From: Prevotella sp.
GTDB lineage: Bacteria; Bacteroidota; Bacteroidia; Bacteroidales; Bacteroidaceae
NCBI GenBank assembly: GCA_017475265.1
Contig: JAFVFY010000096.1
Coordinates: 1-62,840 of the forward strand
Direction of reading: 5' to 3'
Length of the DNA stretch: 62,840 nt
The notes under the pieces were generated by a model, which saw nothing but the letters and a program-made list of their open reading frames with translations, had not been told where the DNA came from and made no database searches. How positions within the stretch are numbered: the first letter of the stretch is position 1; every line of letters starts with the position of its first letter. Below are positions 1 to 62,840 of the stretch, one piece after another. The translations under genes were made by a program, and so were the position numbers.

Positions 1-1
1 C

Positions 2-349
2 TACCTCGCTGGGCTGCCCTACATCGAGGGCTTCAAGAAGAAATTGGAGGAGATGGCCAACGTGGAGGGCTTCTATGAGTACACTTTCTACCTCATCTTC
101 TCTATGCTCAACGTTTATGCCCGCACGCAGGTGAAGTGCCACGGCGGCAGGATAGACATGGTGGTGCTCATGCCACAGGCCACCTACGTCTTCGAACTGA
201 AGATGCACGAGACGGCACAGAAGGCTCTGGAGCAGATTGACACGAAGGGCTACGCACTTCCCTACGATACCGAGGGCCGCCGCGTGGTGAAGTGTGGCCT
301 CCACTTCGACCTCGACAGCCGTACCCTCGACGAATGGGTTATAGGATAA
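2..349 (+). CDS. C-terminal part of a DUF1703 (AAA-ATPase-like/PD-(D/E)XK) protein, 5' end outside window
   Basis: The reading frame is open from base 2, so the gene begins outside the window. The visible ~115 residues match the C-terminal PD-(D/E)XK nuclease-like domain (DUF1703) of the AAA-ATPase-like proteins that are multicopy in Bacteroidales. The core signature is GGRIDMVV followed by YVFELKM, which supply the acidic D and the E-x-K of the nuclease fold, then a helix with QIDTKGYALPY. The ATPase half would lie upstream. Cellular role of this family is unknown; it has been proposed to act in DNA metabolism or defence, which is inference. Stop codon TAA at 347-349; a palindromic repeat follows. 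Family assignment is confident, function is not. Confidence 0.85.
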   Translation, partial: YLAGLPYIEGFKKKLEEMANVEGFYEYTFYLIFSMLNVYARTQVKCHGGRIDMVVLMPQATYVFELKMHETAQKALEQIDTKGYALPYDTEGRRVVKCGLHFDLDSRTLDEWVIG

Positions 350-370
350 TAAGGTCTAACTTGGATTATT

Positions 371-511
371 CATACTCTTTTCAACAACGGATTTTACAGA
401 TTACACGGATTATACAGATTATAATGAATTTCACAGATTTCTTCCCGATTCGATGGGGAGATAATAAATAATCCGTGAAAATCCGTGAAATCCGTTTTTG
501 CAAAGAGTATG
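371..511. repeat. 141-bp palindromic repeat element with terminal inverted repeats
   Basis: Ends are perfect 10-bp inverted repeats (CATACTCTTT at 371-380, AAAGAGTATG at 502-511). Inside, the left half holds repeats of ACGGATT/ACAGATT and the right half their complements (AATCCGTG, AAATCCGT), so the whole element can fold into a long imperfect hairpin. A related palindrome lies at 18524-18605 between rnfE and rnfA. It sits between the convergent ends of the DUF1703 gene and the GH10 gene and might also act as a bidirectional terminator. No coding capacity. Confidence 0.75.
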
Positions 512-515
512 AAAG

Positions 516-3074
516 TTATCTAGTCCTTAGGATTTTCCTTCCCTGGCTGATGTATATGCCTTTCTTCAGGGAAGAGCTTTGGCTGACCTTGCGGCCCTGG
601 AGGTCGTAGATGGATGTGTCGTTTGTCGTTTGTCGCTTGTCGTTTTGCACGGCGCTGATATCGACGGTGTCCTGGATGTGACGATGACGCAGGGCGGAGC
701 GCACCGCGCGCCATGCGGGTTTCTTGCCCATGCCCGAATCGTAGAGCAGGGGATTGGAGCCGCTACGCCAGCTGTCGTTGTCCTTCAGTCCCCAGATGAC
801 CATGTAGGGGCAGTTGTCGTTGTCGAGCATGATGTCTGTGATGACGCGGTAGAGACGGGCCTGCTCCACGAGGTTGGCAGTCGATGTGGATGGTATGCCC
901 ATGTCAAGCTCGGTGATGACACACTTCAGGTCGTCCTGTCCGAAGCGCTTCACGGTGGAGGCGAGCTTCACGGAGTCGACCTCGCCGATGGAGAAGTGGC
1001 ATTGCAGACCCACGCCGTCGATGGGGATGTCCTTGTTCTTCAGCCGCAGGGCGAGGTTGCGGAAGGCTACGGCCTTGGCTTTTCCCTGAAGCTCCACGTC
1101 GTAGTCGTTGAGGTAGAGCACGGCGTCGGGGTCGGCACGGCGGGCATAGACGAAGGCCGAGTCGATGTAGTCATCGCCGATGGCACGCTGCCACACGGTC
1201 TGGCGCAGGGTGTAGCCGTTGGGGTTGGTGCGTATGATGCTCTGGTCGTCATCGAGACACTCGTTGACGACGTCCCACTCGGTGACCTTGCCCTTGAAGT
1301 GCTTCATGACCTTGGTGATGTGGTCTTTCATGATGTCGAGGGCCTGCTGGCGCGTCCAGTTCTTGTCGTTCTTCTTTCCGTCGCTTGAGAGCCAAGTGGG
1401 CTGCTGCTGGTGCCAGACAAGACAGTGGCCGCGAATGGCCATGTTGTTGCGCTGGGCATGGCTGACGAGGTTGTCGGCTCCGCCATAGCTGAAGCTTCCC
1501 TGACTGGGCTGCAGGGCGTCCATCTTCATCTCGTTCTCGCAGACCATCATGTTGAACTGACGGCCAGCCTCGTCGCGGTCGCTCTGGAGACCCTTGTAGG
1601 TGGCGAGCGCCGTGCCGACGTACTTGCCACACAGCTCGGCGTAGTGGCGCAGGGTGTTCTTGTCGGAAGAGTCGTTGATGCCATCGTCGTAGTAGGGGCC
1701 GAATGGGGCATCTGGGTCGTCTGGGTCGTCTGGGTTGTCTGGGTCGGATGAGCCGCCTGCGTCTTTGAGGGAGATGACGCGGGCATTGAAGTAGAGAATA
1801 TCAGGGTCACTATAGTACTGCCTTTGAACAATCTCCCATGTATGTTTATTGGCCTTCACGTCGAAATTCCAGTCGTCATCCGACTTGTCCTTGGCTGTCA
1901 GCACAGGAATCTCATCACCCACCTGCAAGTTAGCGTCATCGGCTACCACCAGTTCAATCAAGGGCATCTTGTCGCTCGTGGAGAAGTCCTGTGCCATGTT
2001 GTTATAGCTTACCGTTCCGTCTACTACCAGCTGGTCATAACTGCTGGCATCCCCAATCTTGAAGCGCAATATAGAGGATGGATGCACCGTGAGGTTGGCG
2101 TTTTTTGTGGCGGCATAGTTTTTCAGCGTCAACAAGCCAACGCTCTCTGTGCCGGGCTCGATAGTTCCATAGTTATCCACCATCCCGCCGATGCTGCCTG
2201 TTCCGCCCAGGATGCCGCCCTCAAAGACGTAGGCGATGGGGTCGCTGGTGTTGGGTCGTGCCCCCAGTGCGCCGCGTTTCTTCTTGCTCTGAGCCTCTGC
2301 GGCATCGTTGGCTATCTGCACACGACCTTCGAGCACACGCAGGGCTCCGCTCAGGCAATTGTCGTTGCCGGTGATGGTCATAGTGCCCGTTCCCTCCTTG
2401 ACAATGCCCATGAGCGTGGCATCGTCGTAGTCGGAGGGCTTGATGGTGCCCGCCAGGGTGAAGTCGGTGTTCATGCCACCGAGGAGATAGTAGGCGGCGC
2501 GCGACTTCTTCATATATCCTTGCAGGGTGGAGCCCGGCTCGGTGTTCAGCTCACCGATGCGGAATCCGGCACCGGCGGTGTTGGCCTCGCAGCAGATGGT
2601 CGCCCCCTCGTGGAGTGTCACCCGGTTGTTGGCCATCGAGGGGTTCACCTTACCGCTCTTTGCATCGTCGAGGGCGTTCTCAGCCGTCGAGCTCTTGCCG
2701 CCGTGGGCGAGGACCACGCCGTAGAAACCTGCCGACGAGGAGTTCGCCTTGAAGGGATAGATATGGATGTCGCCGGTAAAACTCGTCCATTCGGGCCATG
2801 TCTTGCCCTTCTCGGTGCCCAGGTAGCAACGCTCGCCACCAGCATGGAGGCTGAGCGTGCCAGCCCCCACGATGGTCGAGGAGAAGTAGCAATAGCGCGC
2901 CATCTTCACATTGACCGTGTCGTTGGCTGAAATACGAATGTATTTGCTGTAGCTGACGTAGTCGTTGGAAGTATTGTTGCCGCTGATGTCGATGGTTCGC
3001 TCATCGGCGTGCGCCATGCTAAAGAAGAGTGAACAGGAGATTAATGATAATAAATTCAGTAAATAATGCTTCAT
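516..3074 (-). CDS. secreted GH10 endo-1,4-beta-xylanase with N-terminal beta-strand repeat region and Asp-Pro linker
   Basis: 852 residues. Signal peptide at 1-23. Residues ~30-435 resemble autotransporter-passenger beta-strand repeats (for example GTGTMTITGN, GALRVLEGRVQIAND), followed by a DPDNPDDPDDPD linker at ~444-456. The GH10 barrel occupies ~465-785, with the acid/base Glu605 in WDVVNE and the nucleophile Glu722 in VITELD. The C-terminal ~30 residues (YDLQGRKV...KGIYISQGRKI) form a tail like type IX secretion signals. Just before this tail the DNA carries a 7-bp tandem repeat (618-646) encoding a QTTND-like stretch. It hydrolyses internal xylan linkages, probably at the cell surface. 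An intrinsic terminator lies only ~15 bp upstream of the start, so it may be expressed by read-through or from its own weak promoter. The start is supported by the signal peptide. Confidence 0.93.
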   Translation of the reverse strand: MKHYLLNLLSLISCSLFFSMAHADERTIDISGNNTSNDYVSYSKYIRISANDTVNVKMARYCYFSSTIVGAGTLSLHAGGERCYLGTEKGKTWPEWTSFTGDIHIYPFKANSSSAGFYGVVLAHGGKSSTAENALDDAKSGKVNPSMANNRVTLHEGATICCEANTAGAGFRIGELNTEPGSTLQGYMKKSRAAYYLLGGMNTDFTLAGTIKPSDYDDATLMGIVKEGTGTMTITGNDNCLSGALRVLEGRVQIANDAAEAQSKKKRGALGARPNTSDPIAYVFEGGILGGTGSIGGMVDNYGTIEPGTESVGLLTLKNYAATKNANLTVHPSSILRFKIGDASSYDQLVVDGTVSYNNMAQDFSTSDKMPLIELVVADDANLQVGDEIPVLTAKDKSDDDWNFDVKANKHTWEIVQRQYYSDPDILYFNARVISLKDAGGSSDPDNPDDPDDPDAPFGPYYDDGINDSSDKNTLRHYAELCGKYVGTALATYKGLQSDRDEAGRQFNMMVCENEMKMDALQPSQGSFSYGGADNLVSHAQRNNMAIRGHCLVWHQQQPTWLSSDGKKNDKNWTRQQALDIMKDHITKVMKHFKGKVTEWDVVNECLDDDQSIIRTNPNGYTLRQTVWQRAIGDDYIDSAFVYARRADPDAVLYLNDYDVELQGKAKAVAFRNLALRLKNKDIPIDGVGLQCHFSIGEVDSVKLASTVKRFGQDDLKCVITELDMGIPSTSTANLVEQARLYRVITDIMLDNDNCPYMVIWGLKDNDSWRSGSNPLLYDSGMGKKPAWRAVRSALRHRHIQDTVDISAVQNDKRQTTNDTSIYDLQGRKVSQSSSLKKGIYISQGRKILRTR
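618..646. repeat. in-frame 7-bp tandem repeat in the GH10 gene
   Basis: About four units of GTCGTTT/GTCGCTT. It is translated on the minus strand, between the catalytic domain and the C-terminal tail. Confidence 0.7.
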
Positions 3075-3089
3075 ACAAATAGTGTCAAA

Positions 3090-3129
3090 ATAAAAAAAAA
3101 CTCCAGCCCCCCTTTCTGGAGGGGCTGGA
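3090..3129 (-). terminator. intrinsic terminator after the CE6 gene
   Basis: Perfect 8-bp stem CCAGCCCC (3103-3110) / GGGGCTGG (3121-3128), followed on the minus strand by a run of nine T. It should end transcripts of the four-gene xylan operon (GH43 fusion to CE6) before the last GH10 gene. Confidence 0.8.
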
Positions 3130-3138
3130 AACAGGAAC

Positions 3139-4647
3139 TTATTTTATCCTTAGTTTACCGTCAACGACGTAGACACCACGAGGCAAGGTGTTCCACTCTT
3201 CTTTAGTCCCTGCTTTTACGCCCTGAAGGGTGTAGACCCCAGTATTAAGAGGTGAGACGTGTGAGGTGCGCGGCTGGTCAATACCGGTGGTGACTTCCTT
3301 CAGCGTGCAGAAGGTGAAGTACGTGGGTTCGTCGTACATTGCGGGCGAGGAGGCATCCTTCAGGTACTTGCCTGTGCCGACATTCTTGATAGAGAAGCCC
3401 ATGCCCTCGACATACTCCATGCTCCAGACAGCACCCTTGCTGATGGCCTCACCATTCTGACCGTTCAGACCGCCGACAAAGCAGCAATCGCCTTCAACGT
3501 CCTGCGTGTTCATATAGCCGTCACTACCGTTCACCTGGTAATTGTTTCCTTCAGGAGTGACGAGACGGAGACGGAAGCCGCCACTGGATTTCTGAATCTT
3601 GAAGTAGTAGCCAGAATTGCTGTCCTTGAACGCCGTCTTGAATTTGTCATAGCATAAATGCTGTCCGAAAGAACAGTAGAAAGCATTACCATCGTTTTCA
3701 TTCACGATGGCGAAAGGTGTACCGCTGAGGGATGACAGCACGGTGAACCGCTCGTCGACCACTTTCTCCATAGTGGGAACGGTGGGCTCCGTTATCTCTG
3801 GGTCAAGGTCATAGATCACTCTGAGCGCCTGCTGTGCATAGCGCTGACCGAAGATGCGATAGCCTTGTGCCGAGAAGTGCCAGGGGTCGACACCGTTTCC
3901 GGGGAGGTTCTTGGCCGACACCACGTAGGCCGTAGGAATGACGCTGGGCAGACGGTCTACCTGCACGTTATGGCTGGAACAGCCACCACCCATGTCCTGA
4001 TACTCCACCTCACCGGCAAACAGGGGAACATCGGCTGCCTGCAGGCCAAGGTCTGTCAGCATGTCGTTGTAGATTTTCTTCACCATGTTGGGCCAGTTGG
4101 GGTCGCCACAGTTCGAACATCCCTGATGCAGCAGGATACCCTTGATGACGCCCACCTCCTGAGCCTTCTTGGCCATGTCGATGATACGTCCGTAAGGATT
4201 ACCGCCGTAGTAGTTCCTGGCAATTTGTGCCCACCACTCATTGGGGTTGTCCTGCATTTTCTGCTGATACTTGTCTTTGTCGAACATCTCTATAGGACTG
4301 CCACCCATGGCTACGGCAATGACACCAATCTTGTGGTCGGGCAGGTTGGCAACCATTGTACGGCCAAAGTAGTCAGTGGGACCCAGCTTTCCTACAGGGC
4401 TGACGATAGGGCACTCAGCCTTATACCAGTTGCCGAGCGTACGTCTTGGAGAACTGAAATTGCAGGTGGCCAGCATTTGGAAGCGGGGGTCAACATTCCC
4501 CACGTCCTGAGATTCCCACTGGGCATTACCTTCCATGTTAGACTGTCCGAAACAGATGTAGACGTGGAAGTTGGGGTCTACTTCAGCATTAGCCTTCGAG
4601 AGGCAGGCCGTCAGGCCCAGGAGCATCATAAAGATTGTCTTTTTCAT
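3139..4647 (-). CDS. secreted acetylxylan esterase, CE6/SASA family
   Basis: 502 residues with a signal peptide (1-21). The SASA/CE6 SGNH-like hydrolase domain runs from ~25 to 285. The nucleophile Ser36 lies in FGQSNMEG, HQGCSN gives the block that usually reads HQGESN, and DPWHFSAQGY carries the catalytic Asp and His. Residues ~300-450 form a second, lectin-like (ricin-B-like or beta-trefoil-like) module with GYYFKI and GKYLK segments. The C-terminal tail (GVYTLQGVKAG...GVYVVDGKLRIK) is the cell-surface sorting type. It probably removes acetyl groups from xylan so that the neighbouring xylanases can cut. It is the last gene before the terminator, 46 bp downstream of the GH10 gene. Sialate acetylesterase is an alternative family name, but the context favours xylan. 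Confidence 0.88.
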   Translation of the reverse strand: MKKTIFMMLLGLTACLSKANAEVDPNFHVYICFGQSNMEGNAQWESQDVGNVDPRFQMLATCNFSSPRRTLGNWYKAECPIVSPVGKLGPTDYFGRTMVANLPDHKIGVIAVAMGGSPIEMFDKDKYQQKMQDNPNEWWAQIARNYYGGNPYGRIIDMAKKAQEVGVIKGILLHQGCSNCGDPNWPNMVKKIYNDMLTDLGLQAADVPLFAGEVEYQDMGGGCSSHNVQVDRLPSVIPTAYVVSAKNLPGNGVDPWHFSAQGYRIFGQRYAQQALRVIYDLDPEITEPTVPTMEKVVDERFTVLSSLSGTPFAIVNENDGNAFYCSFGQHLCYDKFKTAFKDSNSGYYFKIQKSSGGFRLRLVTPEGNNYQVNGSDGYMNTQDVEGDCCFVGGLNGQNGEAISKGAVWSMEYVEGMGFSIKNVGTGKYLKDASSPAMYDEPTYFTFCTLKEVTTGIDQPRTSHVSPLNTGVYTLQGVKAGTKEEWNTLPRGVYVVDGKLRIK

Positions 4648-4693
4648 AATGATGTTCGTCTCTTTATCTTATTGCTATTCAATGTGATTAGGG

Positions 4694-6799
4694 TTATCTC
4701 TTCATTATTTTCTTACCATTGACGATGACGATGCCTCGATAGTTCTCGTCCACCTTCACGCCGTTAAGGTTATAATAGGCAGGAGCATTGACTGCGTCGG
4801 TCTTCACAGCGCTGATACTCACTGGCGAGGGGCTGGTGACATCGAGTTTGCGTGATGCCGATAGCTTCACCTTTCCTTCTTCATTGGTGACGATGGCCGT
4901 GATATCATACGTTCCCATCTCGGAAGGTACGAAGTTGACGGTATAAGGATCCACGGTCGAAGTACCAACGAATATGTTGTTAGCATAGACACTCACATGA
5001 CTGATGGGAGAGTTCTTCGATGTGGCTTTCATCTCGACGGGGATGACGTCGCCAACACCATACGTGCCGTTGAAGGCTTTCAGTCTGCACGACATGCCCT
5101 CACCCTCCTCATAGCGAGTGAAGGCAATATCCTTGAGGTAGAAGCCACCCTTGTCGATGAGCAGGGTGAACACGTGGCGGCCAGCCGTCAACTCCATCTT
5201 CAACTGTCCGTGCAGGGTCTTCCACACTGAGGAGCCACCTGTCTTGGGCACCACCACATACTCGGTGAGGTATGACAGGTTGTCAAGACCATATTCTGCC
5301 AGGTGGAACATGCCACCGGCCTTTGTCGAAGCCAGTGTGGCATCGAAGAAATACATGCCGTCTTCCTTGACATCGACGGTGTACTCCATCCACTGGCCGT
5401 CCTTCAAGGCCGTCGTAAGACTGCGTGTGGCGTTGTAATAGTTCACACCAGAAACACCCTTGTCATATTCAATGATGTTGAAGGAGCCAGGCAGCTCGGG
5501 TACAGTCTCGTTATACGGCTCGCATCTGTTTTTAGAACTCACCACGTTGAAGCGGCCATAACGCTCGTAGGTGGAGTCGTCGGTAGCAGTCACCACGGCC
5601 TTCGTGTTGTTCCAGCCAGTAACGGTTGGGGTATAGTCAACAATGTAAGGAGCCTCCGTCATGGTCTTCACCAATTCGTCTCCCACATAGAAATCCACCT
5701 TCGCGATGGTCTTGGTGGCCAGGCGGGCATGAACCTTGATTTTCATTTCCTGGTCCTTGATAACTTTCAGGGAAGAGGGGCGGATATAAATAGATGCCTC
5801 TTTCTTCGTGCCGGGTAATGGACCCACGGCGTTCTTGGCAGCATCGGTTTCCATATACTCCTTAATCCAGGTCATGGCAGGACGCTCATCGCCATTTTCC
5901 TTATATAGGCCGGAATTACCAACCCAAGTATGGCCAACGACATATCCCCACAGCGTGACACCAGCGCAATAGGGAGCTTCCCACATCTTAGGGAGGACCA
6001 TCTGGTATTGGGACTTTTGCTTGGCGTCGTTTGCAACGTCAATATCCAATTCAGTGGCGAACATAGGCATCTTGAGCGCGTCTTGCTGCTTCTTCAACGC
6101 ATTCACCAATTCGCTCTCGCTGATATCGGACAACTCGTGCGACTGGTTTCCGTAGGCATCGATAGGTGCTCCGGCATCGCGCAAGGTGCGAACGAGGGTG
6201 ATGTAGTTGTCGAGATCCCAACGGATGGAGTTGTAGTCGTTGTAAATCAAAATGGCATCTGGCCAGCGCTCGTAGGCCATCTCGAAGGCCTTGATGAGCC
6301 AGTCATAGCCCGTCTTACCGCCGCCGCCCAGGGTCTCTTTCATCATGGGGTTACCCTGCTGGTGCATACCCACAGCCTCGTTCACCACGTCAATCATGGG
6401 CAGGGTGTTGTACTTCTCCTTGGCATGGTCAAACCAATTGGTGAGAGCTTCAAAACGCTCACTTGCCGGGAGACTTTCCAGCCAGCCGGGGTACTGGGCA
6501 CCCCACACCAAGGCGTGGAACTTGTAGGTGAAGTCATGCTGCTTGGCATAGTTGAAGGCCCTGTCAGCTCCGCTCCAGTTGAAATTGCCACGGGTGCCTT
6601 CAACAGAAGACCACTTCGATTCGTTCTCACAGGTAATCTGGTTCCAGAGCGTGTAATACTTTGGCACGCCGCCTCCGGCATCCACATTATAACTGGTAGT
6701 AATGTTGCCCAGGAACTTGTAGGGGTTCGTAGACAATTGTGCCTGCATACCCATGGAGGACAGCAGGACAGTCAGAATTGTTAGGAATGTTTTTTTCAT
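4694..6799 (-). CDS. secreted multimodular GH10 endo-1,4-beta-xylanase
   Basis: 701 residues with a signal peptide (1-20). The GH10 domain (~25-325) carries acid/base Glu141 in IDVVNE and nucleophile Glu250 in ATELDID. It is followed by a bacterial Ig-like module (~340-420, KVDFYVGDELV), then a carbohydrate-binding-like beta-sandwich (~440-560) with MEYTVDVKEDGMY as in CBM6-type modules. A second Ig-like segment (~580-655) and a C-terminal tail ending YNLNGVKVD...GIVIVNGKKIMKR complete the protein. It is one of two GH10 enzymes in the cluster with very different architectures, suggesting different xylan targets. It lies 17 bp downstream of the CE15 gene in the same transcript. Catalytic call is firm; the accessory-domain family names are less certain. 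Confidence 0.92.
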   Translation of the reverse strand: MKKTFLTILTVLLSSMGMQAQLSTNPYKFLGNITTSYNVDAGGGVPKYYTLWNQITCENESKWSSVEGTRGNFNWSGADRAFNYAKQHDFTYKFHALVWGAQYPGWLESLPASERFEALTNWFDHAKEKYNTLPMIDVVNEAVGMHQQGNPMMKETLGGGGKTGYDWLIKAFEMAYERWPDAILIYNDYNSIRWDLDNYITLVRTLRDAGAPIDAYGNQSHELSDISESELVNALKKQQDALKMPMFATELDIDVANDAKQKSQYQMVLPKMWEAPYCAGVTLWGYVVGHTWVGNSGLYKENGDERPAMTWIKEYMETDAAKNAVGPLPGTKKEASIYIRPSSLKVIKDQEMKIKVHARLATKTIAKVDFYVGDELVKTMTEAPYIVDYTPTVTGWNNTKAVVTATDDSTYERYGRFNVVSSKNRCEPYNETVPELPGSFNIIEYDKGVSGVNYYNATRSLTTALKDGQWMEYTVDVKEDGMYFFDATLASTKAGGMFHLAEYGLDNLSYLTEYVVVPKTGGSSVWKTLHGQLKMELTAGRHVFTLLIDKGGFYLKDIAFTRYEEGEGMSCRLKAFNGTYGVGDVIPVEMKATSKNSPISHVSVYANNIFVGTSTVDPYTVNFVPSEMGTYDITAIVTNEEGKVKLSASRKLDVTSPSPVSISAVKTDAVNAPAYYNLNGVKVDENYRGIVIVNGKKIMKR

Positions 6800-6816
6800 T
6801 TTTAGTGATTATTTAA

Positions 6817-7947
6817 TTATTCATTTGGGTACAAAAGAAACTCGTCTATGAAACGTTGAACGATTGGGAACTGCACTTCTGGCAGTTGGCAGTGTCCGTG
6901 ACCTCCCACGATGTCGCAGGCCATGCGGTCGGCAATGCCGAAACGCTCCCACACCTTGTGGGCTGTCTCTGCCGAAGGACGCATAAACTCATCGCACAGC
7001 CACTTGTAGTCGGGATTGCCCAGCAGCAACAGGGCACGTGGACATACCAGGGCGCAGAGCTCATGCTGGTCGTAGGGCAGACGGAAGACATTGTCGCCGG
7101 TGAAATACTCCTTCTGGCTCTCCAGGAACCAGTGGTAGTCAGTCCTGTCGATATTCTCAACGCTGTCCACGCCGTGTGACAGTCGCCACGCAGCAGCACC
7201 TCCGCCGCCGGGTTCCTGGGCGATGGTCAGGGCTATGCGCTCGTCGAAGGCTCCGCAATAGAGGGCCATCTTGCCGGCATACGAACAGCCAGTGATGCCG
7301 ATGCGACGGGTGTCAATCTTGGTCACCTCGGGTCCTAGCTGTTGAAGACCGTCAATGAGGCGGCTCACTCCCCAGGCCCATTCGCTGTAGGCGCCGTTGT
7401 CCTTCAGGGTTGGGTAGAGGCGGTCGAAGTGGTGGTCGCCACGGTCGTGGTGCTTGCCCCACTGCTTATAGTCGTTCACCTGTGCCGACTGGAAATTCAT
7501 AGTGGCGATGGGACGTCCTTCAAAGAGGTTGCGCGGCAACGCAATCATGTCGGCACCTATCATCAGCGCGTAAGGCGGCTGTCCAGCTGACGGATAGTGT
7601 ATGTGCGACTTCAACGTCAGCGTCTCGCCGCCTACGGTTACATCGACTATCAGCATGGTGTCACCGTCCATACGGGCCTTTACCTGCGAAGGGTCTACGG
7701 TGGGCTTCTTGCCAATGCCATAATGCTGGATGAGTGAGGCGATTTCAGCTCGGCGACGTTGCCAGTCGCCAAAGTCCTTCACGCCTTCCAAAGCGTCTGG
7801 AAGGTCTTGAATAACAGGAAGTTCTGTAGGAGCCTTAAACTCTTTCATCATGTAGGCCACCCCTGTGTTCTCCTTGTCGTAGACACGTGGCTGAGCCTGT
7901 AACTGTATTGCTGCGAGCGCAGCAAGGATGGTAATAGTGAATCTCAT
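6817..7947 (-). CDS. glucuronoyl (4-O-methylglucuronoyl) esterase, CE15-like
   Basis: 376 residues with an N-terminal signal peptide (1-18). The alpha/beta-hydrolase fold contains ITGCSYAGKMAL, in which Ser222 occupies the CE15 nucleophile elbow (GCSxxGK). EPGGGGAAAWR follows, as in CE15 enzymes, and VGGHGHCQLP near the C-terminus supplies the catalytic His. CE15 enzymes cleave ester bonds between glucuronic acid side chains of xylan and lignin alcohols. It sits between the GH43 fusion (13-bp gap) and the GH10 gene (17-bp gap), so it is clearly co-transcribed with xylan enzymes. The second residue pair of the elbow is YA rather than the more common RN, so substrate preference may differ; acetylxylan esterase activity remains possible. 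Confidence 0.85.
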   Translation of the reverse strand: MRFTITILAALAAIQLQAQPRVYDKENTGVAYMMKEFKAPTELPVIQDLPDALEGVKDFGDWQRRRAEIASLIQHYGIGKKPTVDPSQVKARMDGDTMLIVDVTVGGETLTLKSHIHYPSAGQPPYALMIGADMIALPRNLFEGRPIATMNFQSAQVNDYKQWGKHHDRGDHHFDRLYPTLKDNGAYSEWAWGVSRLIDGLQQLGPEVTKIDTRRIGITGCSYAGKMALYCGAFDERIALTIAQEPGGGGAAAWRLSHGVDSVENIDRTDYHWFLESQKEYFTGDNVFRLPYDQHELCALVCPRALLLLGNPDYKWLCDEFMRPSAETAHKVWERFGIADRMACDIVGGHGHCQLPEVQFPIVQRFIDEFLLYPNE

Positions 7948-7960
7948 AGTCTCTCTGGTT

Positions 7961-10330
7961 TTATTTTATGCCTGAGCACGTCCACCAGTCGAGGCGCACG
8001 TCACCTTTCACATTGTCAAAGCAGAGGTAGAAGTCATGCACCCCCGTAACGGTCTTGGCATCAAGCTTCGTGGTGAACGACTTGTAGCTCTCCACGTTGC
8101 CCGTGTCTTTGATGTTCACAGTACCGATAACAGGCCCGTTCTGGCCGTCCAGTCTCAGGGTGATGTTGCAGTTGCCCATGGAAGCTGCCGTGATGGCAAA
8201 TTCCTTGGCTCCTTTGCCGAAGTCCACGCCGCGCAGCTTGATGTACTTGCCGTCGGCGAGGTTGAAGACGTACATGTTCCGTTTGCCGGTAGACTCCGGC
8301 ATATCGTTCACCACGCCCGTATTCTTAATGCCCATCTTCGCTGTCTTCAAGCCGTAGCCCCAGTTCATGGTCTCAGCTTCCACACGCTGGTAGGGATTGA
8401 GCCACTGCAACTGCTCCAGGGGCTTGAGGTCGAGCCAGTAGGGTACCTCCTCGATGGTTCCGTCGGCGTTGTACTTCATCTCAGCGGCCGATACCGAACG
8501 GCGCTCGTGGTGGGTGAAGGTCTCAATATGCATCAGGTCATAGTCCTGACCGAAGATGTAAGTATGTCCTTTGAAGTCGGCTATGCCAGGATGGTTGCCG
8601 CGGTCACGCTGTGTGGGGCGCATGATGTAACCTGTTGAAGTCCAAGGGCCTGTGGGTCTGTCGCTCATAGCGTAGCCCAAGCCTTCAGGACAGCAGGTAG
8701 AGGCGAAGCCCAGATAATATTTCCCGTTTCTTTTATAGAACCACGGACCTTCCTGGTAATGGTCGATGTGTGGCAACTGGGTGATGCCGCTTTTCAGCGA
8801 AATCATGTCATCGTTCAGCAATGCATAATAGCAATGGGGGTTTCCCCAGTAGAGGTAAGCCTGACCATCATCGTCGGTAAACACCGAGGGGTCGATGTCG
8901 TTCCAGTGTTCCTTCTGCCAGACGATTGGCTCGCCCAGCGGGTCACGAAAAGGGCCGTAGGGCGAGTCGCTGACCAGTACGCCGATGCCGTGGCCGTGGA
9001 GTGGGGCATAGAGGTAGTATTTCCCGTTGCGCTTCACCGTCTGTATGGCCCAGGCGCCATTCTCACGGCTACGCCAGGGGAAGTCTTTCAGCGAGGCTAC
9101 CGCACCATGTTCCGTCCAGTTCACCATGTCGGTGGTGCTCCACAGCAGCCAGTCGTACATAAAAAAACCAGCCGATGACTTCTCGTTCTCGTCGGGAATG
9201 TCCTCGGGTGATGCATCGTGTGAGGTGTAGAGGAAGAGGGTGTCGCCCACCACTAAAGGCGACGGGTCGGCGGTGTACTTTGTCTGGAAGAGCGGCAGGT
9301 TCACCTGTGTCTCTTCGCGAATGGCAGACTGCAGCAAGAGTGAGTCTTGGCGCAGGTCGCTGTTGCGCCGTGCGTCATCAAGGAAACGAACCATCTTCTT
9401 CAGGTTCTCCTCGGCATACATCCCCATGCCGTGACCGCCCTCTGGAACGAAGGTTGCCTCGGTCTTCACACCAGCAGCCTTCAGCGTCTCAAAGAACTTG
9501 CGTCCCTGGCAGCAGGGCACCACGTTGTCTTTCTCGCCGTGGAATATGATGATGGGAGGGTCGTTCTTGTCGACGTAGGTGGTGGCGCTGAGGCTACGGT
9601 ACTTGTCGGGCTCCTTGTCGAGCTTCGAGGCAAGCAGCACGTCCTCGGGGCTGTTGTCACCCATCTGCATGTGGTCGCCACAGTCCATGGCCGTCAAGTC
9701 GATGGGGCCGCTCCAGTCACAGGCAGCGTTCACAATGCTGCTTTCATTGGTGAAGTTGCCTAAGTTGCCTTCCAGGTCGATGTCTACGGTGCCCACCTTC
9801 GTTTGCTTCGTGCCGCTGGTGGTAGCAGTTGTTGAGGAGAGGTGTCCTCCGCTGGAGAAACCGCTGGTGGCAATGAAGCGAGGATTAAACTTGTACTTTT
9901 TGGCCTCGCCACGAACGAAGCGCACCACGGCCTTGATGTCGTGCAACTGTGCCGGCCACTTTGCGTCCATGCTCGAACGGTGGTTGGGACATACCACGGC
10001 ATAGCCCGCATCGAGCAGCGCCTTGACGATAGTACCCAGGTCGGCGGCACCTTTGCTGTTGTTGCTGAACCAGGCGCTGCCGTAGATGTGGATGACCACG
10101 GGGTAGCTCTCACGCTCCACCTTGGGCAGGTAGATGTCGCAGGTATGGTAGGCCTGGTCGTCGCCTGCATAGTTCACGTCCTTCCACTGTTGGCTGGTCT
10201 CCAACTTCACTTCCGGCATCTGGAAACCTCCGAAGCCACCTGCTGGCTGGGCTGCGGAATACTGAGAATTAACAATTCCTCCTAACAGAAACGATGCGGT
10301 CAGGAGAACGGGAAATAGTTTCTTTTTCAT
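7961..10330 (-). CDS. trimodular esterase - GH43 glycosidase - CBM6 fusion
   Basis: 789 residues; signal peptide (1-28). Module 1 (~45-325) is an alpha/beta-hydrolase esterase with GFSSGG (nucleophile Ser159), HGEKDNVVP and GGHGMGMY carrying the Asp and His. Module 2 (~340-650) is a GH43 five-bladed propeller, recognised by TADPSPLVVGDTLFLYTSHD, WNDIDPSVFTDDDGQAYLYWG and EGPWFYKRNGKYYL, the last with the catalytic Glu. Module 3 (~675-789) is CBM6 (VEAETMNWGYG...GVVNDMPESTG...VRLDWWTC). Probably removes both an ester (acetyl or feruloyl) and an arabinosyl or xylosyl decoration from xylan. It is the first gene of the xylan operon, with a consensus promoter just upstream. Exact ester and sugar specificities cannot be read from sequence. 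Confidence 0.9.
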   Translation of the reverse strand: MKKKLFPVLLTASFLLGGIVNSQYSAAQPAGGFGGFQMPEVKLETSQQWKDVNYAGDDQAYHTCDIYLPKVERESYPVVIHIYGSAWFSNNSKGAADLGTIVKALLDAGYAVVCPNHRSSMDAKWPAQLHDIKAVVRFVRGEAKKYKFNPRFIATSGFSSGGHLSSTTATTSGTKQTKVGTVDIDLEGNLGNFTNESSIVNAACDWSGPIDLTAMDCGDHMQMGDNSPEDVLLASKLDKEPDKYRSLSATTYVDKNDPPIIIFHGEKDNVVPCCQGRKFFETLKAAGVKTEATFVPEGGHGMGMYAEENLKKMVRFLDDARRNSDLRQDSLLLQSAIREETQVNLPLFQTKYTADPSPLVVGDTLFLYTSHDASPEDIPDENEKSSAGFFMYDWLLWSTTDMVNWTEHGAVASLKDFPWRSRENGAWAIQTVKRNGKYYLYAPLHGHGIGVLVSDSPYGPFRDPLGEPIVWQKEHWNDIDPSVFTDDDGQAYLYWGNPHCYYALLNDDMISLKSGITQLPHIDHYQEGPWFYKRNGKYYLGFASTCCPEGLGYAMSDRPTGPWTSTGYIMRPTQRDRGNHPGIADFKGHTYIFGQDYDLMHIETFTHHERRSVSAAEMKYNADGTIEEVPYWLDLKPLEQLQWLNPYQRVEAETMNWGYGLKTAKMGIKNTGVVNDMPESTGKRNMYVFNLADGKYIKLRGVDFGKGAKEFAITAASMGNCNITLRLDGQNGPVIGTVNIKDTGNVESYKSFTTKLDAKTVTGVHDFYLCFDNVKGDVRLDWWTCSGIK

Positions 10331-10360
10331 GCTTTGATACAGCTATTTTAAAAATTGCTG

Positions 10361-10368
10361 CAAAATTA
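10361..10368 (-). promoter_or_regulatory. -7 box of the xylan operon promoter
   Basis: Reads TAATTTTG on the minus strand, matching the Bacteroidetes TAnnTTTG consensus. Predicted start of transcription is ~25 nt upstream of the GH43-fusion ATG. Confidence 0.7.
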
Positions 10369-10439
10369 CTATATTCCTATATTATGTAGTTGCATATTTG
10401 TTGCAAAGGCTTTCAAATATGAATCCCCTTATGGTAAAT

Positions 10440-10478
10440 GTATGGGTGTAGCCTCTTTTGAAAAGGCTACACCCATAC
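10440..10478 (-). terminator. strong hairpin, probable terminator of the repeat-protein gene
   Basis: Perfect 15-bp inverted repeat (10440-10454 and 10464-10478), ~40 nt beyond the stop of the 875-residue protein gene. The following T tract is weak (CATTTACC), so it may also act as an mRNA 3'-end stabiliser. Confidence 0.65.
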
Positions 10479-10516
10479 TTCTTGGCAGTTGTTCGCAGAG
10501 TGGCGAACTTACCTTA

Positions 10517-13144
10517 TTATTTTATCATTACCTTCTTGCCATTAATGATGTTCAGTCCCTTACGGGGAACATCGATGCGCTGACCGGCGAGGTTATAGAT
10601 GACGGCCTTGCCACTCTTCTTGTCGTCGGTAATGTTGTTGATACCCACTGTGCAGGTAGGATTCTCTATCCAGTCGATGTATGACTTCTTGCACTCATCA
10701 GCTCCGTAGTAGATGCTCTGGATGCCAACCTTCTCCCATGTTTCGAAGACCGATGGATCGTCGTTGAAATAGATGCCGTGGGAACCGTCCCATGAGTTGT
10801 AGTTGATGTTGTAAGGTACTTCTGACATATCCTCGTCGAAGTTCCAATACATTTCGGCAGCGAAGGTGTAGGGTGTCTGCTTGCCATCCTTCTCTATCCA
10901 GACGGTATAGAACAGTTTCTTTGGATTCAGCGTCTCGCCATTAATGTCGACAGTGGGAATATCGCAGGTGATGCTATGCGACCATTCGTCGAAGTCAATC
11001 TTAGTGATGGTCGGGTCGGCGGGCGTGGCGGCCACCTCTTCGAACTTCGTGATAGTTACATCGGTGAAGGTCTGGTAGGGGTATACCTCCGTCAACATGG
11101 CATTGAGCACTAATGTCTGGGAAGTGGAGAACTGAGACTTCTCGGCATCGAAGTCGAGCACGGCGTCAACCATCTTGCCTTCTGCATCGGTGGCGGTGAA
11201 GTAGTAGTCGTTGTCGGACATCCAGAAGGCCACAGAGCCCATGAACTGGTTGGCGGGTATGACATACTGTCCGGCCTCGTTCTTGGTGGCCTTCACCCAC
11301 AGCTCGTCGGCATTCTCGTTGATGTCGGCAGCCAGGCCTTGGATGTAGGCGTCGTCGCCCTCGAAGCCCACCTTCACCCAGAGCGTCAATTCAGATGGGT
11401 CGTAATAGGGCTTCTCGGAGTTGGCCTTGAAGATGTAGGTCTCGGTGACCAGGTCTTCGGGAGCCTCAACGGCTGTGGGCACGTAGTCGGCGGGGAACAC
11501 CTCGATGCTGTTCAGCTGGGTGTTGCCGGCGATGGTCACCACCACCTTCTGGGCCTCGCCCGTCCAAACATTACTCTCAAAGGAACCTGTGTCGGCACTG
11601 TTGCCATCATTCCACTTGCCATTATTGAACACCATCTTCTTGATGACCTTGCCGACGGGAGCCTCGAAGGTCAGCGTACCACCATAGACGCGCAGCTGCG
11701 GGCCGTTGTTGGTGCTCCAGAAGCGGTTTGCCGTATTTGCTGAGCTGGGTGAAACGGTCAGGGTCACGCCATTTGCCGTAAATGTGCGGTCTTCGGTGAT
11801 ATCACCGTCTTGACCGATATTGGAAGAGCAAGGCTCGTCTGTCATGGCGTTGAAGTCGAAGGTTGCCCTCTGGTATTCCTTGATGGTGAGCCAGTAAATC
11901 TCTGACTTGTTCTCCTCTCCGCCCCCGGCATAGATGGTCTGGAGACCTATCTTGTTCCACGTGCTGTAGTCAGACTGCTTGAGGTAGATATAAGTGGAGT
12001 AAATCAAATCGTTATCTGTGAAACCGTAAGGGAGTACGTCCATCGCTTCCGTCAGGCTCTGGTAATCGGCGGGGTCGAAGGTCACAGGGCTGATTTCCTG
12101 CTCCACGTCCTTCAGGAACTGGTAGCTCAGCTTGGAAGAAGCCATGGCGTCGCCGTCAACGTCGAGCGTAGGTATCGTGAACAGGATAACGGGACCGTCT
12201 GTCGAATCATAAATCTGTGAGATGTTAGGCGTGGCGGGTGTGGCAGCCTTATCCACGACCTTGGTGATGACGGCGTTCTTGTAGATGTCACCCTTCAGCA
12301 ACGATGCGGTATAGATGGTGATTTCCTGCGTTACTGCCGTCATCTTGTTGGCTTCGGCGTCGTAGGTGAATACCACGTCCTCCTCCTGCAAGAACATGTC
12401 GTAGCCACTGTATGGCGAGTCTTGGTAGAAACCAAAGTACTGCCTGCCGGGGAAGGTGATGGTCGTACCGTCGAGCTTGCCCTTAATCCATGCCTTGGGA
12501 AGATGGGAGCAGAAGCCCTGTACATAGACGTCATTGCCGTCGAAGCCGATGTTCAGCGCGCCAGAAGCGGCGGCATCCATGTTGTTCGTGTAGACGATGG
12601 CCCACTCCTCAATCGTTGTTCCCTCGGGCGGAAGCATAGTCTTCATACTTTCTGGCTGCGTCTTGCTGAAAGTGGGCTTGATCCAGTAGCTGTAAGGACT
12701 CAGCGCCGTGGTCGAAGAGTTCTCCGTGATATAAATGGTGGAAGACGTCAGCGTGCCTTCTTCGGCATCGTAGCTGAACACGATGTCCTCAACCATTGTC
12801 TCCGCGTCATTAGTGCCGCAGATGTATTCCGGTCCGTATTGGTCTTCACCAACAAGCTGAGCGTTGGCAAAGCTGGCGGTGGAGCCGCTGATAGTGCCCT
12901 TGATCCATCCCTCAGGGAAATAATAGGCCAATCTCTGGATATAGATGTCGGCACCATCGATGGCCACATTGATGGTTGGCACCGCTGAGGTGAAGTCCTG
13001 CGTTCCGTAAGGGCCGTTCATGTAAAACTTTCCGTCTGAGGTGTACCATGTCTCCACGGCAGCTGTGGTTGGGGGTGTTACCTGTGCAAATGTCGTTACA
13101 CTGAATAGTGCAACTAATATGCTAAGAAGAGTAAATCTTTTCAT
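10517..13144 (-). CDS. large secreted protein of unknown function with three ~130-residue repeats
   Basis: 875 residues from the ATG at 13144, preferred because it begins a clean signal peptide (MKRFTLLSILVALFSVTTFAQ). An ATG 30 bp upstream also exists. Three copies of a beta-rich unit are visible: each starts with an ETWYTSDG-, EEWAIVYTN- or ETYIFKAN-like strand, passes through GADIYIQRL, GNDVYVQGF or GDDAYIQGL, and ends with DAEEGTLTSS, DAEANKMTA or DAEKSQFST. Copies 1 and 2 are adjacent near the N-terminus; copy 3 lies at ~620-740. Between them is a jelly-roll-like segment (FTANGVTLTVSPSS...) and a C-terminal sorting tail (YNLAGQRIDVPRKG). The family is unrecognised; a carbohydrate-binding or cell-surface structural role next to xylan enzymes is inference. 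Confidence 0.7.
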   Translation of the reverse strand: MKRFTLLSILVALFSVTTFAQVTPPTTAAVETWYTSDGKFYMNGPYGTQDFTSAVPTINVAIDGADIYIQRLAYYFPEGWIKGTISGSTASFANAQLVGEDQYGPEYICGTNDAETMVEDIVFSYDAEEGTLTSSTIYITENSSTTALSPYSYWIKPTFSKTQPESMKTMLPPEGTTIEEWAIVYTNNMDAAASGALNIGFDGNDVYVQGFCSHLPKAWIKGKLDGTTITFPGRQYFGFYQDSPYSGYDMFLQEEDVVFTYDAEANKMTAVTQEITIYTASLLKGDIYKNAVITKVVDKAATPATPNISQIYDSTDGPVILFTIPTLDVDGDAMASSKLSYQFLKDVEQEISPVTFDPADYQSLTEAMDVLPYGFTDNDLIYSTYIYLKQSDYSTWNKIGLQTIYAGGGEENKSEIYWLTIKEYQRATFDFNAMTDEPCSSNIGQDGDITEDRTFTANGVTLTVSPSSANTANRFWSTNNGPQLRVYGGTLTFEAPVGKVIKKMVFNNGKWNDGNSADTGSFESNVWTGEAQKVVVTIAGNTQLNSIEVFPADYVPTAVEAPEDLVTETYIFKANSEKPYYDPSELTLWVKVGFEGDDAYIQGLAADINENADELWVKATKNEAGQYVIPANQFMGSVAFWMSDNDYYFTATDAEGKMVDAVLDFDAEKSQFSTSQTLVLNAMLTEVYPYQTFTDVTITKFEEVAATPADPTITKIDFDEWSHSITCDIPTVDINGETLNPKKLFYTVWIEKDGKQTPYTFAAEMYWNFDEDMSEVPYNINYNSWDGSHGIYFNDDPSVFETWEKVGIQSIYYGADECKKSYIDWIENPTCTVGINNITDDKKSGKAVIYNLAGQRIDVPRKGLNIINGKKVMIK

Positions 13145-13196
13145 TCTTGTTTCATTGATTATATGGTTTGACATTAAATACAGTCGTTTGCAGCGG

Positions 13197-13204
13197 CAAA
13201 ATTA
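13197..13204 (-). promoter_or_regulatory. -7 box for the repeat-protein gene
   Basis: TAATTTTG on the minus strand (TAnnTTTG consensus), ~50 nt upstream of the ATG at 13144. This position makes an upstream start at 13174 less favourable but not impossible. Confidence 0.6.
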
Positions 13205-13272
13205 CACTTTTAAGACAAAACCACCAAATAAATCCCTCAAAAAATGAAAAAAGAAGGGAAAAAAGACGCGCT

Positions 13273-13347
13273 AGACTCCGCTATCCGTGGGCTTGGCGAT
13301 AGAAGTCTGAAAAAAACTCCGAATCGTTTTGGCGGTTCGGGTTTTTT
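13273..13347 (+). ncRNA. possible small RNA: hairpin plus intrinsic terminator upstream of rnf
   Basis: A stem AGACT...AGTCT (13273-13308, with inner CTATC/GATAG) is followed by CCGAA...TTCGG (13319-13340) and six T. The terminator points in the plus direction, but no plus-strand gene precedes it, so it would end a short transcript or an rnf leader started further upstream. No matching promoter was recognised. Low confidence. Confidence 0.3.
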
Positions 13348-13351
13348 GTTG

Positions 13352-13359
13352 TAATTTTG
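13352..13359 (+). promoter_or_regulatory. rnf operon promoter -7 box
   Basis: TAATTTTG matches TAnnTTTG; a TTTG -33 element is at 13328-13331, a spacing of 20 bp. The box lies ~30 bp upstream of the first gene of the rnf operon. Confidence 0.75.
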
Positions 13360-13388
13360 CACCCCGTTAGGAGCTTTCTTGCAGTTAC

Positions 13389-13850
13389 ATGAAGGAAATA
13401 CGCCACGACGGCATCATAGAATCAATAGGTAATGACGGGCATATTTGTGTGCGCATCACGCAGATGGCGGCCTGTGCCGGTTGTAAGGTGGCTGCCCATT
13501 GCAACGCTTCGGAACAGAAGGTAAAGGTGGTCGATGTGTACCTGTCTGATACGAATGGTGCGGAATTAGACAAGCAAGATGCTCAACATGCCTTCTCGTT
13601 TCGTGTGGGCGACAACGTGGTGGTGGCCACGAGTCAGGCTGCTGCGGGGCGTGCCTTGTTGCTTGGTTTTGGTCTGCCGCTTGTTTTGCTGCTCTTGGTG
13701 CTGGCCGCGATGCTCCTGGCTGGTAATAATGAAGGCATTAGTGCTATTACCGCCCTGGTCGTTCTCCTGCCTTATTATCTAATCCTCTGGCTATTACGCA
13801 ATCGCATAGCTGGAAGTATCAGTTTTAAAATACTATCGACTATCAAATAA
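13389..13850 (+). CDS. rseC: SoxR-reducing system protein RseC family
   Basis: 153 residues. The N-terminal part contains conserved cysteines (ITQMAACAGCKVAAHC) typical of the RseC/MucC family. Two membrane helices follow (~95-115 and ~118-138: LLLGFGLPLVLLLLVLAAML, ISAITALVVLLPYYLILWLL). In many bacteria an RseC homologue is the first gene of the rnf operon, where RseC and Rnf together keep SoxR reduced; in Bacteroidales a general role in Rnf assembly or redox maintenance is more likely, and this is inference. The gene is directly after the rnf promoter and ends 7 bp before rnfB. Confidence 0.85.
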   Translation: MKEIRHDGIIESIGNDGHICVRITQMAACAGCKVAAHCNASEQKVKVVDVYLSDTNGAELDKQDAQHAFSFRVGDNVVVATSQAAAGRALLLGFGLPLVLLLLVLAAMLLAGNNEGISAITALVVLLPYYLILWLLRNRIAGSISFKILSTIK

Positions 13851-13857
13851 TATCTTT

Positions 13858-14760
13858 ATGAATCCTATTTTGATCGCAGTAATTGTTCTTGGAGCCATCG
13901 GACTCATAGCGGCACTTGTGCTCTATGTCTGCTCCAAGCGTTTTGCTGTTGTTGAAGACCCCCGCATCGCCCAGGTTAATGCTTTGCTCCCTGGTGCCAA
14001 CTGTGGAGGCTGTGGCTTCGCTGGTTGTGGCGGAATGGCCGACGCGCTGGTGAAAGGAGCCGACAAGGGTAGCATCGAAGGACTGAACTGTCCCGTTGGC
14101 GGTGCTGACGTGATGGGGCAGGTGGCCAACCTTCTGGGTATGGCCATTGCCAACGGAGAACCAAAGGTGGCTGTCATACGATGCAACGGCACTTGTGAGT
14201 ATCGCCCCCATGTGACGGAGTATGCTGGTCTGCGCACCTGTGCCGCCATGCATGCCACTGGTGCTGGTGAGACCCTCTGCGGCTACGGCTGTCTGGGCTG
14301 TGGCGACTGTGTGGATGCCTGTCAGTTCGGTGCTATTCACATTAACGAGGCGACAGGGCTGCCCGAGGTTGACGAAGAGAAATGTACGGCCTGTGGTGCC
14401 TGTGCGAAGGCTTGTCCGAGAAACATCATCGAGCTGCGTAAGAATGGCCCGAAGGGTCGTCGTGTCTACGTCTCCTGTATGAACAAGGACAAGGGAGCCG
14501 TGTCGATGAAGGCTTGTAAGGTGAGTTGCATCGGATGCGGCAAGTGCGCTAGGGAGTGTAAGTTCGAGGCCATCACTATCGGACACAATCTTTCCTACAT
14601 CGACCCGAACAAATGCCGGCTGTGCCGCAAGTGCGTGGAGGCATGTCCCACGAAAGCTATTCAAGCTGTGAATTTCCCCACGCCACCACCTGTTCCAAAT
14701 GAAGGAGCTAAAGTCCTTAACTCCAACTCCCTTAACCCCCTTAACTCCCCCAAGAAATGA
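13858..14760 (+). CDS. rnfB: Rnf electron transport complex subunit B (ferredoxin-type)
   Basis: 300 residues. It has an N-terminal membrane anchor (2-27), then the [4Fe-4S] motif CGGCGFAGCGG of the RnfB Fe-S domain, and several ferredoxin-type CxxCxxC...CP clusters (CGYGCLGCGDCVDAC, CTACGACAKACP, CIGCGKCARECK, CRLCRKCVEACP). RnfB accepts electrons from reduced ferredoxin and passes them to the rest of the complex. The last ~25 residues (after FPTPPP, ending NSNSLNPLNSPKK) are encoded by a short tandem repeat (14714-14753) and are not part of the usual family. The stop overlaps the rnfC start (ATGA). Confidence 0.96.
   Translation: MNPILIAVIVLGAIGLIAALVLYVCSKRFAVVEDPRIAQVNALLPGANCGGCGFAGCGGMADALVKGADKGSIEGLNCPVGGADVMGQVANLLGMAIANGEPKVAVIRCNGTCEYRPHVTEYAGLRTCAAMHATGAGETLCGYGCLGCGDCVDACQFGAIHINEATGLPEVDEEKCTACGACAKACPRNIIELRKNGPKGRRVYVSCMNKDKGAVSMKACKVSCIGCGKCARECKFEAITIGHNLSYIDPNKCRLCRKCVEACPTKAIQAVNFPTPPPVPNEGAKVLNSNSLNPLNSPKK
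14714..14753. repeat. short tandem repeat forming the 3' end of rnfB
   Basis: Imperfect CTTAACTCC / CCTTAACC units; translated as VLNSNSLNPLNS at the RnfB C-terminus. Confidence 0.6.
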
Positions 14761-16139
14761 CTACAAAAACATTCCGTATAGGTGGTATCCACCCCGAAGA
14801 GAACAAGCTGACCCACGAGTCACCTACCCAGGTGGCTCCTCTGCCAAAGCAGGCCATCTTCCCCCTGAGCCAGCACATCGGCGCACCTGCCCTGCCCGTT
14901 GTTCAGAAGGGCGACAAGGTGAAGGTGGGCACAAAGATTGCCGATGCCGGAGGCTTCGTCTCTGCTCCTATCTTCTCTAGTGTCAGCGGCACGGTGGAGA
15001 AGATTGATACCGCCATCGATGCTACGGGCTACCGTAAGCCCTGTATTATAATTAATGTGGAGGGCGACGATTGGGAAGAGACCATCGACCGCAGCGACAA
15101 GCTGGAACTGGTGAAGGACCATCCCGAACTGACCCCCGAGAAGATAATTACCTGTATCAAGGATGCCGGCATCGTCGGCATGGGTGGCGCCTGTTTCCCC
15201 ACGTTCATCAAGCTCACGCCACCCCCCACGTTGAAGGCCGAGTGCGTGATTATCAACGCCGTGGAGTGCGAGCCATACATTACTGCCGACTATCGTCTGA
15301 TGATGGAGCATGCCGACGAGATACTGGTAGGCCTGGAACTGCTGATGAAGGGAGCGAAGGTGACAAAGGGCTACATCGGCATAGAGACCAACAAGCCCGC
15401 TGCCATCTCCCTGCTCACCGAGAAAGTAGCGGCAATGTTCAATCTTCAATCTTCAATGTTCAATGTCCAGGTCGTTCCCCTGAAGCAACGTTACCCTCAG
15501 GGTGGTGAGAAGCAGCTTGTCGATGCCGTTATCCAGCGTCAGGTGCCTGCTCCGCCAGCCATCCCTGTCAGCGTTGGAGCCATCGTCCAGAACGTCGGTA
15601 CTGCCTTTGCGGTCTATCAGGCCGTGATGAAGCACAAGCCCCTCTTCGAGCGTTACACGACCGTTACCGGCAAGCGTCTCTCCAAGCCTGGCAACTACCT
15701 CGTCCGTATGGGTACGCCGATGCAAGACCTTATCGATCTCTGCGGAGGTATGCCCGAGGGTGACAACAAGTTGCTTGCCGGTGGTCCGATGATGGGCAAG
15801 GCGCTTACCTCGACCGAGGTGCCTATCTGCAAGGGCACGAACAGCGTGACCATCCTCTCTGGTGATGAAGCCCGTCGCAAGGAGCCCCAGCCCTGCATCC
15901 GTTGTGCCAAATGCGTCGGAGCCTGTCCCATGGGTCTCGAACCTTACCTGCTGGCCAAGCTCTCGGAGGTGAAGAACTGGGAACGTGCCGAACAGGAGGA
16001 GATTGTCTCCTGCATTGAGTGTGGCTCCTGCCAGTTCACCTGCCCTGCCCATCGTCCCTTGCTTGACAATATCCGACAGGGCAAGGCAACAGTCATGGGG
16101 ATCATCCGCGTTCGTGCGACAAAAGGTAACAAATCGTAA
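14757..16139 (+). CDS. rnfC: Rnf electron transport complex subunit C (NADH-binding)
   Basis: 460 residues. N-terminal barrel-sandwich segment (HPEENKLTHESPT...VSGTVEKID) and a central NADH/FMN-binding Rossmann domain (GMGGACFPTFIKL, AVECEPYITAD). Two C-terminal [4Fe-4S] clusters are visible: CIRCAKCVGACP and CIECGSCQFTCP. RnfC transfers electrons to NAD+ at the cytoplasmic face. At ~residues 228-238 the sequence MFNLQSSMFNVQ comes from an in-frame 7-bp tandem repeat (15437-15468) that interrupts the KVAA...VVPLKQRYPQGGEKQL block. Its 3' end also runs into a repeat array that supplies the stop codon. Confidence 0.96.
   Translation: MTTKTFRIGGIHPEENKLTHESPTQVAPLPKQAIFPLSQHIGAPALPVVQKGDKVKVGTKIADAGGFVSAPIFSSVSGTVEKIDTAIDATGYRKPCIIINVEGDDWEETIDRSDKLELVKDHPELTPEKIITCIKDAGIVGMGGACFPTFIKLTPPPTLKAECVIINAVECEPYITADYRLMMEHADEILVGLELLMKGAKVTKGYIGIETNKPAAISLLTEKVAAMFNLQSSMFNVQVVPLKQRYPQGGEKQLVDAVIQRQVPAPPAIPVSVGAIVQNVGTAFAVYQAVMKHKPLFERYTTVTGKRLSKPGNYLVRMGTPMQDLIDLCGGMPEGDNKLLAGGPMMGKALTSTEVPICKGTNSVTILSGDEARRKEPQPCIRCAKCVGACPMGLEPYLLAKLSEVKNWERAEQEEIVSCIECGSCQFTCPAHRPLLDNIRQGKATVMGIIRVRATKGNKS
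15437..15468. repeat. in-frame 7-bp tandem repeat in rnfC
   Basis: Units TTCAATC / TTCAATG; encodes FNLQSSMFNVQ in RnfC. Confidence 0.75.
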
Positions 16140-16164
16140 ATCGTAAATTCGTAAATCGTAAATA
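16131..16164. repeat. 7/8-bp tandem repeat at the rnfC-rnfD junction
   Basis: Units AAATCGT / AAATTCGT. The first unit contains the rnfC stop codon. The same array type lies upstream of nqrA and between nqrC-nqrD and nqrE-nqrF. Confidence 0.8.
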
Positions 16165-16170
16165 AAAGCG

Positions 16171-17172
16171 ATGAGTAAATTAGTAGTTTCACTTTCTCCC
16201 CACGCCCACGGCCGAGACTCTGTAGAGCGCAACATGTATGGCGTAATGATTGCCCTTGTTCCCGCCCTGCTGGTCTCGTTGTGGTTCTTCGGCATCGGCT
16301 CGGCCATCGTGTGCCTGACGAGCGTGGCAGCCTGCGTCTTCTTCGAGTGGACCATCAGCAAGTACATCCTGCGCAATGAGCATAATACCATCCTCGACGG
16401 TTCGGCAGCTCTTACGGGTATCCTCTTAGGCATGAACCTGCCGTCGAACCTCCCCGTATGGATTATCCTTATTGGCGCCCTTTTTGCCATCGGCGTGGGT
16501 AAGATGACCTTCGGCGGACTGGGCCAGAACATCTTCAACCCCGCGTTGGTAGGTCGTTGTGCCCTGCTCGTGGCCTTTCCTGCCCAGATGACTTCGTGGC
16601 CTGTGCCTGGACAACTCATGGACTATACTGATGCCGAGACGGGTGCCACACCGCTGGCCTTGATGAAAATGGCCATCAAGAGTGGCGATGCCTCCGTGCT
16701 TAACCAGCTGCCCGATGCCTTCAGCCTCCTGCTGGGCGACTACTCCGTAGGCGGCGGAGCAGGAGCCATTGGTGAGATTTGCGGACTGGCACTCATCGTC
16801 GGACTGGTGTTCATGCTATGGAGGAAAATCATTACCTGGCACATCCCTGTGAGCATTATCGCCACCGTGTTTGTCTTCAGCGCCATCATGCACCTCATCA
16901 ATCCCGTCTATGCCGACCCCACAACGGTCATCCTCTCAGGTGGACTCTTACTTGGTGCCATCTTCATGGCTACCGACTATGTCACCTCGCCGATGACGCC
17001 GAAAGGTCAGCTTATCTACGGTGTCTCCATCGGCCTGCTGACTATCATCATTCGAAACTGGGGAGCCTATCCCGAGGGCATGTCGTTTGCCATTCTCATC
17101 ATGAACGCATTCACGCCGCTCATCAACAATTATGTGAAACCAACGAGATTTGGAGAAGTCTTAGCCCCCTAA
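16171..17172 (+). CDS. rnfD: Rnf complex membrane subunit D
   Basis: 333 residues; polytopic membrane protein homologous to NqrB. The covalent FMN site is visible as ETGATPLALMKM (the Thr after GA is the expected attachment residue). Typical blocks are SPHAHGRDSVERNMY, GGLGQNIFNPALVGRC, ATDYVTSPMTPKG and NWGAYPEGMSFAILIMNAF. It helps carry electrons across the membrane and drive ion transport. The last residues (LAP) and the stop codon are encoded by the inserted inverted-repeat element that starts at 17163, so the natural C-terminus has been replaced. Confidence 0.96.
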   Translation: MSKLVVSLSPHAHGRDSVERNMYGVMIALVPALLVSLWFFGIGSAIVCLTSVAACVFFEWTISKYILRNEHNTILDGSAALTGILLGMNLPSNLPVWIILIGALFAIGVGKMTFGGLGQNIFNPALVGRCALLVAFPAQMTSWPVPGQLMDYTDAETGATPLALMKMAIKSGDASVLNQLPDAFSLLLGDYSVGGGAGAIGEICGLALIVGLVFMLWRKIITWHIPVSIIATVFVFSAIMHLINPVYADPTTVILSGGLLLGAIFMATDYVTSPMTPKGQLIYGVSIGLLTIIIRNWGAYPEGMSFAILIMNAFTPLINNYVKPTRFGEVLAP

Positions 17173-17280
17173 GTTAGGGGGTTGGGGGGCTGAACAGGCG
17201 CAGATTCCCTGCAAAGAATAATAACAAAAATGGTCTGATAAACGCTTGTTCAGACCCCCACCCCCCTAACTTAGGGGGCT
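17163..17280. repeat. ~118-bp inverted-repeat element, copy 1 (rnfD-rnfG)
   Basis: Arms of 38 bp (17163-17200 and 17243-17280) are near-perfect inverted repeats starting AGCCCCCTAAGTTAGGGGG. The interior contains GGTCTGATAAACG next to the right arm, the same as copy 2 at 44867-44993. The left end overlaps the end of rnfD and supplies its stop. It can form a very stable hairpin and could attenuate or process the transcript between rnfD and rnfG. Confidence 0.9.
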
Positions 17281-17289
17281 TAGAAAGCA

Positions 17290-17922
17290 ATGAAGAAGCT
17301 TGAATCATCATTAACGAATATGCTGCTAGTCCTTACTGGCGTGGCCGTCATCATGGGTGCCGTGCTGGCATGGGTGAACAGCGTTACCGCTGCCCCCATC
17401 GCCGATCAGAAGAAGAAGGCGCTGGATGACGGCATCAAGGCTGTTCTCGCCTGTGACGACTTGGTCGTGGCTGAACCCGATACTGTGAAGCAAAACGGCG
17501 CGAAAGGCAAGGAGCTGACCTTCGTCATCTATCAGGCACAGGACGCTCAGGGCAAGGATATTGGCGCCGCCGTGGAGAGCACGACGCTGGGCTTCGGTGG
17601 CAACCTGAAAGTGCTCGTGGGCTTCGACCCCGAGGGCACCATCAAGGGCTACACTTTACTGGAGCATGCCGAGACACCAGGTCTTGGTGCCAAGGCCGAC
17701 AAGTGGTTCCAGAAAGGTGAGAAGGGCGACATCGTGGGCAAGAACCCGAAGGAACCCCTGACCGTCTCGAAGGACGGCGGACAGGTCGACGCTATTACTG
17801 CCTCGACCATCACCAGCCGCGCCTTCCTCCTCGCCGTCAACAACGCCTATAAGGCCTACAAGGGCACACTCACCGCAGACGGTCAGACGGGAGCCTCTTT
17901 CACTCCCGACACAAATATTTAA
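17290..17922 (+). CDS. rnfG: Rnf complex subunit G (flavinylated)
   Basis: 210 residues. An N-terminal membrane helix (9-29) anchors a periplasmic FMN-binding domain. The flavinylation motif appears as VDAITASTITSRAF, where the second Thr after the S is the expected FMN-carrying residue. GFGGNLKVLVGFDPEG and HAETPGLGAK match the family. RnfG is homologous to NqrC. It starts 10 bp after the inverted-repeat element and ends 6 bp before rnfE. The ApbE flavin transferase that would attach FMN is not in this window. Confidence 0.95.
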   Translation: MKKLESSLTNMLLVLTGVAVIMGAVLAWVNSVTAAPIADQKKKALDDGIKAVLACDDLVVAEPDTVKQNGAKGKELTFVIYQAQDAQGKDIGAAVESTTLGFGGNLKVLVGFDPEGTIKGYTLLEHAETPGLGAKADKWFQKGEKGDIVGKNPKEPLTVSKDGGQVDAITASTITSRAFLLAVNNAYKAYKGTLTADGQTGASFTPDTNI

Positions 17923-17927
17923 AAACT

Positions 17928-18506
17928 ATGAACTATATCTCAATCATCAAAAACGGTATCGTAAAGGACAATCCTACGTTTGTCCTGATGCTTGGTATGT
18001 GTCCCACGTTGGCCACCACGACGTCGGCCAGTAACGGACTGGCAATGGGGTTGGCCACGATGGCCGTCCTCATCTGCACCAATTTCGTCATCTCTTGTAT
18101 GAAGAGCATCACTCCCGACAAGGTGCGCATCCCCGTGTTCATCGTCGTGATTGCCGCCTTCGTCACCATCTTGCAGATGGTCATCAAGGCCTACCTGCCC
18201 GACGTTGACAAGTCGCTGGGTCTCTTCATCCCGCTCATCGTGGTGAACTGCATCATCCTTGGTCGTGCCGAGGCCTTTGCTGCCAAGCAGAGTCCTGTGG
18301 CCAGCCTCTTCGATGGTATCGGCATCGGACTGGGCTTCACCCTTGCCCTGACGCTCCTGGGCATCGTCCGTGAGCTCCTTGGTGCCGGCAGCATCTTCGG
18401 CCTCACCCTCCTGCCCGAGACGTACAACATCCTCCTCTTCATCCTTCCCCCGGGAGCGTTCATCACCCTGGGATACCTGATAGCGATTGTTAATAAAATT
18501 AGATAA
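17928..18506 (+). CDS. rnfE: Rnf complex membrane subunit E
   Basis: 192 residues, six predicted membrane helices. Signature blocks are NPTFVLMLGMCPTLATTTSA, VNCIILGRAEAFA and LLGIVRELLGAGSIFG, all typical of RnfE/NqrD. RnfE and RnfA form a pair of inverted membrane subunits binding an Fe-S cluster in the middle of the membrane. It lies 6 bp after rnfG, but the gap to rnfA is 142 bp and filled by repeats. Confidence 0.95.
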   Translation: MNYISIIKNGIVKDNPTFVLMLGMCPTLATTTSASNGLAMGLATMAVLICTNFVISCMKSITPDKVRIPVFIVVIAAFVTILQMVIKAYLPDVDKSLGLFIPLIVVNCIILGRAEAFAAKQSPVASLFDGIGIGLGFTLALTLLGIVRELLGAGSIFGLTLLPETYNILLFILPPGAFITLGYLIAIVNKIR

Positions 18507-18523
18507 CCTACATTGTAATATAG

Positions 18524-18605
18524 AAAAACAACGGATTAAAACTGATTTTACGGATTAATAATCAGTATAATCCGTGTAATCCGTAAAATTCGTTGTTGAA
18601 AAAAA
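18524..18605. repeat. palindromic ACGGATT/AATCCGT repeat between rnfE and rnfA
   Basis: Left part AACAACGGATT...TTACGGATTAAT, right part AATCCGTGTAATCCGTAAAA...CGTTGTTG; the two halves are complementary. Related to the element at 371-511. Confidence 0.75.
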
Positions 18606-18620
18606 CATAAATAGTCCAAG

Positions 18621-18646
18621 TTCACTCCCCTTTCACTCCCCCAAAA
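18621..18646. repeat. TTCACTCCCC repeat just before rnfA
   Basis: Two copies of TTCACTCCCC-like units directly upstream of the rnfA ATG. The same unit occurs in frame inside the OmpA-family gene at 57585-57633. Confidence 0.6.
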
Positions 18647-18648
18647 TT

Positions 18649-19251
18649 ATGGAATACCTATTGATATTCATCAGCGCCATCTTCGTCAACAACATCGTTC
18701 TGGCGCAGTTCCTGGGCATCTGTCCCTTCCTTGGCGTGTCGAAGAAGATTGACACTAGCCTGGGCATGTCTGCTGCCGTAGCCTTCGTCATGGTGCTGGC
18801 CACGCTTGTCACCTGGCTTGTGCAGACCTACGTGCTCAACCCTTTCGGGCTGCAATACCTGCAGACCATCGCCTTCATCCTTGTTATCGCCTCGCTGGTG
18901 CAGATGGTCGAGATTATCCTCAAGAAAGTCTCTCCCGCCTTATATCAGGCCCTGGGCATCTTCCTCCCGCTCATCACGACCAACTGTGCCGTGCTGGGCG
19001 TTGCCATCCTCGTCATTCAGAAGGACTTCAACCTCGCCCAGAGCATCGTCTACGCCCTCTCTACGGCCATCGGCTTCGGTCTCGCCCTTACCGTCTTCGC
19101 AGGCATCCGCGAGCAGCTAGAGCTGTCTAACGTGCCCAAGGGTATGCGTGGCATGGCCATCGTCCTCGTCTCTGCCGGACTGCTCAGCCTTGCCTTCATG
19201 GGCTTCTCGGGTGTCGACGGCGGTCTTCGCGCCCTCTTTGGTCTCGACTAA
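18649..19251 (+). CDS. rnfA: Rnf complex membrane subunit A
   Basis: 200 residues with six membrane helices. Family blocks include [39 protein letters not shown] and FGLALTVFAGIREQLELSNVP. Its conserved cysteines contribute, with those of RnfE, to the membrane-embedded Fe-S centre. It is the last gene of the operon and is followed by a hairpin terminator at 19280-19317. The order rseC-B-C-D-G-E-A is a complete set, so a functional complex is expected. Confidence 0.96.
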   Translation: MEYLLIFISAIFVNNIVLAQFLGICPFLGVSKKIDTSLGMSAAVAFVMVLATLVTWLVQTYVLNPFGLQYLQTIAFILVIASLVQMVEIILKKVSPALYQALGIFLPLITTNCAVLGVAILVIQKDFNLAQSIVYALSTAIGFGLALTVFAGIREQLELSNVPKGMRGMAIVLVSAGLLSLAFMGFSGVDGGLRALFGLD

Positions 19252-19279
19252 CCATCTTCTAAGTTGAAGATAATATAGA

Positions 19280-19317
19280 AATAATCCCGCGATTCTTTTG
19301 TGAGTTGCGGGATTATT
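19280..19317 (+). terminator. hairpin terminator after rnfA
   Basis: 11-bp perfect stem AATAATCCCGC / GCGGGATTATT with a 16-nt loop, ~28 bp after the rnfA stop. It may act on both strands, because the methyltransferase gene ends at 19397. Confidence 0.75.
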
Positions 19318-19396
19318 CGTAACCTTGCTGCCGATTCACATGTAACCCTTAACCGTACTGCATAATGGGCAAAGACTTCAAAATCTCACAGTACAG

Positions 19397-21151
19397 CTAC
19401 ATTGCCAAGACTGCCCTTAGGTTCGTATCGGTAAATGTTCGCCAAATCATAAGCTTGATGGGCTTATAGTCATCAAACAGCTGCTTGACAAACTTTATTT
19501 CGAATACCAAACGGAAGTCGTTTTCGTCAGCAGTTTCAACAAACTCATGTTTGGTGCCGACACGAGCAACCTCTATTTGATACAAGTCGCGAATACCTTT
19601 ACCCTTTGTGTAAGGCATGAAGTAGTAGAGTTTGTTGAGTTTTACCGTCGAAGGGAACTTCTTGCCCGTGAAGTATGCCTTGGCCCGCTGGTTGGTATAG
19701 GGCTCTATATACTTGTCAGGCACAAGACTTACCAAAACATTCTTCGAGTCATCGAGATCACTATTATCAATGTTCTTCTTACCAACAAAAAGATTACTGA
19801 TGATATTGACATCCTTGGGATATTGCTCGTGCATATCGAACATATCAATCTCAAAGAGCTGGGGGGGCAACATTTTATGACCAGCCTTGTCTGCCGCTTC
19901 ATACTGGCTCTCCTCAGGATGTTGGGCATCGATTTCATTGAATAAACGTATCAGTGAACGCCCGATAGCAAAAGCAAGGTTCACTGGCACGGCATTGCCA
20001 ATCTGCTTGTATTGATCAGCAATGTTTCCTTCAAACACCCAGTAGTCAGGGAAGGTCTGAATACGGGCATATTCACGAACAGTCAGAGGGCGTGTCTCTG
20101 TGGGATGACAACGCTCTGTCTGTTTCTGAGCAGGTGCACAAGTCAGAGTCAACGATGGTTCATCCATTGACAAACGGCGAGCCATACCAGTCTTTCCTCC
20201 TCCCAGATAAAAGCTACCACCCATATATTCCTTTTGCTCCTCAACTGGCAGGTCGCGCCAATCGCCCCCCTCAGGCACCATTGCCATTACGCGGGCTTTC
20301 TTGGCTGGATAGGTATGGCCTTCTGATTCAGGAACATCATTATCAAAAAGTTCACCGCTGAAAAACGCATCGCGTAGTGTCATAACACGGCGATATGGAT
20401 CTGGCCACTTGAAACGGAATCCCTGTTCATAAATGTCATTGCGGATAGCTATAAGTATAAGACGCTCACGCTTCTGAGGAACCTGATACATAATGGCTTT
20501 CAGTACACGAGGCTCTACCAATGTATAACCCAGCTCCTTGATGGCGTTGCGAATCACATCAAGTGTCCTTCCATCCTCATGCGACATCAAACCTTTTACG
20601 TTCTCACCCATGAACACCTTGGGTTGAATCTCCTTGACGGCACGAGCCAATTCAAAGAACAGCGTACCGCGAGTATCATTCAATCCACCTTTCTTACCAG
20701 CGTATGAGAAAGCCTGACAAGGGAAACCACCAGAAAGAAAGTCCACCTTACCACAAAGCGGAGTGAAGTCCACCTGATGGATGTCACCTTCCAGTACATT
20801 CCATTCAGGGTGATTACGTCTCAGAGTCTGGCAGGCCATAGCATCCATTTCATTCAACAGCACATGACGAAAACCAGCCAAGTGCATTCCAAGTGCCAAG
20901 CCTCCGGCACCAGCAAAAAGTTCTACTGAAGTATAGTCACGAAGAGGTGCGACGTGGAATTCCTCATCCCAATTGGTATCAAGCATCATCCTGACAGGTT
21001 CAACGTCAGTCAGCTCCTCCATGTAGAAACCCTGTTTGCCCTTCTCATTTCTATGATAAGGATATACGCCGTTCTCACCCCACTTCTGCGCAGTAGCAAG
21101 TGAAGTACCCGTGAGGTCGGCTAAGTTCGTTGCAGATAAAAATGTAGACAT
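19397..21151 (-). CDS. C5-cytosine DNA methyltransferase with extra N- and C-terminal domains
   Basis: 584 residues. Methyltransferase motifs are clear from ~75 to 420: SVELFAGAGGLALGMH (motif I), GGFPCQAFSYAGKKGG (motif IV with the catalytic Cys), GENVKGL (VI), VPQKRERLILI (VIII), TVREYARIQTFPD (IX), QIGNAVP (X). The first ~60 residues (LADLTGTSLATAQKWGENGV...) look like a MerR-type helix-turn-helix. The last ~150 residues after motif X match nothing I recognise. It protects the host DNA from the endonuclease encoded 2 bp upstream (21154-21912). Recognition sequence is probably of the GGNCC/GGWCC type, inferred from the partner. The helix-turn-helix could regulate the locus, as in M.EcoRII-like enzymes. 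Confidence 0.9.
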   Translation of the reverse strand: MSTFLSATNLADLTGTSLATAQKWGENGVYPYHRNEKGKQGFYMEELTDVEPVRMMLDTNWDEEFHVAPLRDYTSVELFAGAGGLALGMHLAGFRHVLLNEMDAMACQTLRRNHPEWNVLEGDIHQVDFTPLCGKVDFLSGGFPCQAFSYAGKKGGLNDTRGTLFFELARAVKEIQPKVFMGENVKGLMSHEDGRTLDVIRNAIKELGYTLVEPRVLKAIMYQVPQKRERLILIAIRNDIYEQGFRFKWPDPYRRVMTLRDAFFSGELFDNDVPESEGHTYPAKKARVMAMVPEGGDWRDLPVEEQKEYMGGSFYLGGGKTGMARRLSMDEPSLTLTCAPAQKQTERCHPTETRPLTVREYARIQTFPDYWVFEGNIADQYKQIGNAVPVNLAFAIGRSLIRLFNEIDAQHPEESQYEAADKAGHKMLPPQLFEIDMFDMHEQYPKDVNIISNLFVGKKNIDNSDLDDSKNVLVSLVPDKYIEPYTNQRAKAYFTGKKFPSTVKLNKLYYFMPYTKGKGIRDLYQIEVARVGTKHEFVETADENDFRLVFEIKFVKQLFDDYKPIKLMIWRTFTDTNLRAVLAM

Positions 21152-21153
21152 TG

Positions 21154-21912
21154 TCAGAAATTCTCAAATCCTTCGTAAGTCTTAAAGGCAAGCAGATATA
21201 GGCTCTTGTAGAAATCAGTTTTATTAAGTTCGTCGTAGACCGTATTCTTCAATTTTGCTGATGCATCCTCTTCTATGACATCGTCCAAAATATCAGGGAG
21301 AGCCTTGCATAACCTGAAAAAAGCATCTTTCTTGCCAAACACGATTTCATAGAATTTATCTATTGAAATGCGATGTATGCTTGGCCAATTGTATTTCTCT
21401 TTATGACCATTTTGTGTAACTGTCGCCTCCCAAACAATATCCTGTGATTGCCTTGCTATTGCTTCCACGAGATAGCAAGTAGCCTTGTTCCCAGAACGCA
21501 TCACCTTGTCAAGCATTTTCAAATATGTAGCTGAAGTACTTGCAGAATTCATAGTGTTGTGTTTGTTCTTTACCTCTGCGTATATACAGCGTTCATCATT
21601 CAGAACATCAAAACCTCCCTTATCACCATTTGCAGGAACTTCCCATCCATTACCAGCGAACTTGAAAAGATATTGATGAAAATAACCTATACGATTATTA
21701 TTGGTCTTATCTATCTGACGGATACATTCGCTTTCTATGGTTTGCAGCATTGTCTGACCATAAATCTTAGCATCAAAAGTCAGTTTAATGGGGTCAATGA
21801 TATTCTGGTTGAATTCATGTAAATTAATGCTCCTGCGGTATTGAGATACCGTATTCTTCACGTGATTGAAAATATCTTTATCCGAAATAAAGCCTAAATT
21901 GTAATTCTTCAT
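21154..21912 (-). CDS. type II restriction endonuclease, Eco47II/Sau96I family
   Basis: 252 residues. The N-terminal block (LGFISDKDIFNHVKNTVSQYR, LHEFNQNIIDPIKLTFDAKIYG) matches the Eco47II family, which cuts GGNCC-type sites. RIGYFHQYLFKF, GGFDVLNDERCIYAEVKNKHNTMNS contains the likely D...ExK metal-binding site. It is the first gene of a two-gene unit; the methyltransferase start is 2 bp beyond its stop, suggesting translational coupling. The AT-richer codon use than in the neighbours and the adjoining decayed genes suggest acquisition by transfer. Specificity was inferred from family memory only. Confidence 0.82.
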   Translation of the reverse strand: MKNYNLGFISDKDIFNHVKNTVSQYRRSINLHEFNQNIIDPIKLTFDAKIYGQTMLQTIESECIRQIDKTNNNRIGYFHQYLFKFAGNGWEVPANGDKGGFDVLNDERCIYAEVKNKHNTMNSASTSATYLKMLDKVMRSGNKATCYLVEAIARQSQDIVWEATVTQNGHKEKYNWPSIHRISIDKFYEIVFGKKDAFFRLCKALPDILDDVIEEDASAKLKNTVYDELNKTDFYKSLYLLAFKTYEGFENF

Positions 21913-21992
21913 AGTTTTATATGCAGTTTCGGTTGTACGCGAAATAATAGCGAATGCTTTCTGTTAGTCCGGATTTCTCCCCGAACTGCGTG

Positions 21993-22000
21993 CAAAGGTA
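21993..22000 (-). promoter_or_regulatory. -7 box of the restriction-modification promoter
   Basis: TACCTTTG on the minus strand, ~80 nt upstream of the endonuclease start; matches TAnnTTTG. Confidence 0.65.
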
Positions 22001-22091
22001 CGAATTTTTTTTGTATTTTGAAGCGTTGAAAAGAAAAAGTGGAGATTTTTTTGCAAATTGCATGCTTTTTCGATAATTCTTAGTATATTTG

Positions 22092-22308
22092 GAGCACTAC
22101 GCTTTTGTCGAGACGCTGCCGCCAACAGCTAGCAAGCGCAACCCGCACGTCTTCGAGGGGGCTACATCACCGTGACACGACGCGACGACGGCACGTACCA
22201 CCCGAACTTCCAACCATACACACGGGCATAGCCTTCAACGTACAGCGCTATGCCTCGGAGGTGGCCAACGAATTGCTCTGGGCGCTGGAGGGCCTCGTAG
22301 AAGATTGA
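22092..22308 (+). pseudogene. frameshifted remnant of a short hypothetical gene
   Basis: Three reading frames in succession give plausible protein pieces: EHYAFVETLPPTASKRNPHV, then GYITVTRRDDGTYHPNFQPY, then GIAFNVQRYASEVANELLWA. Two frame changes are needed to join them, and the first two pieces end in stops. I do not recognise the protein; it has the look of a conserved Bacteroidales accessory gene. No start codon with a promoter is apparent. Confidence 0.5.
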
Positions 22309-22503
22309 AGATTGAAAATTGAAGATTGAAATCTTACAGTCTTACAGTCTTACAATTAAAAAAAAGGGGTATGCATATCCGTTCCATCTCTTATAATTCT
22401 ATTATAACTTATTGATATATAGTTAATTATATATATAGTATATATAATATGGAGGAAATGATACCCCCTCAAAAAACAACTGTAAGACTGTAAGACTGTA
22501 AGA
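22301..22503. repeat. tandem and inverted repeats around an AT-rich core
   Basis: 7-bp units GAAGATT/GAAAATT (22301-22331) lead into 8-bp units CTTACAGT (22332-22355). Their complements CTGTAAGA occur at 22481-22503, so the region forms a ~170-bp imperfect palindrome that also pairs GGGGTATGC with GATACCCCC. The core (22385-22450) is almost pure AT. Confidence 0.75.
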
Positions 22504-22541
22504 TTACAACAATTATTATTCATCTAAAAAGCTGAAACACA

Positions 22542-22846
22542 ATGAAATACGACATCAGTAAACGCAAGGCACCCGAGATGCCTACCCTCGGAAAGGGTAC
22601 AGAATGTATCAGATTACTGCTCTCACAGGCCTCAAAAGACATGCATGAACCCCTGTTTTCGATGTTTTCCCTGCTCTTGGCGCACATATCAGCGGCGCAG
22701 AATTTCAGTATACCGACCTTATTTGGAAGGAAATGTGTGGCAAAATGGCCCATCAAGTAGTCGATTCGGGGTGTAATAAGGGTTAATTGACCGATTAGCT
22801 GAAAGCAATTTGTCGTGATTTCCGTCAGCACGACGATGCTGAGATG
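22542..22846 (+). pseudogene. decayed fragment of a DUF3987-like (primase/helicase-type) accessory gene
   Basis: From ATG 22542 the frame reads MKYDISKRKAPEMPTLGKGT, shifts, gives SKDMHEPL, shifts again and continues ALGAHISGAEFQYTDLIWKE and MCGKMAHQVVDSGCNKG, then stop, LTD, stop, LKAICRDFRQHDDAEM. These pieces resemble parts of large DUF3987/BT4734-type proteins carried on Bacteroidales accessory islands, recalled from memory. Two frameshifts and two in-frame stops show that it is dead. Confidence 0.6.
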
Positions 22847-22929
22847 GAAACGGCTTTGTCGGATAGAGAAAACGGCTTTCTCTTTGAGACAAAACGGCTT
22901 TCTTTGGTAAAGAAAACGGCTTTCTCTAG
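22847..22929. repeat. four spaced AAACGGCTTT repeats
   Basis: Copies of AAACGGCTTT, three with flanking AGAAA/TTTCT, spaced ~20 bp. The same unit in the opposite orientation occurs twice at 62534-62575. Confidence 0.7.
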
Positions 22930-22977
22930 GAACCCAAATAGAGTGCCTTTCTGCGCGCGAAGTTAACTAACTTTTTG

Positions 22978-24423
22978 TTAAGAAAACAAGTTGTCCATAA
23001 TTATTGTGTGAAGAAAACTTCCGCTATACTCATTGTAAGTCAGTCCGTAGGTTGTAATGAGTACAGGATGGATAACCGTACGACGGTTTATCATTTCAGA
23101 GAGCACAATCTGACGATGGGCCAATTTCCGTTCATACGCCTTAGTCACCTTGAAATCGTCACCGCAGAACTTCATCTCGCACATATTAACAACATTATCC
23201 TTGCGACTGATGAGCAAATCAATTTGGGTACCCTCTTTTTCATCATCGCCACGCAGAGCCCATGCCGACTGTGTTGAACTGACGCCCGAAATGCCCAAGG
23301 CAGCCTTTATCTGCTGGATGTGGGCAAGGCAGACTTCCTCGAAGGCAACACCTCGCCAACTGGTGACCGACTGAGATTGCTGGCTAATCATCCAGAAGTC
23401 CGGATTCATCTTATCCTGACCAACTACCCAGTGCAAGTGGAACAGACAGAACGGGTCTGTAAGTTTGTATGTCTCATTTCGTTTGCCAGTTCCAAAGGGT
23501 ACGTATTTCAGTATGAAGTCGCTCACTTCAAGAGCCTTCAGCATTTTAGTTGCCGTTCCGCTGTCGTCAATACCCGTCTTCTGAAGTATTTCCTGACGGG
23601 TAAACCCCGCATGCTTGGTACTCAGCAATTCAACAATACGTTTCATATCTTCAGGGTTGGTGAAAACAGCTGAAAACAATCTATCATATTCCTCCCGAAG
23701 TTTTGCATTATTGGCAAAGAACAATCTGTCAATATTCTGAGCCAGGCTAAGCCCTTTCTGGAAATAACTGAGATAATAGGGTATGCCTCCGAGCATCATG
23801 TAACTTTGAACAATGTCATAACGCGACAACTTAATGTTGCGACTCTGAAAGAACTCCTCACATTCTTTCAGAGTAAACGGAGAGAGTTTCATTTCGTAGG
23901 TCACACGACCGTACAGACCGCCATGATTATTGATGAGATTGTCGAGGATCCAAGAAGTAGCACTTCCACAGACCACCAGCATGAAATGATGCCGATGGCA
24001 AGCCCATCCATTCCAGAATCCTTCAAGTGCAGTCACGAATCCAGAGCGAGGCGTATCCATCCATGGGAGTTCGTCAAGAAATACTACTTGTCTTGAGCCG
24101 TTGTCGATGGATTGAAGATGCATCTCCAACATAAAGAAAGCCTCAAGCCACGATGAGGGACACTTGCTTTTCTTCATGCCCTGCGAAAGCAACGAGTGGT
24201 AGAAATGTTTCAACTGGTCTTTCAACATATTACGCTTACCATTGTCGTCTATTGGCGAAAGCCCGGCATGACGGATAGTGATGTGACTGCCCAGTGTCTC
24301 GTCTACCAGAAATGTCTTTCCTACACGGCGGCGACCATAAACGGCCACAAACTCTGCTCTATTGCTCTTATAGAGGTCTAGCAGTTCTCTCTGTTCTTGT
24401 TTTCTTCCAATTAATACTTTCAT
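22978..24423 (-). CDS. ATP-binding protein, archaeal-type ATPase with C-terminal DUF234 (PD-(D/E)XK-like) domain
   Basis: 481 residues from the ATG at 24423, chosen because a consensus -7 box sits at 24446-24453, which excludes the longer start at 24486. Walker A is GRRRVGKT, Walker B is VVFLDELPWMD. A winged-helix region (~270-340: LLSTKHAGFTRQEILQKTGI) and a C-terminal nuclease-like domain (GTQIDLLISRKDNVVNMCEMKF, giving D...ExK) follow. The family is widespread in Bacteroidales and archaea with unknown role. It is monocistronic and borders the decayed region, so it may be part of the same accessory locus. Confidence 0.85.
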   Translation of the reverse strand: MKVLIGRKQEQRELLDLYKSNRAEFVAVYGRRRVGKTFLVDETLGSHITIRHAGLSPIDDNGKRNMLKDQLKHFYHSLLSQGMKKSKCPSSWLEAFFMLEMHLQSIDNGSRQVVFLDELPWMDTPRSGFVTALEGFWNGWACHRHHFMLVVCGSATSWILDNLINNHGGLYGRVTYEMKLSPFTLKECEEFFQSRNIKLSRYDIVQSYMMLGGIPYYLSYFQKGLSLAQNIDRLFFANNAKLREEYDRLFSAVFTNPEDMKRIVELLSTKHAGFTRQEILQKTGIDDSGTATKMLKALEVSDFILKYVPFGTGKRNETYKLTDPFCLFHLHWVVGQDKMNPDFWMISQQSQSVTSWRGVAFEEVCLAHIQQIKAALGISGVSSTQSAWALRGDDEKEGTQIDLLISRKDNVVNMCEMKFCGDDFKVTKAYERKLAHRQIVLSEMINRRTVIHPVLITTYGLTYNEYSGSFLHTIIMDNLFS

Positions 24424-24445
24424 AAAAAGTGCTTTTATTTTTCTG

Positions 24446-24453
24446 CAAAGATA
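24446..24453 (-). promoter_or_regulatory. -7 box for the DUF234 ATPase gene
   Basis: TATCTTTG on the minus strand; predicted transcript start ~16 nt before the ATG at 24423, which settles the start choice. Confidence 0.65.
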
Positions 24454-24570
24454 CAAAATACCTTGATTGCAGAAAAATAAAAGCACAAAAACTACCTTTG
24501 GTTTGTGATTTTTAACTATTCTTGGCCCTTGTTTCCTCCTGTTGCTAAAGAAAGTTCGCCTGTTTTTACC

Positions 24571-25308
24571 TTATTTCCCTAGGTAGTTCTTTGCCAGATA
24601 GTCGTTGAATTGGTCTTTGTAGAGGTCTCCCAGGGGCAGGTAGGTGTCTGCGTCGAGGATGATGCGGTTCTTGTTCACTTCCTGAATCTTCTGGAGGTTC
24701 ACGATGTAGGAGCGGTGTATGCGCATGAACTGCTGAGGCGGGAGGTAGTCCTCCATCTTCTTCATGGATAAGAGGGTGATGATGGGTTTCTGGCCTTCGA
24801 GGTGAATCTTCAGGTATTCGCTCATGCCCTCCACATAGCGTATGTCGGCAATGGAGATGCGCACTACGCGGTAGTCGGTCTTGACAAAGATGGTGCCATT
24901 GCTCTGGTCTATAGGACTGCTCTGCTGGGTGGCAGGACTGTTCTGGTGGCGCAGGTTGTACTGCTCCTGCACCTTCATGGCTGCACGCAGGAAGTCGTTC
25001 ATGCCAAAGGGTTTCAGGAGGTAGTCGACGGCGTTCACCTTGTAGCCCTCGATGGCATATTCAGAGTAGGCTGTGGTGAAGACAATGAGCGGAGGAGCAG
25101 CCAACTGTCGCACGAAGTCCATGCCTGAGAGGTCGGGCATGTTGATGTCGCAGAAGATGGCGTCAATGACCTCCTTCTCCATTATCTCACGGGCCTGGAG
25201 GGCACTCTGGCATTGTCCGGCAAGCTCTAGGAAGGGAACCTTGCTGATATATGTGGTGAGCTGGCGAAGGGCCAGGGGTTCGTCGTCGATGGCAAGTACT
25301 TTTATCAT
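24571..25308 (-). CDS. LytTR-family response regulator
   Basis: 245 residues. The receiver domain (1-120) has the acidic pair DDE near the N-terminus, phosphoacceptor Asp in IFCDINMPDLSG, and the conserved Thr/Lys (FTTAYSEYA, DYLLKPF). After a Q/S-rich linker, the LytTR DNA-binding domain (~140-245) contains YVEGMSEYLKIHL and FMRIHRSYIVNL. It is paired with the LytS-like kinase encoded upstream (25357-26577), with a 7-bp repeat array in the 48-bp spacer. Target genes are unknown; no LytTR sites were identified. Confidence 0.93.
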   Translation of the reverse strand: MIKVLAIDDEPLALRQLTTYISKVPFLELAGQCQSALQAREIMEKEVIDAIFCDINMPDLSGMDFVRQLAAPPLIVFTTAYSEYAIEGYKVNAVDYLLKPFGMNDFLRAAMKVQEQYNLRHQNSPATQQSSPIDQSNGTIFVKTDYRVVRISIADIRYVEGMSEYLKIHLEGQKPIITLLSMKKMEDYLPPQQFMRIHRSYIVNLQKIQEVNKNRIILDADTYLPLGDLYKDQFNDYLAKNYLGK

Positions 25309-25311
25309 TAT

Positions 25312-25350
25312 AGATTTGAGGTTTGAGATTTGAGGTTTGAGATTTGAGAT
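25312..25350. repeat. 7-bp tandem repeat between kinase and regulator genes
   Basis: Five to six units of TTTGAGA/TTTGAGG filling the spacer. Confidence 0.8.
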
Positions 25351-25356
25351 GTAGGA

Positions 25357-26577
25357 TTATAGGGGGAGTCGTAGGGTTACGGTGTAGGTGGATTCTGTAT
25401 CGTCGATGTCAAGTGTGTAGCTGTTGCCATAGAGCAGATCTAGACGGCGGTGGGCATTCTGCAGGCCTACGCCATGCTCTGAGGGATTGGCTGTTCCTTC
25501 GGCCTTGGCCTGCTTACTGTTCATGCATTTGAAATGCAAGAAAGAGCTTTCTCCCTCCTCCAGTTGGATGTCAATACCCACGAACGATGGCTGCTGGTAG
25601 CTGACACCATGCTTGAAAGCATTCTCAACAAAGGTGATGAGCAGCAGCGGCGGAATCTCACGGTCGGGGATAAGGTCGGGCATATTGACGGTGATGGTCA
25701 CGTGGTCGGTGAAACGCATCTTCATCAGCTCGATGTAGTTCTCCAGGAATATGAGTTCCTGGCGTAGGGCCACTTTCTGCTTGCTGCCCTCATAGAGCAC
25801 GAAGCGCATAATCTTCGACAGCTCCACAATGGTCTCCTTGGCCTGCTCAGGGTCTATGTCTACCAGCGCGTGGATATTGTTCAGCGTGTTCATCAGGAAG
25901 TGCGGGTTTATCTGGTATTTCAGATACTCCAGCTGCTGCTCCAGGTTGTCGTTCTCCAGTTGTAGCAGACGTTCCTGGTCCTTACGCTGGCGGAAATAGA
26001 GCTTCACGCCGAGGTTCATGCCGAGCATGAGAATAAAGATAATGGTGGCCACCACATCGTGCTGGCCGATGATGATGGGTGGACGGTGGTCTTCCTTGAA
26101 ACGGGGAGGTGGGCCGTGATGCTTGTCTTTGCCGAAGTCCTTGGCGTCGGGTGGTGGAGGTGGAGGCCCAAAATGCTCTTCATCATCATGTTGCATCCGC
26201 TCTGCAAAGGCGGGCGGATTATCGTGCCTATGAGGGCCTTTGGGCAGATCAGGACGGCTGCATTGCAATACGAGGAACAATCCCAGCAGGACGGCCAACG
26301 ATGAGAAATAGAGCACACGACGCTGACGGTACACCAAGAGTGGAGCAAGCAAATAATTGTGCACCAGGAACATGACGAGGAAGACGGCATACTGTCGCCA
26401 CATCAGCAGTAGCTCACTCCAAGGGAAGGCCGTGTCGGAAGGCAAGTGGCTCAGCCTCATATAAATGCTGAACAGCGGCGTCAGGAACAGCAGCAGCCAA
26501 AGTGCAAGGTAGAGATAGAGTTCCTTGCGGCTGTCCTGAAAGAATATTTTGTTAGTCTTTGTGTAGAGTTTTCCCAT
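25357..26577 (-). CDS. LytS-type sensor histidine kinase with His/Pro-rich periplasmic loop
   Basis: 406 residues from the ATG at 26577; the longer ATG at 26601 lies inside the promoter. Four membrane helices are predicted (around residues 20-40, 59-79, 88-105, 173-192). Between helices 3 and 4 lies a ~65-residue loop rich in His, Pro and Asp (PHRHD, MQHDDEEHFG, a run of six Pro, DKHHGPPP), predicted to face the periplasm. The kinase core has the histidine in YQINPHFLMNTLNNIH and an ATPase domain (PPLLLITFVENAFKHG, GVGLQNAHRRLDLLYG). It would phosphorylate the adjacent LytTR regulator. The loop may sense a metal ion, which is inference. Confidence 0.92.
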   Translation of the reverse strand: MGKLYTKTNKIFFQDSRKELYLYLALWLLLFLTPLFSIYMRLSHLPSDTAFPWSELLLMWRQYAVFLVMFLVHNYLLAPLLVYRQRRVLYFSSLAVLLGLFLVLQCSRPDLPKGPHRHDNPPAFAERMQHDDEEHFGPPPPPPDAKDFGKDKHHGPPPRFKEDHRPPIIIGQHDVVATIIFILMLGMNLGVKLYFRQRKDQERLLQLENDNLEQQLEYLKYQINPHFLMNTLNNIHALVDIDPEQAKETIVELSKIMRFVLYEGSKQKVALRQELIFLENYIELMKMRFTDHVTITVNMPDLIPDREIPPLLLITFVENAFKHGVSYQQPSFVGIDIQLEEGESSFLHFKCMNSKQAKAEGTANPSEHGVGLQNAHRRLDLLYGNSYTLDIDDTESTYTVTLRLPL

Positions 26578-26598
26578 ACAAACGTCAATTAAGCGTTG

Positions 26599-26606
26599 CA
26601 AAGGTA
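26599..26606 (-). promoter_or_regulatory. -7 box of the two-component operon
   Basis: TACCTTTG on the minus strand; overlaps the alternative ATG at 26601 and so fixes the kinase start at 26577. Confidence 0.7.
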
Positions 26607-26660
26607 CGGATAATTAATTGTGACTGCAAATCAATTCTACGAAATGCCTCTTTTGTTCAA

Positions 26661-29633
26661 CTAATGTACGACGCAGAGCAGACGGAAGGGACAGTTGGTG
26701 CAGCGGGTTCGGTCTTGGGTGGGAAGGAAGGGAACGTCAGGTTCGAAGATTTCGCCTATGACCTGCTTGAGGAGAGACATGAACTGGTTGGCGTAGGGGG
26801 TGACGTCGTTGATGTAATCCTTGCCGAACTTCAGAATCGGGTTGTAGTCGTCGGCTCCGGCGTGCTGGATGAAGAGCAGGGCAGGGGAAATGGTTGAACA
26901 TTGACCATTGAACATTGACCGTTGACCATTGACCGTTGACCATTGACCATTGAACATTGAACATTGAGTGTTGACCGTTGAGACGATGATGCTGTAGAGG
27001 AAGGTTTGGAGGTAGTAGTCGCTGTGGTTCTTCAGTTGGTCTTGCTGGAAGATAGCCTCCACACCTGAGAGGGGCGTGGGCATGTTGCTGCCTGTCTTGT
27101 AGTCTGTGACGCGTATTTGCTCGCCGTTGTTGTTCACAATGCGGTCTAGGCGGTCGATGCGGCCGCCGATGGTGAGGGTCAGGGGTTTTGTATCACCCCC
27201 AATCGTAATGGGCATGGTGACGTCGGTCTCCAAGCCAATAATGGTGAAGGGGGCGAGCCGAAGGTCGATGGTGAGCAACTGGCGGAGGTAGTGGATGATG
27301 ACCTCGCGGTTGATGAGCTGGAGGCCGCTGAGGTCAGGGGTCTTGCCTGATTCGAGGTGGAAAAGTTCCTGACGGATGGCCTGGTCGACGGCTATCTCGA
27401 TGTCAATCTTCTTACGTAGCATTTGCTCCAGGTCGGAGGCGAGAATCTGATGACTCTTCTCCATGAGACGGGAATAGATGATGCGGGCGGCCTCGTGGAA
27501 GATGTTTCCGAAGATGCGGTTGTCGATGGTGTCATCGTCGGTCTCGTCGGGTTCGCGGAGATTGTGAACGTAGGTGTAGTAGAACTGAAGGGGACAACGA
27601 AGGTAGCGGTTGACGGCAGAGGGGGTGAGACATTGGCCATTGAAGCGGGCAAGGAGCTGCTGCATCATCTCCTGGGTCTTGTTAACCTGTTGCGGAAGGA
27701 AGGGAATGAACGTCTGCGGGGCCTGGAGCGAGCGGGAAGCGATGTGGTGATGCTGGTCCTCGACCATGAGCTGGATTAAGAAGCGGCTCATCTCGCCAGT
27801 ATGGCCCTCGCTGGTGGCGTTATTATATATTATTGTGACATCGTCGGCACGTTGCAGGAGACGGTGGAAGTAATAGCTGTAGATGGCCACCTTGTGGTCG
27901 GAGGTGGTCAGACCGTATGCCTTGCGAATGGAGTAAGGGATGAACGATGTGTCGTTCACACCCTTGGGGATGTTGCCCTCGTTGGCAGAGAGCAGCAACA
28001 CGTGGCGGAAGTCCAAACAGCGGGTCTCGAGCAGTCCCATTATCTGTAGGCCTTGGGCGGGTTCGCCGTGGAAGGGGATGGTGGTGGCATCCATGAGCTG
28101 GGTGACGAGACGCTGCAAGGTGATGATGTCTACAAGGAGGTCGCCAGCGTTTACGAGGGTTAGCAGACGGTTGAGGAGAGTGTAGGCACGGAAGAGCGAC
28201 TCGGCGTGGATATTGAAGGCTCCTTCTGGTGCCTCTTGGGAGGATTGTCTGGCAACGACGCGAACCACATCGCTCATCCATTCGAGCAAACTGCTCTGAG
28301 TGTCGAGGGGACGGAAGAGAAGGGTGGTGGCCTCGTCGATGCAGAGCTGTGACGGGGTGGGGTAATAGAGCTTCTGATTGTTCAGCTCTTGGTGGAGGTC
28401 GGCTATCTGTGGGGAGAGGTCGGCAATGTAGGGATGACGAAGCAGGGCATTTACCTGACGCAGACGATAACGGTCGCGACTGGGCTGGTAACCTTGGGTG
28501 CGGAGGGCAAAGAGGATGGCTATGAGAGATGCAACGGGAGCCTGGGAGAGAGGGTAGCCTGTGGTGACGTTCACCTGGTCAACACCGTCGGGAAGACAAT
28601 GGATGACGGTGGGAAGAAGCTTCTCGTCGCAGAGCACGATAGCGGTGTCGGGGGAGATTTGAGGGTTGAGGGTTGAGATTTGAGGGTTGAGAGTTGAGGG
28701 TTGAGATTTGAGAGTTGAGGGTTGAGATTTGAGCCATTGGGCGACGTAGCGGGCCTGGATGTTCTCGGTGGGAGCAGAGGCAACGGTAATGTCCTTGGGC
28801 TGGGAGAAACAGTTGTAGATGGTCTCATCCTTACGGTCTAGCTCGTTGGGGAAGAGCTGCAGGTTCTGGGTGATGAACGTTCCTGTCTCGCCCTGTAGAT
28901 AGTAGTCGTCGAAATCCCAATAGAAGCGGGCACGACCTTCACGCTTCAGCCAGGTGAAGAGACGCTGCTCCACTTGCTGGAGGACGTTGAAGCCTACGAA
29001 GACGTAAGACCCTAATTCCTCCTCTGACCTGTCAAGCTTTTCTACTACCTCGCGATAGAGCGCACCCTCGTAGGCCAGTCCCTGTTGGGAGAGCCGGTCG
29101 TTGAAATCGTGGTAGATGTCGGCTATGTGCGACCATAGGCGGAGGAAGCGTTCACGTAGCAGCGTGGTATGTTCAGGCGAGAACGTGGAGAAGAATTTCT
29201 GTAGTGCCTCCTTCTGTTCGTCGGTGAGGTAGTCGATACTGTCCATCTCGTGTAGGTCGCTGAGGTTGGTCAGCACTCGGTCAGCATCGGCCATGCTCTT
29301 GTCCAGGTCGTCGAAGTCGGAGAGGAGCAGCTGTCCCCAGCCGTAGAAATGGTCGAGGGTCTCGTCGAAGCCCGTCATCGCCGTGAAGGAACGGTGAAGC
29401 TCACAGACCAGTTTGATAGGGTCGGCAACGGTTTTGTGGCTCTGCTGACGGAAGAGTTCGCTGATGGTCACGTAGCGAGGACTCCAGATGGGGTGGTCGG
29501 AGAGGCGTGCCAGATGGGCGTTGAGAAAGAGCGACGCACGCTTGTTGGGGAATACCACCGTGAGCTGCGACAGGTCATTGCCGTGCTTGCGAAGCAGGTC
29601 TTCGGCGACGTGTTCAAGGAAAGGTTTCACCAT
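26661..29633 (-). CDS. AddB-like PD-(D/E)XK nuclease of the RecB/AddB type
   Basis: 990 residues. The N-terminal inactive helicase-like region contains LTVVFPNKRASLFLNAHLA and later SANEGNIPKGVNDTSFIPYSIRKAYGL. The C-terminal nuclease domain starts at ~660 (LTPSAVNRYLRCPLQFYYTY, FGNIFHEAARIIY), with catalytic residues in RVTDYKTGS and a terminal cysteine group (CTNCPFRLLC) typical of an Fe-S cluster nuclease. It probably works with an AddA-like helicase in double-strand break repair, but no addA is in the window. Two in-frame 7-bp repeat arrays (26893-26983 and 28655-28733) add low-complexity peptide such as LKSQPSTLNPQIS and MFNGQWSTVNG. Confidence 0.87.
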   Translation of the reverse strand: MVKPFLEHVAEDLLRKHGNDLSQLTVVFPNKRASLFLNAHLARLSDHPIWSPRYVTISELFRQQSHKTVADPIKLVCELHRSFTAMTGFDETLDHFYGWGQLLLSDFDDLDKSMADADRVLTNLSDLHEMDSIDYLTDEQKEALQKFFSTFSPEHTTLLRERFLRLWSHIADIYHDFNDRLSQQGLAYEGALYREVVEKLDRSEEELGSYVFVGFNVLQQVEQRLFTWLKREGRARFYWDFDDYYLQGETGTFITQNLQLFPNELDRKDETIYNCFSQPKDITVASAPTENIQARYVAQWLKSQPSTLKSQPSTLNPQISTLNPQISPDTAIVLCDEKLLPTVIHCLPDGVDQVNVTTGYPLSQAPVASLIAILFALRTQGYQPSRDRYRLRQVNALLRHPYIADLSPQIADLHQELNNQKLYYPTPSQLCIDEATTLLFRPLDTQSSLLEWMSDVVRVVARQSSQEAPEGAFNIHAESLFRAYTLLNRLLTLVNAGDLLVDIITLQRLVTQLMDATTIPFHGEPAQGLQIMGLLETRCLDFRHVLLLSANEGNIPKGVNDTSFIPYSIRKAYGLTTSDHKVAIYSYYFHRLLQRADDVTIIYNNATSEGHTGEMSRFLIQLMVEDQHHHIASRSLQAPQTFIPFLPQQVNKTQEMMQQLLARFNGQCLTPSAVNRYLRCPLQFYYTYVHNLREPDETDDDTIDNRIFGNIFHEAARIIYSRLMEKSHQILASDLEQMLRKKIDIEIAVDQAIRQELFHLESGKTPDLSGLQLINREVIIHYLRQLLTIDLRLAPFTIIGLETDVTMPITIGGDTKPLTLTIGGRIDRLDRIVNNNGEQIRVTDYKTGSNMPTPLSGVEAIFQQDQLKNHSDYYLQTFLYSIIVSTVNTQCSMFNGQWSTVNGQRSMFNGQCSTISPALLFIQHAGADDYNPILKFGKDYINDVTPYANQFMSLLKQVIGEIFEPDVPFLPTQDRTRCTNCPFRLLCVVH
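26893..26983. repeat. in-frame 7-bp tandem repeat, AddB-like gene, distal array
   Basis: About 12 units of TTGACCA/TTGAACA/TTGACCG. Translated on the minus strand as a 7-residue periodic peptide with MFNGQ and STVNG motifs, between the two halves of the nuclease domain. Confidence 0.9.
28655..28733. repeat. in-frame 7-bp tandem repeat, AddB-like gene, proximal array
   Basis: About 11 units of TTTGAGA/GTTGAGG. Translated on the minus strand as LKSQPST / LNPQIST heptapeptides. Confidence 0.9.
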
Positions 29634-29636
29634 TTA

Positions 29637-29746
29637 ACAATAACCAATAAACAATAACCAATAAACAATAACCAAATAAACAATAACCAATAAACAATAA
29701 CCAATGAACAAATAAACAATAAACGATGAACAAATAAGCAATAACC
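29637..29746. repeat. 110-bp array of 7-bp units before the AddB-like gene
   Basis: About 15 units of AATAACC/AATAAAC with occasional 8-bp units. It fills the gap between the PAP2 gene and the AddB-like start. No promoter consensus was seen here, so the AddB-like gene may be read from upstream. Confidence 0.85.
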
Positions 29747-29756
29747 GAATGATGCG

Positions 29757-30731
29757 CTATTCCCGATAGGCCCAGCGGAAGAGGAAGTACATCAGGGTGC
29801 CAACGGCAAGTCCAGCGATGGCATCGATGGCGTAGTGAGCCTGGATGTAGAACGTGGCAAAGAACATCAGCACGGCGAGGGGAATCATGGTGAAGAGCAG
29901 CCGACGGTTGCGTGCCTCACGCGCCAGCCAGAGCACCACCGTGGTGATGCCCACATGACTGCTGGGGAAGGCCGCCGTAGGTCGCTCACCGGCATTATGT
30001 GCTTCTACCAGAAGGCGATAGAACAGGCCGTCCTTCCATCCTGGCAAGGGCAGCATCTGGTCCTGGTTCAAGACGTCGAAGGGCAGCCGGTCGAAATAGT
30101 CGCCCAGATGGGGAAACTGCCCCTGGGCTATGAGGTCGGTGCCCACGGCCTGGAAGTAGAACTGAGGCCCTGCTACGGGCAGGAGCACAAAGATGACGTA
30201 GAAGAGGAAGAACGAGGCAAGGATGATGAACGCCGAGCGCAGGAACCGTTCGTAGCGGAAGAAGAAATAGAACAGCAGCACGGCGGCAATCATCGGATAG
30301 TAGCTGACATAGCCCAGCGTCAGCAGTTCGCTGACAAAGGGTGAGGCATAGGTATGGCAGAACGTCAAGGCTGGCTGGAAACCAAAGAGCGACTGCTCGG
30401 CCTGCGCAAAGAAGGCATCGAGGTTGGGGAAGATGCGGTTTAGCTCGAATGTGTCGGGATACCACCAGCCAAGGAAAATCATCTGCCCCGCAACACGTCC
30501 GAACAGCGTCAGGCGGCAGGGGAACAACCTGTAGGCTCCCCACAGTGCCAGCGTCATCACCAAGGCCTGTCCACGTCCAAAGAGCATCTGCACAGGGTCG
30601 TGCAGACGGCTGTAGCTGGCTACGATGAAGATGGTGGTGAGCGCGGCGTAGAATACCATAGCCCACTCCAGCCACAGCAGCCCACGGATGGGCTTTGCCT
30701 CCAGTTTCAGCAGTTGTCTTAGCAGTTTCAT
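29757..30731 (-). CDS. PAP2-family membrane phosphatase / inositolphosphotransferase-like
   Basis: 324 residues with about six membrane helices. The PAP2 motifs are GERPTAAFPSSHVG (motif 2 with catalytic His) and YIQAHYAIDAIAG (motif 3 His/Asp). The layout resembles the PAP2_3/Aur1-Ipt1 subgroup that transfers phosphoinositol to ceramide; Bacteroidales make such sphingolipids, so this is a possible role, but a plain lipid phosphatase cannot be excluded. The start is directly adjacent to the pectate lyase stop (0 bp), so the two genes are probably translated from one mRNA. Confidence 0.85.
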   Translation of the reverse strand: MKLLRQLLKLEAKPIRGLLWLEWAMVFYAALTTIFIVASYSRLHDPVQMLFGRGQALVMTLALWGAYRLFPCRLTLFGRVAGQMIFLGWWYPDTFELNRIFPNLDAFFAQAEQSLFGFQPALTFCHTYASPFVSELLTLGYVSYYPMIAAVLLFYFFFRYERFLRSAFIILASFFLFYVIFVLLPVAGPQFYFQAVGTDLIAQGQFPHLGDYFDRLPFDVLNQDQMLPLPGWKDGLFYRLLVEAHNAGERPTAAFPSSHVGITTVVLWLAREARNRRLLFTMIPLAVLMFFATFYIQAHYAIDAIAGLAVGTLMYFLFRWAYRE

Positions 30732-33053
30732 TTATTCCACTGGAACCAGCTTGATGAACATCAGGATGCTCTCGGCCGAACCTTTCGTAATCACATATTG
30801 TGTTCCGGCGGCGATGCTGATGGGCTCCATCTCGTAGTAGGCACCCTCGGCGTTCTCCTTTCCGCCTACGGTGGTCTTCTGCCCATTCAGGGTCACGTCA
30901 CGTCCTGTCTTGGCAGTGGCCAGCACCAGTGTCATCTGGTAGTCCTTCTGCGGAGTAAAGGTGACGCTGCCCTTCGAGTTGAGCTTCACGCCTTTCTTGC
31001 AATAAGTGCCTTCGTAGGTGCTCTTTCCGTCGCCATAGTCTCCAGCGGCGGTGAACATGCTGCTAGAGGGAGCCCCGTCGAAGCTGGCAAGGATGGTGCC
31101 TTCGGGAACGATGGGGTCAACAGGTTTATCGGGGTCAACGGGGTCGTCGTTTCCGCCCTGCGACTCTTCGCCAAACAGACCCACGAGGCTGGTCTTGTAG
31201 CTGTCCAACAATCCGCCCAGCACGCTGTCGTAGGCCGAGTCCTCATCATCATTGCCCACATTGTCCTTGAAGGTGTAGGCGAAGTCGCCGTGGTTCAGTC
31301 GGCCGGCACCATAGAATCCCGTGACGGTCTCGGGCACGTCTGTAGCAGTCTCGGGGGTGTAGTCGTACATCAGCTGTGGGTTGGTGTCGAAGTTGTTGTA
31401 GGCGTAGGGATTGGCCAGGACCTCTGCTTTCACATTGCCCTTTTCGTCTTTCTTGATGTAATAGGTGAGCTTCGTCTCTTCGGTAATCTGCTCGTTGCGG
31501 CTGCCGGCCTCGTATGCATCGAAGCCTGTGGTAGTCGGATTGCTCTGTGTGTAGTATCTGAAGTTGGTGGCGCTGCGGTCGAAGTAATTGCCGTAGGCCT
31601 TGATGTAGCCGGGCTGCTCGTCGGAGAATGTGCCGCTGCCCAGCGCGTCGGTGCCCTGCAGAGAGTTGAGGATAGGCTTCTTGGTCTTCAGGAAGTAGTT
31701 GTTCTCCACGAAGAGGCTGCTGCCTGTCGTGGCACCCACGCCATACTTGGCCACATTGTCGAAGTAATTGTTCCACACATGAACCGTCATGGTACGCACA
31801 CGCGGATGGCGTGAGTCGCTGTGGTCGAACCAGTTATGGTCATACGAGATGTAGTTGGGGCCACTTTCGTCCTTCATGCCGAACATGTTGGTCTTGCCCG
31901 TGTCCCAGAAATGGTTGTAAGAGACGGTGACGAGCTTCGAGTCGGACTTCACATCCACCTGTCCGTCGCCCTTGTCGTGGTCGCCGCTGCCGTGCTTGCC
32001 GTAGAAGAAGTCGCAGTGGTGCACCCAGATGTTTGAGTTGTCGGTGTCCATCGATATGCCGTCGTCCATGCAGCGCATGATGCCCAGGTTACGGTACTCC
32101 ACGCCCTTGGCATTGCGCACGAGGAATCCGAAGCCGCGCAGGGTGGCGTCATCGCCGATGCCCTCGAAGGTGAGGTTGAGCTCTGAGTCGGCCTTGCGGC
32201 CCTTCACCTGAATGCCCTCCGCGCTGCTGCCGATGGCGTCAAGGTCGTCCTTCTCCACCAGTCCGATGAAGCGGAAGGCGATGGGCGTAGTGTCCTTTCC
32301 CTTCTCGTAGCCAGCGATGATGGCCTGCAGACCCACGCAGGGGTTCGTCTCGGCTCCAGCCACATTGGTCTTGATGGTCTTGGCTGTGCTCTTCGTCACA
32401 TAAAAGACCTTGGCCCCTTGCTTCAGCGTACCGTCGGCGTTGTAGGCGCCAGGGGCATAGCCGTTCATAAAGGCAAAGCCCTGGCGTGAGTAGCTCCTCA
32501 CCACGATGTTGCTGACGTGGGTGTCGGCCAGGGTGGGCATTCCATCACCTTCGGGGAACACAGGCCTTACCATCAGTTCGTAGGTCCCAGGGGCCAGGCC
32601 CACCACGTCGACACGGGCGTAACTTCCGTAATTGCGCACCAGTTGCTCGTCCACCTTGGTCCAGTCTTTATACTGTCCGCCCAGCACAAACACATGATAA
32701 CCAATGGCTCCCGGGCTGCCGTTCCACTTGGCATAGAGCGATTCCTGCCATCCCCGAACCTCAGTCATCTCCACAGTGTTTGGCTCGATGATGGGGTCTT
32801 TTCCAATGGGTGAGACCCCTGCCATAATGCTGATTACCGATGCAATGTCGGCCACATCCACTGAGCCGTCGCCATTGACATCGGCCGACACGGACGGAAC
32901 GTCCGCGCTCCTACCGGCCATCACGTCGATAATTGTTGAAATGTCGGCCACATCAACCGAACCGTCTCTGTTCACGTCGCCTGTTTTGTTGTTTGCAATC
33001 GCAGTGACACCAACCATGAGCAGCGCGAATACAGCAAGAATGTTTTTATTCAT
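30732..33053 (-). CDS. secreted PL1 pectate lyase with N-terminal dockerin-like repeats
   Basis: 773 residues from the ATG at 33053, which begins a signal peptide (MNKNILAVFALLMVGVTAIA); a longer start at 33092 adds a poor N-terminus. Residues ~25-80 hold two EF-hand-like dockerin segments (GDVNRDGSVDVADISTIIDV and ADVNGDGSVDVADIASVISI). A fibronectin-like module follows (~90-190). The PL1 beta-helix (~200-560) has VHHCDFFYGKHGSGDHDKGD, SYDHNWFDHSDSRHPRVR and VWNNYFDN. A D/P linker (DDPVDPDKPVDP) and a C-terminal beta-sandwich end the protein. It cleaves pectate by Ca2+-dependent beta-elimination. Confidence 0.93.
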   Translation of the reverse strand: MNKNILAVFALLMVGVTAIANNKTGDVNRDGSVDVADISTIIDVMAGRSADVPSVSADVNGDGSVDVADIASVISIMAGVSPIGKDPIIEPNTVEMTEVRGWQESLYAKWNGSPGAIGYHVFVLGGQYKDWTKVDEQLVRNYGSYARVDVVGLAPGTYELMVRPVFPEGDGMPTLADTHVSNIVVRSYSRQGFAFMNGYAPGAYNADGTLKQGAKVFYVTKSTAKTIKTNVAGAETNPCVGLQAIIAGYEKGKDTTPIAFRFIGLVEKDDLDAIGSSAEGIQVKGRKADSELNLTFEGIGDDATLRGFGFLVRNAKGVEYRNLGIMRCMDDGISMDTDNSNIWVHHCDFFYGKHGSGDHDKGDGQVDVKSDSKLVTVSYNHFWDTGKTNMFGMKDESGPNYISYDHNWFDHSDSRHPRVRTMTVHVWNNYFDNVAKYGVGATTGSSLFVENNYFLKTKKPILNSLQGTDALGSGTFSDEQPGYIKAYGNYFDRSATNFRYYTQSNPTTTGFDAYEAGSRNEQITEETKLTYYIKKDEKGNVKAEVLANPYAYNNFDTNPQLMYDYTPETATDVPETVTGFYGAGRLNHGDFAYTFKDNVGNDDEDSAYDSVLGGLLDSYKTSLVGLFGEESQGGNDDPVDPDKPVDPIVPEGTILASFDGAPSSSMFTAAGDYGDGKSTYEGTYCKKGVKLNSKGSVTFTPQKDYQMTLVLATAKTGRDVTLNGQKTTVGGKENAEGAYYEMEPISIAAGTQYVITKGSAESILMFIKLVPVE

Positions 33054-33150
33054 AATTATTGTTTTTGAAAACATGTCCTTATGCCAAAACATGTCCTTAA
33101 GTCCTTATGTCAGAAAATAAGTGCGTATGTTCATATTCTTGTAATCGCTG

Positions 33151-33158
33151 CAAAGGTA
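33151..33158 (-). promoter_or_regulatory. -7 box for the pectate lyase gene
   Basis: TACCTTTG on the minus strand, ~100 nt before the ATG at 33053. Confidence 0.65.
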
Positions 33159-33273
33159 CGACAAAGAATCGAGACCCCCAAAATTTTGCAAGATTATTTA
33201 GGAGTCGGGACGGAATAATCATAATTTTGCTTAATTCTTTCGTCCTTTTCTTGGCTATGTGCCGAATTATGAA

Positions 33274-33281
33274 TAATTTTG
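33274..33281 (+). promoter_or_regulatory. -7 box for the EF-G2-like gene
   Basis: TAATTTTG with a TTGG element at 33251-33254 (20-bp spacing). A second TAATTTTG lies at 33222-33229, so two promoters are possible. Confidence 0.65.
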
Positions 33282-33333
33282 TTCCCCAAAATTTGAATTT
33301 TAACATTATTACCAAATATTATTACCAAAAACT

Positions 33334-35496
33334 ATGAAAGTCTACCAGACAAACGAGATCAAGAACATTGCACTCATTGGCAGTGCGGGTAGCGGCAAGA
33401 CCACTCTTGCCGAGGCATTAGTCTACGAGGCCGGCATCATCAAGCGCCGCGGCACCGTGGAGGGTAAGAACACCATGAGCGACTACTTCCCCGTGGAGCA
33501 GGAGTATGGCTACTCGGTATTCTCGACCGTGTTCCACACTGAGTGGAACGGCAAGAAGCTGAACTTCATCGACTGCCCGGGCTCGGACGACTTCGTGGGC
33601 GGTGCCATCACAGCCCTCAACGTTACCGACCAGGCTGTTATCCTCGTCAATGGACAGTATGGCCCCGAGGTGGGTACGATGAACGCCTTCCGCAACACCG
33701 ACAAGCTTCAGAAGCCCGTCATCTTCCTAGTGAACCAGCTCGACCGCGAGCATTGCGACTTCGACCAGATTCTGCACCAGATGCAGGAGACCTACGGCAA
33801 GAACTGCGTGCCTGTGCAGTACCCCGTTGCCACAGGTCCCGACTTCAACAGCATCATCGACGTGCTGCTGATGAAGAAGCTGACATGGAAGGCCGAGGGT
33901 GGTGCTCCTACCATTGAGGACATCCCCGCCGACCAGATGGACAAGGCCCAGGGCTTGCACGACGCTCTCGTGGAGGCTGCCGCTGCCGGTGACGACGCCC
34001 TGATGGAGAAATTCTTCGACACCATGGAGCTGAGCACCGACGAGATGCGTGAGGGCATCCGCAAGGGTCTCGTCACACGCAGCATCTTCCCCATCTTCTG
34101 CGTCTGCGCCGCTAAGGACATGGGTGTGCGCCGTCTGATGGAGTTCCTCGGAAACGTTGTTCCCTTCGTCAGCGAGATGCCGAAGGTGAAGAACGCTGCC
34201 GGAGCAGAGGTCGCTCCCGACGCCAACGGCCCCGAGTCGCTCTTCTTCTTCAAGACCGGTATTGAGCCGCACATCGGTGAGGTGAGCTACTTCAAGGTGA
34301 TGAGCGGAACGGTGAAGAGCGGCGACGACTTGACCAACGCCGACCGTGGCTCGAAGGAGCGCATTGGAACATTGTACGCATGCGCAGGTACGAACCGAGT
34401 GCAGGTGGACGAGCTGAAAGCTGGTGACATCGGTTGCACCGTAAAGCTGAAGGACGTCAAGACGGGTAACACGCTGAACGGCAAGGACTGCGCCGACTGG
34501 AAGTTCAACTACATACAGTACCCGAACTCGAAATTCTCGCGTGCCATCAAGGCCATCAACGAGAGCGAGACGGAGAAGATGATGGCTGCCCTGAACAAGA
34601 TGCGTCAGGAAGACCCGACATGGGTGGTCGAGCAGTCGAAGGAGCTCCGCCAGATTATCGTCCACGGACAAGGTGAGTTCCACCTGCGCACGCTGAAGTG
34701 GCGTATGGAGAACAACGAGAAGATTCAGATTGAGTATCAGGAGCCGAAGATTCCATATCGTGAGACCATCTCGAAGATGGCCCGTGCCGACTACCGCCAC
34801 AAGAAGCAGTCGGGTGGTTCGGGACAGTTTGGTGAGGTGCACCTCATCATCGAGCCTTACACCGAGGGAATGGAAGATCCCGTGAGCTTCATGATTGGCA
34901 ACCAGGAGTTCAAGATGAACATCAAGGGCAAGGAAGAAATCGACCTCGAATGGGGCGGTAAGCTCGTGTTCATCAACTCGGTTGTCGGTGGTGCCATCGA
35001 CCTGCGCTTTATGCCCGCCATCCTGAAGGGTATCATGCAGCGCATGGAGCAAGGCCCGCTCACCGGTTCGTATGCCCGCGACGTGCGCGTCATCGTCTAC
35101 GATGGAAAGATGCACCCCGTGGACTCCAACGAGCTCTCGTTCATGCTCGCCGGGCGTAACGCCTTCTCACTCGCATTCAAGGAGGCCGGCCCGAAGGTGC
35201 TTGAGCCTATCTACGACCTCGAGGTGCTCGTGCCCGCCGACTACATGGGCGACGTGATGAGCGATCTGCAGGGACGCCGGGCCATTATCATGGGTATGGA
35301 CAGCGAGGCTGGCTACCAGAAGCTCAACGCCAAGATTCCTCTCAAGGAGCTGGCCAGCTATTCGATAGCCTTGTCATCACTGACGGGTGGACGTGCTTCG
35401 TTCCAGACCAAGTTCTCTTCCTACGAGCTTGTGCCTAACGACATACAGCAGGCACTCATCAAGGCTCACGAGGAGGAGATGAAGGACGAGGATTAA
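33334..35496 (+). CDS. EF-G-like translational GTPase paralogue (EF-G2 type)
   Basis: 720 residues with the EF-G domain order: G domain (1-~265), domain II, III, IV and V. The P-loop is GSAGSGKT (16-23) instead of the EF-G form with HIDAGKT, and switch II reads DCPGSDDF, so the catalytic His of DTPGHVDF is Ser84. The guanine-specificity motif is NQLD rather than NKMD. In Bacteroides an EF-G2 paralogue is reported to support translation without GTP hydrolysis in the host gut; this protein has the same kind of substitution and is probably its orthologue, though that is from memory. The gene stands alone with its own promoter and terminator. Confidence 0.9.
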   Translation: MKVYQTNEIKNIALIGSAGSGKTTLAEALVYEAGIIKRRGTVEGKNTMSDYFPVEQEYGYSVFSTVFHTEWNGKKLNFIDCPGSDDFVGGAITALNVTDQAVILVNGQYGPEVGTMNAFRNTDKLQKPVIFLVNQLDREHCDFDQILHQMQETYGKNCVPVQYPVATGPDFNSIIDVLLMKKLTWKAEGGAPTIEDIPADQMDKAQGLHDALVEAAAAGDDALMEKFFDTMELSTDEMREGIRKGLVTRSIFPIFCVCAAKDMGVRRLMEFLGNVVPFVSEMPKVKNAAGAEVAPDANGPESLFFFKTGIEPHIGEVSYFKVMSGTVKSGDDLTNADRGSKERIGTLYACAGTNRVQVDELKAGDIGCTVKLKDVKTGNTLNGKDCADWKFNYIQYPNSKFSRAIKAINESETEKMMAALNKMRQEDPTWVVEQSKELRQIIVHGQGEFHLRTLKWRMENNEKIQIEYQEPKIPYRETISKMARADYRHKKQSGGSGQFGEVHLIIEPYTEGMEDPVSFMIGNQEFKMNIKGKEEIDLEWGGKLVFINSVVGGAIDLRFMPAILKGIMQRMEQGPLTGSYARDVRVIVYDGKMHPVDSNELSFMLAGRNAFSLAFKEAGPKVLEPIYDLEVLVPADYMGDVMSDLQGRRAIIMGMDSEAGYQKLNAKIPLKELASYSIALSSLTGGRASFQTKFSSYELVPNDIQQALIKAHEEEMKDED

Positions 35497-35521
35497 TCCC
35501 CTACGTGCGAACATTATTTAT

Positions 35522-35552
35522 AAACCCAGGACTGTCACGTCCTGGGTTTTTA
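35522..35552 (+). terminator. intrinsic terminator after the EF-G2-like gene
   Basis: Perfect 10-bp stem AAACCCAGGA / TCCTGGGTTT with an 8-nt loop, then TTT. Confidence 0.8.
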
Positions 35553-35572
35553 GTAAACCTGCCTCTGTACTC

Positions 35573-37132
35573 ATGAAAAGGATAGTATTCATATACTTTA
35601 TTTTGGTCATGGCCTTCTGCACGGCTACGGCCCAACAAGAAACCGTGGGACAAATCAGTATCACGGTGGACTCGACGCTGAACCCCCAGCGGAAAGTGAC
35701 GGCACATCTGAAGATGGACGGTTACGATGGTGCCATCGGCATCAAACTACGAGGCAACAGCTCGCTGGGCTTCAACCAGAAGAAGTACACCTTTGAGCTG
35801 CGTGACGAGCAGGGCAAGGAGGTAGAGGCTCCGCTGATGGGCATGCCCGCCCACAGTAAGTGGGTGCTGCTGGCTCCCTATAATGACGTCTCGGCAGTAC
35901 GCGACCCGCTGGCCTTCCAGCTGTGGCGCGACATGGGGCATTGGGGACCACGCACGAGGATGGCCGAACTGACGATGAACGGCGACTATTGTGGTATCTA
36001 TATTCTCTCGGAAGCTATCAAGCGAGGCAAAGACCGCGTGGATGTCGCGAAGTTGAAAAAGAGCGATGTCAAGGGACGCGACGTGACGGGAGGCTACCTG
36101 TTGCGCATCGACACCTTCGGCGAAGACGAGGCGACCTTCACCTCGAAGGTTCCAGGCATCGGCGAGGGCAATATGTCAACTCAGGTCATCTGGTCGTGCT
36201 TCTATCCAAAGAAGAAGAAACTGCAGCCAGAACAGTTTGACTACATCCGTAACTACGTAGACACCGTGGAGCAAGTGATTCAGTCAGACTATTTTGCCGA
36301 CCCAGAGCGCGGCTATGCCCGCTATATTGACGTGCCCTCGTTTGTAGACTATTTCATCCACACAGAGCTGAGCCTCAATGCCGACGGCTACAAGCGCAGC
36401 GCCTACTTCTACAAGGAGAAGCAGAACGCAGACGGTACGGGCGGAAAACTCGTCGCTGGCCCTGTCTGGGACTACAACCTGGCCTACGGCAACGCCAACT
36501 TCGCCAATGCCGACAATATAGAGGCGTGGAACTTCGAAGGGGCAAGCAATAACCCCACGCCCGCACTTTGGCAGCGGCTGTTGCAAGACCCCGCATTCCG
36601 AAAAGCGGTGAAGGTGCGCTACAAGACCCTGCGCAAAAGCGTGCTGAGCAACAAGGCCATTAATGCCTACATCGACCGCCACGCCCAGCTGCTGGCTCCT
36701 TGCCTCGACCGCCATTTCGGAAAATATCCCGAATTGCTCGTTTCTGAGGAAGAGAAGAAAAACCTGCCAAAGCCCCAGCCCTTCGGCACTTTCCCACCGA
36801 TGGGAGAAGGTTTTCCGCCGATGGGTGGTGACTTTCCGCAAATGGGAGAAGGCTTCCCGCCGATGGGAGAAGGCTTCCCGCCGATGGGCGATTTCGGAGG
36901 GTTTGGTGGTGGCTTCAATGCCGCGAGCATGTTTGCAGCCTATCGTGTCAGTTCCTACGACGAGGAAATCCAGATTCTGAAGAAATGGCTTGCCGACCGC
37001 CTGTCGTTCCTCGACGCAAACATCAAACGGTTTGACAAGGACTGGCAGCCGCGCATACAGGAGCTCAAGGAAATCAAGATGCCGCAGTTCAATGGCGGCT
37101 TCCCCTTTCCTTTCCCTTCTTCAGGACAATAA
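35573..37132 (+). CDS. secreted CotH-family protein with Pro-Met-Gly repeats
   Basis: 519 residues; signal peptide (1-22). The CotH domain runs from ~40 to 390: KLRGNSSLGFNQKKYTFELR, KWVLLAPYNDVSAVRDPLAF, GYLLRIDTFGEDEATF, PSFVDYFIHTELSLNADGYK and AGPVWDYNLAYGNANFAN. CotH proteins are atypical protein kinases or surface proteins in spores and cellulosome-bearing bacteria; in Bacteroidales they are secreted and their role is unknown. Residues ~407-442 are a run of FPPMGEG-type heptapeptides encoded by 21-bp repeats (36789-36894). It faces the GH3 gene tail to tail, 10 bp apart. Confidence 0.88.
   Translation: MKRIVFIYFILVMAFCTATAQQETVGQISITVDSTLNPQRKVTAHLKMDGYDGAIGIKLRGNSSLGFNQKKYTFELRDEQGKEVEAPLMGMPAHSKWVLLAPYNDVSAVRDPLAFQLWRDMGHWGPRTRMAELTMNGDYCGIYILSEAIKRGKDRVDVAKLKKSDVKGRDVTGGYLLRIDTFGEDEATFTSKVPGIGEGNMSTQVIWSCFYPKKKKLQPEQFDYIRNYVDTVEQVIQSDYFADPERGYARYIDVPSFVDYFIHTELSLNADGYKRSAYFYKEKQNADGTGGKLVAGPVWDYNLAYGNANFANADNIEAWNFEGASNNPTPALWQRLLQDPAFRKAVKVRYKTLRKSVLSNKAINAYIDRHAQLLAPCLDRHFGKYPELLVSEEEKKNLPKPQPFGTFPPMGEGFPPMGGDFPQMGEGFPPMGEGFPPMGDFGGFGGGFNAASMFAAYRVSSYDEEIQILKKWLADRLSFLDANIKRFDKDWQPRIQELKEIKMPQFNGGFPFPFPSSGQ
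36789..36894 (+). repeat. 21-bp direct repeats in the CotH gene
   Basis: Five units related to TTCCCGCCGATGGGAGAAGG, encoding FPPMGEG heptapeptides; two adjacent units are identical, so copy number may vary. Confidence 0.85.
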
Positions 37133-37142
37133 CTGCAGGGAC

Positions 37143-39563
37143 TTACTTTATGTCTTCTATTGTTGAGAAATAATGGTCGCGCAACGGTTTCTGAACAGGC
37201 GCGCCATTCAGGGTGATTGTTTCCTGTAACTTGATATCGGCCGAGGAACTGCCAATCTTGACAAGATATTGGCCGGGTAGTACGTTCCATTGGCGTTGCC
37301 CCTCGTGGCTGTAGAAACCGAACTGGTCTGTATACAACTTCACATTGACAGTCTTGCTCTCGCCGGGCTGTAGGGTCAGACGGGCAAAACCTTGCAGCTG
37401 GATAGGACGGATTTGCTGGTCAGCGCTAGTGGGGGATATATATATCTGTGCTACCTCGTCGGCAGCCATCTCACCTGTGTTCTTCACCTCAAACGTCAGG
37501 TTGATGCCCTCGTCCGTCGTCGAGACCTGTGGAGTGCTGGCATACTCGCCAGCCACTTTCAGGTTGCTATATTCGAAAGTGGTGAAGCTCAGACCATAGC
37601 CGAAGGGCCAGGATAATTTACAATTTGGCGATTTACAATTTACCATTTCTGAGGGGTAGTTGTAGCAGATGGGTTCGTCAATCTCAGTATTGGGATAGCT
37701 GACAGAGAGCTTGGCAGATGGCGACACCTTGCCAAAGAGGATGTCAGCCACGGCATTGCCGCCCTCCTCACCTGGATACCAGGCATGAATAACAGCTGCA
37801 CATTTCTCAGCCAAACCGGAAACCACCAAAGCCCTGCCTCCGAACATCACCAGCACCACTGGTTTGCCTGTCTTGATGAGTTCCTCCACAAACTGCTCCT
37901 GCTTGCCGGGCAGACGAAGGCCCTGACGGTCGCGGTTCTCACCGCAGAGCATCACGTTCTCACCAACTGCAGCCACAATCACATCGGCATGCTTGGCCAT
38001 TGCAAGTGCTTCCGCCTTGTCGGCCTTCTCGCCAGAATCGACTTTACGGTGCAGGATGTCATACTCCCAGGCACGTTCGTCGCCCATCTCGCCGTACTTC
38101 GTCTCAATCTCTTCCGTCCAATCACAACCACGGGAATACATCACGTTCACGCCCTCTGGCTTACGTCCGTTCATGCCCTCCTGCAACTTGACGATATGCG
38201 GGTTGTCACGGTCGGCCACATCCTCTACCTTCTTCCAGAAGTATGACATAGCTGGATAGGTATAGTCGCCGCACATGGCCCAGATGGAGTTGGCATTTGG
38301 ACCTGTGAGCAGAATGTTGACCATTGAAGATTGACCATTGACCATTGAAGGTCTCAGTGGCAGAATGCCATTGTTCTCCAACAGAACGATTGACTGACTG
38401 GCGATGTCGTATGCCGTCTGGCGTTCCTCGGGACTATCAAGCTTTACCTCCTCCTTACTGTAGAGGTAGGCATCCTTGTCGAAGAGTCCTGCACGGAACT
38501 TATGGCGCAGCACGTCCTTCACAGCACGTTCCAGCGTCTCAGGTTTTACCAGTCCCTTGTCTATAGCCTCCTGCAAGAACTGATAGTTGTCGCCGTGGGG
38601 GAAGTCGACATCATTGCCACCATTGATGGCTGCGGCAGCCTTCTGTACAGCATCGTCCAAGTCGGGTAATTGGTCGATGGCAGTATAGTCGCTCACTACC
38701 ATGCCGTCGAAGCCTAGATACCCATGAAGGATGTCCTGCAATATCTCGCTGTTTGCCACACATTTTGTTCCATGTACGGCATGATAGCCAGGCATGACGC
38801 ACTTGCTGCCAGAGATACGTATCATCGCCTCGTGGGGCAGCAGTATTTCCTCCATCAGTTCTTTTTCGTCGGCATCGCCACCTCCGCCATAGCCCAGATA
38901 GTGCTTCGAGCAGGCACCAACGCCTTTCTTCAAGTCGCCCTGCTGCAGACCGTCCACGAAGGCCACGCCCATTACTGCCGACAGGTAGCCGTCCTCGCCA
39001 TACGACTCCTCCAGACGGTTGAATGAAGGCGTGCGACAAACATCAACCATAGGCGACAGCGCCAGGATTCCACCCATCTTGCGCATGACGGTACTCGTCT
39101 GACGGGTCTTCAGTTCTGCCAGCTCTGGATTGAACGAACAGGCCTGTCCTATCTGTTGCGGATAGATGGTTGCCCCCAAGGTGTTCACACCTGAGAGCAC
39201 CTCTTCGTGGAGCAGGGCTGGAATGCCGTTGGGGGTATGATGAATGAGCCAGTCCTGTATGGCGGCAGCACGGTCGCGCAATTCGTTAGGGTCCCTAGGC
39301 TTCTGCATGCAGAACTGCGAGAAGTGACCGATGCCGTAGGGTATCAGTTCTTGGCACTTAGCCGTGTCCAACTTGCCCTGCTCGTTGAACAGGACGTCCA
39401 TGTACATGCTCTTCAACTGGGCGATGCGCTCTTCCTGCGACATCCTACCGTAAAGTTCGTCAACTTGTTGTTCCATGTCTGTAGCTGTGTTACATCCGGT
39501 TGCCAACATCATCACTCCTGTCATCAGCAGGCCGGTCATCTTTTTACAAATTTGTTTGTCCAT
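37143..39563 (-). CDS. GH3 beta-glucosidase / beta-xylosidase lipoprotein
   Basis: 806 residues. A lipobox (LATGC, Cys24) follows the signal sequence, so it is membrane-anchored. GH3 blocks are GIPALLHEEVLSG, GDLKKGVGACSKHYLGYGGG, the nucleophile in GFDGMVVSDYTAI, VLLENNGILPLRP, and the C-terminal fibronectin-like domain (TFEVKNTGEMAADEVAQIYI). It removes terminal glucose or xylose from oligosaccharides; the nearby xylanases favour xylo-oligomers, but sugar specificity cannot be read. Two short in-frame repeats (38316-38350 and 37614-37648) encode MVNGQSSMVN and MVNCKSPNCKL in place of otherwise conserved spacing. Its start overlaps the DUF4105 gene by 28 bp. Confidence 0.9.
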   Translation of the reverse strand: MDKQICKKMTGLLMTGVMMLATGCNTATDMEQQVDELYGRMSQEERIAQLKSMYMDVLFNEQGKLDTAKCQELIPYGIGHFSQFCMQKPRDPNELRDRAAAIQDWLIHHTPNGIPALLHEEVLSGVNTLGATIYPQQIGQACSFNPELAELKTRQTSTVMRKMGGILALSPMVDVCRTPSFNRLEESYGEDGYLSAVMGVAFVDGLQQGDLKKGVGACSKHYLGYGGGGDADEKELMEEILLPHEAMIRISGSKCVMPGYHAVHGTKCVANSEILQDILHGYLGFDGMVVSDYTAIDQLPDLDDAVQKAAAAINGGNDVDFPHGDNYQFLQEAIDKGLVKPETLERAVKDVLRHKFRAGLFDKDAYLYSKEEVKLDSPEERQTAYDIASQSIVLLENNGILPLRPSMVNGQSSMVNILLTGPNANSIWAMCGDYTYPAMSYFWKKVEDVADRDNPHIVKLQEGMNGRKPEGVNVMYSRGCDWTEEIETKYGEMGDERAWEYDILHRKVDSGEKADKAEALAMAKHADVIVAAVGENVMLCGENRDRQGLRLPGKQEQFVEELIKTGKPVVLVMFGGRALVVSGLAEKCAAVIHAWYPGEEGGNAVADILFGKVSPSAKLSVSYPNTEIDEPICYNYPSEMVNCKSPNCKLSWPFGYGLSFTTFEYSNLKVAGEYASTPQVSTTDEGINLTFEVKNTGEMAADEVAQIYISPTSADQQIRPIQLQGFARLTLQPGESKTVNVKLYTDQFGFYSHEGQRQWNVLPGQYLVKIGSSSADIKLQETITLNGAPVQKPLRDHYFSTIEDIK
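37614..37648. repeat. in-frame short repeat in the GH3 gene (ATTTACA units)
   Basis: Repeats of GATTTACAATTT type, encoding VNCKSPNCKL just before WPFGYGLSFT. Confidence 0.65.
38316..38350. repeat. in-frame 7-bp tandem repeat in the GH3 gene
   Basis: Units TTGACCA / TTGAAGA; encodes SMVNGQSSMVN just after VLLENNGILPLRP. Confidence 0.8.
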
Positions 39564-40819
39564 GTTCTTAGTAGTTTATCATTTAGTTTTTGTTGGGGAA
39601 GTTTGTTGGATTCTTTCGTTATCCGGCGGGAAAGATGCCTGGCGATGCGCAATAATACGCATACCGCCACGACATACATGCCCTCGGCATAGCTTTGCCA
39701 GAGTCCTCCGGCGAGGAAGAGCAGTGTGAGCACCAGCTGAAGATGGAAGAACCACGTCTTGCGGCCACGTGCCACTGGCCAGAGGAACAGCAACGGCAGG
39801 GGATTGAGCAGCAGCACCTGAAGATTAGTGCTGGTCGTGGGGTGTTCGGAGAATAGCATTAGCGCGAGGATGCATCCGGCAAGACCTGTGAGGAGCATCA
39901 TGAAGATGTCGAACCACCTGACGATGGTCTTCTTCATCTGCTCGAAGGTGAATATCATCATCGACAACGCCAGTAGGATGAGCGAACAGGCAAAGGGCGA
40001 AAGGGGGAATCCCTGCTCCACCATCTGTATGCCGGGCGACACCAGCTCACGTCGCTCACTTACCAGCGGTTCACGCTCGCCCTGCCTCACCACGACGGCT
40101 CGGTCGAAGTCATGGCGAAGGTTGACGGGCAGGAAATGCTGCTCTGATTGTGTGGTGGGCATGTCGGCACGTACGCCCAGAAGAATGTCGTTTCCAAAGG
40201 TGGCCCAGGGATGACCAAAGGTACAATCGCGCACCATCTCGCGAAAAGAAGGGGAGAAACCCTCACGGGGAGCATACTCCACACGTCCCTTGACATTGGC
40301 CACAACGATGTCGCGGGGACGTGTAGAACAGTTGTCGAAAAAAATGTTGTAGCGGTAGATGCGGTTTTGGGGCAGGTAGTTCACTCGTAAGGCATTGATG
40401 ATGAGTGCCTTCTCCTCGTTGGTGAGATTTAGTACCTGTTCCGTTACCTGACTGCCCCACTTCTCGTAGTACTTCAGGAAAGCATTCGTTGGCGCAACGC
40501 CTAGTTCATAGTCGGTGTGGCCCTGAAGGAAGTGCCACATAAAGAGCTTGCTGTCAGGATGGAAGATGCCATAGTTGAACATCAGGTCTTCACCCGTATG
40601 AAGGTCGTGGAAGCGCAAGGCAGCATGGCCATAGAGACTGTAAACCTCCTCATGGGGTGCACAGGTAACAAAACCAATCTCGACACTATCCATGCGACTG
40701 GCATCCTGTGCCAGCACCTGTTGGCTTGCTAACGTAAAAGCCAAAAAGAACGTCAGGAAAAGCGTCCTGACTACGTGTATTTTTTGTTTCACGTTGCAAA
40801 AGTACGCTCTTTTTTCCAC
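39536..40819 (-). CDS. DUF4105 / Lnb-like lipoprotein N-acyltransferase-domain membrane protein
   Basis: 427 residues. A signal-like segment (~18-38) is followed by a soluble domain (~45-250) with EVYSLYGHAALRF, MFNYGIFH and YNIFFDNCSTRPRD. The last carries the conserved Cys of the DUF4105/Lnb family, linked to N-acylation of lipoproteins. Four further helices (from ~275) precede a basic tail. The longest start (40819) lies upstream of a consensus -7 box at 40797-40804, so translation may start further in, for example from a GTG at residue 10; the exact start is uncertain. It is the first gene of a two-gene unit with the GH3 lipoprotein, overlapping it by 28 bp. Confidence 0.82.
   Translation of the reverse strand: MEKRAYFCNVKQKIHVVRTLFLTFFLAFTLASQQVLAQDASRMDSVEIGFVTCAPHEEVYSLYGHAALRFHDLHTGEDLMFNYGIFHPDSKLFMWHFLQGHTDYELGVAPTNAFLKYYEKWGSQVTEQVLNLTNEEKALIINALRVNYLPQNRIYRYNIFFDNCSTRPRDIVVANVKGRVEYAPREGFSPSFREMVRDCTFGHPWATFGNDILLGVRADMPTTQSEQHFLPVNLRHDFDRAVVVRQGEREPLVSERRELVSPGIQMVEQGFPLSPFACSLILLALSMMIFTFEQMKKTIVRWFDIFMMLLTGLAGCILALMLFSEHPTTSTNLQVLLLNPLPLLFLWPVARGRKTWFFHLQLVLTLLFLAGGLWQSYAEGMYVVAVCVLLRIARHLSRRITKESNKLPQQKLNDKLLRTWTNKFVKR
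40797..40804 (-). promoter_or_regulatory. -7 box for the DUF4105 gene
   Basis: TACTTTTG on the minus strand; overlaps the first codons of the longest reading frame and casts doubt on its start at 40819. Confidence 0.55.
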
Positions 40820-40890
40820 TTTACCTTATTTTACATCAAATAATTAGAAAATATTTGCAATTAGTTTTTCTGTGAAACAAGGAAAATGAG

Positions 40891-40898
40891 TACCTTTG
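40891..40898 (+). promoter_or_regulatory. nqr operon promoter -7 box
   Basis: TACCTTTG, exact TAnnTTTG match, ~43 bp upstream of nqrA. A 7-bp repeat array (40904-40938) fills the leader. Confidence 0.75.
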
Positions 40899-40903
40899 CA
40901 CCC

Positions 40904-40938
40904 AAATTGTAAATCGTAAATCCGTAAATTGTAAATCA
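40904..40938. repeat. 7/8-bp tandem repeat in the nqrA leader
   Basis: Units AAATTGT / AAATCGT / AAATCCGT between the promoter and the nqrA start codon. Confidence 0.8.
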
Positions 40939-40940
40939 AT

Positions 40941-42293
40941 ATGATGTCAAATGTAATTAAGCTACGTAAAGGCTTGGAAATTCACCTGCAAGGGAAGGCC
41001 GAAGAAACGAAGCTGACGCTGAAGAGCAACGGGCACTACGCTTTGGTGCCTGATGACTTTGAAGGTGTCACTCCGAAGGTGGTCGTTCTTGAGGGTGACA
41101 ATGTCAAGGCCGGCGATGCCTTGTTCGTGAACAAGTTGCATCCGGAGGTGCGCTTCGCCTCACCCGTCAGCGGACGTGTGATGACGGTGGAGCGTGGCGA
41201 GCGACGCAAGGTGCTCTGCATACGTGTGGACGCCGATGCTGAGCAGCAGTATGTCGACTTCGGCAAGAAAGACCCCATGAAGATGGACGGTAAGGCTGTT
41301 ATCGATGCGCTGCTGGAAGCTGGTATCTTTGGTTATATCAATCAGTTGCCTTATGCTATCTCTACAGACCCTGAGAGCAAGCCTAAGGCAATTTTCGTGT
41401 CCGCACTACGTGACAAGCCCCTTGCTGCCAGCTTCGATTATGAGGTGAAAGGGCAGGAGCAGGACTTCGTCACCGGACTCGCAGCCCTCTCGAAGATTGC
41501 CAAGACCTATGTGGGTATCGGCAAGGATTCTCAAATCTCAAATCTCAACGCTCAAATCTCAAACCTCGTTGTTTTCGACGGCCCTTGCCCGGCAGGCAAT
41601 GTGGGCGTGCAGGTGAACAACATCGACCCGGTGAACAAGGGTGAGGTGGTGTGGACTATCGGCGACCCGACGGTGGTGCTCTTCATCGGTCGCCTCTTCA
41701 ATACGGGCAGGGTGAACCTGACCCGCACCGTGGCCCTCTGCGGCAGTGAGGTGAAGAAACCCTGCTATGTGGACATGCTCGTGGGTCAGGAACTGAATAC
41801 GCTTGTCTCGAACAGCTATGAGCCTGGTCACAACGTCCGAATCATCAATGGTAACGTGCTGACAGGGCGTAAGACTACGAAGGACGGATTCCTCGGTGCC
41901 CACTCGTCGGAGATTACCATCATCCCTGAGGGTGACGATGCTGACGAGATGCTGGGTTGGATTATGCCGCGCTTCAAGCAGTTCTCTGTCAGCCGCAGCT
42001 ACTTCTCATGGCTCTGTGGAAAGAAGGAATATGCGCTTGATGCCCGTGTAAAGGGTGGTGAGCGACATATCATCATGAGTGGCGAGTATGACCGTGTGCT
42101 GCCTATGGACATCTACGGCGAGTATCTCATCAAGGCCATCATTACTGGTGACATCGACCGCCAGGAGCAGCTCGGCATCTATGAGGTGGCTCCCGAGGAC
42201 TTTGCCTTGGCCGAGTTCGTTGACTCTTCGAAACTCGAACTGCAGAAAATCGTTCGTGAAGGACTGAATATCTTACGTAAAGAAAACGCATAA
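40941..42293 (+). CDS. nqrA: Na+-translocating NADH:quinone reductase subunit A
   Basis: 450 residues (a second ATG immediately follows the first). Blocks IKLRKGLEIHLQGK, VTPKVVVLEGDNVKAGDALF, FASPVSGRVMTVERGERRKV, PCPAGNVGVQVNNIDPVNKG and RSYFSWLCGKKEYALDAR match NqrA. It is the peripheral quinone-side subunit of the Na+ pump. At ~residues 197-209 the peptide SQISNLNAQISNL comes from an in-frame 7-bp repeat (41529-41567) inserted between the GIGKD segment and the VVFDGPCPAG block. First gene of a complete nqrABCDEF set with its own promoter. Confidence 0.96.
   Translation: MMSNVIKLRKGLEIHLQGKAEETKLTLKSNGHYALVPDDFEGVTPKVVVLEGDNVKAGDALFVNKLHPEVRFASPVSGRVMTVERGERRKVLCIRVDADAEQQYVDFGKKDPMKMDGKAVIDALLEAGIFGYINQLPYAISTDPESKPKAIFVSALRDKPLAASFDYEVKGQEQDFVTGLAALSKIAKTYVGIGKDSQISNLNAQISNLVVFDGPCPAGNVGVQVNNIDPVNKGEVVWTIGDPTVVLFIGRLFNTGRVNLTRTVALCGSEVKKPCYVDMLVGQELNTLVSNSYEPGHNVRIINGNVLTGRKTTKDGFLGAHSSEITIIPEGDDADEMLGWIMPRFKQFSVSRSYFSWLCGKKEYALDARVKGGERHIIMSGEYDRVLPMDIYGEYLIKAIITGDIDRQEQLGIYEVAPEDFALAEFVDSSKLELQKIVREGLNILRKENA
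41529..41567. repeat. in-frame 7-bp tandem repeat in nqrA
   Basis: Units CTCAAAT / CTCAACG; encodes SQISNLNAQISNL in NqrA. Confidence 0.85.
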
Positions 42294-42298
42294 AGACT

Positions 42299-43459
42299 AT
42301 GAAAGCACTTAGGAATTATTTGAATAAGATTAAGCCGAACTTTGAGGAGGGCGGCAAGCTGCATGCTTTCCGTAGTCTGTTCGATGGCTTCGAGACGTTC
42401 CTCTTCGTGCCCAACGACACGGCGAAGAGTGGCGTGCACATCCACGACGCCATCGACTCGAAGCGCATCATGAGCCTGGTGGTTATCGCATTGATGCCGG
42501 CCATGCTGTTCGGCATGTATAATGTGGGCTACCAGAACGCTCTTGCCGCCGGAGCATTAGCCACGACGGGCTTCTGGGAAATGTTCTTTTTCGGCTTCCT
42601 TGCCGTACTGCCCAAGATTCTTGTCTCTTACATCGTAGGTCTTGGCATCGAGTTTGCCTGGGCACAATGGAAGGGCGAGGAGATTCAGGAGGGATTCCTC
42701 GTTTCGGGTATCCTCATTCCGCTGATTATCCCTGTGGAGTGTCCGCTTTGGATTCTCGCCATCGCCGTTGCCTTCGCCGTCATCATCGGTAAGGAAATCT
42801 TCGGCGGTACGGGTATGAATATCTTCAACCCCGCGCTGCTCTGCCGCGCCTTCCTGTTCTTCGCCTATCCTTCGAAGATGTCTGGCGACCAGGTTTGGGT
42901 GGCACAGGACAGCATCTTCGGACTGGGCAATACGTTACCCGACGGCTTCACCATGGCCACTCCGTTGGCACAGGTGGGACAGGGCGCTGAAGTAACAGCC
43001 TCTCTGAACGATATGATTATTGGTCTTATCCCTGGAAGTATTGGTGAGACGAGCGTCATTGCCATTGCCCTTGGTGCCATCTTGTTGCTCTGGACGGGCA
43101 TCGCTTCGTGGAAGACCATGCTGAGCGTCTTTGTGGGTGGCGGTCTGATGGCTTGTCTCTTCGAGAGCCTTGGCATGACCCCGATTGCCTGGTACGAGCA
43201 CTTGGTGCTGGGTGGCTTCTGTTTCGGTGCTGTCTTTATGGCTACCGATCCTGTGACATCCTGCCGCACGGAGAGTGGTAAGTGGGTCTATGGCTTCATC
43301 ATCGGTGCCATGGCTGTGATTATCCGCGTGATGAACCCCGGCTATCCCGAGGGCATGATGCTCGCTATCCTGCTGATGAACATGTTTGCTCCTACTATCG
43401 ACCACTTTGTTGTGGAGCGTAATATTTCAAAACGAATGAAGAGAGGAGGTACAAAATGA
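42299..43459 (+). CDS. nqrB: Na+-translocating NADH:quinone reductase subunit B
   Basis: 386 residues; polytopic membrane protein. Features are the N-terminal HAFRSLFDGFETFLF and HIHDAIDSKRIM blocks, GTGMNIFNPALLCRAFLFF, and the FMN-attachment region GFTMATPLAQVG, where the Thr before PLA is the expected covalent FMN residue. DPVTSCRTESGKWVYG and NPGYPEGMMLAILLMN close the family pattern. NqrB carries FMN and riboflavin and lies on the Na+ path. It overlaps nqrC by 4 bp. Confidence 0.96.
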   Translation: MKALRNYLNKIKPNFEEGGKLHAFRSLFDGFETFLFVPNDTAKSGVHIHDAIDSKRIMSLVVIALMPAMLFGMYNVGYQNALAAGALATTGFWEMFFFGFLAVLPKILVSYIVGLGIEFAWAQWKGEEIQEGFLVSGILIPLIIPVECPLWILAIAVAFAVIIGKEIFGGTGMNIFNPALLCRAFLFFAYPSKMSGDQVWVAQDSIFGLGNTLPDGFTMATPLAQVGQGAEVTASLNDMIIGLIPGSIGETSVIAIALGAILLLWTGIASWKTMLSVFVGGGLMACLFESLGMTPIAWYEHLVLGGFCFGAVFMATDPVTSCRTESGKWVYGFIIGAMAVIIRVMNPGYPEGMMLAILLMNMFAPTIDHFVVERNISKRMKRGGTK

Positions 43460-44205
43460 GTAAGTTAAATACAAACAGCAACGCCTACATTATTATATAT
43501 AGTGCGATACTGGTGGTCATCGTGGCCTTCCTGCTGGCCTTCATCTTCAAGGCGTTGAAGCCGATGCAGGATGCCAACGTGGCCTTAGACATCAAGAAGC
43601 AGATACTCTACTCGCTCAACATCCGCGACCTTGACGGTGCCGAGGCTGAAGCCAAGTACGCCGAGGTGGTGAAGAACGAGGGCGAGATTGACGGTCAGAA
43701 GTACTATGCCTGCGAGATTGACGGTGAGGATATCCTCGTTGTCTCCTTGAAGGGCATGGGTCTCTGGGGCGGCATCAGCGGCTACATCTCCATCCACGGC
43801 GATGAGGATCCCGTTGTCTACGGTGCTTACTTCAACCATGAGAGCGAGACCGCCGGCCTGGGTGCCGAGATCAAGGACTCGCAGAAATGGCAGGAGAAGT
43901 TCATCGGCAAGAGGGTCTTCGTCGACCCTGCTGACGGTAGCGAAGTGGCCCTCGCCGTGGTCAAGAACGTTGAGGACCCCACGACGCAGGTGGACTGCGT
44001 GACGGGTGCCACGCTGACCTCCAACGGTGTGAACGACATGATCAAGGCTGGACTGAAGGATGCCGGCAAGCGCTTTGTCCAGCTGTTCATGAGCATGCAG
44101 TGCTACAAGGACTCCGATAAGGACTGCTGCAAAGACTCCACAGAGGTCTGCTGCAAGGACTCTACCGAGGTCTGCTGCAGCGACTCCACTGCCACAGCAA
44201 TGTAA
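43456..44205 (+). CDS. nqrC: Na+-translocating NADH:quinone reductase subunit C with cysteine-rich C-terminal tail
   Basis: 249 residues. One N-terminal membrane helix (~11-31), then the periplasmic FMN domain with the flavinylation motif VDCVTGATLTSNGV (Thr after GA), and HESETAGLGAEIKDSQKWQ. The normal family ends near VQLFMS. Here it continues for ~34 residues with a tandem motif of two cysteines followed by KDSTEV: seven Cys in total (one single, three CC pairs), encoded by 27-bp repeats at 44113-44187. The tail would lie outside the cytoplasmic membrane. Its role is unknown; metal binding or disulfide formation is possible. Confidence 0.94.
   Translation: MSKLNTNSNAYIIIYSAILVVIVAFLLAFIFKALKPMQDANVALDIKKQILYSLNIRDLDGAEAEAKYAEVVKNEGEIDGQKYYACEIDGEDILVVSLKGMGLWGGISGYISIHGDEDPVVYGAYFNHESETAGLGAEIKDSQKWQEKFIGKRVFVDPADGSEVALAVVKNVEDPTTQVDCVTGATLTSNGVNDMIKAGLKDAGKRFVQLFMSMQCYKDSDKDCCKDSTEVCCKDSTEVCCSDSTATAM
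44113..44187 (+). repeat. 27-bp repeats encoding the NqrC Cys-Cys tail
   Basis: Near-identical units giving CCKDSTEV; three CC pairs, with synonymous changes between copies (AAAGACTCCACA versus AAGGACTCTACC). Confidence 0.85.
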
Positions 44206-44210
44206 TCAAT

Positions 44211-44241
44211 AGTAAATCGTAAATTCGTAAATCGTAAATTA
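44211..44241. repeat. 7/8-bp tandem repeat between nqrC and nqrD
   Basis: Units GTAAATC / GTAAATTC; ends just before the nqrD start. Confidence 0.8.
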
Positions 44242-44243
44242 CT

Positions 44244-44864
44244 ATGGCATTATTTAGTAAACAGAACAGGGAGGTTTTTACTAATCCGTTGAACCTCGAC
44301 CACCCGATACTGGGTCAGGTGCTGGGCATCTGCTCGGCCCTGGCCGTGACCTCGCAGCTGAAGCCCGCCATCGTCATGGGTCTCGCCGTGACGGTGATTA
44401 CGGCCTTCGCCAATGTGATTATCTCGCTCATCCGCAACACCATCCCCAACCGCATCCGCATCGTGGTGCAGCTCGTCGTGGTAGCCGCGCTGGTGACCAT
44501 TGTCAGCCAGGTGTTGAAGGCTTACGTTTATGACGTGAGTGTTCAGTTGAGCGTCTATGTGGGACTGATTATCACCAACTGTATCCTCATGGGGCGCTTG
44601 GAAGCCTTCGCCATGCAGAACAAGCCGTGGCTCTCGTTCCTCGACGGTCTCGGCAACGGCATTGGCTACGCCATGATCCTCATCATCGTGGGTGCCGTGC
44701 GCGAGTTCTTTGGTCGCGGCTCGCTCCTCGGCTTCCAGATTATCCCCGAGGGAGCTTACGACTTCGGCTACATCAACAACGGCATGATGACTATGCCCGC
44801 CATGGCCCTCATCCTTGTGGGAATAGTTATTTGGGTACATCGTGCATATTTCTATAAAGGGTGA
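44244..44864 (+). CDS. nqrD: Na+-translocating NADH:quinone reductase subunit D
   Basis: 206 residues with six membrane helices. Blocks NPLNLDHPILGQVLGICSAL, TNCILMGRLEAFAMQNKPWL and GAVREFFGRGSLLGF are diagnostic for NqrD, the partner of NqrE in binding the membrane Fe-S centre. It is a paralogue of RnfE in this window. The inverted-repeat element copy 2 starts 3 bp after its stop. Confidence 0.96.
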   Translation: MALFSKQNREVFTNPLNLDHPILGQVLGICSALAVTSQLKPAIVMGLAVTVITAFANVIISLIRNTIPNRIRIVVQLVVVAALVTIVSQVLKAYVYDVSVQLSVYVGLIITNCILMGRLEAFAMQNKPWLSFLDGLGNGIGYAMILIIVGAVREFFGRGSLLGFQIIPEGAYDFGYINNGMMTMPAMALILVGIVIWVHRAYFYKG

Positions 44865-44866
44865 TT

Positions 44867-44993
44867 AGCCCCCTAAGTTAGGGGGTTGGGGGTCTGAACA
44901 AGCGCAGATACCCTTTTACCCGAGGTATAACTAACAAGTTAAACGGTCTGATAAACGCTTGTTCAGACCCCCAACCCCCTAACTTAGGGGGCT
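44867..44993. repeat. 127-bp inverted-repeat element, copy 2 (nqrD-nqrE)
   Basis: Perfect 38-bp terminal inverted repeats (44867-44904 and 44956-44993), beginning AGCCCCCTAAGTTAGGGGG. The centre shares GGTCTGATAAACG with copy 1 at 17163-17280, but the middle ~40 bp differ. It ends 5 bp before the nqrE start, so the hairpin may sequester the ribosome-binding region. Confidence 0.93.
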
Positions 44994-44998
44994 CGAAT

Positions 44999-45625
44999 AT
45001 GGAACACGCAATAAGTCTATTCTTTAGGTCGATATTCGTCGACAATATGATCTTCGCGTTCTTCCTCGGCATGTGCTCCTACCTTGCCGTGTCGAAGACG
45101 GTGAAGACCTCCTTGGGGCTTGGTCTGGCCGTGACCTTCGTGCTCACCGTCACCGTGCCCGTGAACTATCTCTTGCAGACCAAGGTATTAGGCGACGGTT
45201 GCTTGGTGGAAGGCGTTGACCTGAGCTACCTCTCGTTCATCCTCTTTATCGGTGTCATCGCTGGTATGGTTCAGCTCGTTGAGATGACGGTCGAGAAATA
45301 CTCGCCGTCGCTCTATGCCGCCCTTGGTATCTTCCTGCCCCTTATCGCCGTGAACTGCGCCATCATGGGTGCCTCGCTCTTCATGCAGCAGCGCATACTG
45401 ATGGAACCCGACAACACGCAGGCCATCACCTCCGTCTGGGATGCCATCGTCTACGGCTTCGGCTCTGGTATCGGTTGGACGCTCGCTATCGTGTCGCTCG
45501 GTGCCATCCGCGAGAAGATGCAGTACTGTGACGTGCCCAAGCCCCTCCAGGGCCTCGGCATTACGTTCATCACTGTGGGCCTCATGGCTATGGCAATGAT
45601 GTGTTTCTCTGGACTGAACATATAA
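44999..45625 (+). CDS. nqrE: Na+-translocating NADH:quinone reductase subunit E
   Basis: 208 residues with six membrane helices. [40 protein letters not shown] and [20 protein letters not shown] match NqrE. Paralogue of RnfA. Its start lies 5 bp after the hairpin element, which could lower its expression relative to nqrD unless translation is coupled. Confidence 0.96.
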
Positions 45626-45658
45626 ATCGTAAATAGTAAATTCGTAAATCGTAAATTA
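45624..45658. repeat. 7/8-bp tandem repeat between nqrE and nqrF
   Basis: Units AAATCGT / AAATAGT / AAATTCGT; overlaps the nqrE stop codon. Confidence 0.8.
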
Positions 45659-45663
45659 CGTAT

Positions 45664-46932
45664 ATGGCACAGTTTATAGCATATAGCATTGGAGTATTCC
45701 TGACAGTCATACTCCTCTTAGTGATTATCCTGCTCGTGGCGAAGAAATACCTCTCGCCGTCGGGCAATGTGAACATCGTGGTGAACGGTGACCGCACGCT
45801 CTCCGTGGCCCAGGGCAACAACCTCATGGCCACGCTCAACGAGAACGGCATCTTCCTGCCATCGGCCTGCGGCGGAAAGGCATCGTGCGGACAGTGCAAG
45901 GTGCAGGTCTTGGAGGGCGGCGGCGAGATTCTCGACTCCGAGAAGCCCCACTTCACGCGCAAGCAGATTAAGGACCACTGGCGCTTAGGCTGCCAGACGA
46001 AGGTGAAGGGCGACCTGAAGATTCATGTCGACGAGAGCATCCTCGGTGTGAAGGAATACGAGTGCACCGTCATCTCCAACAAGAACGTCGCCACGTTCAT
46101 CAAGGAGTTCAAGGTGCAGCTGCCCAAGGGCGAGCACATGGACTTCCTGCCCGGCTCCTACGCTCAGATTAAGATTCCGCAGTTCGACTGCATCGACTAC
46201 GACAAGGACTTCGACAAGAGCCTCATTGGCGACGAGTACCTGCCGTCGTGGGAGAAGTTCGGTCTCTTCCCGCTGAAGTGTAAGAATCCCGAGCCTACCA
46301 TCCGCGCCTACTCGATGGCCAACTATCCCGCCGAGGGCGACGTGTTCATGCTCACTGTGCGTATCGCCACGCCGCCGTTCAAGGCCGACAAGAGCGGATT
46401 CATGGAGGTGAACCCCGGTATTGCATCGTCGTACATCTTCTCGCTGAAGCCCGGCGACAAGGTCATCATGAGCGGTCCCTTCGGCGACTTCCATCCCCAC
46501 TTCGACTCGAAGAAGGAGATGATATGGGTGGGCGGTGGCGCCGGCATGGCCCCGCTGCGTGCGCAGATTATGCACATGACGAAGACGCTGCACACCACCG
46601 ACCGCGAGATGCACTATTTCTACGGTGCCCGCGCCCTCAACGAGGTATTCTATCTTGAAGACTTCCTCGGCTTGGAGAAGGATTTCCCCAACTTCCACTT
46701 CCACCTCGCCCTCGACCGTCCCGACCCCGCTGCCGATGCCGCAGGCGTGAAGTACACGCCGGGCTTCGTCCATCAGGTGATGCTCAACACCTACCTGAAG
46801 GATCACGAGGCTCCCGAGGATGTGGAGTACTACATGTGCGGCCCCGGCCCCATGTCCGCCGCCGTCGTCTCCATGCTCGACAGCCTTGGCGTTGACCCGG
46901 AGAGTATCATGTACGACAACTTCGGAGGATAA
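45664..46932 (+). CDS. nqrF: Na+-translocating NADH:quinone reductase subunit F
   Basis: 422 residues. N-terminal membrane helix (~5-27), a [2Fe-2S] domain with CGGKASCGQC and the distal Cys in RLGCQTK, an FAD domain (RAYSMANYPAEG) and an NADH domain (WVGGGAGMAPLRAQ, YYMCGPGPMSAAV). It is the electron entry point, oxidising NADH. Last gene of the operon; a 26-codon frame starts immediately after its stop. Confidence 0.97.
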   Translation: MAQFIAYSIGVFLTVILLLVIILLVAKKYLSPSGNVNIVVNGDRTLSVAQGNNLMATLNENGIFLPSACGGKASCGQCKVQVLEGGGEILDSEKPHFTRKQIKDHWRLGCQTKVKGDLKIHVDESILGVKEYECTVISNKNVATFIKEFKVQLPKGEHMDFLPGSYAQIKIPQFDCIDYDKDFDKSLIGDEYLPSWEKFGLFPLKCKNPEPTIRAYSMANYPAEGDVFMLTVRIATPPFKADKSGFMEVNPGIASSYIFSLKPGDKVIMSGPFGDFHPHFDSKKEMIWVGGGAGMAPLRAQIMHMTKTLHTTDREMHYFYGARALNEVFYLEDFLGLEKDFPNFHFHLALDRPDPAADAAGVKYTPGFVHQVMLNTYLKDHEAPEDVEYYMCGPGPMSAAVVSMLDSLGVDPESIMYDNFGG

Positions 46933-47013
46933 ATGAAACAAGAACGTACAACACCGGATAAATTTTTGGTGCTTTACCACAATAATACGTTCTTACCTCC
47001 GTTATATAGATGA
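46933..47013 (+). CDS. possible 26-residue peptide directly after nqrF
   Basis: ATG directly follows the nqrF TAA; 26 codons (MKQERTTPDK...PPLYR), then TGA. The tight junction suggests translational coupling, but no homologue is known to me and the length is within chance. It ends just before the structured RNA region. Confidence 0.25.
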   Translation: MKQERTTPDKFLVLYHNNTFLPPLYR

Positions 47014-47021
47014 GTAATAAG

Positions 47022-47149
47022 GATTAGGGTACTCCCGAAACGGGAGACCATGGCACTGGGAAGTGCGCAGGACCCTAGCTTTTTCATAGGAAAAAAATAA
47101 ATGTTTTTTCATTGTCCTCCCTGGCACGTGACGTGTCGGGGAGCTTTTT
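47022..47149 (+). ncRNA. candidate structured RNA (three-way junction) with intrinsic terminator
   Basis: Closing stem TAGGGT (47025-47030) / ACCCTA (47072-47077) encloses two hairpins: CTCCC-GAAAC-GGGAG (47032-47046) and GCACT-GGGA-AGTGC (47053-47066), with GNRA-like loops. After an A/T-rich linker a strong stem (47117-47143, CTCCC...GGGAG with an inner CACGT) ends in six T. It sits between nqrF and the A2M gene. It could be a free-standing small RNA, an nqr 3'-UTR RNA or a riboswitch-type attenuator for the A2M gene, whose start is ~85 bp beyond the terminator. I do not recognise a known class. Confidence 0.55.
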
Positions 47150-47233
47150 TGTTCGACAGAAGAATATATGGACACGAAATATATGACAATAAATGATGGA
47201 TGAAGAACGTTATAAAGAAAAAAACTTGATATT

Positions 47234-50200
47234 ATGAAGAAAACACTTTTAACCTTTACATTATTATTATTAATACCTATGTTTACCTTCGGACAAAATA
47301 CTATTGACGAATTGTGGAAGAAAGTGGCGGAGGCCGTTGACGACGACCTGCCGCAGACTGAACAGAAGCTGCTGCGCGAGATTGCCGAGCTGGCTGAGCG
47401 CGATGGCGACTATGCCACTTTGCTGAAAGCTGAGCTGCAGGAGGCCCGGTCGCTTTGTAGCGTGAGTCCCGACTCGTTGGAACCTGCGGTTGAGCGGCTG
47501 AAGGTTCGCGAGCAGGAAGCCAAGGACAGCGTGCTGCGTGCCGTCTACTGCACGGTGTTGGGCTATGTGTACAAGACCAACAGCATGCTCGATGAGGACC
47601 GCTATGAGCAGATTGCCGAGGAATATTATACCCGTGCGCTACATCACCCCGACCTGCTGGCTGCCACTAAGACTAAGAAATATTCCACTATCATCAACAT
47701 GGGCGGCGATAGCAGTTTCTTCGACGACGACCTGCTGTCGGTGATAGGCTACGAGGCACGGCGCTTCGACGTGTTGCGCGACTACTATGCCTCGTCGGGC
47801 AATCGTACTGCCGAACTGCTTTCCACCCTGCAGCTGTTCAAGCAGCAGCGCACCAATGAGATGGAGTCGCTGGACAGCTCGCCCTACCTGCAAAGGCTGG
47901 ACAGTCTGATAGAACGCTTTGCCGACCTTGATGTCTGCGGCGAGGCTGCCATTGAACGCTTCTCATTCATGGAGCGTCAGACGAGGGCTACAGCAGAGCA
48001 GAAGATGGCCTATCTGGACAAGGCCATCAGTCGCTGGGGTAACTGGAAACGCATAGACGAGTTGCGTAACAAACAAAAGGAACTCACCGCCCTGCAATTC
48101 CACGCCAACATGGAGCGCAAGGTCATCACCACCGGCCAGTGGAACGATGTCAATCTCACGGACATGAGGGGCATCACGGCTATGACCATGCGTGTGTATA
48201 GTGTGAAGTGTGACGGCAACTTCCCTTATAACCCTGACAACAAGTACGACTACGATGACCACTTTGTGAAAATACTCACGCCGCAGCCGGAACTGACGCA
48301 AACGCTGGAGCTAGGCGTGCATAAGGACTATGAGCTGTTCGATAGTCTGTTGCGCTTGGCTCCGTTGCCTGTCGGCGCTTATATGATAGAGCTGGAGAGC
48401 ACCCCAGGTACCCGCATCTCGCGCCAGCTGCTCTTCGTGAGTAATGTGCGCGTCATCGTCCAGCCTATGCCCGACAGGAAGATTCGTATGGTGGCTGTCG
48501 ATGCCATCACGGGCCAGCCCTTGAAGGGTGCGCATCTGGAGGTGACTTCCAACACAGGCTACTACAAAGACTCGAAGACCTATAATCTGACCACCGACGA
48601 ACAGGGTGAGTGCGTGTACAGCAGAACGGAGAAGGAACGCGACTGTTCCATCTTCGCCACCTATGGCGACGATAAGTACTGTCCCCGATTTAGTGAGGAC
48701 AGCAACTTCAGTTATTACGCTGGCAGCAGCGATGGCCACAGCGGTAGTGTCTACACCGACCGTCAGATGTACCGTCCTGGTCAGACCGTCCATGCCGCCG
48801 CCATCCTCTACCGCCGTTACGAGACCATCAACCATGCCGTCGATGCTGGCGTGAAGGTGACTATGGAGCTTTACGATGCCAACAACAAGGTGGTAGCCTC
48901 GAAGGAGGTGGTGACCGACGATTACGGCACCTGTGCTGCCGACTTCAAGCTTCCCACGTCGGGATTGGCTGGAAAGTATACGGTGAAGGCAAGGTGCAAG
49001 CACGCCGACAGCAAGTATGAAAGTACCTACTACGAGAGCTTCCGCGTGGAGGAATACAAGCGTCCGACGTTCGAGGTGGAGATTCCTCGTGTGGAGACTG
49101 CCTACGCCGATGGCGACACCGTCGACGTGGTAGGTACTGCCCGCACCTATAGCGGCGTGAAGGTTCAGGGCGCGAAGGTGAAGTATAAGGTGATGCGCCG
49201 TCGTGCCTTCTGGTGGTTCAGCTACTACAGCTACTGGAACCAGATGGTCATTGGCCGCGACAGCGACGACAAGGTGCTGGCTGAGGGCGAGACCGTGACG
49301 GGCGACGACGGAACGTTCACCGTTGGTGTGCCCATCGAGGTGCCCAAGACACGCTACCCCATGTTCTACAACTTCGTTGTCACAGCTGATGTTACTGACC
49401 AGGCAGGTGAGACGCATGCCGGCTCCGTGTCGTTGCCCATGGGTAATAAGCCGTTGGCTTTCAGCGCCGACCTGCCCGACAAGATGCTCCGTGAAGAGGG
49501 TGGCAGTGTTATCTTCACCTTGCGCAATGCCTCGGGTAATGAGCTTACCGAGCAGGTGAAATACCGCTTCGACGGTGGTAATTGGCTCACTACGAGTACA
49601 AACGAGGAAGTGGACATCCCCGAGCTGAAGAGCGGACGGCACACCCTCGATGCTGTCTGCAGGGGTGAGACGATACAACAGAAGTTTACCGTGTTCTCGC
49701 TCGACGATACCACACCCGCCGAGGAGACCGATGACTGGTTCTACCTGAGCAACTCACAGTTCCCCCGCGACGGCAAACCCGTCACATTCCAGCTGGGAGC
49801 CTCCGACCCCGACCTCCATATTGTCTACGCTATCTACGCCGGTAACAAGGTGATTGACAGCGGCTACAAAGATATGAGCAACGCCCTTATCAACCTCAAG
49901 CTGACGTATGAAGAGGAGTACGGAAACGGTCTGTTGCTCTCCTACGGCTGGGTGAAGAATGGCAAGGTGCATAGCCACCAGGCTAGTATCTCACGTCCCC
50001 TGCCCGACACCCGCCTAAAACTTGAGTGGGAAACGTTCCGCGACCGTCTCACGCCGGGGCAGCAGGAGGAGTGGACACTCCGCATTGTCAACCCCGATGG
50101 CACACCAGCCGACGCACAACTCATGGCTACGCTCTATGACAAGAGCCTCGACCAGCTAGAGGCCCACAAATGGAGTATCGGCGCTTCGCTTTGGCTACCC

Positions 50201-52855
50201 ACACCCACCACTCATTGGGACTACGGCTCATGGGGAAGCCTGAAATGGAGCGGCTATCTGTATGGTGACAGGTCTTATGTCTCGTCGTTGGACTTCAGCA
50301 AGTTCGACCATGATTTATATCCCGCACGATGGCTGCCAAGACGCTTCAATAGAAGAGCGAGATTACGTGGTCTAGCCGCTGGTGCCGTGATGGTGGAGGA
50401 AGAACCGATGATGCTGGCCAAGTCTGTCGAATATGAAGAGTCTGCTAGCCTACAGGAGGTGGCTGTGAAAGGCAATACGGCTGACATGGCGGCTGTGGAA
50501 GAGGAAGCTGATAGCGAGGAGAAGGTTGAGGTGCGTGAGAATCTGGACGAGACGGCGTTCTTCATGCCCCAGCTTACTACCGATGCAAGCGGCCATGTGG
50601 CCCTGCGCTTCACCTTGCCCGAATGTCTCACCACATGGCGCTTTATGGGTGCCGCCCATACGAAGAACATGTTCTGTGGCATGATTGACGGCGAGGCCGT
50701 GGCTCGTAAGGAAGTCATGGTGCAACCTAACATGCCGCGCTTCCTGCGTCATGGCGACCAGGCAGTCATCACTACCCGCATCTTCAACACCACCGATAAA
50801 GAAATCAATGGAACGGCTTGTCTACAACTCCTCGACCCGGAGAGCGAGAGTGTGGTCTACGAGAAGAAGTTGGAGGTCAGTGTGAAGGCCGACAACACAT
50901 CTTCGGCATCGTTCGACATCGACTGCAAACAACTGCCCAGCAGTCTCTCCTTGCTCATCGCCCGTGTAAGCTTCAAAGCCGAGGGATTCAGCGACGGTGA
51001 GCAGCATTACCTCCCGTTGCTGCCTGATATGGAGCACGTCATCCGCACGCTCCCCATCACACAGCATCAGCCGGGAACGTTGAACATCGACCTCAAGAGC
51101 CTCGTGCCCGATGGCGTTACCGACCCGAAGCTTACCTTAGAATACACCAACAACCCTGCTTGGTTGATGATTCAGGCGCTACCCGCTATTGGTCATCCCC
51201 ATGATGACTGCGCTATCTGTCAGGCTGCGTCGCTCTATGCCAACAGCATCGGTATGAGCATCATCGCCCAGAACCCCCATGCCAAGGAAATTTTTGAGCA
51301 ATGGGAACAGGAAGACGGTACGGAGAAGTCGCTCATGAGCAACCTTGCCAAGAATCAGGAACTGAAGGACCTTGTGCTCGAGGAGACACCTTGGGTGGCC
51401 GATGCCGACCGTGAGCAGGAGCAGAAGGAACGGCTGGCCGACTTCTTCGACTCCGGCATGATGAACCAACGTATCGACCAGGCTCTGGAGAAGATAAAGA
51501 AGCTGCAGAACCGCGACGGCTCATGGAGCTGGTGGCCCGACATGCGTGGCTCGTGGTACATGACCGTAAGCATCAGCCAGATGCTTACGAGGCTTCAAGT
51601 CCTGGGGGCTGTACAATCCTCAGATCTCAATTCTCAAATCTCAAATCTCCAAACAAAGGCCTTCAAGTTCATGGGCAACGAGATTATCGACATCGTAAAG
51701 GAGATGAAGAGGATGGAGAAAGAAGGCTTCGAGATGTCGTTCCCCAATCAGACGGCACTCGACTGGCTCTACATCTGCGCCGTCGACGGTCGTGAGCTGC
51801 CCCGCAAGGTACAGGATGCCAACGACTACCTCCTTGCCTTGCTGAAGAAGGAAATCAAGAACCAGAGCATCTATGGAAAGGCGATGACTGCCGTCGTGTT
51901 CTCCGTCAAGGAGCCTAAGCTGGCGAAGAAGTACGTGAAGAGCCTGACGGAGTACACCGTATATCGCGAGGACGTGGGTCGTTACTACGACACCCCGCGT
52001 GCCCTCTATAGCTGGCGTGACTACCGCATACCTACTCAGGTAGCCGCTATCGAGGCCCTGCAGCGTCTCACTCCCGAAGACACGCAGACCATCGACGAGA
52101 TGCTTCGCTGGCTCCTTCAGGAGAAGCGTACACAGGCTTGGGACACGCCGCTCTCTACTATTGATGCCATCTATGCCTTCCTCAACGGACGTCCACAGGT
52201 GCTGCAGCCACAGACTGAGTCCACCTTCGCCCTCGACGGTAAGTCCTTCGAGACTCCGAAGGCCACGGCAGGACTGGGTTACATCAAGACTGAACTAGAT
52301 ATATCCTCTCACTCCTCACCTCTCACCACCCATCCCTCGCTGGAAATCGCCAAGACCAGTCAAGGAACTTCCTGGGGTGCTGTCTATGCTCAGTTCATGC
52401 AAACCACCACAGAGATTGAGAGCCAGGCCAGTGGTATATCCGTTACGCGTGAAGTAATGAAGAAGGTTGATGATCAAATCTCAAATCTCAAATCTCAACC
52501 CTCAAATCTCAAGGTGGGTGACCGTGTTACCGTCCGAATCACCATCGTTGCCGACCGTGACTATGACTTTGTTCAGGTCATCGACAAGCGTGCTGCCTGT
52601 CTGGAGCCTGTAAACCAGAAGAGCGGCTACCATTGGGGACGTGGCAGCTATTACGAGGGTTACTACTGCACACCTCGCGATTGCACCACGAACTTCTACT
52701 ACGACCGTCTGGCGAAGGGCAAACATGTGATTGAGACCGAGTACTATGTAGACCGTCCCGGACGCTACGACACCGGCTCCTGCAACGTCAGCTGCGCCTA
52801 CTCCCCAGAGTTCCGTGGCTCGGCTGCGGCCACTACCATCAACGTTGCGAAGTGA
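47234..52855 (+). CDS. very large secreted alpha-2-macroglobulin-family protein, thioester motif absent
   Basis: 1873 residues with a signal peptide (1-20) and no lipobox. The N-terminal ~280 residues are helical. MG domains follow (SVYTDRQMYRPGQTVHAAAI is the MG2 landmark), then KYTVKARCKHA and PGQQEEWTLRIVNPDG. The A2M core is ETAFFMPQLTTDASGHVALR. In the thiol-ester domain the expected CxEQ is replaced by DDCAICQAASLYANSIG, so no thioester can form. Bacterial relatives are thought to trap foreign proteases; without thioester the trap would act non-covalently. Three short repeats (51618-51650, 52303-52332, 52474-52512) are translated within the C-terminal third. Confidence 0.9.
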   Translation: MKKTLLTFTLLLLIPMFTFGQNTIDELWKKVAEAVDDDLPQTEQKLLREIAELAERDGDYATLLKAELQEARSLCSVSPDSLEPAVERLKVREQEAKDSVLRAVYCTVLGYVYKTNSMLDEDRYEQIAEEYYTRALHHPDLLAATKTKKYSTIINMGGDSSFFDDDLLSVIGYEARRFDVLRDYYASSGNRTAELLSTLQLFKQQRTNEMESLDSSPYLQRLDSLIERFADLDVCGEAAIERFSFMERQTRATAEQKMAYLDKAISRWGNWKRIDELRNKQKELTALQFHANMERKVITTGQWNDVNLTDMRGITAMTMRVYSVKCDGNFPYNPDNKYDYDDHFVKILTPQPELTQTLELGVHKDYELFDSLLRLAPLPVGAYMIELESTPGTRISRQLLFVSNVRVIVQPMPDRKIRMVAVDAITGQPLKGAHLEVTSNTGYYKDSKTYNLTTDEQGECVYSRTEKERDCSIFATYGDDKYCPRFSEDSNFSYYAGSSDGHSGSVYTDRQMYRPGQTVHAAAILYRRYETINHAVDAGVKVTMELYDANNKVVASKEVVTDDYGTCAADFKLPTSGLAGKYTVKARCKHADSKYESTYYESFRVEEYKRPTFEVEIPRVETAYADGDTVDVVGTARTYSGVKVQGAKVKYKVMRRRAFWWFSYYSYWNQMVIGRDSDDKVLAEGETVTGDDGTFTVGVPIEVPKTRYPMFYNFVVTADVTDQAGETHAGSVSLPMGNKPLAFSADLPDKMLREEGGSVIFTLRNASGNELTEQVKYRFDGGNWLTTSTNEEVDIPELKSGRHTLDAVCRGETIQQKFTVFSLDDTTPAEETDDWFYLSNSQFPRDGKPVTFQLGASDPDLHIVYAIYAGNKVIDSGYKDMSNALINLKLTYEEEYGNGLLLSYGWVKNGKVHSHQASISRPLPDTRLKLEWETFRDRLTPGQQEEWTLRIVNPDGTPADAQLMATLYDKSLDQLEAHKWSIGASLWLPTPTTHWDYGSWGSLKWSGYLYGDRSYVSSLDFSKFDHDLYPARWLPRRFNRRARLRGLAAGAVMVEEEPMMLAKSVEYEESASLQEVAVKGNTADMAAVEEEADSEEKVEVRENLDETAFFMPQLTTDASGHVALRFTLPECLTTWRFMGAAHTKNMFCGMIDGEAVARKEVMVQPNMPRFLRHGDQAVITTRIFNTTDKEINGTACLQLLDPESESVVYEKKLEVSVKADNTSSASFDIDCKQLPSSLSLLIARVSFKAEGFSDGEQHYLPLLPDMEHVIRTLPITQHQPGTLNIDLKSLVPDGVTDPKLTLEYTNNPAWLMIQALPAIGHPHDDCAICQAASLYANSIGMSIIAQNPHAKEIFEQWEQEDGTEKSLMSNLAKNQELKDLVLEETPWVADADREQEQKERLADFFDSGMMNQRIDQALEKIKKLQNRDGSWSWWPDMRGSWYMTVSISQMLTRLQVLGAVQSSDLNSQISNLQTKAFKFMGNEIIDIVKEMKRMEKEGFEMSFPNQTALDWLYICAVDGRELPRKVQDANDYLLALLKKEIKNQSIYGKAMTAVVFSVKEPKLAKKYVKSLTEYTVYREDVGRYYDTPRALYSWRDYRIPTQVAAIEALQRLTPEDTQTIDEMLRWLLQEKRTQAWDTPLSTIDAIYAFLNGRPQVLQPQTESTFALDGKSFETPKATAGLGYIKTELDISSHSSPLTTHPSLEIAKTSQGTSWGAVYAQFMQTTTEIESQASGISVTREVMKKVDDQISNLKSQPSNLKVGDRVTVRITIVADRDYDFVQVIDKRAACLEPVNQKSGYHWGRGSYYEGYYCTPRDCTTNFYYDRLAKGKHVIETEYYVDRPGRYDTGSCNVSCAYSPEFRGSAAATTINVAK
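51618..51650. repeat. in-frame 7-bp tandem repeat in the A2M gene, first
   Basis: Units CTCAAAT / CTCAATT; encodes SDLNSQISNLQ. Confidence 0.8.
52303..52332. repeat. in-frame short repeat in the A2M gene, second
   Basis: Units CTCACTC / CTCACCT / CTCACCA; encodes SSHSSPLTTH. Confidence 0.65.
52474..52512. repeat. in-frame 7-bp tandem repeat in the A2M gene, third
   Basis: Units TCAAATC, five to six copies; encodes QISNLKSQPSNLK. Confidence 0.85.
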
Positions 52856-52949
52856 CCGTTTCATCCATTGCCTTTTGATATTGGTCAAGAATAGTGGTTG
52901 AAAAGAAAGAAAGTGCTAAAATACAGATACTTGAAAAGGGGAAAAGGCG

Positions 52950-52957
52950 TACCTTTG
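52950..52957 (+). promoter_or_regulatory. -7 box for the winged-helix gene
   Basis: TACCTTTG, ~50 bp upstream of the ATG at 53007, with TTGAAA at 52931-52936 as a possible -33 element. Confidence 0.65.
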
Positions 52958-53006
52958 CACGCGAATTAGAAATTCTAACTTCAATAGTAAAATTTTTTTA
53001 AGTATC

Positions 53007-53309
53007 ATGGCAAAGAAAGAAGCTACAACGAAGGCTGCTGAGGTAAAAGAGACCGCAGCCAAGAAGTCAACCACAACTAAGAAGGCCGCTGCCCCCAAGG
53101 CTGCTGCTCTGATCATCAATGCTGAGAACATCGGTTTCAAGGCCGGTGATGTCTACCAGACTCTCGCAGCTGCCGAGAAGGCTCTCTCTGTGAAGGAGAT
53201 TGCCAAGAAGGCTAAGATTTCAGAAGAAGAGACTCTCATGGGTCTGGGTTGGCTCTTCAAGGAGGGCAAGCTCAGCGGAACTGAGGACAACAAGGTCGTT
53301 CTGGCATAA
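53007..53309 (+). CDS. DUF2582 winged-helix protein with histone-H1-like Lys/Ala N-terminus
   Basis: 100 residues. The first ~35 are almost only Lys, Ala, Thr and Glu (AAKKSTTTKKAAAPKAAA). The rest is a small winged-helix domain (IGFKAGDVYQTLAAAEKALS, VKEIAKKAKISEEETLMGLG, WLFKEGKLSG), as in DUF2582 proteins. The combination suggests a nucleoid-associated DNA-binding protein; this is inference. Own promoter upstream and a strong terminator at 53333-53369 show it is transcribed alone, probably at high level. Confidence 0.85.
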   Translation: MAKKEATTKAAEVKETAAKKSTTTKKAAAPKAAALIINAENIGFKAGDVYQTLAAAEKALSVKEIAKKAKISEEETLMGLGWLFKEGKLSGTEDNKVVLA

Positions 53310-53332
53310 GACGAACACCAGTTCGCAGAACG

Positions 53333-53369
53333 AAAAAAGGTCGGTACTAATTTGATACCGACCTTTTTT
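53333..53369. terminator. bidirectional intrinsic terminator
   Basis: A stem of A6-GGTCGGTA / TACCGACC-T6 with a short loop. It should end the DUF2582 transcript and is symmetric enough to work on both strands. Confidence 0.88.
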
Positions 53370-53416
53370 CGCAATTAAGAATATAGATCGTCTCGCAGGA
53401 AGTTCCTATATGAACT

Positions 53417-53761
53417 ATGTACAAGCAGCAGGTTCTGAAAATATTGTTTGACGTTGGAGAGCGCGGCATGAGTGCTGCCTTGCTTTCCAAACATGTCTAT
53501 AACCTGAACTGTACTTTTTTCTTTCAGCCTGATGTCGATGAGATTCGCCGTTGGGTGTGGTCGTATCTTCAGCGTAATGCCCGCTCGCGTCGACCCCTTA
53601 TAGAGCGTACGGGCCGACATGGGTATTACCGGCTTAGCAAGCGGGGTGTTACCTTTGTGCGTCAACAGCAAATGTCTTTGTATGATGCTAGCCCTGAAGA
53701 CGAGAACGCTGGCGAGGCACCGAAGCAGGAGGTCGATACATCGCCGGGGTTGTTTGATTGA
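53417..53761 (+). CDS. small hypothetical protein, possibly winged-helix
   Basis: 114 residues. The N-terminal part (MYKQQVLKILFDVGERGMSA, ALLSKHVYN) and the basic middle (WSYLQRNARSRRPLIERTGR, HGYYRLS) have the spacing of a winged-helix DNA-binding domain with a final beta-wing. The acidic tail (DASPEDENAGEAPKQ) is low complexity. I do not recognise the family. It lies after a strong terminator and converges with the TlpA-like gene, 8 bp between stops. An overlapping long antisense frame exists but lacks family features. Confidence 0.65.
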   Translation: MYKQQVLKILFDVGERGMSAALLSKHVYNLNCTFFFQPDVDEIRRWVWSYLQRNARSRRPLIERTGRHGYYRLSKRGVTFVRQQQMSLYDASPEDENAGEAPKQEVDTSPGLFD

Positions 53762-53769
53762 TTTTGTTC

Positions 53770-54819
53770 CTACGAGTCCAGGAGTTCTCGGGTTTTTGTC
53801 CTCAGTTCTGAGGTCTTCAGGCTTCGGGCAATGATGTTGCCCTGCTCGTCGATGATGATATTGTCGGGAATGAAAGTGATTCCCAGTTTTGTGACAAGTG
53901 GTGAGTCCCACATCTGACCGTCGCAGATGTTTGACCATCGCAGGCTGTCGCGTGCGAAGATGTTGCGCCCCTCGCTGGGTGAAGCATCGAGACAGATGGT
54001 GATGATGTTGAGGTCGCGTGGGTGGTCTTCCCATACCATCTTTATCTGTCGGATGGCGTTCTGCGACTCAAAGTTCCAGGTTGCCCAGGCCATGATAACG
54101 TTTACCTTGTTGCGCAGCAGACTGTCGCCTACGGTCTTTCCGTTGGTGTCTTTGGCGGTAAAGTGGGGTAGGGGAGTGCCGGTGGTCATATTGGTCAGTC
54201 GGCCCAGCTGCTTTTGAAGTTGCACCAGCTCTACACTTGTGGGCTGTGCTTCAAGCAATAGCGAACAGAGTTCCAGAGCGTGAGGATAGTCGGCAGTCAC
54301 GTTCTGTATGAAAAACCGGCGCAACAGGTAGACGCTCGAGACGGATGAAGGGTTCTCGCGGATGTATTCCTCGGCTTTCTTCATCAGCTCAGGAGGCGTC
54401 AGCTCGTTGGTGGCAAGACGGAAGGCAGTCATCTGTTCGTTCTCTGCCGTACCTGTGACCTCCGTCTCCTTCAGGTGCGACACATCGCCCACCATCTTCA
54501 CCAGACTGCCAGGTTGTGCAAAGATGGGCAGCTCTGAGAAATTGGGGAACATGAGCACATACGTTGTGGTGTCGTGCATCTCCACGTCGTAGGTGCAACG
54601 TCCGTCGTTGATGTGCAACGTGTCCTTTGTGCCGTTACGGTAGTTATAGAGGAAAAACTCTCCTTGGTTCAGGTTCTTGAACTGTACTTCAAGACGGAAC
54701 TGGTCTTCCGGCATGCCACAGGAGAGGACGAAAAACGATACTGAGCACAAAACGACGAAGACACAAAGAACTTCGCACAGAGTGGAAAATCTTTGTGTCT
54801 TCGTGATGACTTGTTCCAT
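53770..54819 (-). CDS. TlpA/DUF4369-like lipoprotein with thioredoxin fold but no CxxC
   Basis: 349 residues from the ATG at 54819. Lipobox VLSC (Cys at ~33) after the signal sequence. Residues ~37-120 resemble DUF4369 (NQGEFFLYNYRNGTKDTLHI). The C-terminal thioredoxin-like domain starts with GTPLPHFTAKDTNGKTVGDS, but the active site reads MAWATWNFESQ where TlpA proteins have WCxxC, so disulfide exchange is unlikely. A 15-bp perfect inverted repeat (54755-54769 and 54790-54804) lies in the DNA coding for the signal peptide. A longer frame to 55209 exists but overlaps the TPR gene. The start lies just after the TPR stop, so the two are co-transcribed. Confidence 0.85.
   Translation of the reverse strand: MEQVITKTQRFSTLCEVLCVFVVLCSVSFFVLSCGMPEDQFRLEVQFKNLNQGEFFLYNYRNGTKDTLHINDGRCTYDVEMHDTTTYVLMFPNFSELPIFAQPGSLVKMVGDVSHLKETEVTGTAENEQMTAFRLATNELTPPELMKKAEEYIRENPSSVSSVYLLRRFFIQNVTADYPHALELCSLLLEAQPTSVELVQLQKQLGRLTNMTTGTPLPHFTAKDTNGKTVGDSLLRNKVNVIMAWATWNFESQNAIRQIKMVWEDHPRDLNIITICLDASPSEGRNIFARDSLRWSNICDGQMWDSPLVTKLGITFIPDNIIIDEQGNIIARSLKTSELRTKTRELLDS
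54755..54804. repeat. 15-bp perfect inverted repeat within the TlpA-like signal peptide
   Basis: ACGAAGACACAAAGA at 54755-54769 and its exact complement at 54790-54804, with a 20-nt loop. Both arms are in the coding region for the first ~22 residues. Confidence 0.85.
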
Positions 54820-54823
54820 AAGT

Positions 54824-56491
54824 TTATTTAAACTCAAGGTCTTTGGCTGCATAGCTTGCCAATGTCGGGTCTTTCTCGATGGCTTTCTGCAAGTAAGTGT
54901 TAGCCTGTGAGCCGTTGTTGATACGCTTGTAGGCAATGGCCATGAGATAGTCTGTGATACCGTCTCCGTTCTTGATGCTGGAGAGGGTGTTGATGGCCTC
55001 CTGATAGTTCTTGTTGAGGATTTGTGCCAGCGCAGCAGAGTTCGAGGCGACGCCGCTGAGGTCCTGAGCGGCCTGGGCATATTTGCCCTGAGCCAGATGC
55101 AGGTTTCCGAGCACCTCGTTATATCCGTTGGCTCCTGTGGCCTTGGCGATGAGCGACTCAGCGGTGGAGAGGTCGCCATTGATGAGCGCCAGCATACCTT
55201 GGTTGGCATTAGCCTCGGGCTGATTCCTGTCTATGCTGAGAGCCTTCTCAACCATCTGTTTTGCCTCGGCGTAGTTGCCTTTGGCGTAGGCCAGACGTGC
55301 GAGGTTGTTGTAGGCGCGTGCATCGTTGGGGTACACCTGCGTAGCCTTTTGGTAAGCCTCCTTGGCCTTGTCGGCATTGTCAGCATAGAGCTGGCCACCG
55401 GCATAGAGCAACTCCTCGATGGAGAGCTGGCGGGCGTCGCGCTGCAGCTGGTCCTTAATCTGGTCGTCGCTACGGCCGATAACCTCGTAGTTGGCAATCA
55501 AGCGTGAGCGGCGCAGCTGGGGAAGAATTCCGTCGGCGAGTTCGCGGAAGGCCGAAGAGATGTTACGAATCTGAGCTTCGCGCTCCTCTGGGTCTTGATA
55601 CATCGAGAGCACGCGCAGGATGACGTCCTTGTCCTGGATGTTGCTGGCAGAGACGAGCTGCTTGAAGCCATCCCAGTCCTCGGCGGTATACTTCGTGTCT
55701 ATGCTTCCGCTGGCACCAGTATTCTGCATCTGCTGGTCAACGTACTTCTGAGCGACGGCGCGGCGGTTGCTGGCCAGACGGTCGTTGATGTCGAAGCCAC
55801 CATCGGGCGAGGCGAAACCGGTCACCTCCACGTTGTCAAGACGAAGTGTCTCCTGTTTGGCGGCGATGTCTTGCAGCAGGCGCACGAACTCCTGCACGCT
55901 GTTGTTCTGCAATTCGCTCTTGCGCAGGTTAGCCTGGCCGATGAGGAACTTGATGTTGGCCTCCTGTTCCTGCTTCACGATGCGCTGGAAGGCATCGGGC
56001 GAGAGGGCAGCGTTGGCGCTGGTGAGGGTACGCTTGTACAGCTCTGAGGTAGCCAGGACGCCTGTAGCGACCTTTACATCGGGAATCTTCACGGTTTTCT
56101 TTCCCACGCGGGCGTTGAAGGTGAGATAGAGTTCGCTCTCCTGCATCTCAGGCTGGTAGTTGAACGAAGTCTTCATGTCGTAGACTCCACCCATCTTGTA
56201 GTTGATGGTCTGGTCGTTGCCCAGCACGCTCTCGCCCTGGAAGGTGGCTCCCTGTCCGACAGCGCTCTGTCCGTTGAAGCGCAGTTCTGGAATAACCTGC
56301 ACCACGGCCTTCTTCTTCATGTAGTTGGCGGGGAACGAACCAGTGATGGTGGCGGGCACCTTACCAGCTTGGGTCTCCAACGGGTTGGGGGTAACGGTAA
56401 AATTGTCTGACGAGAGAGCGCCGAGCTTTCCCGAACATGATGTCAGCACAACAGCGGCTGACGACAGCAAAAGCAATTGGAATTTCTTCAT
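54824..56491 (-). CDS. TPR-containing outer-membrane lipoprotein
   Basis: 555 residues. Lipobox LTSC at the end of the signal sequence (Cys19). Residues 25-180 form a beta-rich domain (VTPNPLETQAGKVPATITGS). An OmpA-like segment occurs near 225-260 (VEVTGFASPDGGFDINDRLA). From ~345 to the end there are TPR units (PNDARAYNNLARLAYAKGNY, QPEANANQGMLALINGDLST). It is conserved in Bacteroidales, probably acting in outer-membrane organisation or protein assembly, with no proven role known to me. It has its own promoter and is followed 4 bp later by the TlpA-like gene. Confidence 0.85.
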   Translation of the reverse strand: MKKFQLLLLSSAAVVLTSCSGKLGALSSDNFTVTPNPLETQAGKVPATITGSFPANYMKKKAVVQVIPELRFNGQSAVGQGATFQGESVLGNDQTINYKMGGVYDMKTSFNYQPEMQESELYLTFNARVGKKTVKIPDVKVATGVLATSELYKRTLTSANAALSPDAFQRIVKQEQEANIKFLIGQANLRKSELQNNSVQEFVRLLQDIAAKQETLRLDNVEVTGFASPDGGFDINDRLASNRRAVAQKYVDQQMQNTGASGSIDTKYTAEDWDGFKQLVSASNIQDKDVILRVLSMYQDPEEREAQIRNISSAFRELADGILPQLRRSRLIANYEVIGRSDDQIKDQLQRDARQLSIEELLYAGGQLYADNADKAKEAYQKATQVYPNDARAYNNLARLAYAKGNYAEAKQMVEKALSIDRNQPEANANQGMLALINGDLSTAESLIAKATGANGYNEVLGNLHLAQGKYAQAAQDLSGVASNSAALAQILNKNYQEAINTLSSIKNGDGITDYLMAIAYKRINNGSQANTYLQKAIEKDPTLASYAAKDLEFK

Positions 56492-56553
56492 GATTCTAAA
56501 TACAATAATATTATTGATGTGTTCTATATAATAAATGTTCTAATATGTGAGTG

Positions 56554-56561
56554 CAAAGATA
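56554..56561 (-). promoter_or_regulatory. -7 box for the TPR lipoprotein operon
   Basis: TATCTTTG on the minus strand, ~63 nt before the ATG at 56491. Confidence 0.7.
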
Positions 56562-56634
56562 CGGAAAATTCTTTGTACGAAGAGTGTTAAGACATGTTTT
56601 TTTTGTTTTATTAACCGCTGGAGGGTCAATAAGG

Positions 56635-59193
56635 CTACCAAAGTTCCTCAGGTTCCTGTTGTTGTTGCTCTTCTTGCTTTGGTTTTGACGTGGCAGGTCG
56701 CTCCTTGAGCTTTCCCTCGGCGTCGAACATACCGTAGGTGGTACGCAGCACGATGAACTCCGTTCGGCGGTTCAGCTGGTGGCAGATTTCCTGCTTCTCC
56801 TCGTCTTTAAGTGAATTGATGAACTCCTCGGTGAGCACGTCGTCGGCCTTCAGCCAGTCGTATCTCTCTGTCAGCTTGCGCTTGATGGTCTTGGGCTTAC
56901 TCTCGCCATATCCCTTCGGCGTGAGGCGGTCGGCGGCAATTCCATGCTCTATGAGGTAGTTGACCACGCTTTCAGCACGACGTTGAGAGAGACCCTCGTT
57001 GTATTGGTCAGAGCCTCGTGAGTCGGTATGTGCCGAGAGTTCGATGGTCACATTGGGGTTTTCGTTGAGCAGGTCTACGAGCTTGTCGAGGGCGGTGGCA
57101 CTCTCCGGGCGAAGCGTGGCCTTGTCGAAGTCGTAGAAGATGTTCTCGATGAGCACGGGTGCGGAGATATTTGCCAAGGGGAACTGCAGGGTGTACTCCT
57201 GGCTTTCCAGTACCGGCTCTACGCGCAGCTCCTCCTTATGGTTGAGGTAGCCCTTGCAGGTGCCTAGGAATACGTAGCTCACGTTAGGCTTTATCTCCTG
57301 CTCGAAGGAGCCGTCACCACGCACGCTGAGCCTCAGGTTCGTACCGTCGTTACCCACCATGTAAACCTCTCCGGAGGGCAGCTCATAGCCGTCCTGCTCA
57401 TAAACCCATCCACGAACTATCTGAATGACTTCATGCTTCTCGAAAGAGAAAATATGATCCCAGCCGCGAGCATCACCACGATTAGAGGAGAAATAGCCTC
57501 GGTTGTGCAGGCCCTCGAAAGTCATGCCGAAGTCGTCGCCAGGAGAGTTGAGGGGCCAGCCGGGATGTTCTATCTCGTATGTTTGGGGGAGTGAAGGGGG
57601 AGTATCGTCCCTTTCACTCCCTTTCACTCCCTCTTCGATGGGCTTCGCAATAAAGATGTCCAGTCCTCCGAATCCCGGATGTCCGTCGCTGGAGAAATAG
57701 AGGTCGCCATTGGGTCGGAATGTCGGGAACATCTCGTCGCCGGGAGTATTGACCGGCTCGCCGACATTCTCCAAACCCACAAGTCCGTTGCTGGTCATCT
57801 GTATGCGCCAGATGTCGTAACCGCCCAATCCGCCAGGCATATCACTCACAAAGTAGAGCCACATACCGTCGGGCGAGACGGCAGGATGTGCGTATGTGGA
57901 GAGCGTGTCACGGGTTATATCCAGTACCGTTGCCTTGCCCCATGTGGCATCGCTACGTGGTGCTGTGGCAATCTTGGCATAGCGCGGATAGTTGGGGTCG
58001 GTCTTGCAGACGGTAAGGTACATCGTCTTGAAGTCGGGAGTGAAGGAGCAAGCCCCTTCGTCTTCCTCGCTGTTCAGGTCGGTTTCTATTGGTTCAGGCT
58101 TCGACCATTTTCCTTTGTCATCACGTTGCGAGAAGAAGATGTCGGCGTTCTTCATGCCCGTGATGCCGCTGTACTCGTCGCCCTTGGCCTGGTTGCGGGT
58201 AGAGGCGAAGAACAGCTGGTCGCTGTCGTCGCCACAAAGCGCGGGCGAATACTCCGAACGACGCGAGTTGAACAGCTCCTGCTTCTTAACGGTATAGCCG
58301 CTGTATTCGGCCTCTTCCTTCCACTTAGGAGCCTTTCGTGCCGACTCCAAACCCACCTTTATCAGGCGCTCGTCGGGGATGCGGCGTTTCTTGGCCTCTT
58401 CTCTCTGCCTTATTGCCTCTGCCTTCAGAGAGTCTTGCAGCTTAGCTTCTTCCATCTGGTTACCAGCCTCTATCCATTCTGTCAAGGAATGTTTGCGGAA
58501 CAAAATCCTGTCGAGAAGGGTACGTTTGCCGGTCTTCACCATCTTGTTCCATGCCTCCTTGACCGCCTTTACCGAGTCGCGTCTGGCCTCCTTGACCGCT
58601 TTCAGCGAGTCGCGCCTGGCCTCTCTTACTGCTTTCAGCGAGTCACGCCTGGCCTTGGCTTTCTCAGCCAGCGCCTCTTTCTCGGCAATCTTCACGGCCT
58701 TTAGCGAGTCCTTGCGCATCTCGGCCTTCGTGCGCCGTTTCTTCCTTACGGTCTTGCCCTTCTTGCCCTTTTTCGACTTGCTGTCTCCGTCCCCCTCCTG
58801 TAGTTCTTTAAGCTCCAGCGTGCCGTCGATGAGGCTGGAGAACGTGCGCTCCGCCTCTTTATAGCTGCCGCTCTTCAGCTGAAGCTGACCCAGATAGAAA
58901 ATGGCCATAGAGTCGGCCTGCTTGTAGCGCACGGCGTTGTTATAGGCGGCTAGAGCCCGTTGCGTCTGGTTGATGCGGCGGTAACAGTCGGCCATCTTCA
59001 TTGCCCGTTGTCCGCGCAAGGGCTTGTCCTTGGCCTTCGTCTGCGAATAGGCTTTCTTGTATTGTGCGGCGGCGTCATAATACTCACCAAGGGCGAAGAA
59101 TTTATCGCCCTTCTTCATTGCCGTGTCTGCCCCGCAGGCACACAAAAGAACAACGGCAATTGCTATGATAACTGACCTGAATATGCGTCGCAT
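56635..59193 (-). CDS. PorE-like OmpA-family lipoprotein with TPR, basic coiled coil and beta-propeller
   Basis: 852 residues from the ATG at 59193, which gives the proper signal peptide with lipobox LCAC (Cys ~20); the longer start at 59235 weakens it. Order: TPR-like repeats (~25-135), a highly basic stretch (~140-235) with repeats of ARRDSLKAVKE, a PD40/WD40-type propeller (~310-590: YSPALCGDDSDQLFFASTRN, PAVSPDGMWLYFVSDMPGGL), a carboxypeptidase-regulatory-like module, and OmpA (TIELSAHTDSRGSDQYNEGL, SQRRAESVVNYLIEHGI). This layout is that of PorE-type components of type IX secretion. An in-frame repeat (57585-57633) interrupts the segment between propeller blades. It follows pyrD with a 61-bp gap. 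Confidence 0.85.
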   Translation of the reverse strand: MRRIFRSVIIAIAVVLLCACGADTAMKKGDKFFALGEYYDAAAQYKKAYSQTKAKDKPLRGQRAMKMADCYRRINQTQRALAAYNNAVRYKQADSMAIFYLGQLQLKSGSYKEAERTFSSLIDGTLELKELQEGDGDSKSKKGKKGKTVRKKRRTKAEMRKDSLKAVKIAEKEALAEKAKARRDSLKAVREARRDSLKAVKEARRDSVKAVKEAWNKMVKTGKRTLLDRILFRKHSLTEWIEAGNQMEEAKLQDSLKAEAIRQREEAKKRRIPDERLIKVGLESARKAPKWKEEAEYSGYTVKKQELFNSRRSEYSPALCGDDSDQLFFASTRNQAKGDEYSGITGMKNADIFFSQRDDKGKWSKPEPIETDLNSEEDEGACSFTPDFKTMYLTVCKTDPNYPRYAKIATAPRSDATWGKATVLDITRDTLSTYAHPAVSPDGMWLYFVSDMPGGLGGYDIWRIQMTSNGLVGLENVGEPVNTPGDEMFPTFRPNGDLYFSSDGHPGFGGLDIFIAKPIEEGVKGSERDDTPPSLPQTYEIEHPGWPLNSPGDDFGMTFEGLHNRGYFSSNRGDARGWDHIFSFEKHEVIQIVRGWVYEQDGYELPSGEVYMVGNDGTNLRLSVRGDGSFEQEIKPNVSYVFLGTCKGYLNHKEELRVEPVLESQEYTLQFPLANISAPVLIENIFYDFDKATLRPESATALDKLVDLLNENPNVTIELSAHTDSRGSDQYNEGLSQRRAESVVNYLIEHGIAADRLTPKGYGESKPKTIKRKLTERYDWLKADDVLTEEFINSLKDEEKQEICHQLNRRTEFIVLRTTYGMFDAEGKLKERPATSKPKQEEQQQQEPEELW
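57585..57633. repeat. in-frame CACTCCC palindromic repeat in the PorE-like gene
   Basis: Left arm GGGGGAGTGAAGGGGGAG, right arm CCCTTTCACTCCC twice; translated as EGVKGSERDDTPPSLPQ. Shares its unit with the rnfA leader at 18621-18646. Confidence 0.75.
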
Positions 59194-59254
59194 ACTCTGA
59201 TTATAACGTAGCAACTGCCGTTTTATTGCCTCCACCTTGTTCGGAAGGCTGATT

Positions 59255-60166
59255 CTATGAGATGGTTCCGATAATCTCGCTTACCGAGCTGATGTTGTGG
59301 CTGTCGAGCCAGTCGTTGATGCCGTCGCGTACCTTGATGGTTACGGCAGGGTCGATGAAGTTTGCCGTACCTATCTGCACGGCCGAGGCTCCGCACATCA
59401 GGAACTCCAGGGCATCTTTGGCCGTCATGATGCCTCCAAGACCGATGACGGGTATCTTTACGGCTCGTGCCACCTGCCACACCATGCGAAGGGCTACGGG
59501 CTTGATGGCCGGGCCGCTGAGTCCGCCTGTGCCTATGGACAGCACCCGACGGCGCCGCTCGATGTCTACGGCCATACCCATGAGGGTGTTGATGAGCGAC
59601 ACGCTGTCGGCTCCGCTGGCCTCTACGGCTCGGGCTATCTCGGTAATGTCGGTAACGTTGGGCGAGAGCTTGACGATGAGCGTCTTGTGATAGCGCTCCT
59701 TCACGGCCCGCACCACGCTCTCGGCTCCCGCACACGTCACGCCGAAGGCCATACCTCCGTCGTGCACGTTGGGACACGAGATGTTGAGCTCTATGGCGGG
59801 TATGTTTTCCAGTTCGTCTATTCGTGCAGCACACTCGGCATAGTCTTCTGGAGAAGAGCCACTTACGTTGACTATCCAGCAGGTGTCTATGTCCTTCAGC
59901 TCGGGGTAGATATGCTCACAGAAATAGTCCACTCCCTTGTTCTGGAGTCCCACGCAGTTGAGCATTCCCATTGCCGTCTCGGCCATACGCGGGTAGTCGT
60001 TTCCTTCACGGGGTTTCAACGTGGTGCCTTTCACGATGATGCCTCCCAGCTCGTTGAGCGGCACGAAGTCCTGAAACTCCAGGCCGTAGCCGAACGTTCC
60101 TGAAGCAGTCATGACGGGGTTCTTCAGCTTCAGGCCTCCCCCTATGTTCACTTCTAATCTAGCCAT
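59255..60166 (-). CDS. pyrD: dihydroorotate dehydrogenase B, catalytic subunit
   Basis: 303 residues. FMN-binding barrel with [30 protein letters not shown], the active-site loop [13 protein letters not shown] (the base is Cys, as in class 1B), and [16 protein letters not shown]. It oxidises dihydroorotate to orotate in pyrimidine synthesis and passes electrons through PyrK to NAD+. It overlaps the end of pyrK by 13 bp, as expected for the heterotetrameric PyrDB-PyrK enzyme. Confidence 0.96.
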
Positions 60167-60957
60167 AGCAGTTCCTCCGTATTAAACACGGGGCCGTCCT
60201 TGCACACGCAAAGGTTGCCCTTCTTGGTCTTCTCCACGCAGCAGAGGCAGGCACCGAGGCCACATGCCATCAGGTTCTCCAGCGAAGCCTCGCAGTAGAT
60301 GTTCTTTTCATGGGCATAGCGGGCAACGGCCTTCATCATCGGCGTGGGGCCGCAGGTCATGATGCTGTCGAAACGCTCCTCGGCCAGCACGCTATGCTGG
60401 GTGACGAAGCCCTTCTCACCAGCCGAACCGTCCTCGGTGGTCACCAGCACACGGCCGTACTTGCTGAACTCATCGAGCAGCAACAAGTCGGTATCCCGTC
60501 GGGCTCCCAACAGGAAGGTTGGCTCTATGCCGTTTTGCTTTAATTGTGCTCCAAGATAGAGCAACGGGGCAACACCTACGCCGCCGCCAATCAGTAACGG
60601 GGATTTCAAATCCCCGTTAGCGGGGGCCCCTTTAGCAGGGTAGGGGAGTGTAAAACCGTTTCCCAGGGGCAGCACGCAGTTTAGCTTGTCGCCCGGCTTC
60701 AGCGTAGCCATCCAGCGGGTGCCGTCGCCCACGACTGCCATGAGCAGCCACAGCTCGTTCTGCTTGGTGTCCACGTTGCAGATGGAGATAGGGCGTCGCA
60801 GGAAAGTCGTTGCAGAGCCGTCTACGCGCACTTCTGCAAACTGTCCGGGCAGCATCTCTGGCAAAGGCTTCTGCTCGTCGGCGAGCCGCAGCAGCACATA
60901 CCGCTCATGCACTCGGCGCGACTCCTTGACGGTAAGGTCTAAAATGTATTTCTTCAT
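60154..60957 (-). CDS. pyrK: dihydroorotate dehydrogenase electron transfer subunit
   Basis: 267 residues from the ATG at 60957; the frame extends further (60996), but that part overlaps the hairpin and the preceding gene's terminator. FAD domain ([12 protein letters not shown]), NAD domain ([16 protein letters not shown]) and the [2Fe-2S] cluster near the C-terminus (CGLGACLCC and a later Cys before [10 protein letters not shown]). Between LGNGFTLP and LLIGGG there is an extra ~15-residue stretch ([15 protein letters not shown]) encoded by a palindromic insert at 60596-60652. It is not found in the usual PyrK. Confidence 0.95.
60596..60652. repeat. palindromic insert in frame in pyrK
   Basis: A 23-nt near-perfect palindrome (60596-60618: AACGGGGATTT, central C, then its complement) plus GCGGGGGCCCC and a GGGTAGGGGAG end. 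Length keeps the reading frame. Confidence 0.85.
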
Positions 60958-60967
60958 CTTTAAAAAC

Positions 60968-61013
60968 TTTAGCCCCCTAAGTTCCTGCCGAGGCACGAAG
61001 TTAGGGGGCTAAA
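60968..61013 (-). terminator. hairpin terminator of the infC-rpmI-rplT operon
   Basis: 13-bp stem TTTAGCCCCCTAA / TTAGGGGGCTAAA around a loop that itself contains inverted bases (TGCC/GGCA). On the minus strand it is followed by GTTTTTAAAG. The stem equals the outer end of the inverted-repeat element in the rnf and nqr operons, so it may derive from the same family. Confidence 0.75.
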
Positions 61014-61026
61014 TAGAGTTAATCGT

Positions 61027-61371
61027 TTACTTTACCTTCTCAACGATGGCCTTGAAGGCTGCGGGATTGTTGAGAGCAAGGTCGGCAAGCACCTTGCGGT
61101 TGATTTCGATACCGGCCTTTGACAGGGCGCCCATGAGCTTTGAGTAGCTGATGCCCTCCATGCGGGCGGCGGCGTTGATACGCTGAATCCACAGGGCGCG
61201 GAAGTTGCGCTTCTTGGTGCGGCGGTCACGATAGGCGTAGGTGAGACCCTTCTCCCAGGTGTTCTTTGCTACTGTCCACACATTCTTGCGGGCTCCGAAG
61301 TAGCCGCGGGTGAGCTTGAGGATTCTCTTGCGTTTTGCTCTTGATGCAACGTTGTTGACTGATCTTGGCAT
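61027..61371 (-). CDS. rplT: 50S ribosomal protein L20
   Basis: 114 residues; full-length L20 with [40 protein letters not shown] and [20 protein letters not shown]. Binds 23S rRNA early in 50S assembly. Third gene of the infC-rpmI-rplT operon, 40 bp after rpmI. In other bacteria L20 represses this operon; no such leader structure was identified here. Confidence 0.98.
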
Positions 61372-61411
61372 AGTTTTCTAAAGACTTTAAATGTTAGACA
61401 ATAGGTGAATG

Positions 61412-61609
61412 TTAGCGGAGACACAACAGGTCGCGTACCTGCTTCATGTTGGTCTTGTCGACGATGCTATAACCCTGCAAATTACGCTTCTGCTTCTTGG
61501 TCTTCTTCGTCAGGATGTGGCTGTGGTAAGCGTGATGTCTCTTAACCTTACCTGTACCGGTGAAAGTGAATCTCTTCTTGGCACCGGAGTTTGTCTTTAC
61601 TTTTGGCAT
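61412..61609 (-). CDS. rpmI: 50S ribosomal protein L35
   Basis: 65 residues; [40 protein letters not shown] are diagnostic. Second gene of the operon. The gap to infC (~110 bp) contains a 7-bp repeat array. Confidence 0.98.
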
Positions 61610-61686
61610 TGTTTTTAATTTTTTAATTGTTTAATAATTTATTAAAGCGATGGCAACGCATATACCGGGCGCAGCGCATCTATTAT

Positions 61687-61719
61687 ATTTACGATTTACG
61701 AATTTACGATTTACGATTT
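61687..61719. repeat. 7/8-bp tandem repeat between infC and rpmI
   Basis: Units TTTACGA / TTTACGAA directly after the infC stop; the reverse complement of the AAATCGT units in the rnf and nqr operons. Confidence 0.8.
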
Positions 61720-61720
61720 G

Positions 61721-62437
61721 TTACTCTTCTGGTTCTGTGTTTTCTGTCAGGGCCTTCAGGGCTTCGGCGCTTATCTTCGCGTTGGCAAACAGGCCTCCGT
61801 TGGCTGGAGTATCCACATCGATGTCCTCGATGGGTTGATGAGCGTTCTTGTCTGTATCCTTCAGGTCGGCAACGGTAGCCTCGCGGTCGCGTGCCTGCTG
61901 GCTCTTCTTGGCCACGCCAGCCTTCTTGGGAGCCAGGTAGAGGAACATCTTCTTTCCCTCCAGGTTGGGCATCGACTCCACCTTTCCGCAATCCTCCAGG
62001 TCGTTGGCGAAACGCAGCAACAGCACCTCGCCTTGCTCCTTGAAGAGGATGCTTCGTCCACGGAAGAATACATACGCGCGTACCTTATTTCCTTCTTCGA
62101 GGAACTCACGGGCGTGCTTCAGCTTGAACTGGTAGTCGTGCTCGTCCGTCTGAGGCCCGAAGCGAATCTCCTTCACCTCCACCTTCACCTGCTTGGCCTT
62201 CATTTCCTTCTGGCGCTTCTTCTGCTGGTAGAGGAACTTGGAGTAGTCAATGAGACGACATACAGGCGGGTTGGCGTTCGGGCTGATTTCAACAAGGTCT
62301 ACACCTTGCTCGCGGGCCATGTCAAGTGCTTGTTTTGTAGGCATCACCGTCGAGCCGCTTTCACCTACGATGCGGACTTCACGCACACGAATCTGCTCGT
62401 TTATGCGGTATTGATTCTGCTTTTTGTCGTTCTTCAT
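61721..62437 (-). CDS. infC: translation initiation factor IF-3
   Basis: 238 residues from the ATG at 62437. A longer frame to 62473 is excluded because a consensus -7 box lies at 62463-62470. The N-domain ([40 protein letters not shown]) and C-domain ([35 protein letters not shown]) are complete. After ~residue 180 there is an extra acidic ~50-residue tail ([20 protein letters not shown]) that is common in Bacteroidetes. IF-3 controls start-codon selection. Confidence 0.96.
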
Positions 62438-62462
62438 TAACTGGTTTTTCGAAAATCGGCTG

Positions 62463-62470
62463 CAAAGGTA
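62463..62470 (-). promoter_or_regulatory. -7 box of the infC operon
   Basis: TACCTTTG on the minus strand; fixes the infC start at 62437. Confidence 0.7.
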
Positions 62471-62840
62471 CAATAATTCAGCGAATTAGCCAAATTTTTT
62501 ATCATTTTTTTTGCCACTAGCACACACGTCTCCTAGAGAAAGCCGTTTTCTCTCCCAGACAAAGCCGTTTTCTAGAAATAATATTTTTTCTCATTGTTGG
62601 AAATAATTCTTTCTAATTCTTGCTAATTTCTTTCATAGAAAAACACACAAACTTATTTTTTATCATTGCAATACGCATAATTCTAACCATAAATTTAAAT
62701 AAGGAACTGACACTAAATAAAGTTGACAATTGGAAACGATGTTTTTAGTAAAACAGATAAATACAACAAAGACAGATAAAAACCATTCGTCTTGTTTTTC
62801 TCAGTATTTCTTGTTTTTTCCTGTATTTCTAAAAAACAAA
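62471..62840. other. AT-rich non-coding stretch to the window end
   Basis: No gene seen. It contains two copies of AAAGCCGTTTTCT (62534-62575), the reverse complement of the unit at 22847-22929, then AT-rich sequence with TTTCTTTCTAATTCTTGCTA-like repeats. A gene continuing beyond the edge cannot be excluded. Confidence 0.6.

Follow-up and report, generated by a model that had tools for sequence, protein, structure and literature searches.

Heptamer arrays in and before an AddB-like nuclease gene of a Prevotella genome are ordinary members of a fast-changing, genome-wide set of 7-bp repeats

Results

An AddB-like gene with two internal arrays and one upstream array

The window analysed in this study, a stretch of 62,840 nucleotides from a gut-type Prevotella genome, carries a gene for an AddB-like nuclease whose reading frame runs uninterrupted across two heptamer arrays, with a third array in the spacer before the gene (Table 1). 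The PDDEXK_1 domain match covers residues 669-987 of the protein, and residues C680, C978, C981, C987, D844 and K846 are invariant in 40 aligned sequences. We take the four cysteines to be the ligands of an Fe-S cluster. The presence of the nuclease domain and the four conserved cysteines agrees with AddB membership. Since the scores stayed under the cut-offs of the NCBIfam AddB equivalogs (36.9 vs 486.5 and 34.7 vs 903.7 bits), the gene is called AddB-like (addB for short). A search for sequence relatives in the PDB returned none at E up to 0.1.

All three arrays listed in the initial annotation were recovered with borders shifted by a few bases. The translations of array 1, STVNTQCSMFNGQWSTVNGQRSMFNGQCST, and array 2, LKSQPSTLKSQPSTLNPQISTLNPQ, display the 7-residue period that had been described. 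Array 3 starts 4 nt upstream of the addB ATG and occupies the greater part of the 123 nt that separate addB from the PAP2-family gene. Because arrays 1 and 2 have a fixed TTGA core in common, their earlier description, together with array 3, as three independent repeat families is overstated. The conservation of this core was given no weight as an argument, since its null model disregards that duplicated units inherit differences.

Table 1. Genes, heptamer arrays and leader elements of the window
Feature	Positions	Strand	Remarks
AddB-like PD-(D/E)XK nuclease gene	26661..29633	-	990 aa, intact ORF; PDDEXK_1 E 1.2e-31
Array 1	26894..26981	-	TTGACCA/TTGAACA (sense TGGTCAA), ~12.6 heptamers, residues 885-914, length-variable loop
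Array 2	28659..28733	-	TTGAGGG/TTGAGAT/TTGAGAG (sense CTCAANN), ~11 heptamers, residues 301-325, length-variable loop
Array 3	29638..29744	.	CAATAAC/CAATAAA (sense TTATTGG/TTATTGT), ~15 heptamers with indels, spacer before addB
PAP2-family gene, upstream neighbour of addB	29757..30731	-	ORF and domain match; stop 12 nt from array 3
Sister array AGATTTG/AGGTTTG	25312..25350	.	Spacer before LytTR response-regulator gene (24571-25308, -)
Sister array, TTGACCA unit as in array 1	38317..38348	-	Inside another ORF
Sister coding array CTCAAAT	41529..41567	+	Inside NqrA-like gene; unrelated coding sequence in closest relative
Sister array CTCAAAT	51619..51652	+	Inside ORF
Sister array CTCAAAT/CTCAACC	52474..52512	+	Inside ORF
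AAATCGT leader element	44208..44240	+	Before Rnf-Nqr membrane-subunit gene (44244); absent from closest relative
AAATCGT leader element	45623..45662	+	Before NqrF-like gene (45664); absent from closest relative

Excess of period 7 in the window and the genome

The window contains 14 period-7 segments, array 3 being entered as two; none of 10 dinucleotide-preserving shuffles produced any. No segment was found for periods 3-6, and 3 each for periods 8 and 9. A genome sample of 721 kb, much of it from contigs chosen for holding the heptamer words, comprised 121 period-7 arrays vs 7 arrays of periods 2-6 together, 12 of period 8 and 39 of period 9. The main units of the 121 arrays fall into 34 AT-rich forms. 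Period 9 is likewise common in this Prevotella genome. When contigs were taken by number, 39 period-7 arrays were counted in G000 (periods 2-6, 2; period 9, 14) and 62 in the closest relative (2 and 4, respectively). At 79 named loci, a set replacing an earlier one of 115 loci that held six loci from this genome as well as duplicates, 115 period-7 arrays were found vs 11 of periods 2-6 and 18 of period 9. The repeat process is specific for 7 bp, and the dominance of period 7 in the genome sample and inside the addB coding sequence supports the heptamer-specific amplification mechanism that had been suggested from the addB arrays.

The array density of 151-168 per Mb extrapolates to about 700-800 arrays in the genome. 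The three arrays in and before addB, which the initial annotation had singled out, are ordinary members of this fast-changing, genome-wide heptamer set. CTCAANN triples were absent from 160 out of 398 genomes of the genus and reached their maximum, 696, in this genome. The control for this count, the same pattern read backwards, is itself heptamer-spaced and hence weak. A further search pattern is likewise weak, being tuned to the words of this genome. Two Prevotella records that carry no MAG label, HUN156 and MN60, contain 6 and 4 arrays in about 22.7 kb.

The same unit words turn up at unrelated loci, and the word set of the closest relative is partly different; the top units were not alike between the two genomes compared. 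The probability that two arrays have a common main unit was 0.064 in G000 and 0.052 in G398; genomic heptamers gave 0.001 and letter-shuffled units 0.003-0.004. Thus, words are reused across arrays. In a test for block copying, common mixed 21-mers numbered 120 in G000 (shuffle mean 87, maximum 121) and 116 in G398 (mean 94, maximum 127), which falls short of proving such copying. A TCA/TGA core was present in 92 of 121 main units in one set, in 129 of 190 in a second and in 74 of 115 in a third, ~2.3-fold more than expected from letter shuffling.

Turnover of arrays between related species

Over 101 addB genes, period 7 accounted for 31 in-gene arrays and period 9 for 2, with 0 for any other period within 3-12. 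Although period 9 would preserve the frame for free inside coding sequence, it is the minor class there. The arrays occupy recurrent loops with differing units in different species; the same loops are used again and again. The alignment of orthologues proposed earlier placed a heptamer array with different units in the array 1 loop of the closest relative, which is devoid of arrays 2 and 3, its addB spacer measuring 2 nt. None of the 100 other addB genes had an array above threshold in the array 2 loop. As judged by eye, no aligned orthologue keeps the residues of these arrays; the refuting case named initially, residues kept in a sequence lacking the DNA periodicity, thus did not arise.

Where an orthologue of the closest relative spanned the array, which was so for 19 distinct coding sites, reading of the alignments revealed the same array at 1, a different or related short repeat at 4 and none at 14. 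By hand count, the net length change was a multiple of 21 nt at 3 of the 19 sites, one of these being zero. The argument that three units make 21 bp and keep the frame is therefore incomplete. Relative to the closest relative, the net difference was +30 nt for array 1 and +45 nt for array 2 because native sequence was replaced at the array edges. As the closest relative is not an ancestor, most gains and losses are left unpolarised: the presence of arrays is species-specific, and gain is polarised for addB only. The comparison covers one genome per species.

A seed test was carried out on all rows, i.e. on 36 of 38 sites, the other 2 having partner sites of 2 nt. The partner contained a piece matching the array at 9 sites (~2 expected) and none above chance at 27. 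Among the 9 positive rows, two show a single orthologous array from either side and one is an array present in both genomes. This test replaces a hand-picked one (1 positive row among 17 chosen from the 38), which was discarded because the omitted rows held most related pieces. The full test weakened the case for copying.

Frame and stop filter on coding arrays

Of 64 arrays in the sampled loci that were flanked on both sides by a single ORF, 60 were in frame. Arrays inside ORFs were stop-free predominantly in the sense direction: in a set of 51, 37 were stop-free in sense only, 0 in antisense only, 1 in both and 13 in neither, and in a set of 76 these numbers were 42, 2, 2 and 30. Coding arrays thus mostly pass a frame and stop filter and look like tolerated loop inserts, in line with one of the two possibilities raised initially. 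AddB activity is presumably unaltered by them. In the annotation of Prevotella proteins, it should be considered that heptapeptide inserts such as LNSQLST, LKSQPST or FNGQWST can be DNA-level repeats and not domains. The arrays also serve as a natural insertion data set for those loops of a repair nuclease that tolerate 10-15 additional residues.

Discussion

Origin of the arrays

We slightly favor a genome-wide, 7-bp-specific repeat system of fast turnover in this Prevotella, which reuses words already in the genome. Arrays would arise at permissive places, namely protein loops and spacers ahead of start codons, and would be built mainly from a limited, genome-specific heptamer vocabulary, often replacing native sequence. 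Selection may retain those coding arrays that restore the frame and contain no stop in sense, resulting in heptapeptide inserts that would leave the invariant nuclease and cysteine residues of AddB untouched. The generating step most likely is polymerase slippage together with template switching onto pre-existing arrays, probably in gap repair or replication restart. The copying of arrays between loci and the reason for the 7-nt step are inferred. That a template-directed copying process stepping by 7 nt writes the genome's own heptamer words into breaks or gaps that lie at unrelated sites and mostly lack a seed, each Prevotella species rewriting loops and leaders in its own dialect, is a tentative and rather doubtful extension. 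For it, the constrained TCA/TGA core of the words would point to a dedicated enzyme or a rule of priming.

Several candidate causes were rejected, and the search for a machinery, which covered RVT_1 and MutS proteins, found none. MutS1 loss does not apply, as a match to the mutS1 model was present in 24 of 24 genomes, 23 of them over the cut-off and G173 below. The crude association with a third MutS-like protein was strong: among genomes at least 90% complete, an index of at least 5 was found in 14 of 85 with this protein and 61 of 98 lacking it (Fisher 2.8e-10; presence at E < 1e-50, counts transcribed by hand). It failed tree correction, as PGLS on the addB tree with 50 named genomes gave a slope of -0.24 (s.e. 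0.19, p 0.22). Loss of this protein as the cause was rejected, and the protein is a lead only.

Ordinary local slippage, in which chance 7-bp duplications expand in place, the polymerase favors 7-nt slips and common words reflect sequence bias and common descent, is a possible though doubtful alternative. It would have to explain a reuse of words 12-60 times above two nulls, the 27 of 36 sites devoid of a related piece above chance, and loops that hold different arrays in different species. On the other hand, the AAATTGT array at L130:5248 is ~3 units off its orthologue, as ordinary slippage would give, and a related piece does exist at 9 of 36 sites. The available parts of PMC4679880 and PMC4692102 moreover summarise Mrazek 2007, according to which heptamers form the commonest class of long SSRs in most genomes, with the idea of a 7-nt polymerase contact. 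A dispersed mobile element, either a MITE or one copied by reverse transcription, that carries the arrays appears very unlikely: identical words do occur at many unrelated loci, but the AATGGTC and AAACAAT families, as printed, have flanks that look unrelated, array length and unit order vary, and RVT_1 was not found in the array-rich genomes G097, G229 (99% complete), G207, G143 and G398, the last three being incomplete. A reverse transcriptase as array source was rejected on this RVT_1 result.

Two further alternatives assign a function to the addB arrays. In a phase-variable contingency locus of the neuO kind, gain or loss of one heptamer would frameshift AddB and switch it off. Such a role seems improbable in the extreme. 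Seven is not a multiple of 3, and AAGACTC repeats act in this way in the neuO coding sequence, but in the accessible part of that report 42 of 64 neuO genomes are OFF (PMC13001214), compared with 60 of 64 arrays in frame here, and the imperfect units of the addB arrays should damp slippage. Array 3 may alternatively serve as a translation leader for addB and not as filler, as suggested for the TAACTGA repeats of Beggiatoaceae, which we consider unlikely. It adjoins the addB ATG; co-directional intergenic arrays lie at most 25 nt from the next ATG in 23 of 35 and 38 of 55 cases (simple gene caller); GGTTATT heptamers of like orientation precede addB in L110 and L114; and leaders of the AAATCGT class are bound to start codons. 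However, short spacers put arrays near an ATG anyway, the spacer of the closest relative is minimal, and 43 of 79 addB genes overlap the preceding ORF by 4 nt.

Comparison with known heptamer repeats

An excess of heptamers is already known in other genomes. The STRR sequences of cyanobacteria are dispersed heptamer arrays with consensus heptamers such as CCCCAGT. Neither such consensus heptamers nor TAACTGA occurred in the list of 34 main units or in the lists of 25 top units for each genome. The likeness in kind to STRR that had been pointed out earlier holds, and it extends to other heptameric long SSRs. The GGGAATC/GGGGATT repeats of Xanthomonas and Nostoc consist of fixed, G-rich units (PMC4692102, available part). 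As far as these sources go, both they and STRR resemble our arrays in being dispersed over both strands, mostly intergenic and sometimes in genes, whereas the words of this genome are AT-rich, comprise 34 main forms and mostly differ between sister species at compared sites.

According to the accessible portion of PMC4679880, TAACTGA direct repeats precede start codons in Beggiatoaceae, some Cyanobacteria and five Bacteroidetes, with a suggested translational role. Array 3 and the AAATCGT leaders likewise place heptamers a few nt ahead of a start codon, and the fixed orientation is a common trait too. The leader unit found here, in contrast, is AAATCGT with one fixed 8-bp unit; the TAACTGA system fits this leader element, whereas its fit to array 3 is loose. 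The neuO repeats of an E. coli K1 prophage lie in coding sequence and give a full-length product only at multiples of 3 (PMC13001214, in part). The addB arrays share the position of heptamers in frame within coding sequence, but frequent out-of-frame states were not found among the sampled arrays and addB is intact. Furthermore, the neuO array is located at the 5'-end and switches by slippage, whereas those of addB have imperfect units and lie internally, at loops.

The closest counterpart is the heptameric class of LSSR described by Mrazek and colleagues (2007), in which, in the available parts of PMC4679880 and PMC4692102, heptamers are the most abundant long class with a patchy distribution over lineages. 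The Prevotella arrays are alike in that tandem 7-bp runs are far above chance, 7 is the dominant unit length and the occurrence among lineages is patchy. As far as these sources show, accounts of the preference for 7-bp repeats rest mainly on one fixed word per genome. Prevotella, in contrast, has many heptamers per genome, mixed within arrays and often in genes, with a genome-specific vocabulary. Two related species with alignable flanks, in which 18 of 19 compared coding sites differ, many words are in use and a frame and stop filter is inherent, could allow the birth, copying and loss of such arrays to be tracked site by site.

Genome-wide abundance of heptamer arrays

The heptamer arrays inside and before the AddB-like gene are real; 14 period-7 segments were detected in the window versus none in ten dinucleotide shuffles. 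The initial annotation regarded them as repeat families of one gene, similar in kind to the STRR sequences of cyanobacteria, which are previously described heptamer repeats. This was right in kind but too local, as the three arrays belong to a heptamer system that extends over the whole genome. In a 721-kb sample of the genome holding the window (G000; 4.75 Mb, 135 contigs, 99% complete, the window being contig 128), consisting partly of contigs chosen as known carriers of one of the words, 121 arrays of period 7, 12 of period 8 and 39 of period 9 were found, and periods 2-6 together contributed 7. Contigs taken by number (258 kb) contained 39 period-7 arrays (151 per Mb) versus 2 of periods 2-6 and 14 of period 9. 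The exact word TTGACCATTGAACATTGA of array 1 occurs 22 times in G000.

At least one CTCAANN triple was present in 238 of 398 genomes of the genus, with the maximum of 696 in G000. Outside the genus, in a pattern comparison with 246 other Bacteroidota, words of this kind were scarcer: a fourfold TTGANNN pattern, biased toward the words of G000, gave 784 matches in G000 versus 74 in the top one of the others. A missing word does not imply missing arrays, since genome G117 has no CTCAANN triple, yet three heptamer arrays in 20 kb; two further genomes (G016, G024) had none in the 20 kb examined of each. The 79 named loci of relatives contained 115 arrays of period 7, 23 of period 8, 18 of period 9 and 11 of periods 2-6. 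Other repeats of the window include longer tandem repeats and a palindromic dispersed repeat separating two co-directional genes, which has more than 10 full or partial matching places in the closest relative, many on both strands.

Features of the window and of one locus of genome G016
Feature	Position	Strand	Remark
AddB-like ORF	26661-29633	-	PD-(D/E)XK nuclease domain
Array 1	26894-26981		in frame in addB
Array 2	28659-28733		in frame in addB
Array 3	29638-29744		spacer before the addB ATG
Leader element copy	16131-16163		all copies mostly 2-9 nt before ATG
Leader element copy, variant	40904-40937
Leader element copy	44208-44240
Leader element copy	45623-45662
Leader element copy	61687-61719		only an 18-codon frame downstream
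Palindromic repeat, ~130 bp	44864-44993
Tandem repeat, 21 bp	36791-36888
Tandem repeat, 33 bp	58553-58655
Third MutS-like protein	L262:1011-2915	-	genome G016

Arrays in the AddB-like gene and its relatives

The name AddB-like was chosen because the score of the ORF falls under the NCBIfam AddB cut-offs. Named records with relatives are chiefly from rumen and gut Prevotella, and the closest one (L036, 78% identity over the best segment) belongs to the MAG RGIG9954 from yak reticulum. Four cysteines are invariant across 40 aligned sequences, among which no invariant position lies within L301-T330 or Y880-P917. When 101 aligned genes including that of the window were scanned at the DNA level for all periods from 3 to 12, 31 arrays of period 7 and 2 of period 9 were found and none of any other period; 16 genes carried at least one period-7 array. 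The arrays cluster at few loops (window residues ~196-211, 248, 301-325, 408-467, 644-668, 723-731, 807-821 and 885-914), and their words differ from species to species. At residues 885-914, TGGTCAA words in the window correspond to TCAATCT and TCGGAAT words in L036, ACATCTG-like words in L110 and L112, and TCACCCA words in L103; at residues 301-325 the window's gene alone has an above-threshold array.

At the position of array 3, the closest relative has just TT separating the stop of the upstream PAP2-family gene from the addB ATG. Since L037, the other relative with an upstream PAP2 gene, has a 21-nt spacer, and a 4-nt overlap with the upstream ORF is seen in 43 of 79 addB genes, array 3 would most simply represent a gain. 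GGTTATT heptamer leaders that match array 3 in word type and orientation directly precede addB in L110 and L114, although L110 is distant on the addB tree.

Reading frame and stop codons

Among arrays lying well inside ORFs by simple ORF-based gene calls, 37 of 51 in G000 were stop-free in the sense orientation only, none in antisense only, 1 in both and 13 in neither; the corresponding numbers for 76 arrays of the closest relative G398, the genome of L036, were 42, 2, 2 and 30. A CTCAANN-type word is read in all three frames per 21 nt and is stop-free in one orientation only, which accounts for the heptapeptide inserts. Heptamer arrays might also act as phase switches in the manner of neuO, for which 42 of 64 genomes are OFF according to an excerpt of PMC13001214. 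In contrast, 60 of the 64 arrays whose two flanks match one ORF elsewhere are in frame, and one of the 4 exceptions is the leader at position 16131 of the window, between two genes. This argues against phase switching.

Turnover between close species and source of the words

The 1.15 Mb sampled of G398, which is probably one genome with G343 as pattern counts are identical, contained 190 period-7 arrays with a vocabulary partly unlike that of G000 (AACTCTC 29, AAGAGTG 20 and AAATGAG 14 versus AAATCTC 21, AACTCTC 15, AAATCGT 9 and AATGGTC 9). Both flanks were found in this sample for 22 of 107 G000 arrays with enough flank, and for 16 of 171 in the reverse direction. Spanning orthologues at the protein level existed for 13 of 65 and 8 of 100 in-ORF arrays. 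By our own reading of the alignments, these 21 rows represent 19 distinct sites. One (L145:4695) has the same array in both genomes; at 4 (addB 885-914, L183:10538, L135:17059, L124:13415) the partner contains a short repeat, either different or related, and at 14 it contains none. The net length change was a multiple of 21 nt at 3 sites only, one of these being zero. Native sequence was frequently replaced beyond simple interruption; around the array in the window's NqrA-like gene, 50 nt stand against 65 nt of unrelated coding sequence in the relative.

Arrays could have grown from local seeds or have reused words already existing in the genome. A first seed test on 17 hand-picked, hence biased, rows found a matching piece in the partner for 1. 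In the full test of 36 of 38 rows (two partner sites were too short), a piece matching the array (P < 0.05) was present at 9 sites versus ~2 expected and missing at 27; one of the 9 is an array common to both genomes, and two are the two sides of a single orthologous AAATTGT array. The relative thus has a seed at a minority of the compared sites and none at most. Two G000 arrays have a common main unit with a probability of 0.064, whereas random genomic heptamers give 0.001 and letter-shuffled units 0.003. The printed flanks show no apparent relationship in the AATGGTC and AAACAAT families. Together, these observations favour reuse of existing genomic words over local seed expansion at most sites. 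A copying step between loci may be involved; the relative, however, is not the ancestor. GTAAC precedes 6 of 9 AAATCGT arrays. Most words contain TCA/TGA (92 of 121 in G000, 129 of 190 in G398, 74 of 115 in the named loci), and GTA, CTA and GGA are avoided in main units compared with letter-shuffled units.

As a possible genome-level cause of the patchy distribution, reverse transcriptase (RVT_1) could be traced in none of five array-rich genomes, of which three are incomplete. A mutS1-model match was present in 24 of 24 genomes checked, exceeding the cut-off in 23. A third MutS-like ATPase (PF00488), with a hydrophobic N-terminus as judged by eye, was found in 113 of 398 genomes (E below 1e-50), a count including a fragment in G081. 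Carriers have fewer arrays than non-carriers; the association was not significant after correction for the addB tree (p 0.22, n=50). Absence of this protein as a correlate of array richness is a lead, not a result.

A leader element at start codons

The AAATCGT word also forms a leader element, (AAATCGT)2-AAATTCGT-AAATCGT-AAAT, with the core AAATTCGTAAATCGTAAAT. Among 27 genomes, the exact core occurred 34 times in G000, 18 times in six others and not in 20. By our own count, an ATG follows 1-12 nt after the core at 23 distinct places in G000 and in 18 of 18 cases elsewhere. Of 36 leader rows in the loci read (two loci listed twice), 29 had an ATG within 25 nt that opens an ORF of 60 or more codons. 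Genes behind the element in the window are of the NqrB/RnfD and Rnf-Nqr membrane-subunit families and nqrF-like, nqrA is preceded by a relative of the element, and in G000 as a whole it stands ahead of Nqr/Rnf-family genes and others. Of three window leaders checked, the closest relative lacks two and keeps one with point changes; the element is partly species-specific. At L143 of G000, the partner of L252:5055-5088, GGGGAGTGAAA-type 10-11-bp repeats are followed by inverted copies, and G398 has an AAATCGT leader array there.

Comparison with known heptamer systems

Among the matches listed from the open-licence literature, none was a paper on such arrays in Prevotella. Heptamer excess, the idea of a polymerase contact, GGGAATC repeats and TAACTGA leaders have already been published, according to excerpts of PMC4692102 and PMC4679880. 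Compared with the systems as described in these excerpts, the one reported here differs in its rich lineage-specific vocabulary, its frequent location in genes and the turnover of its arrays from one close species to another.
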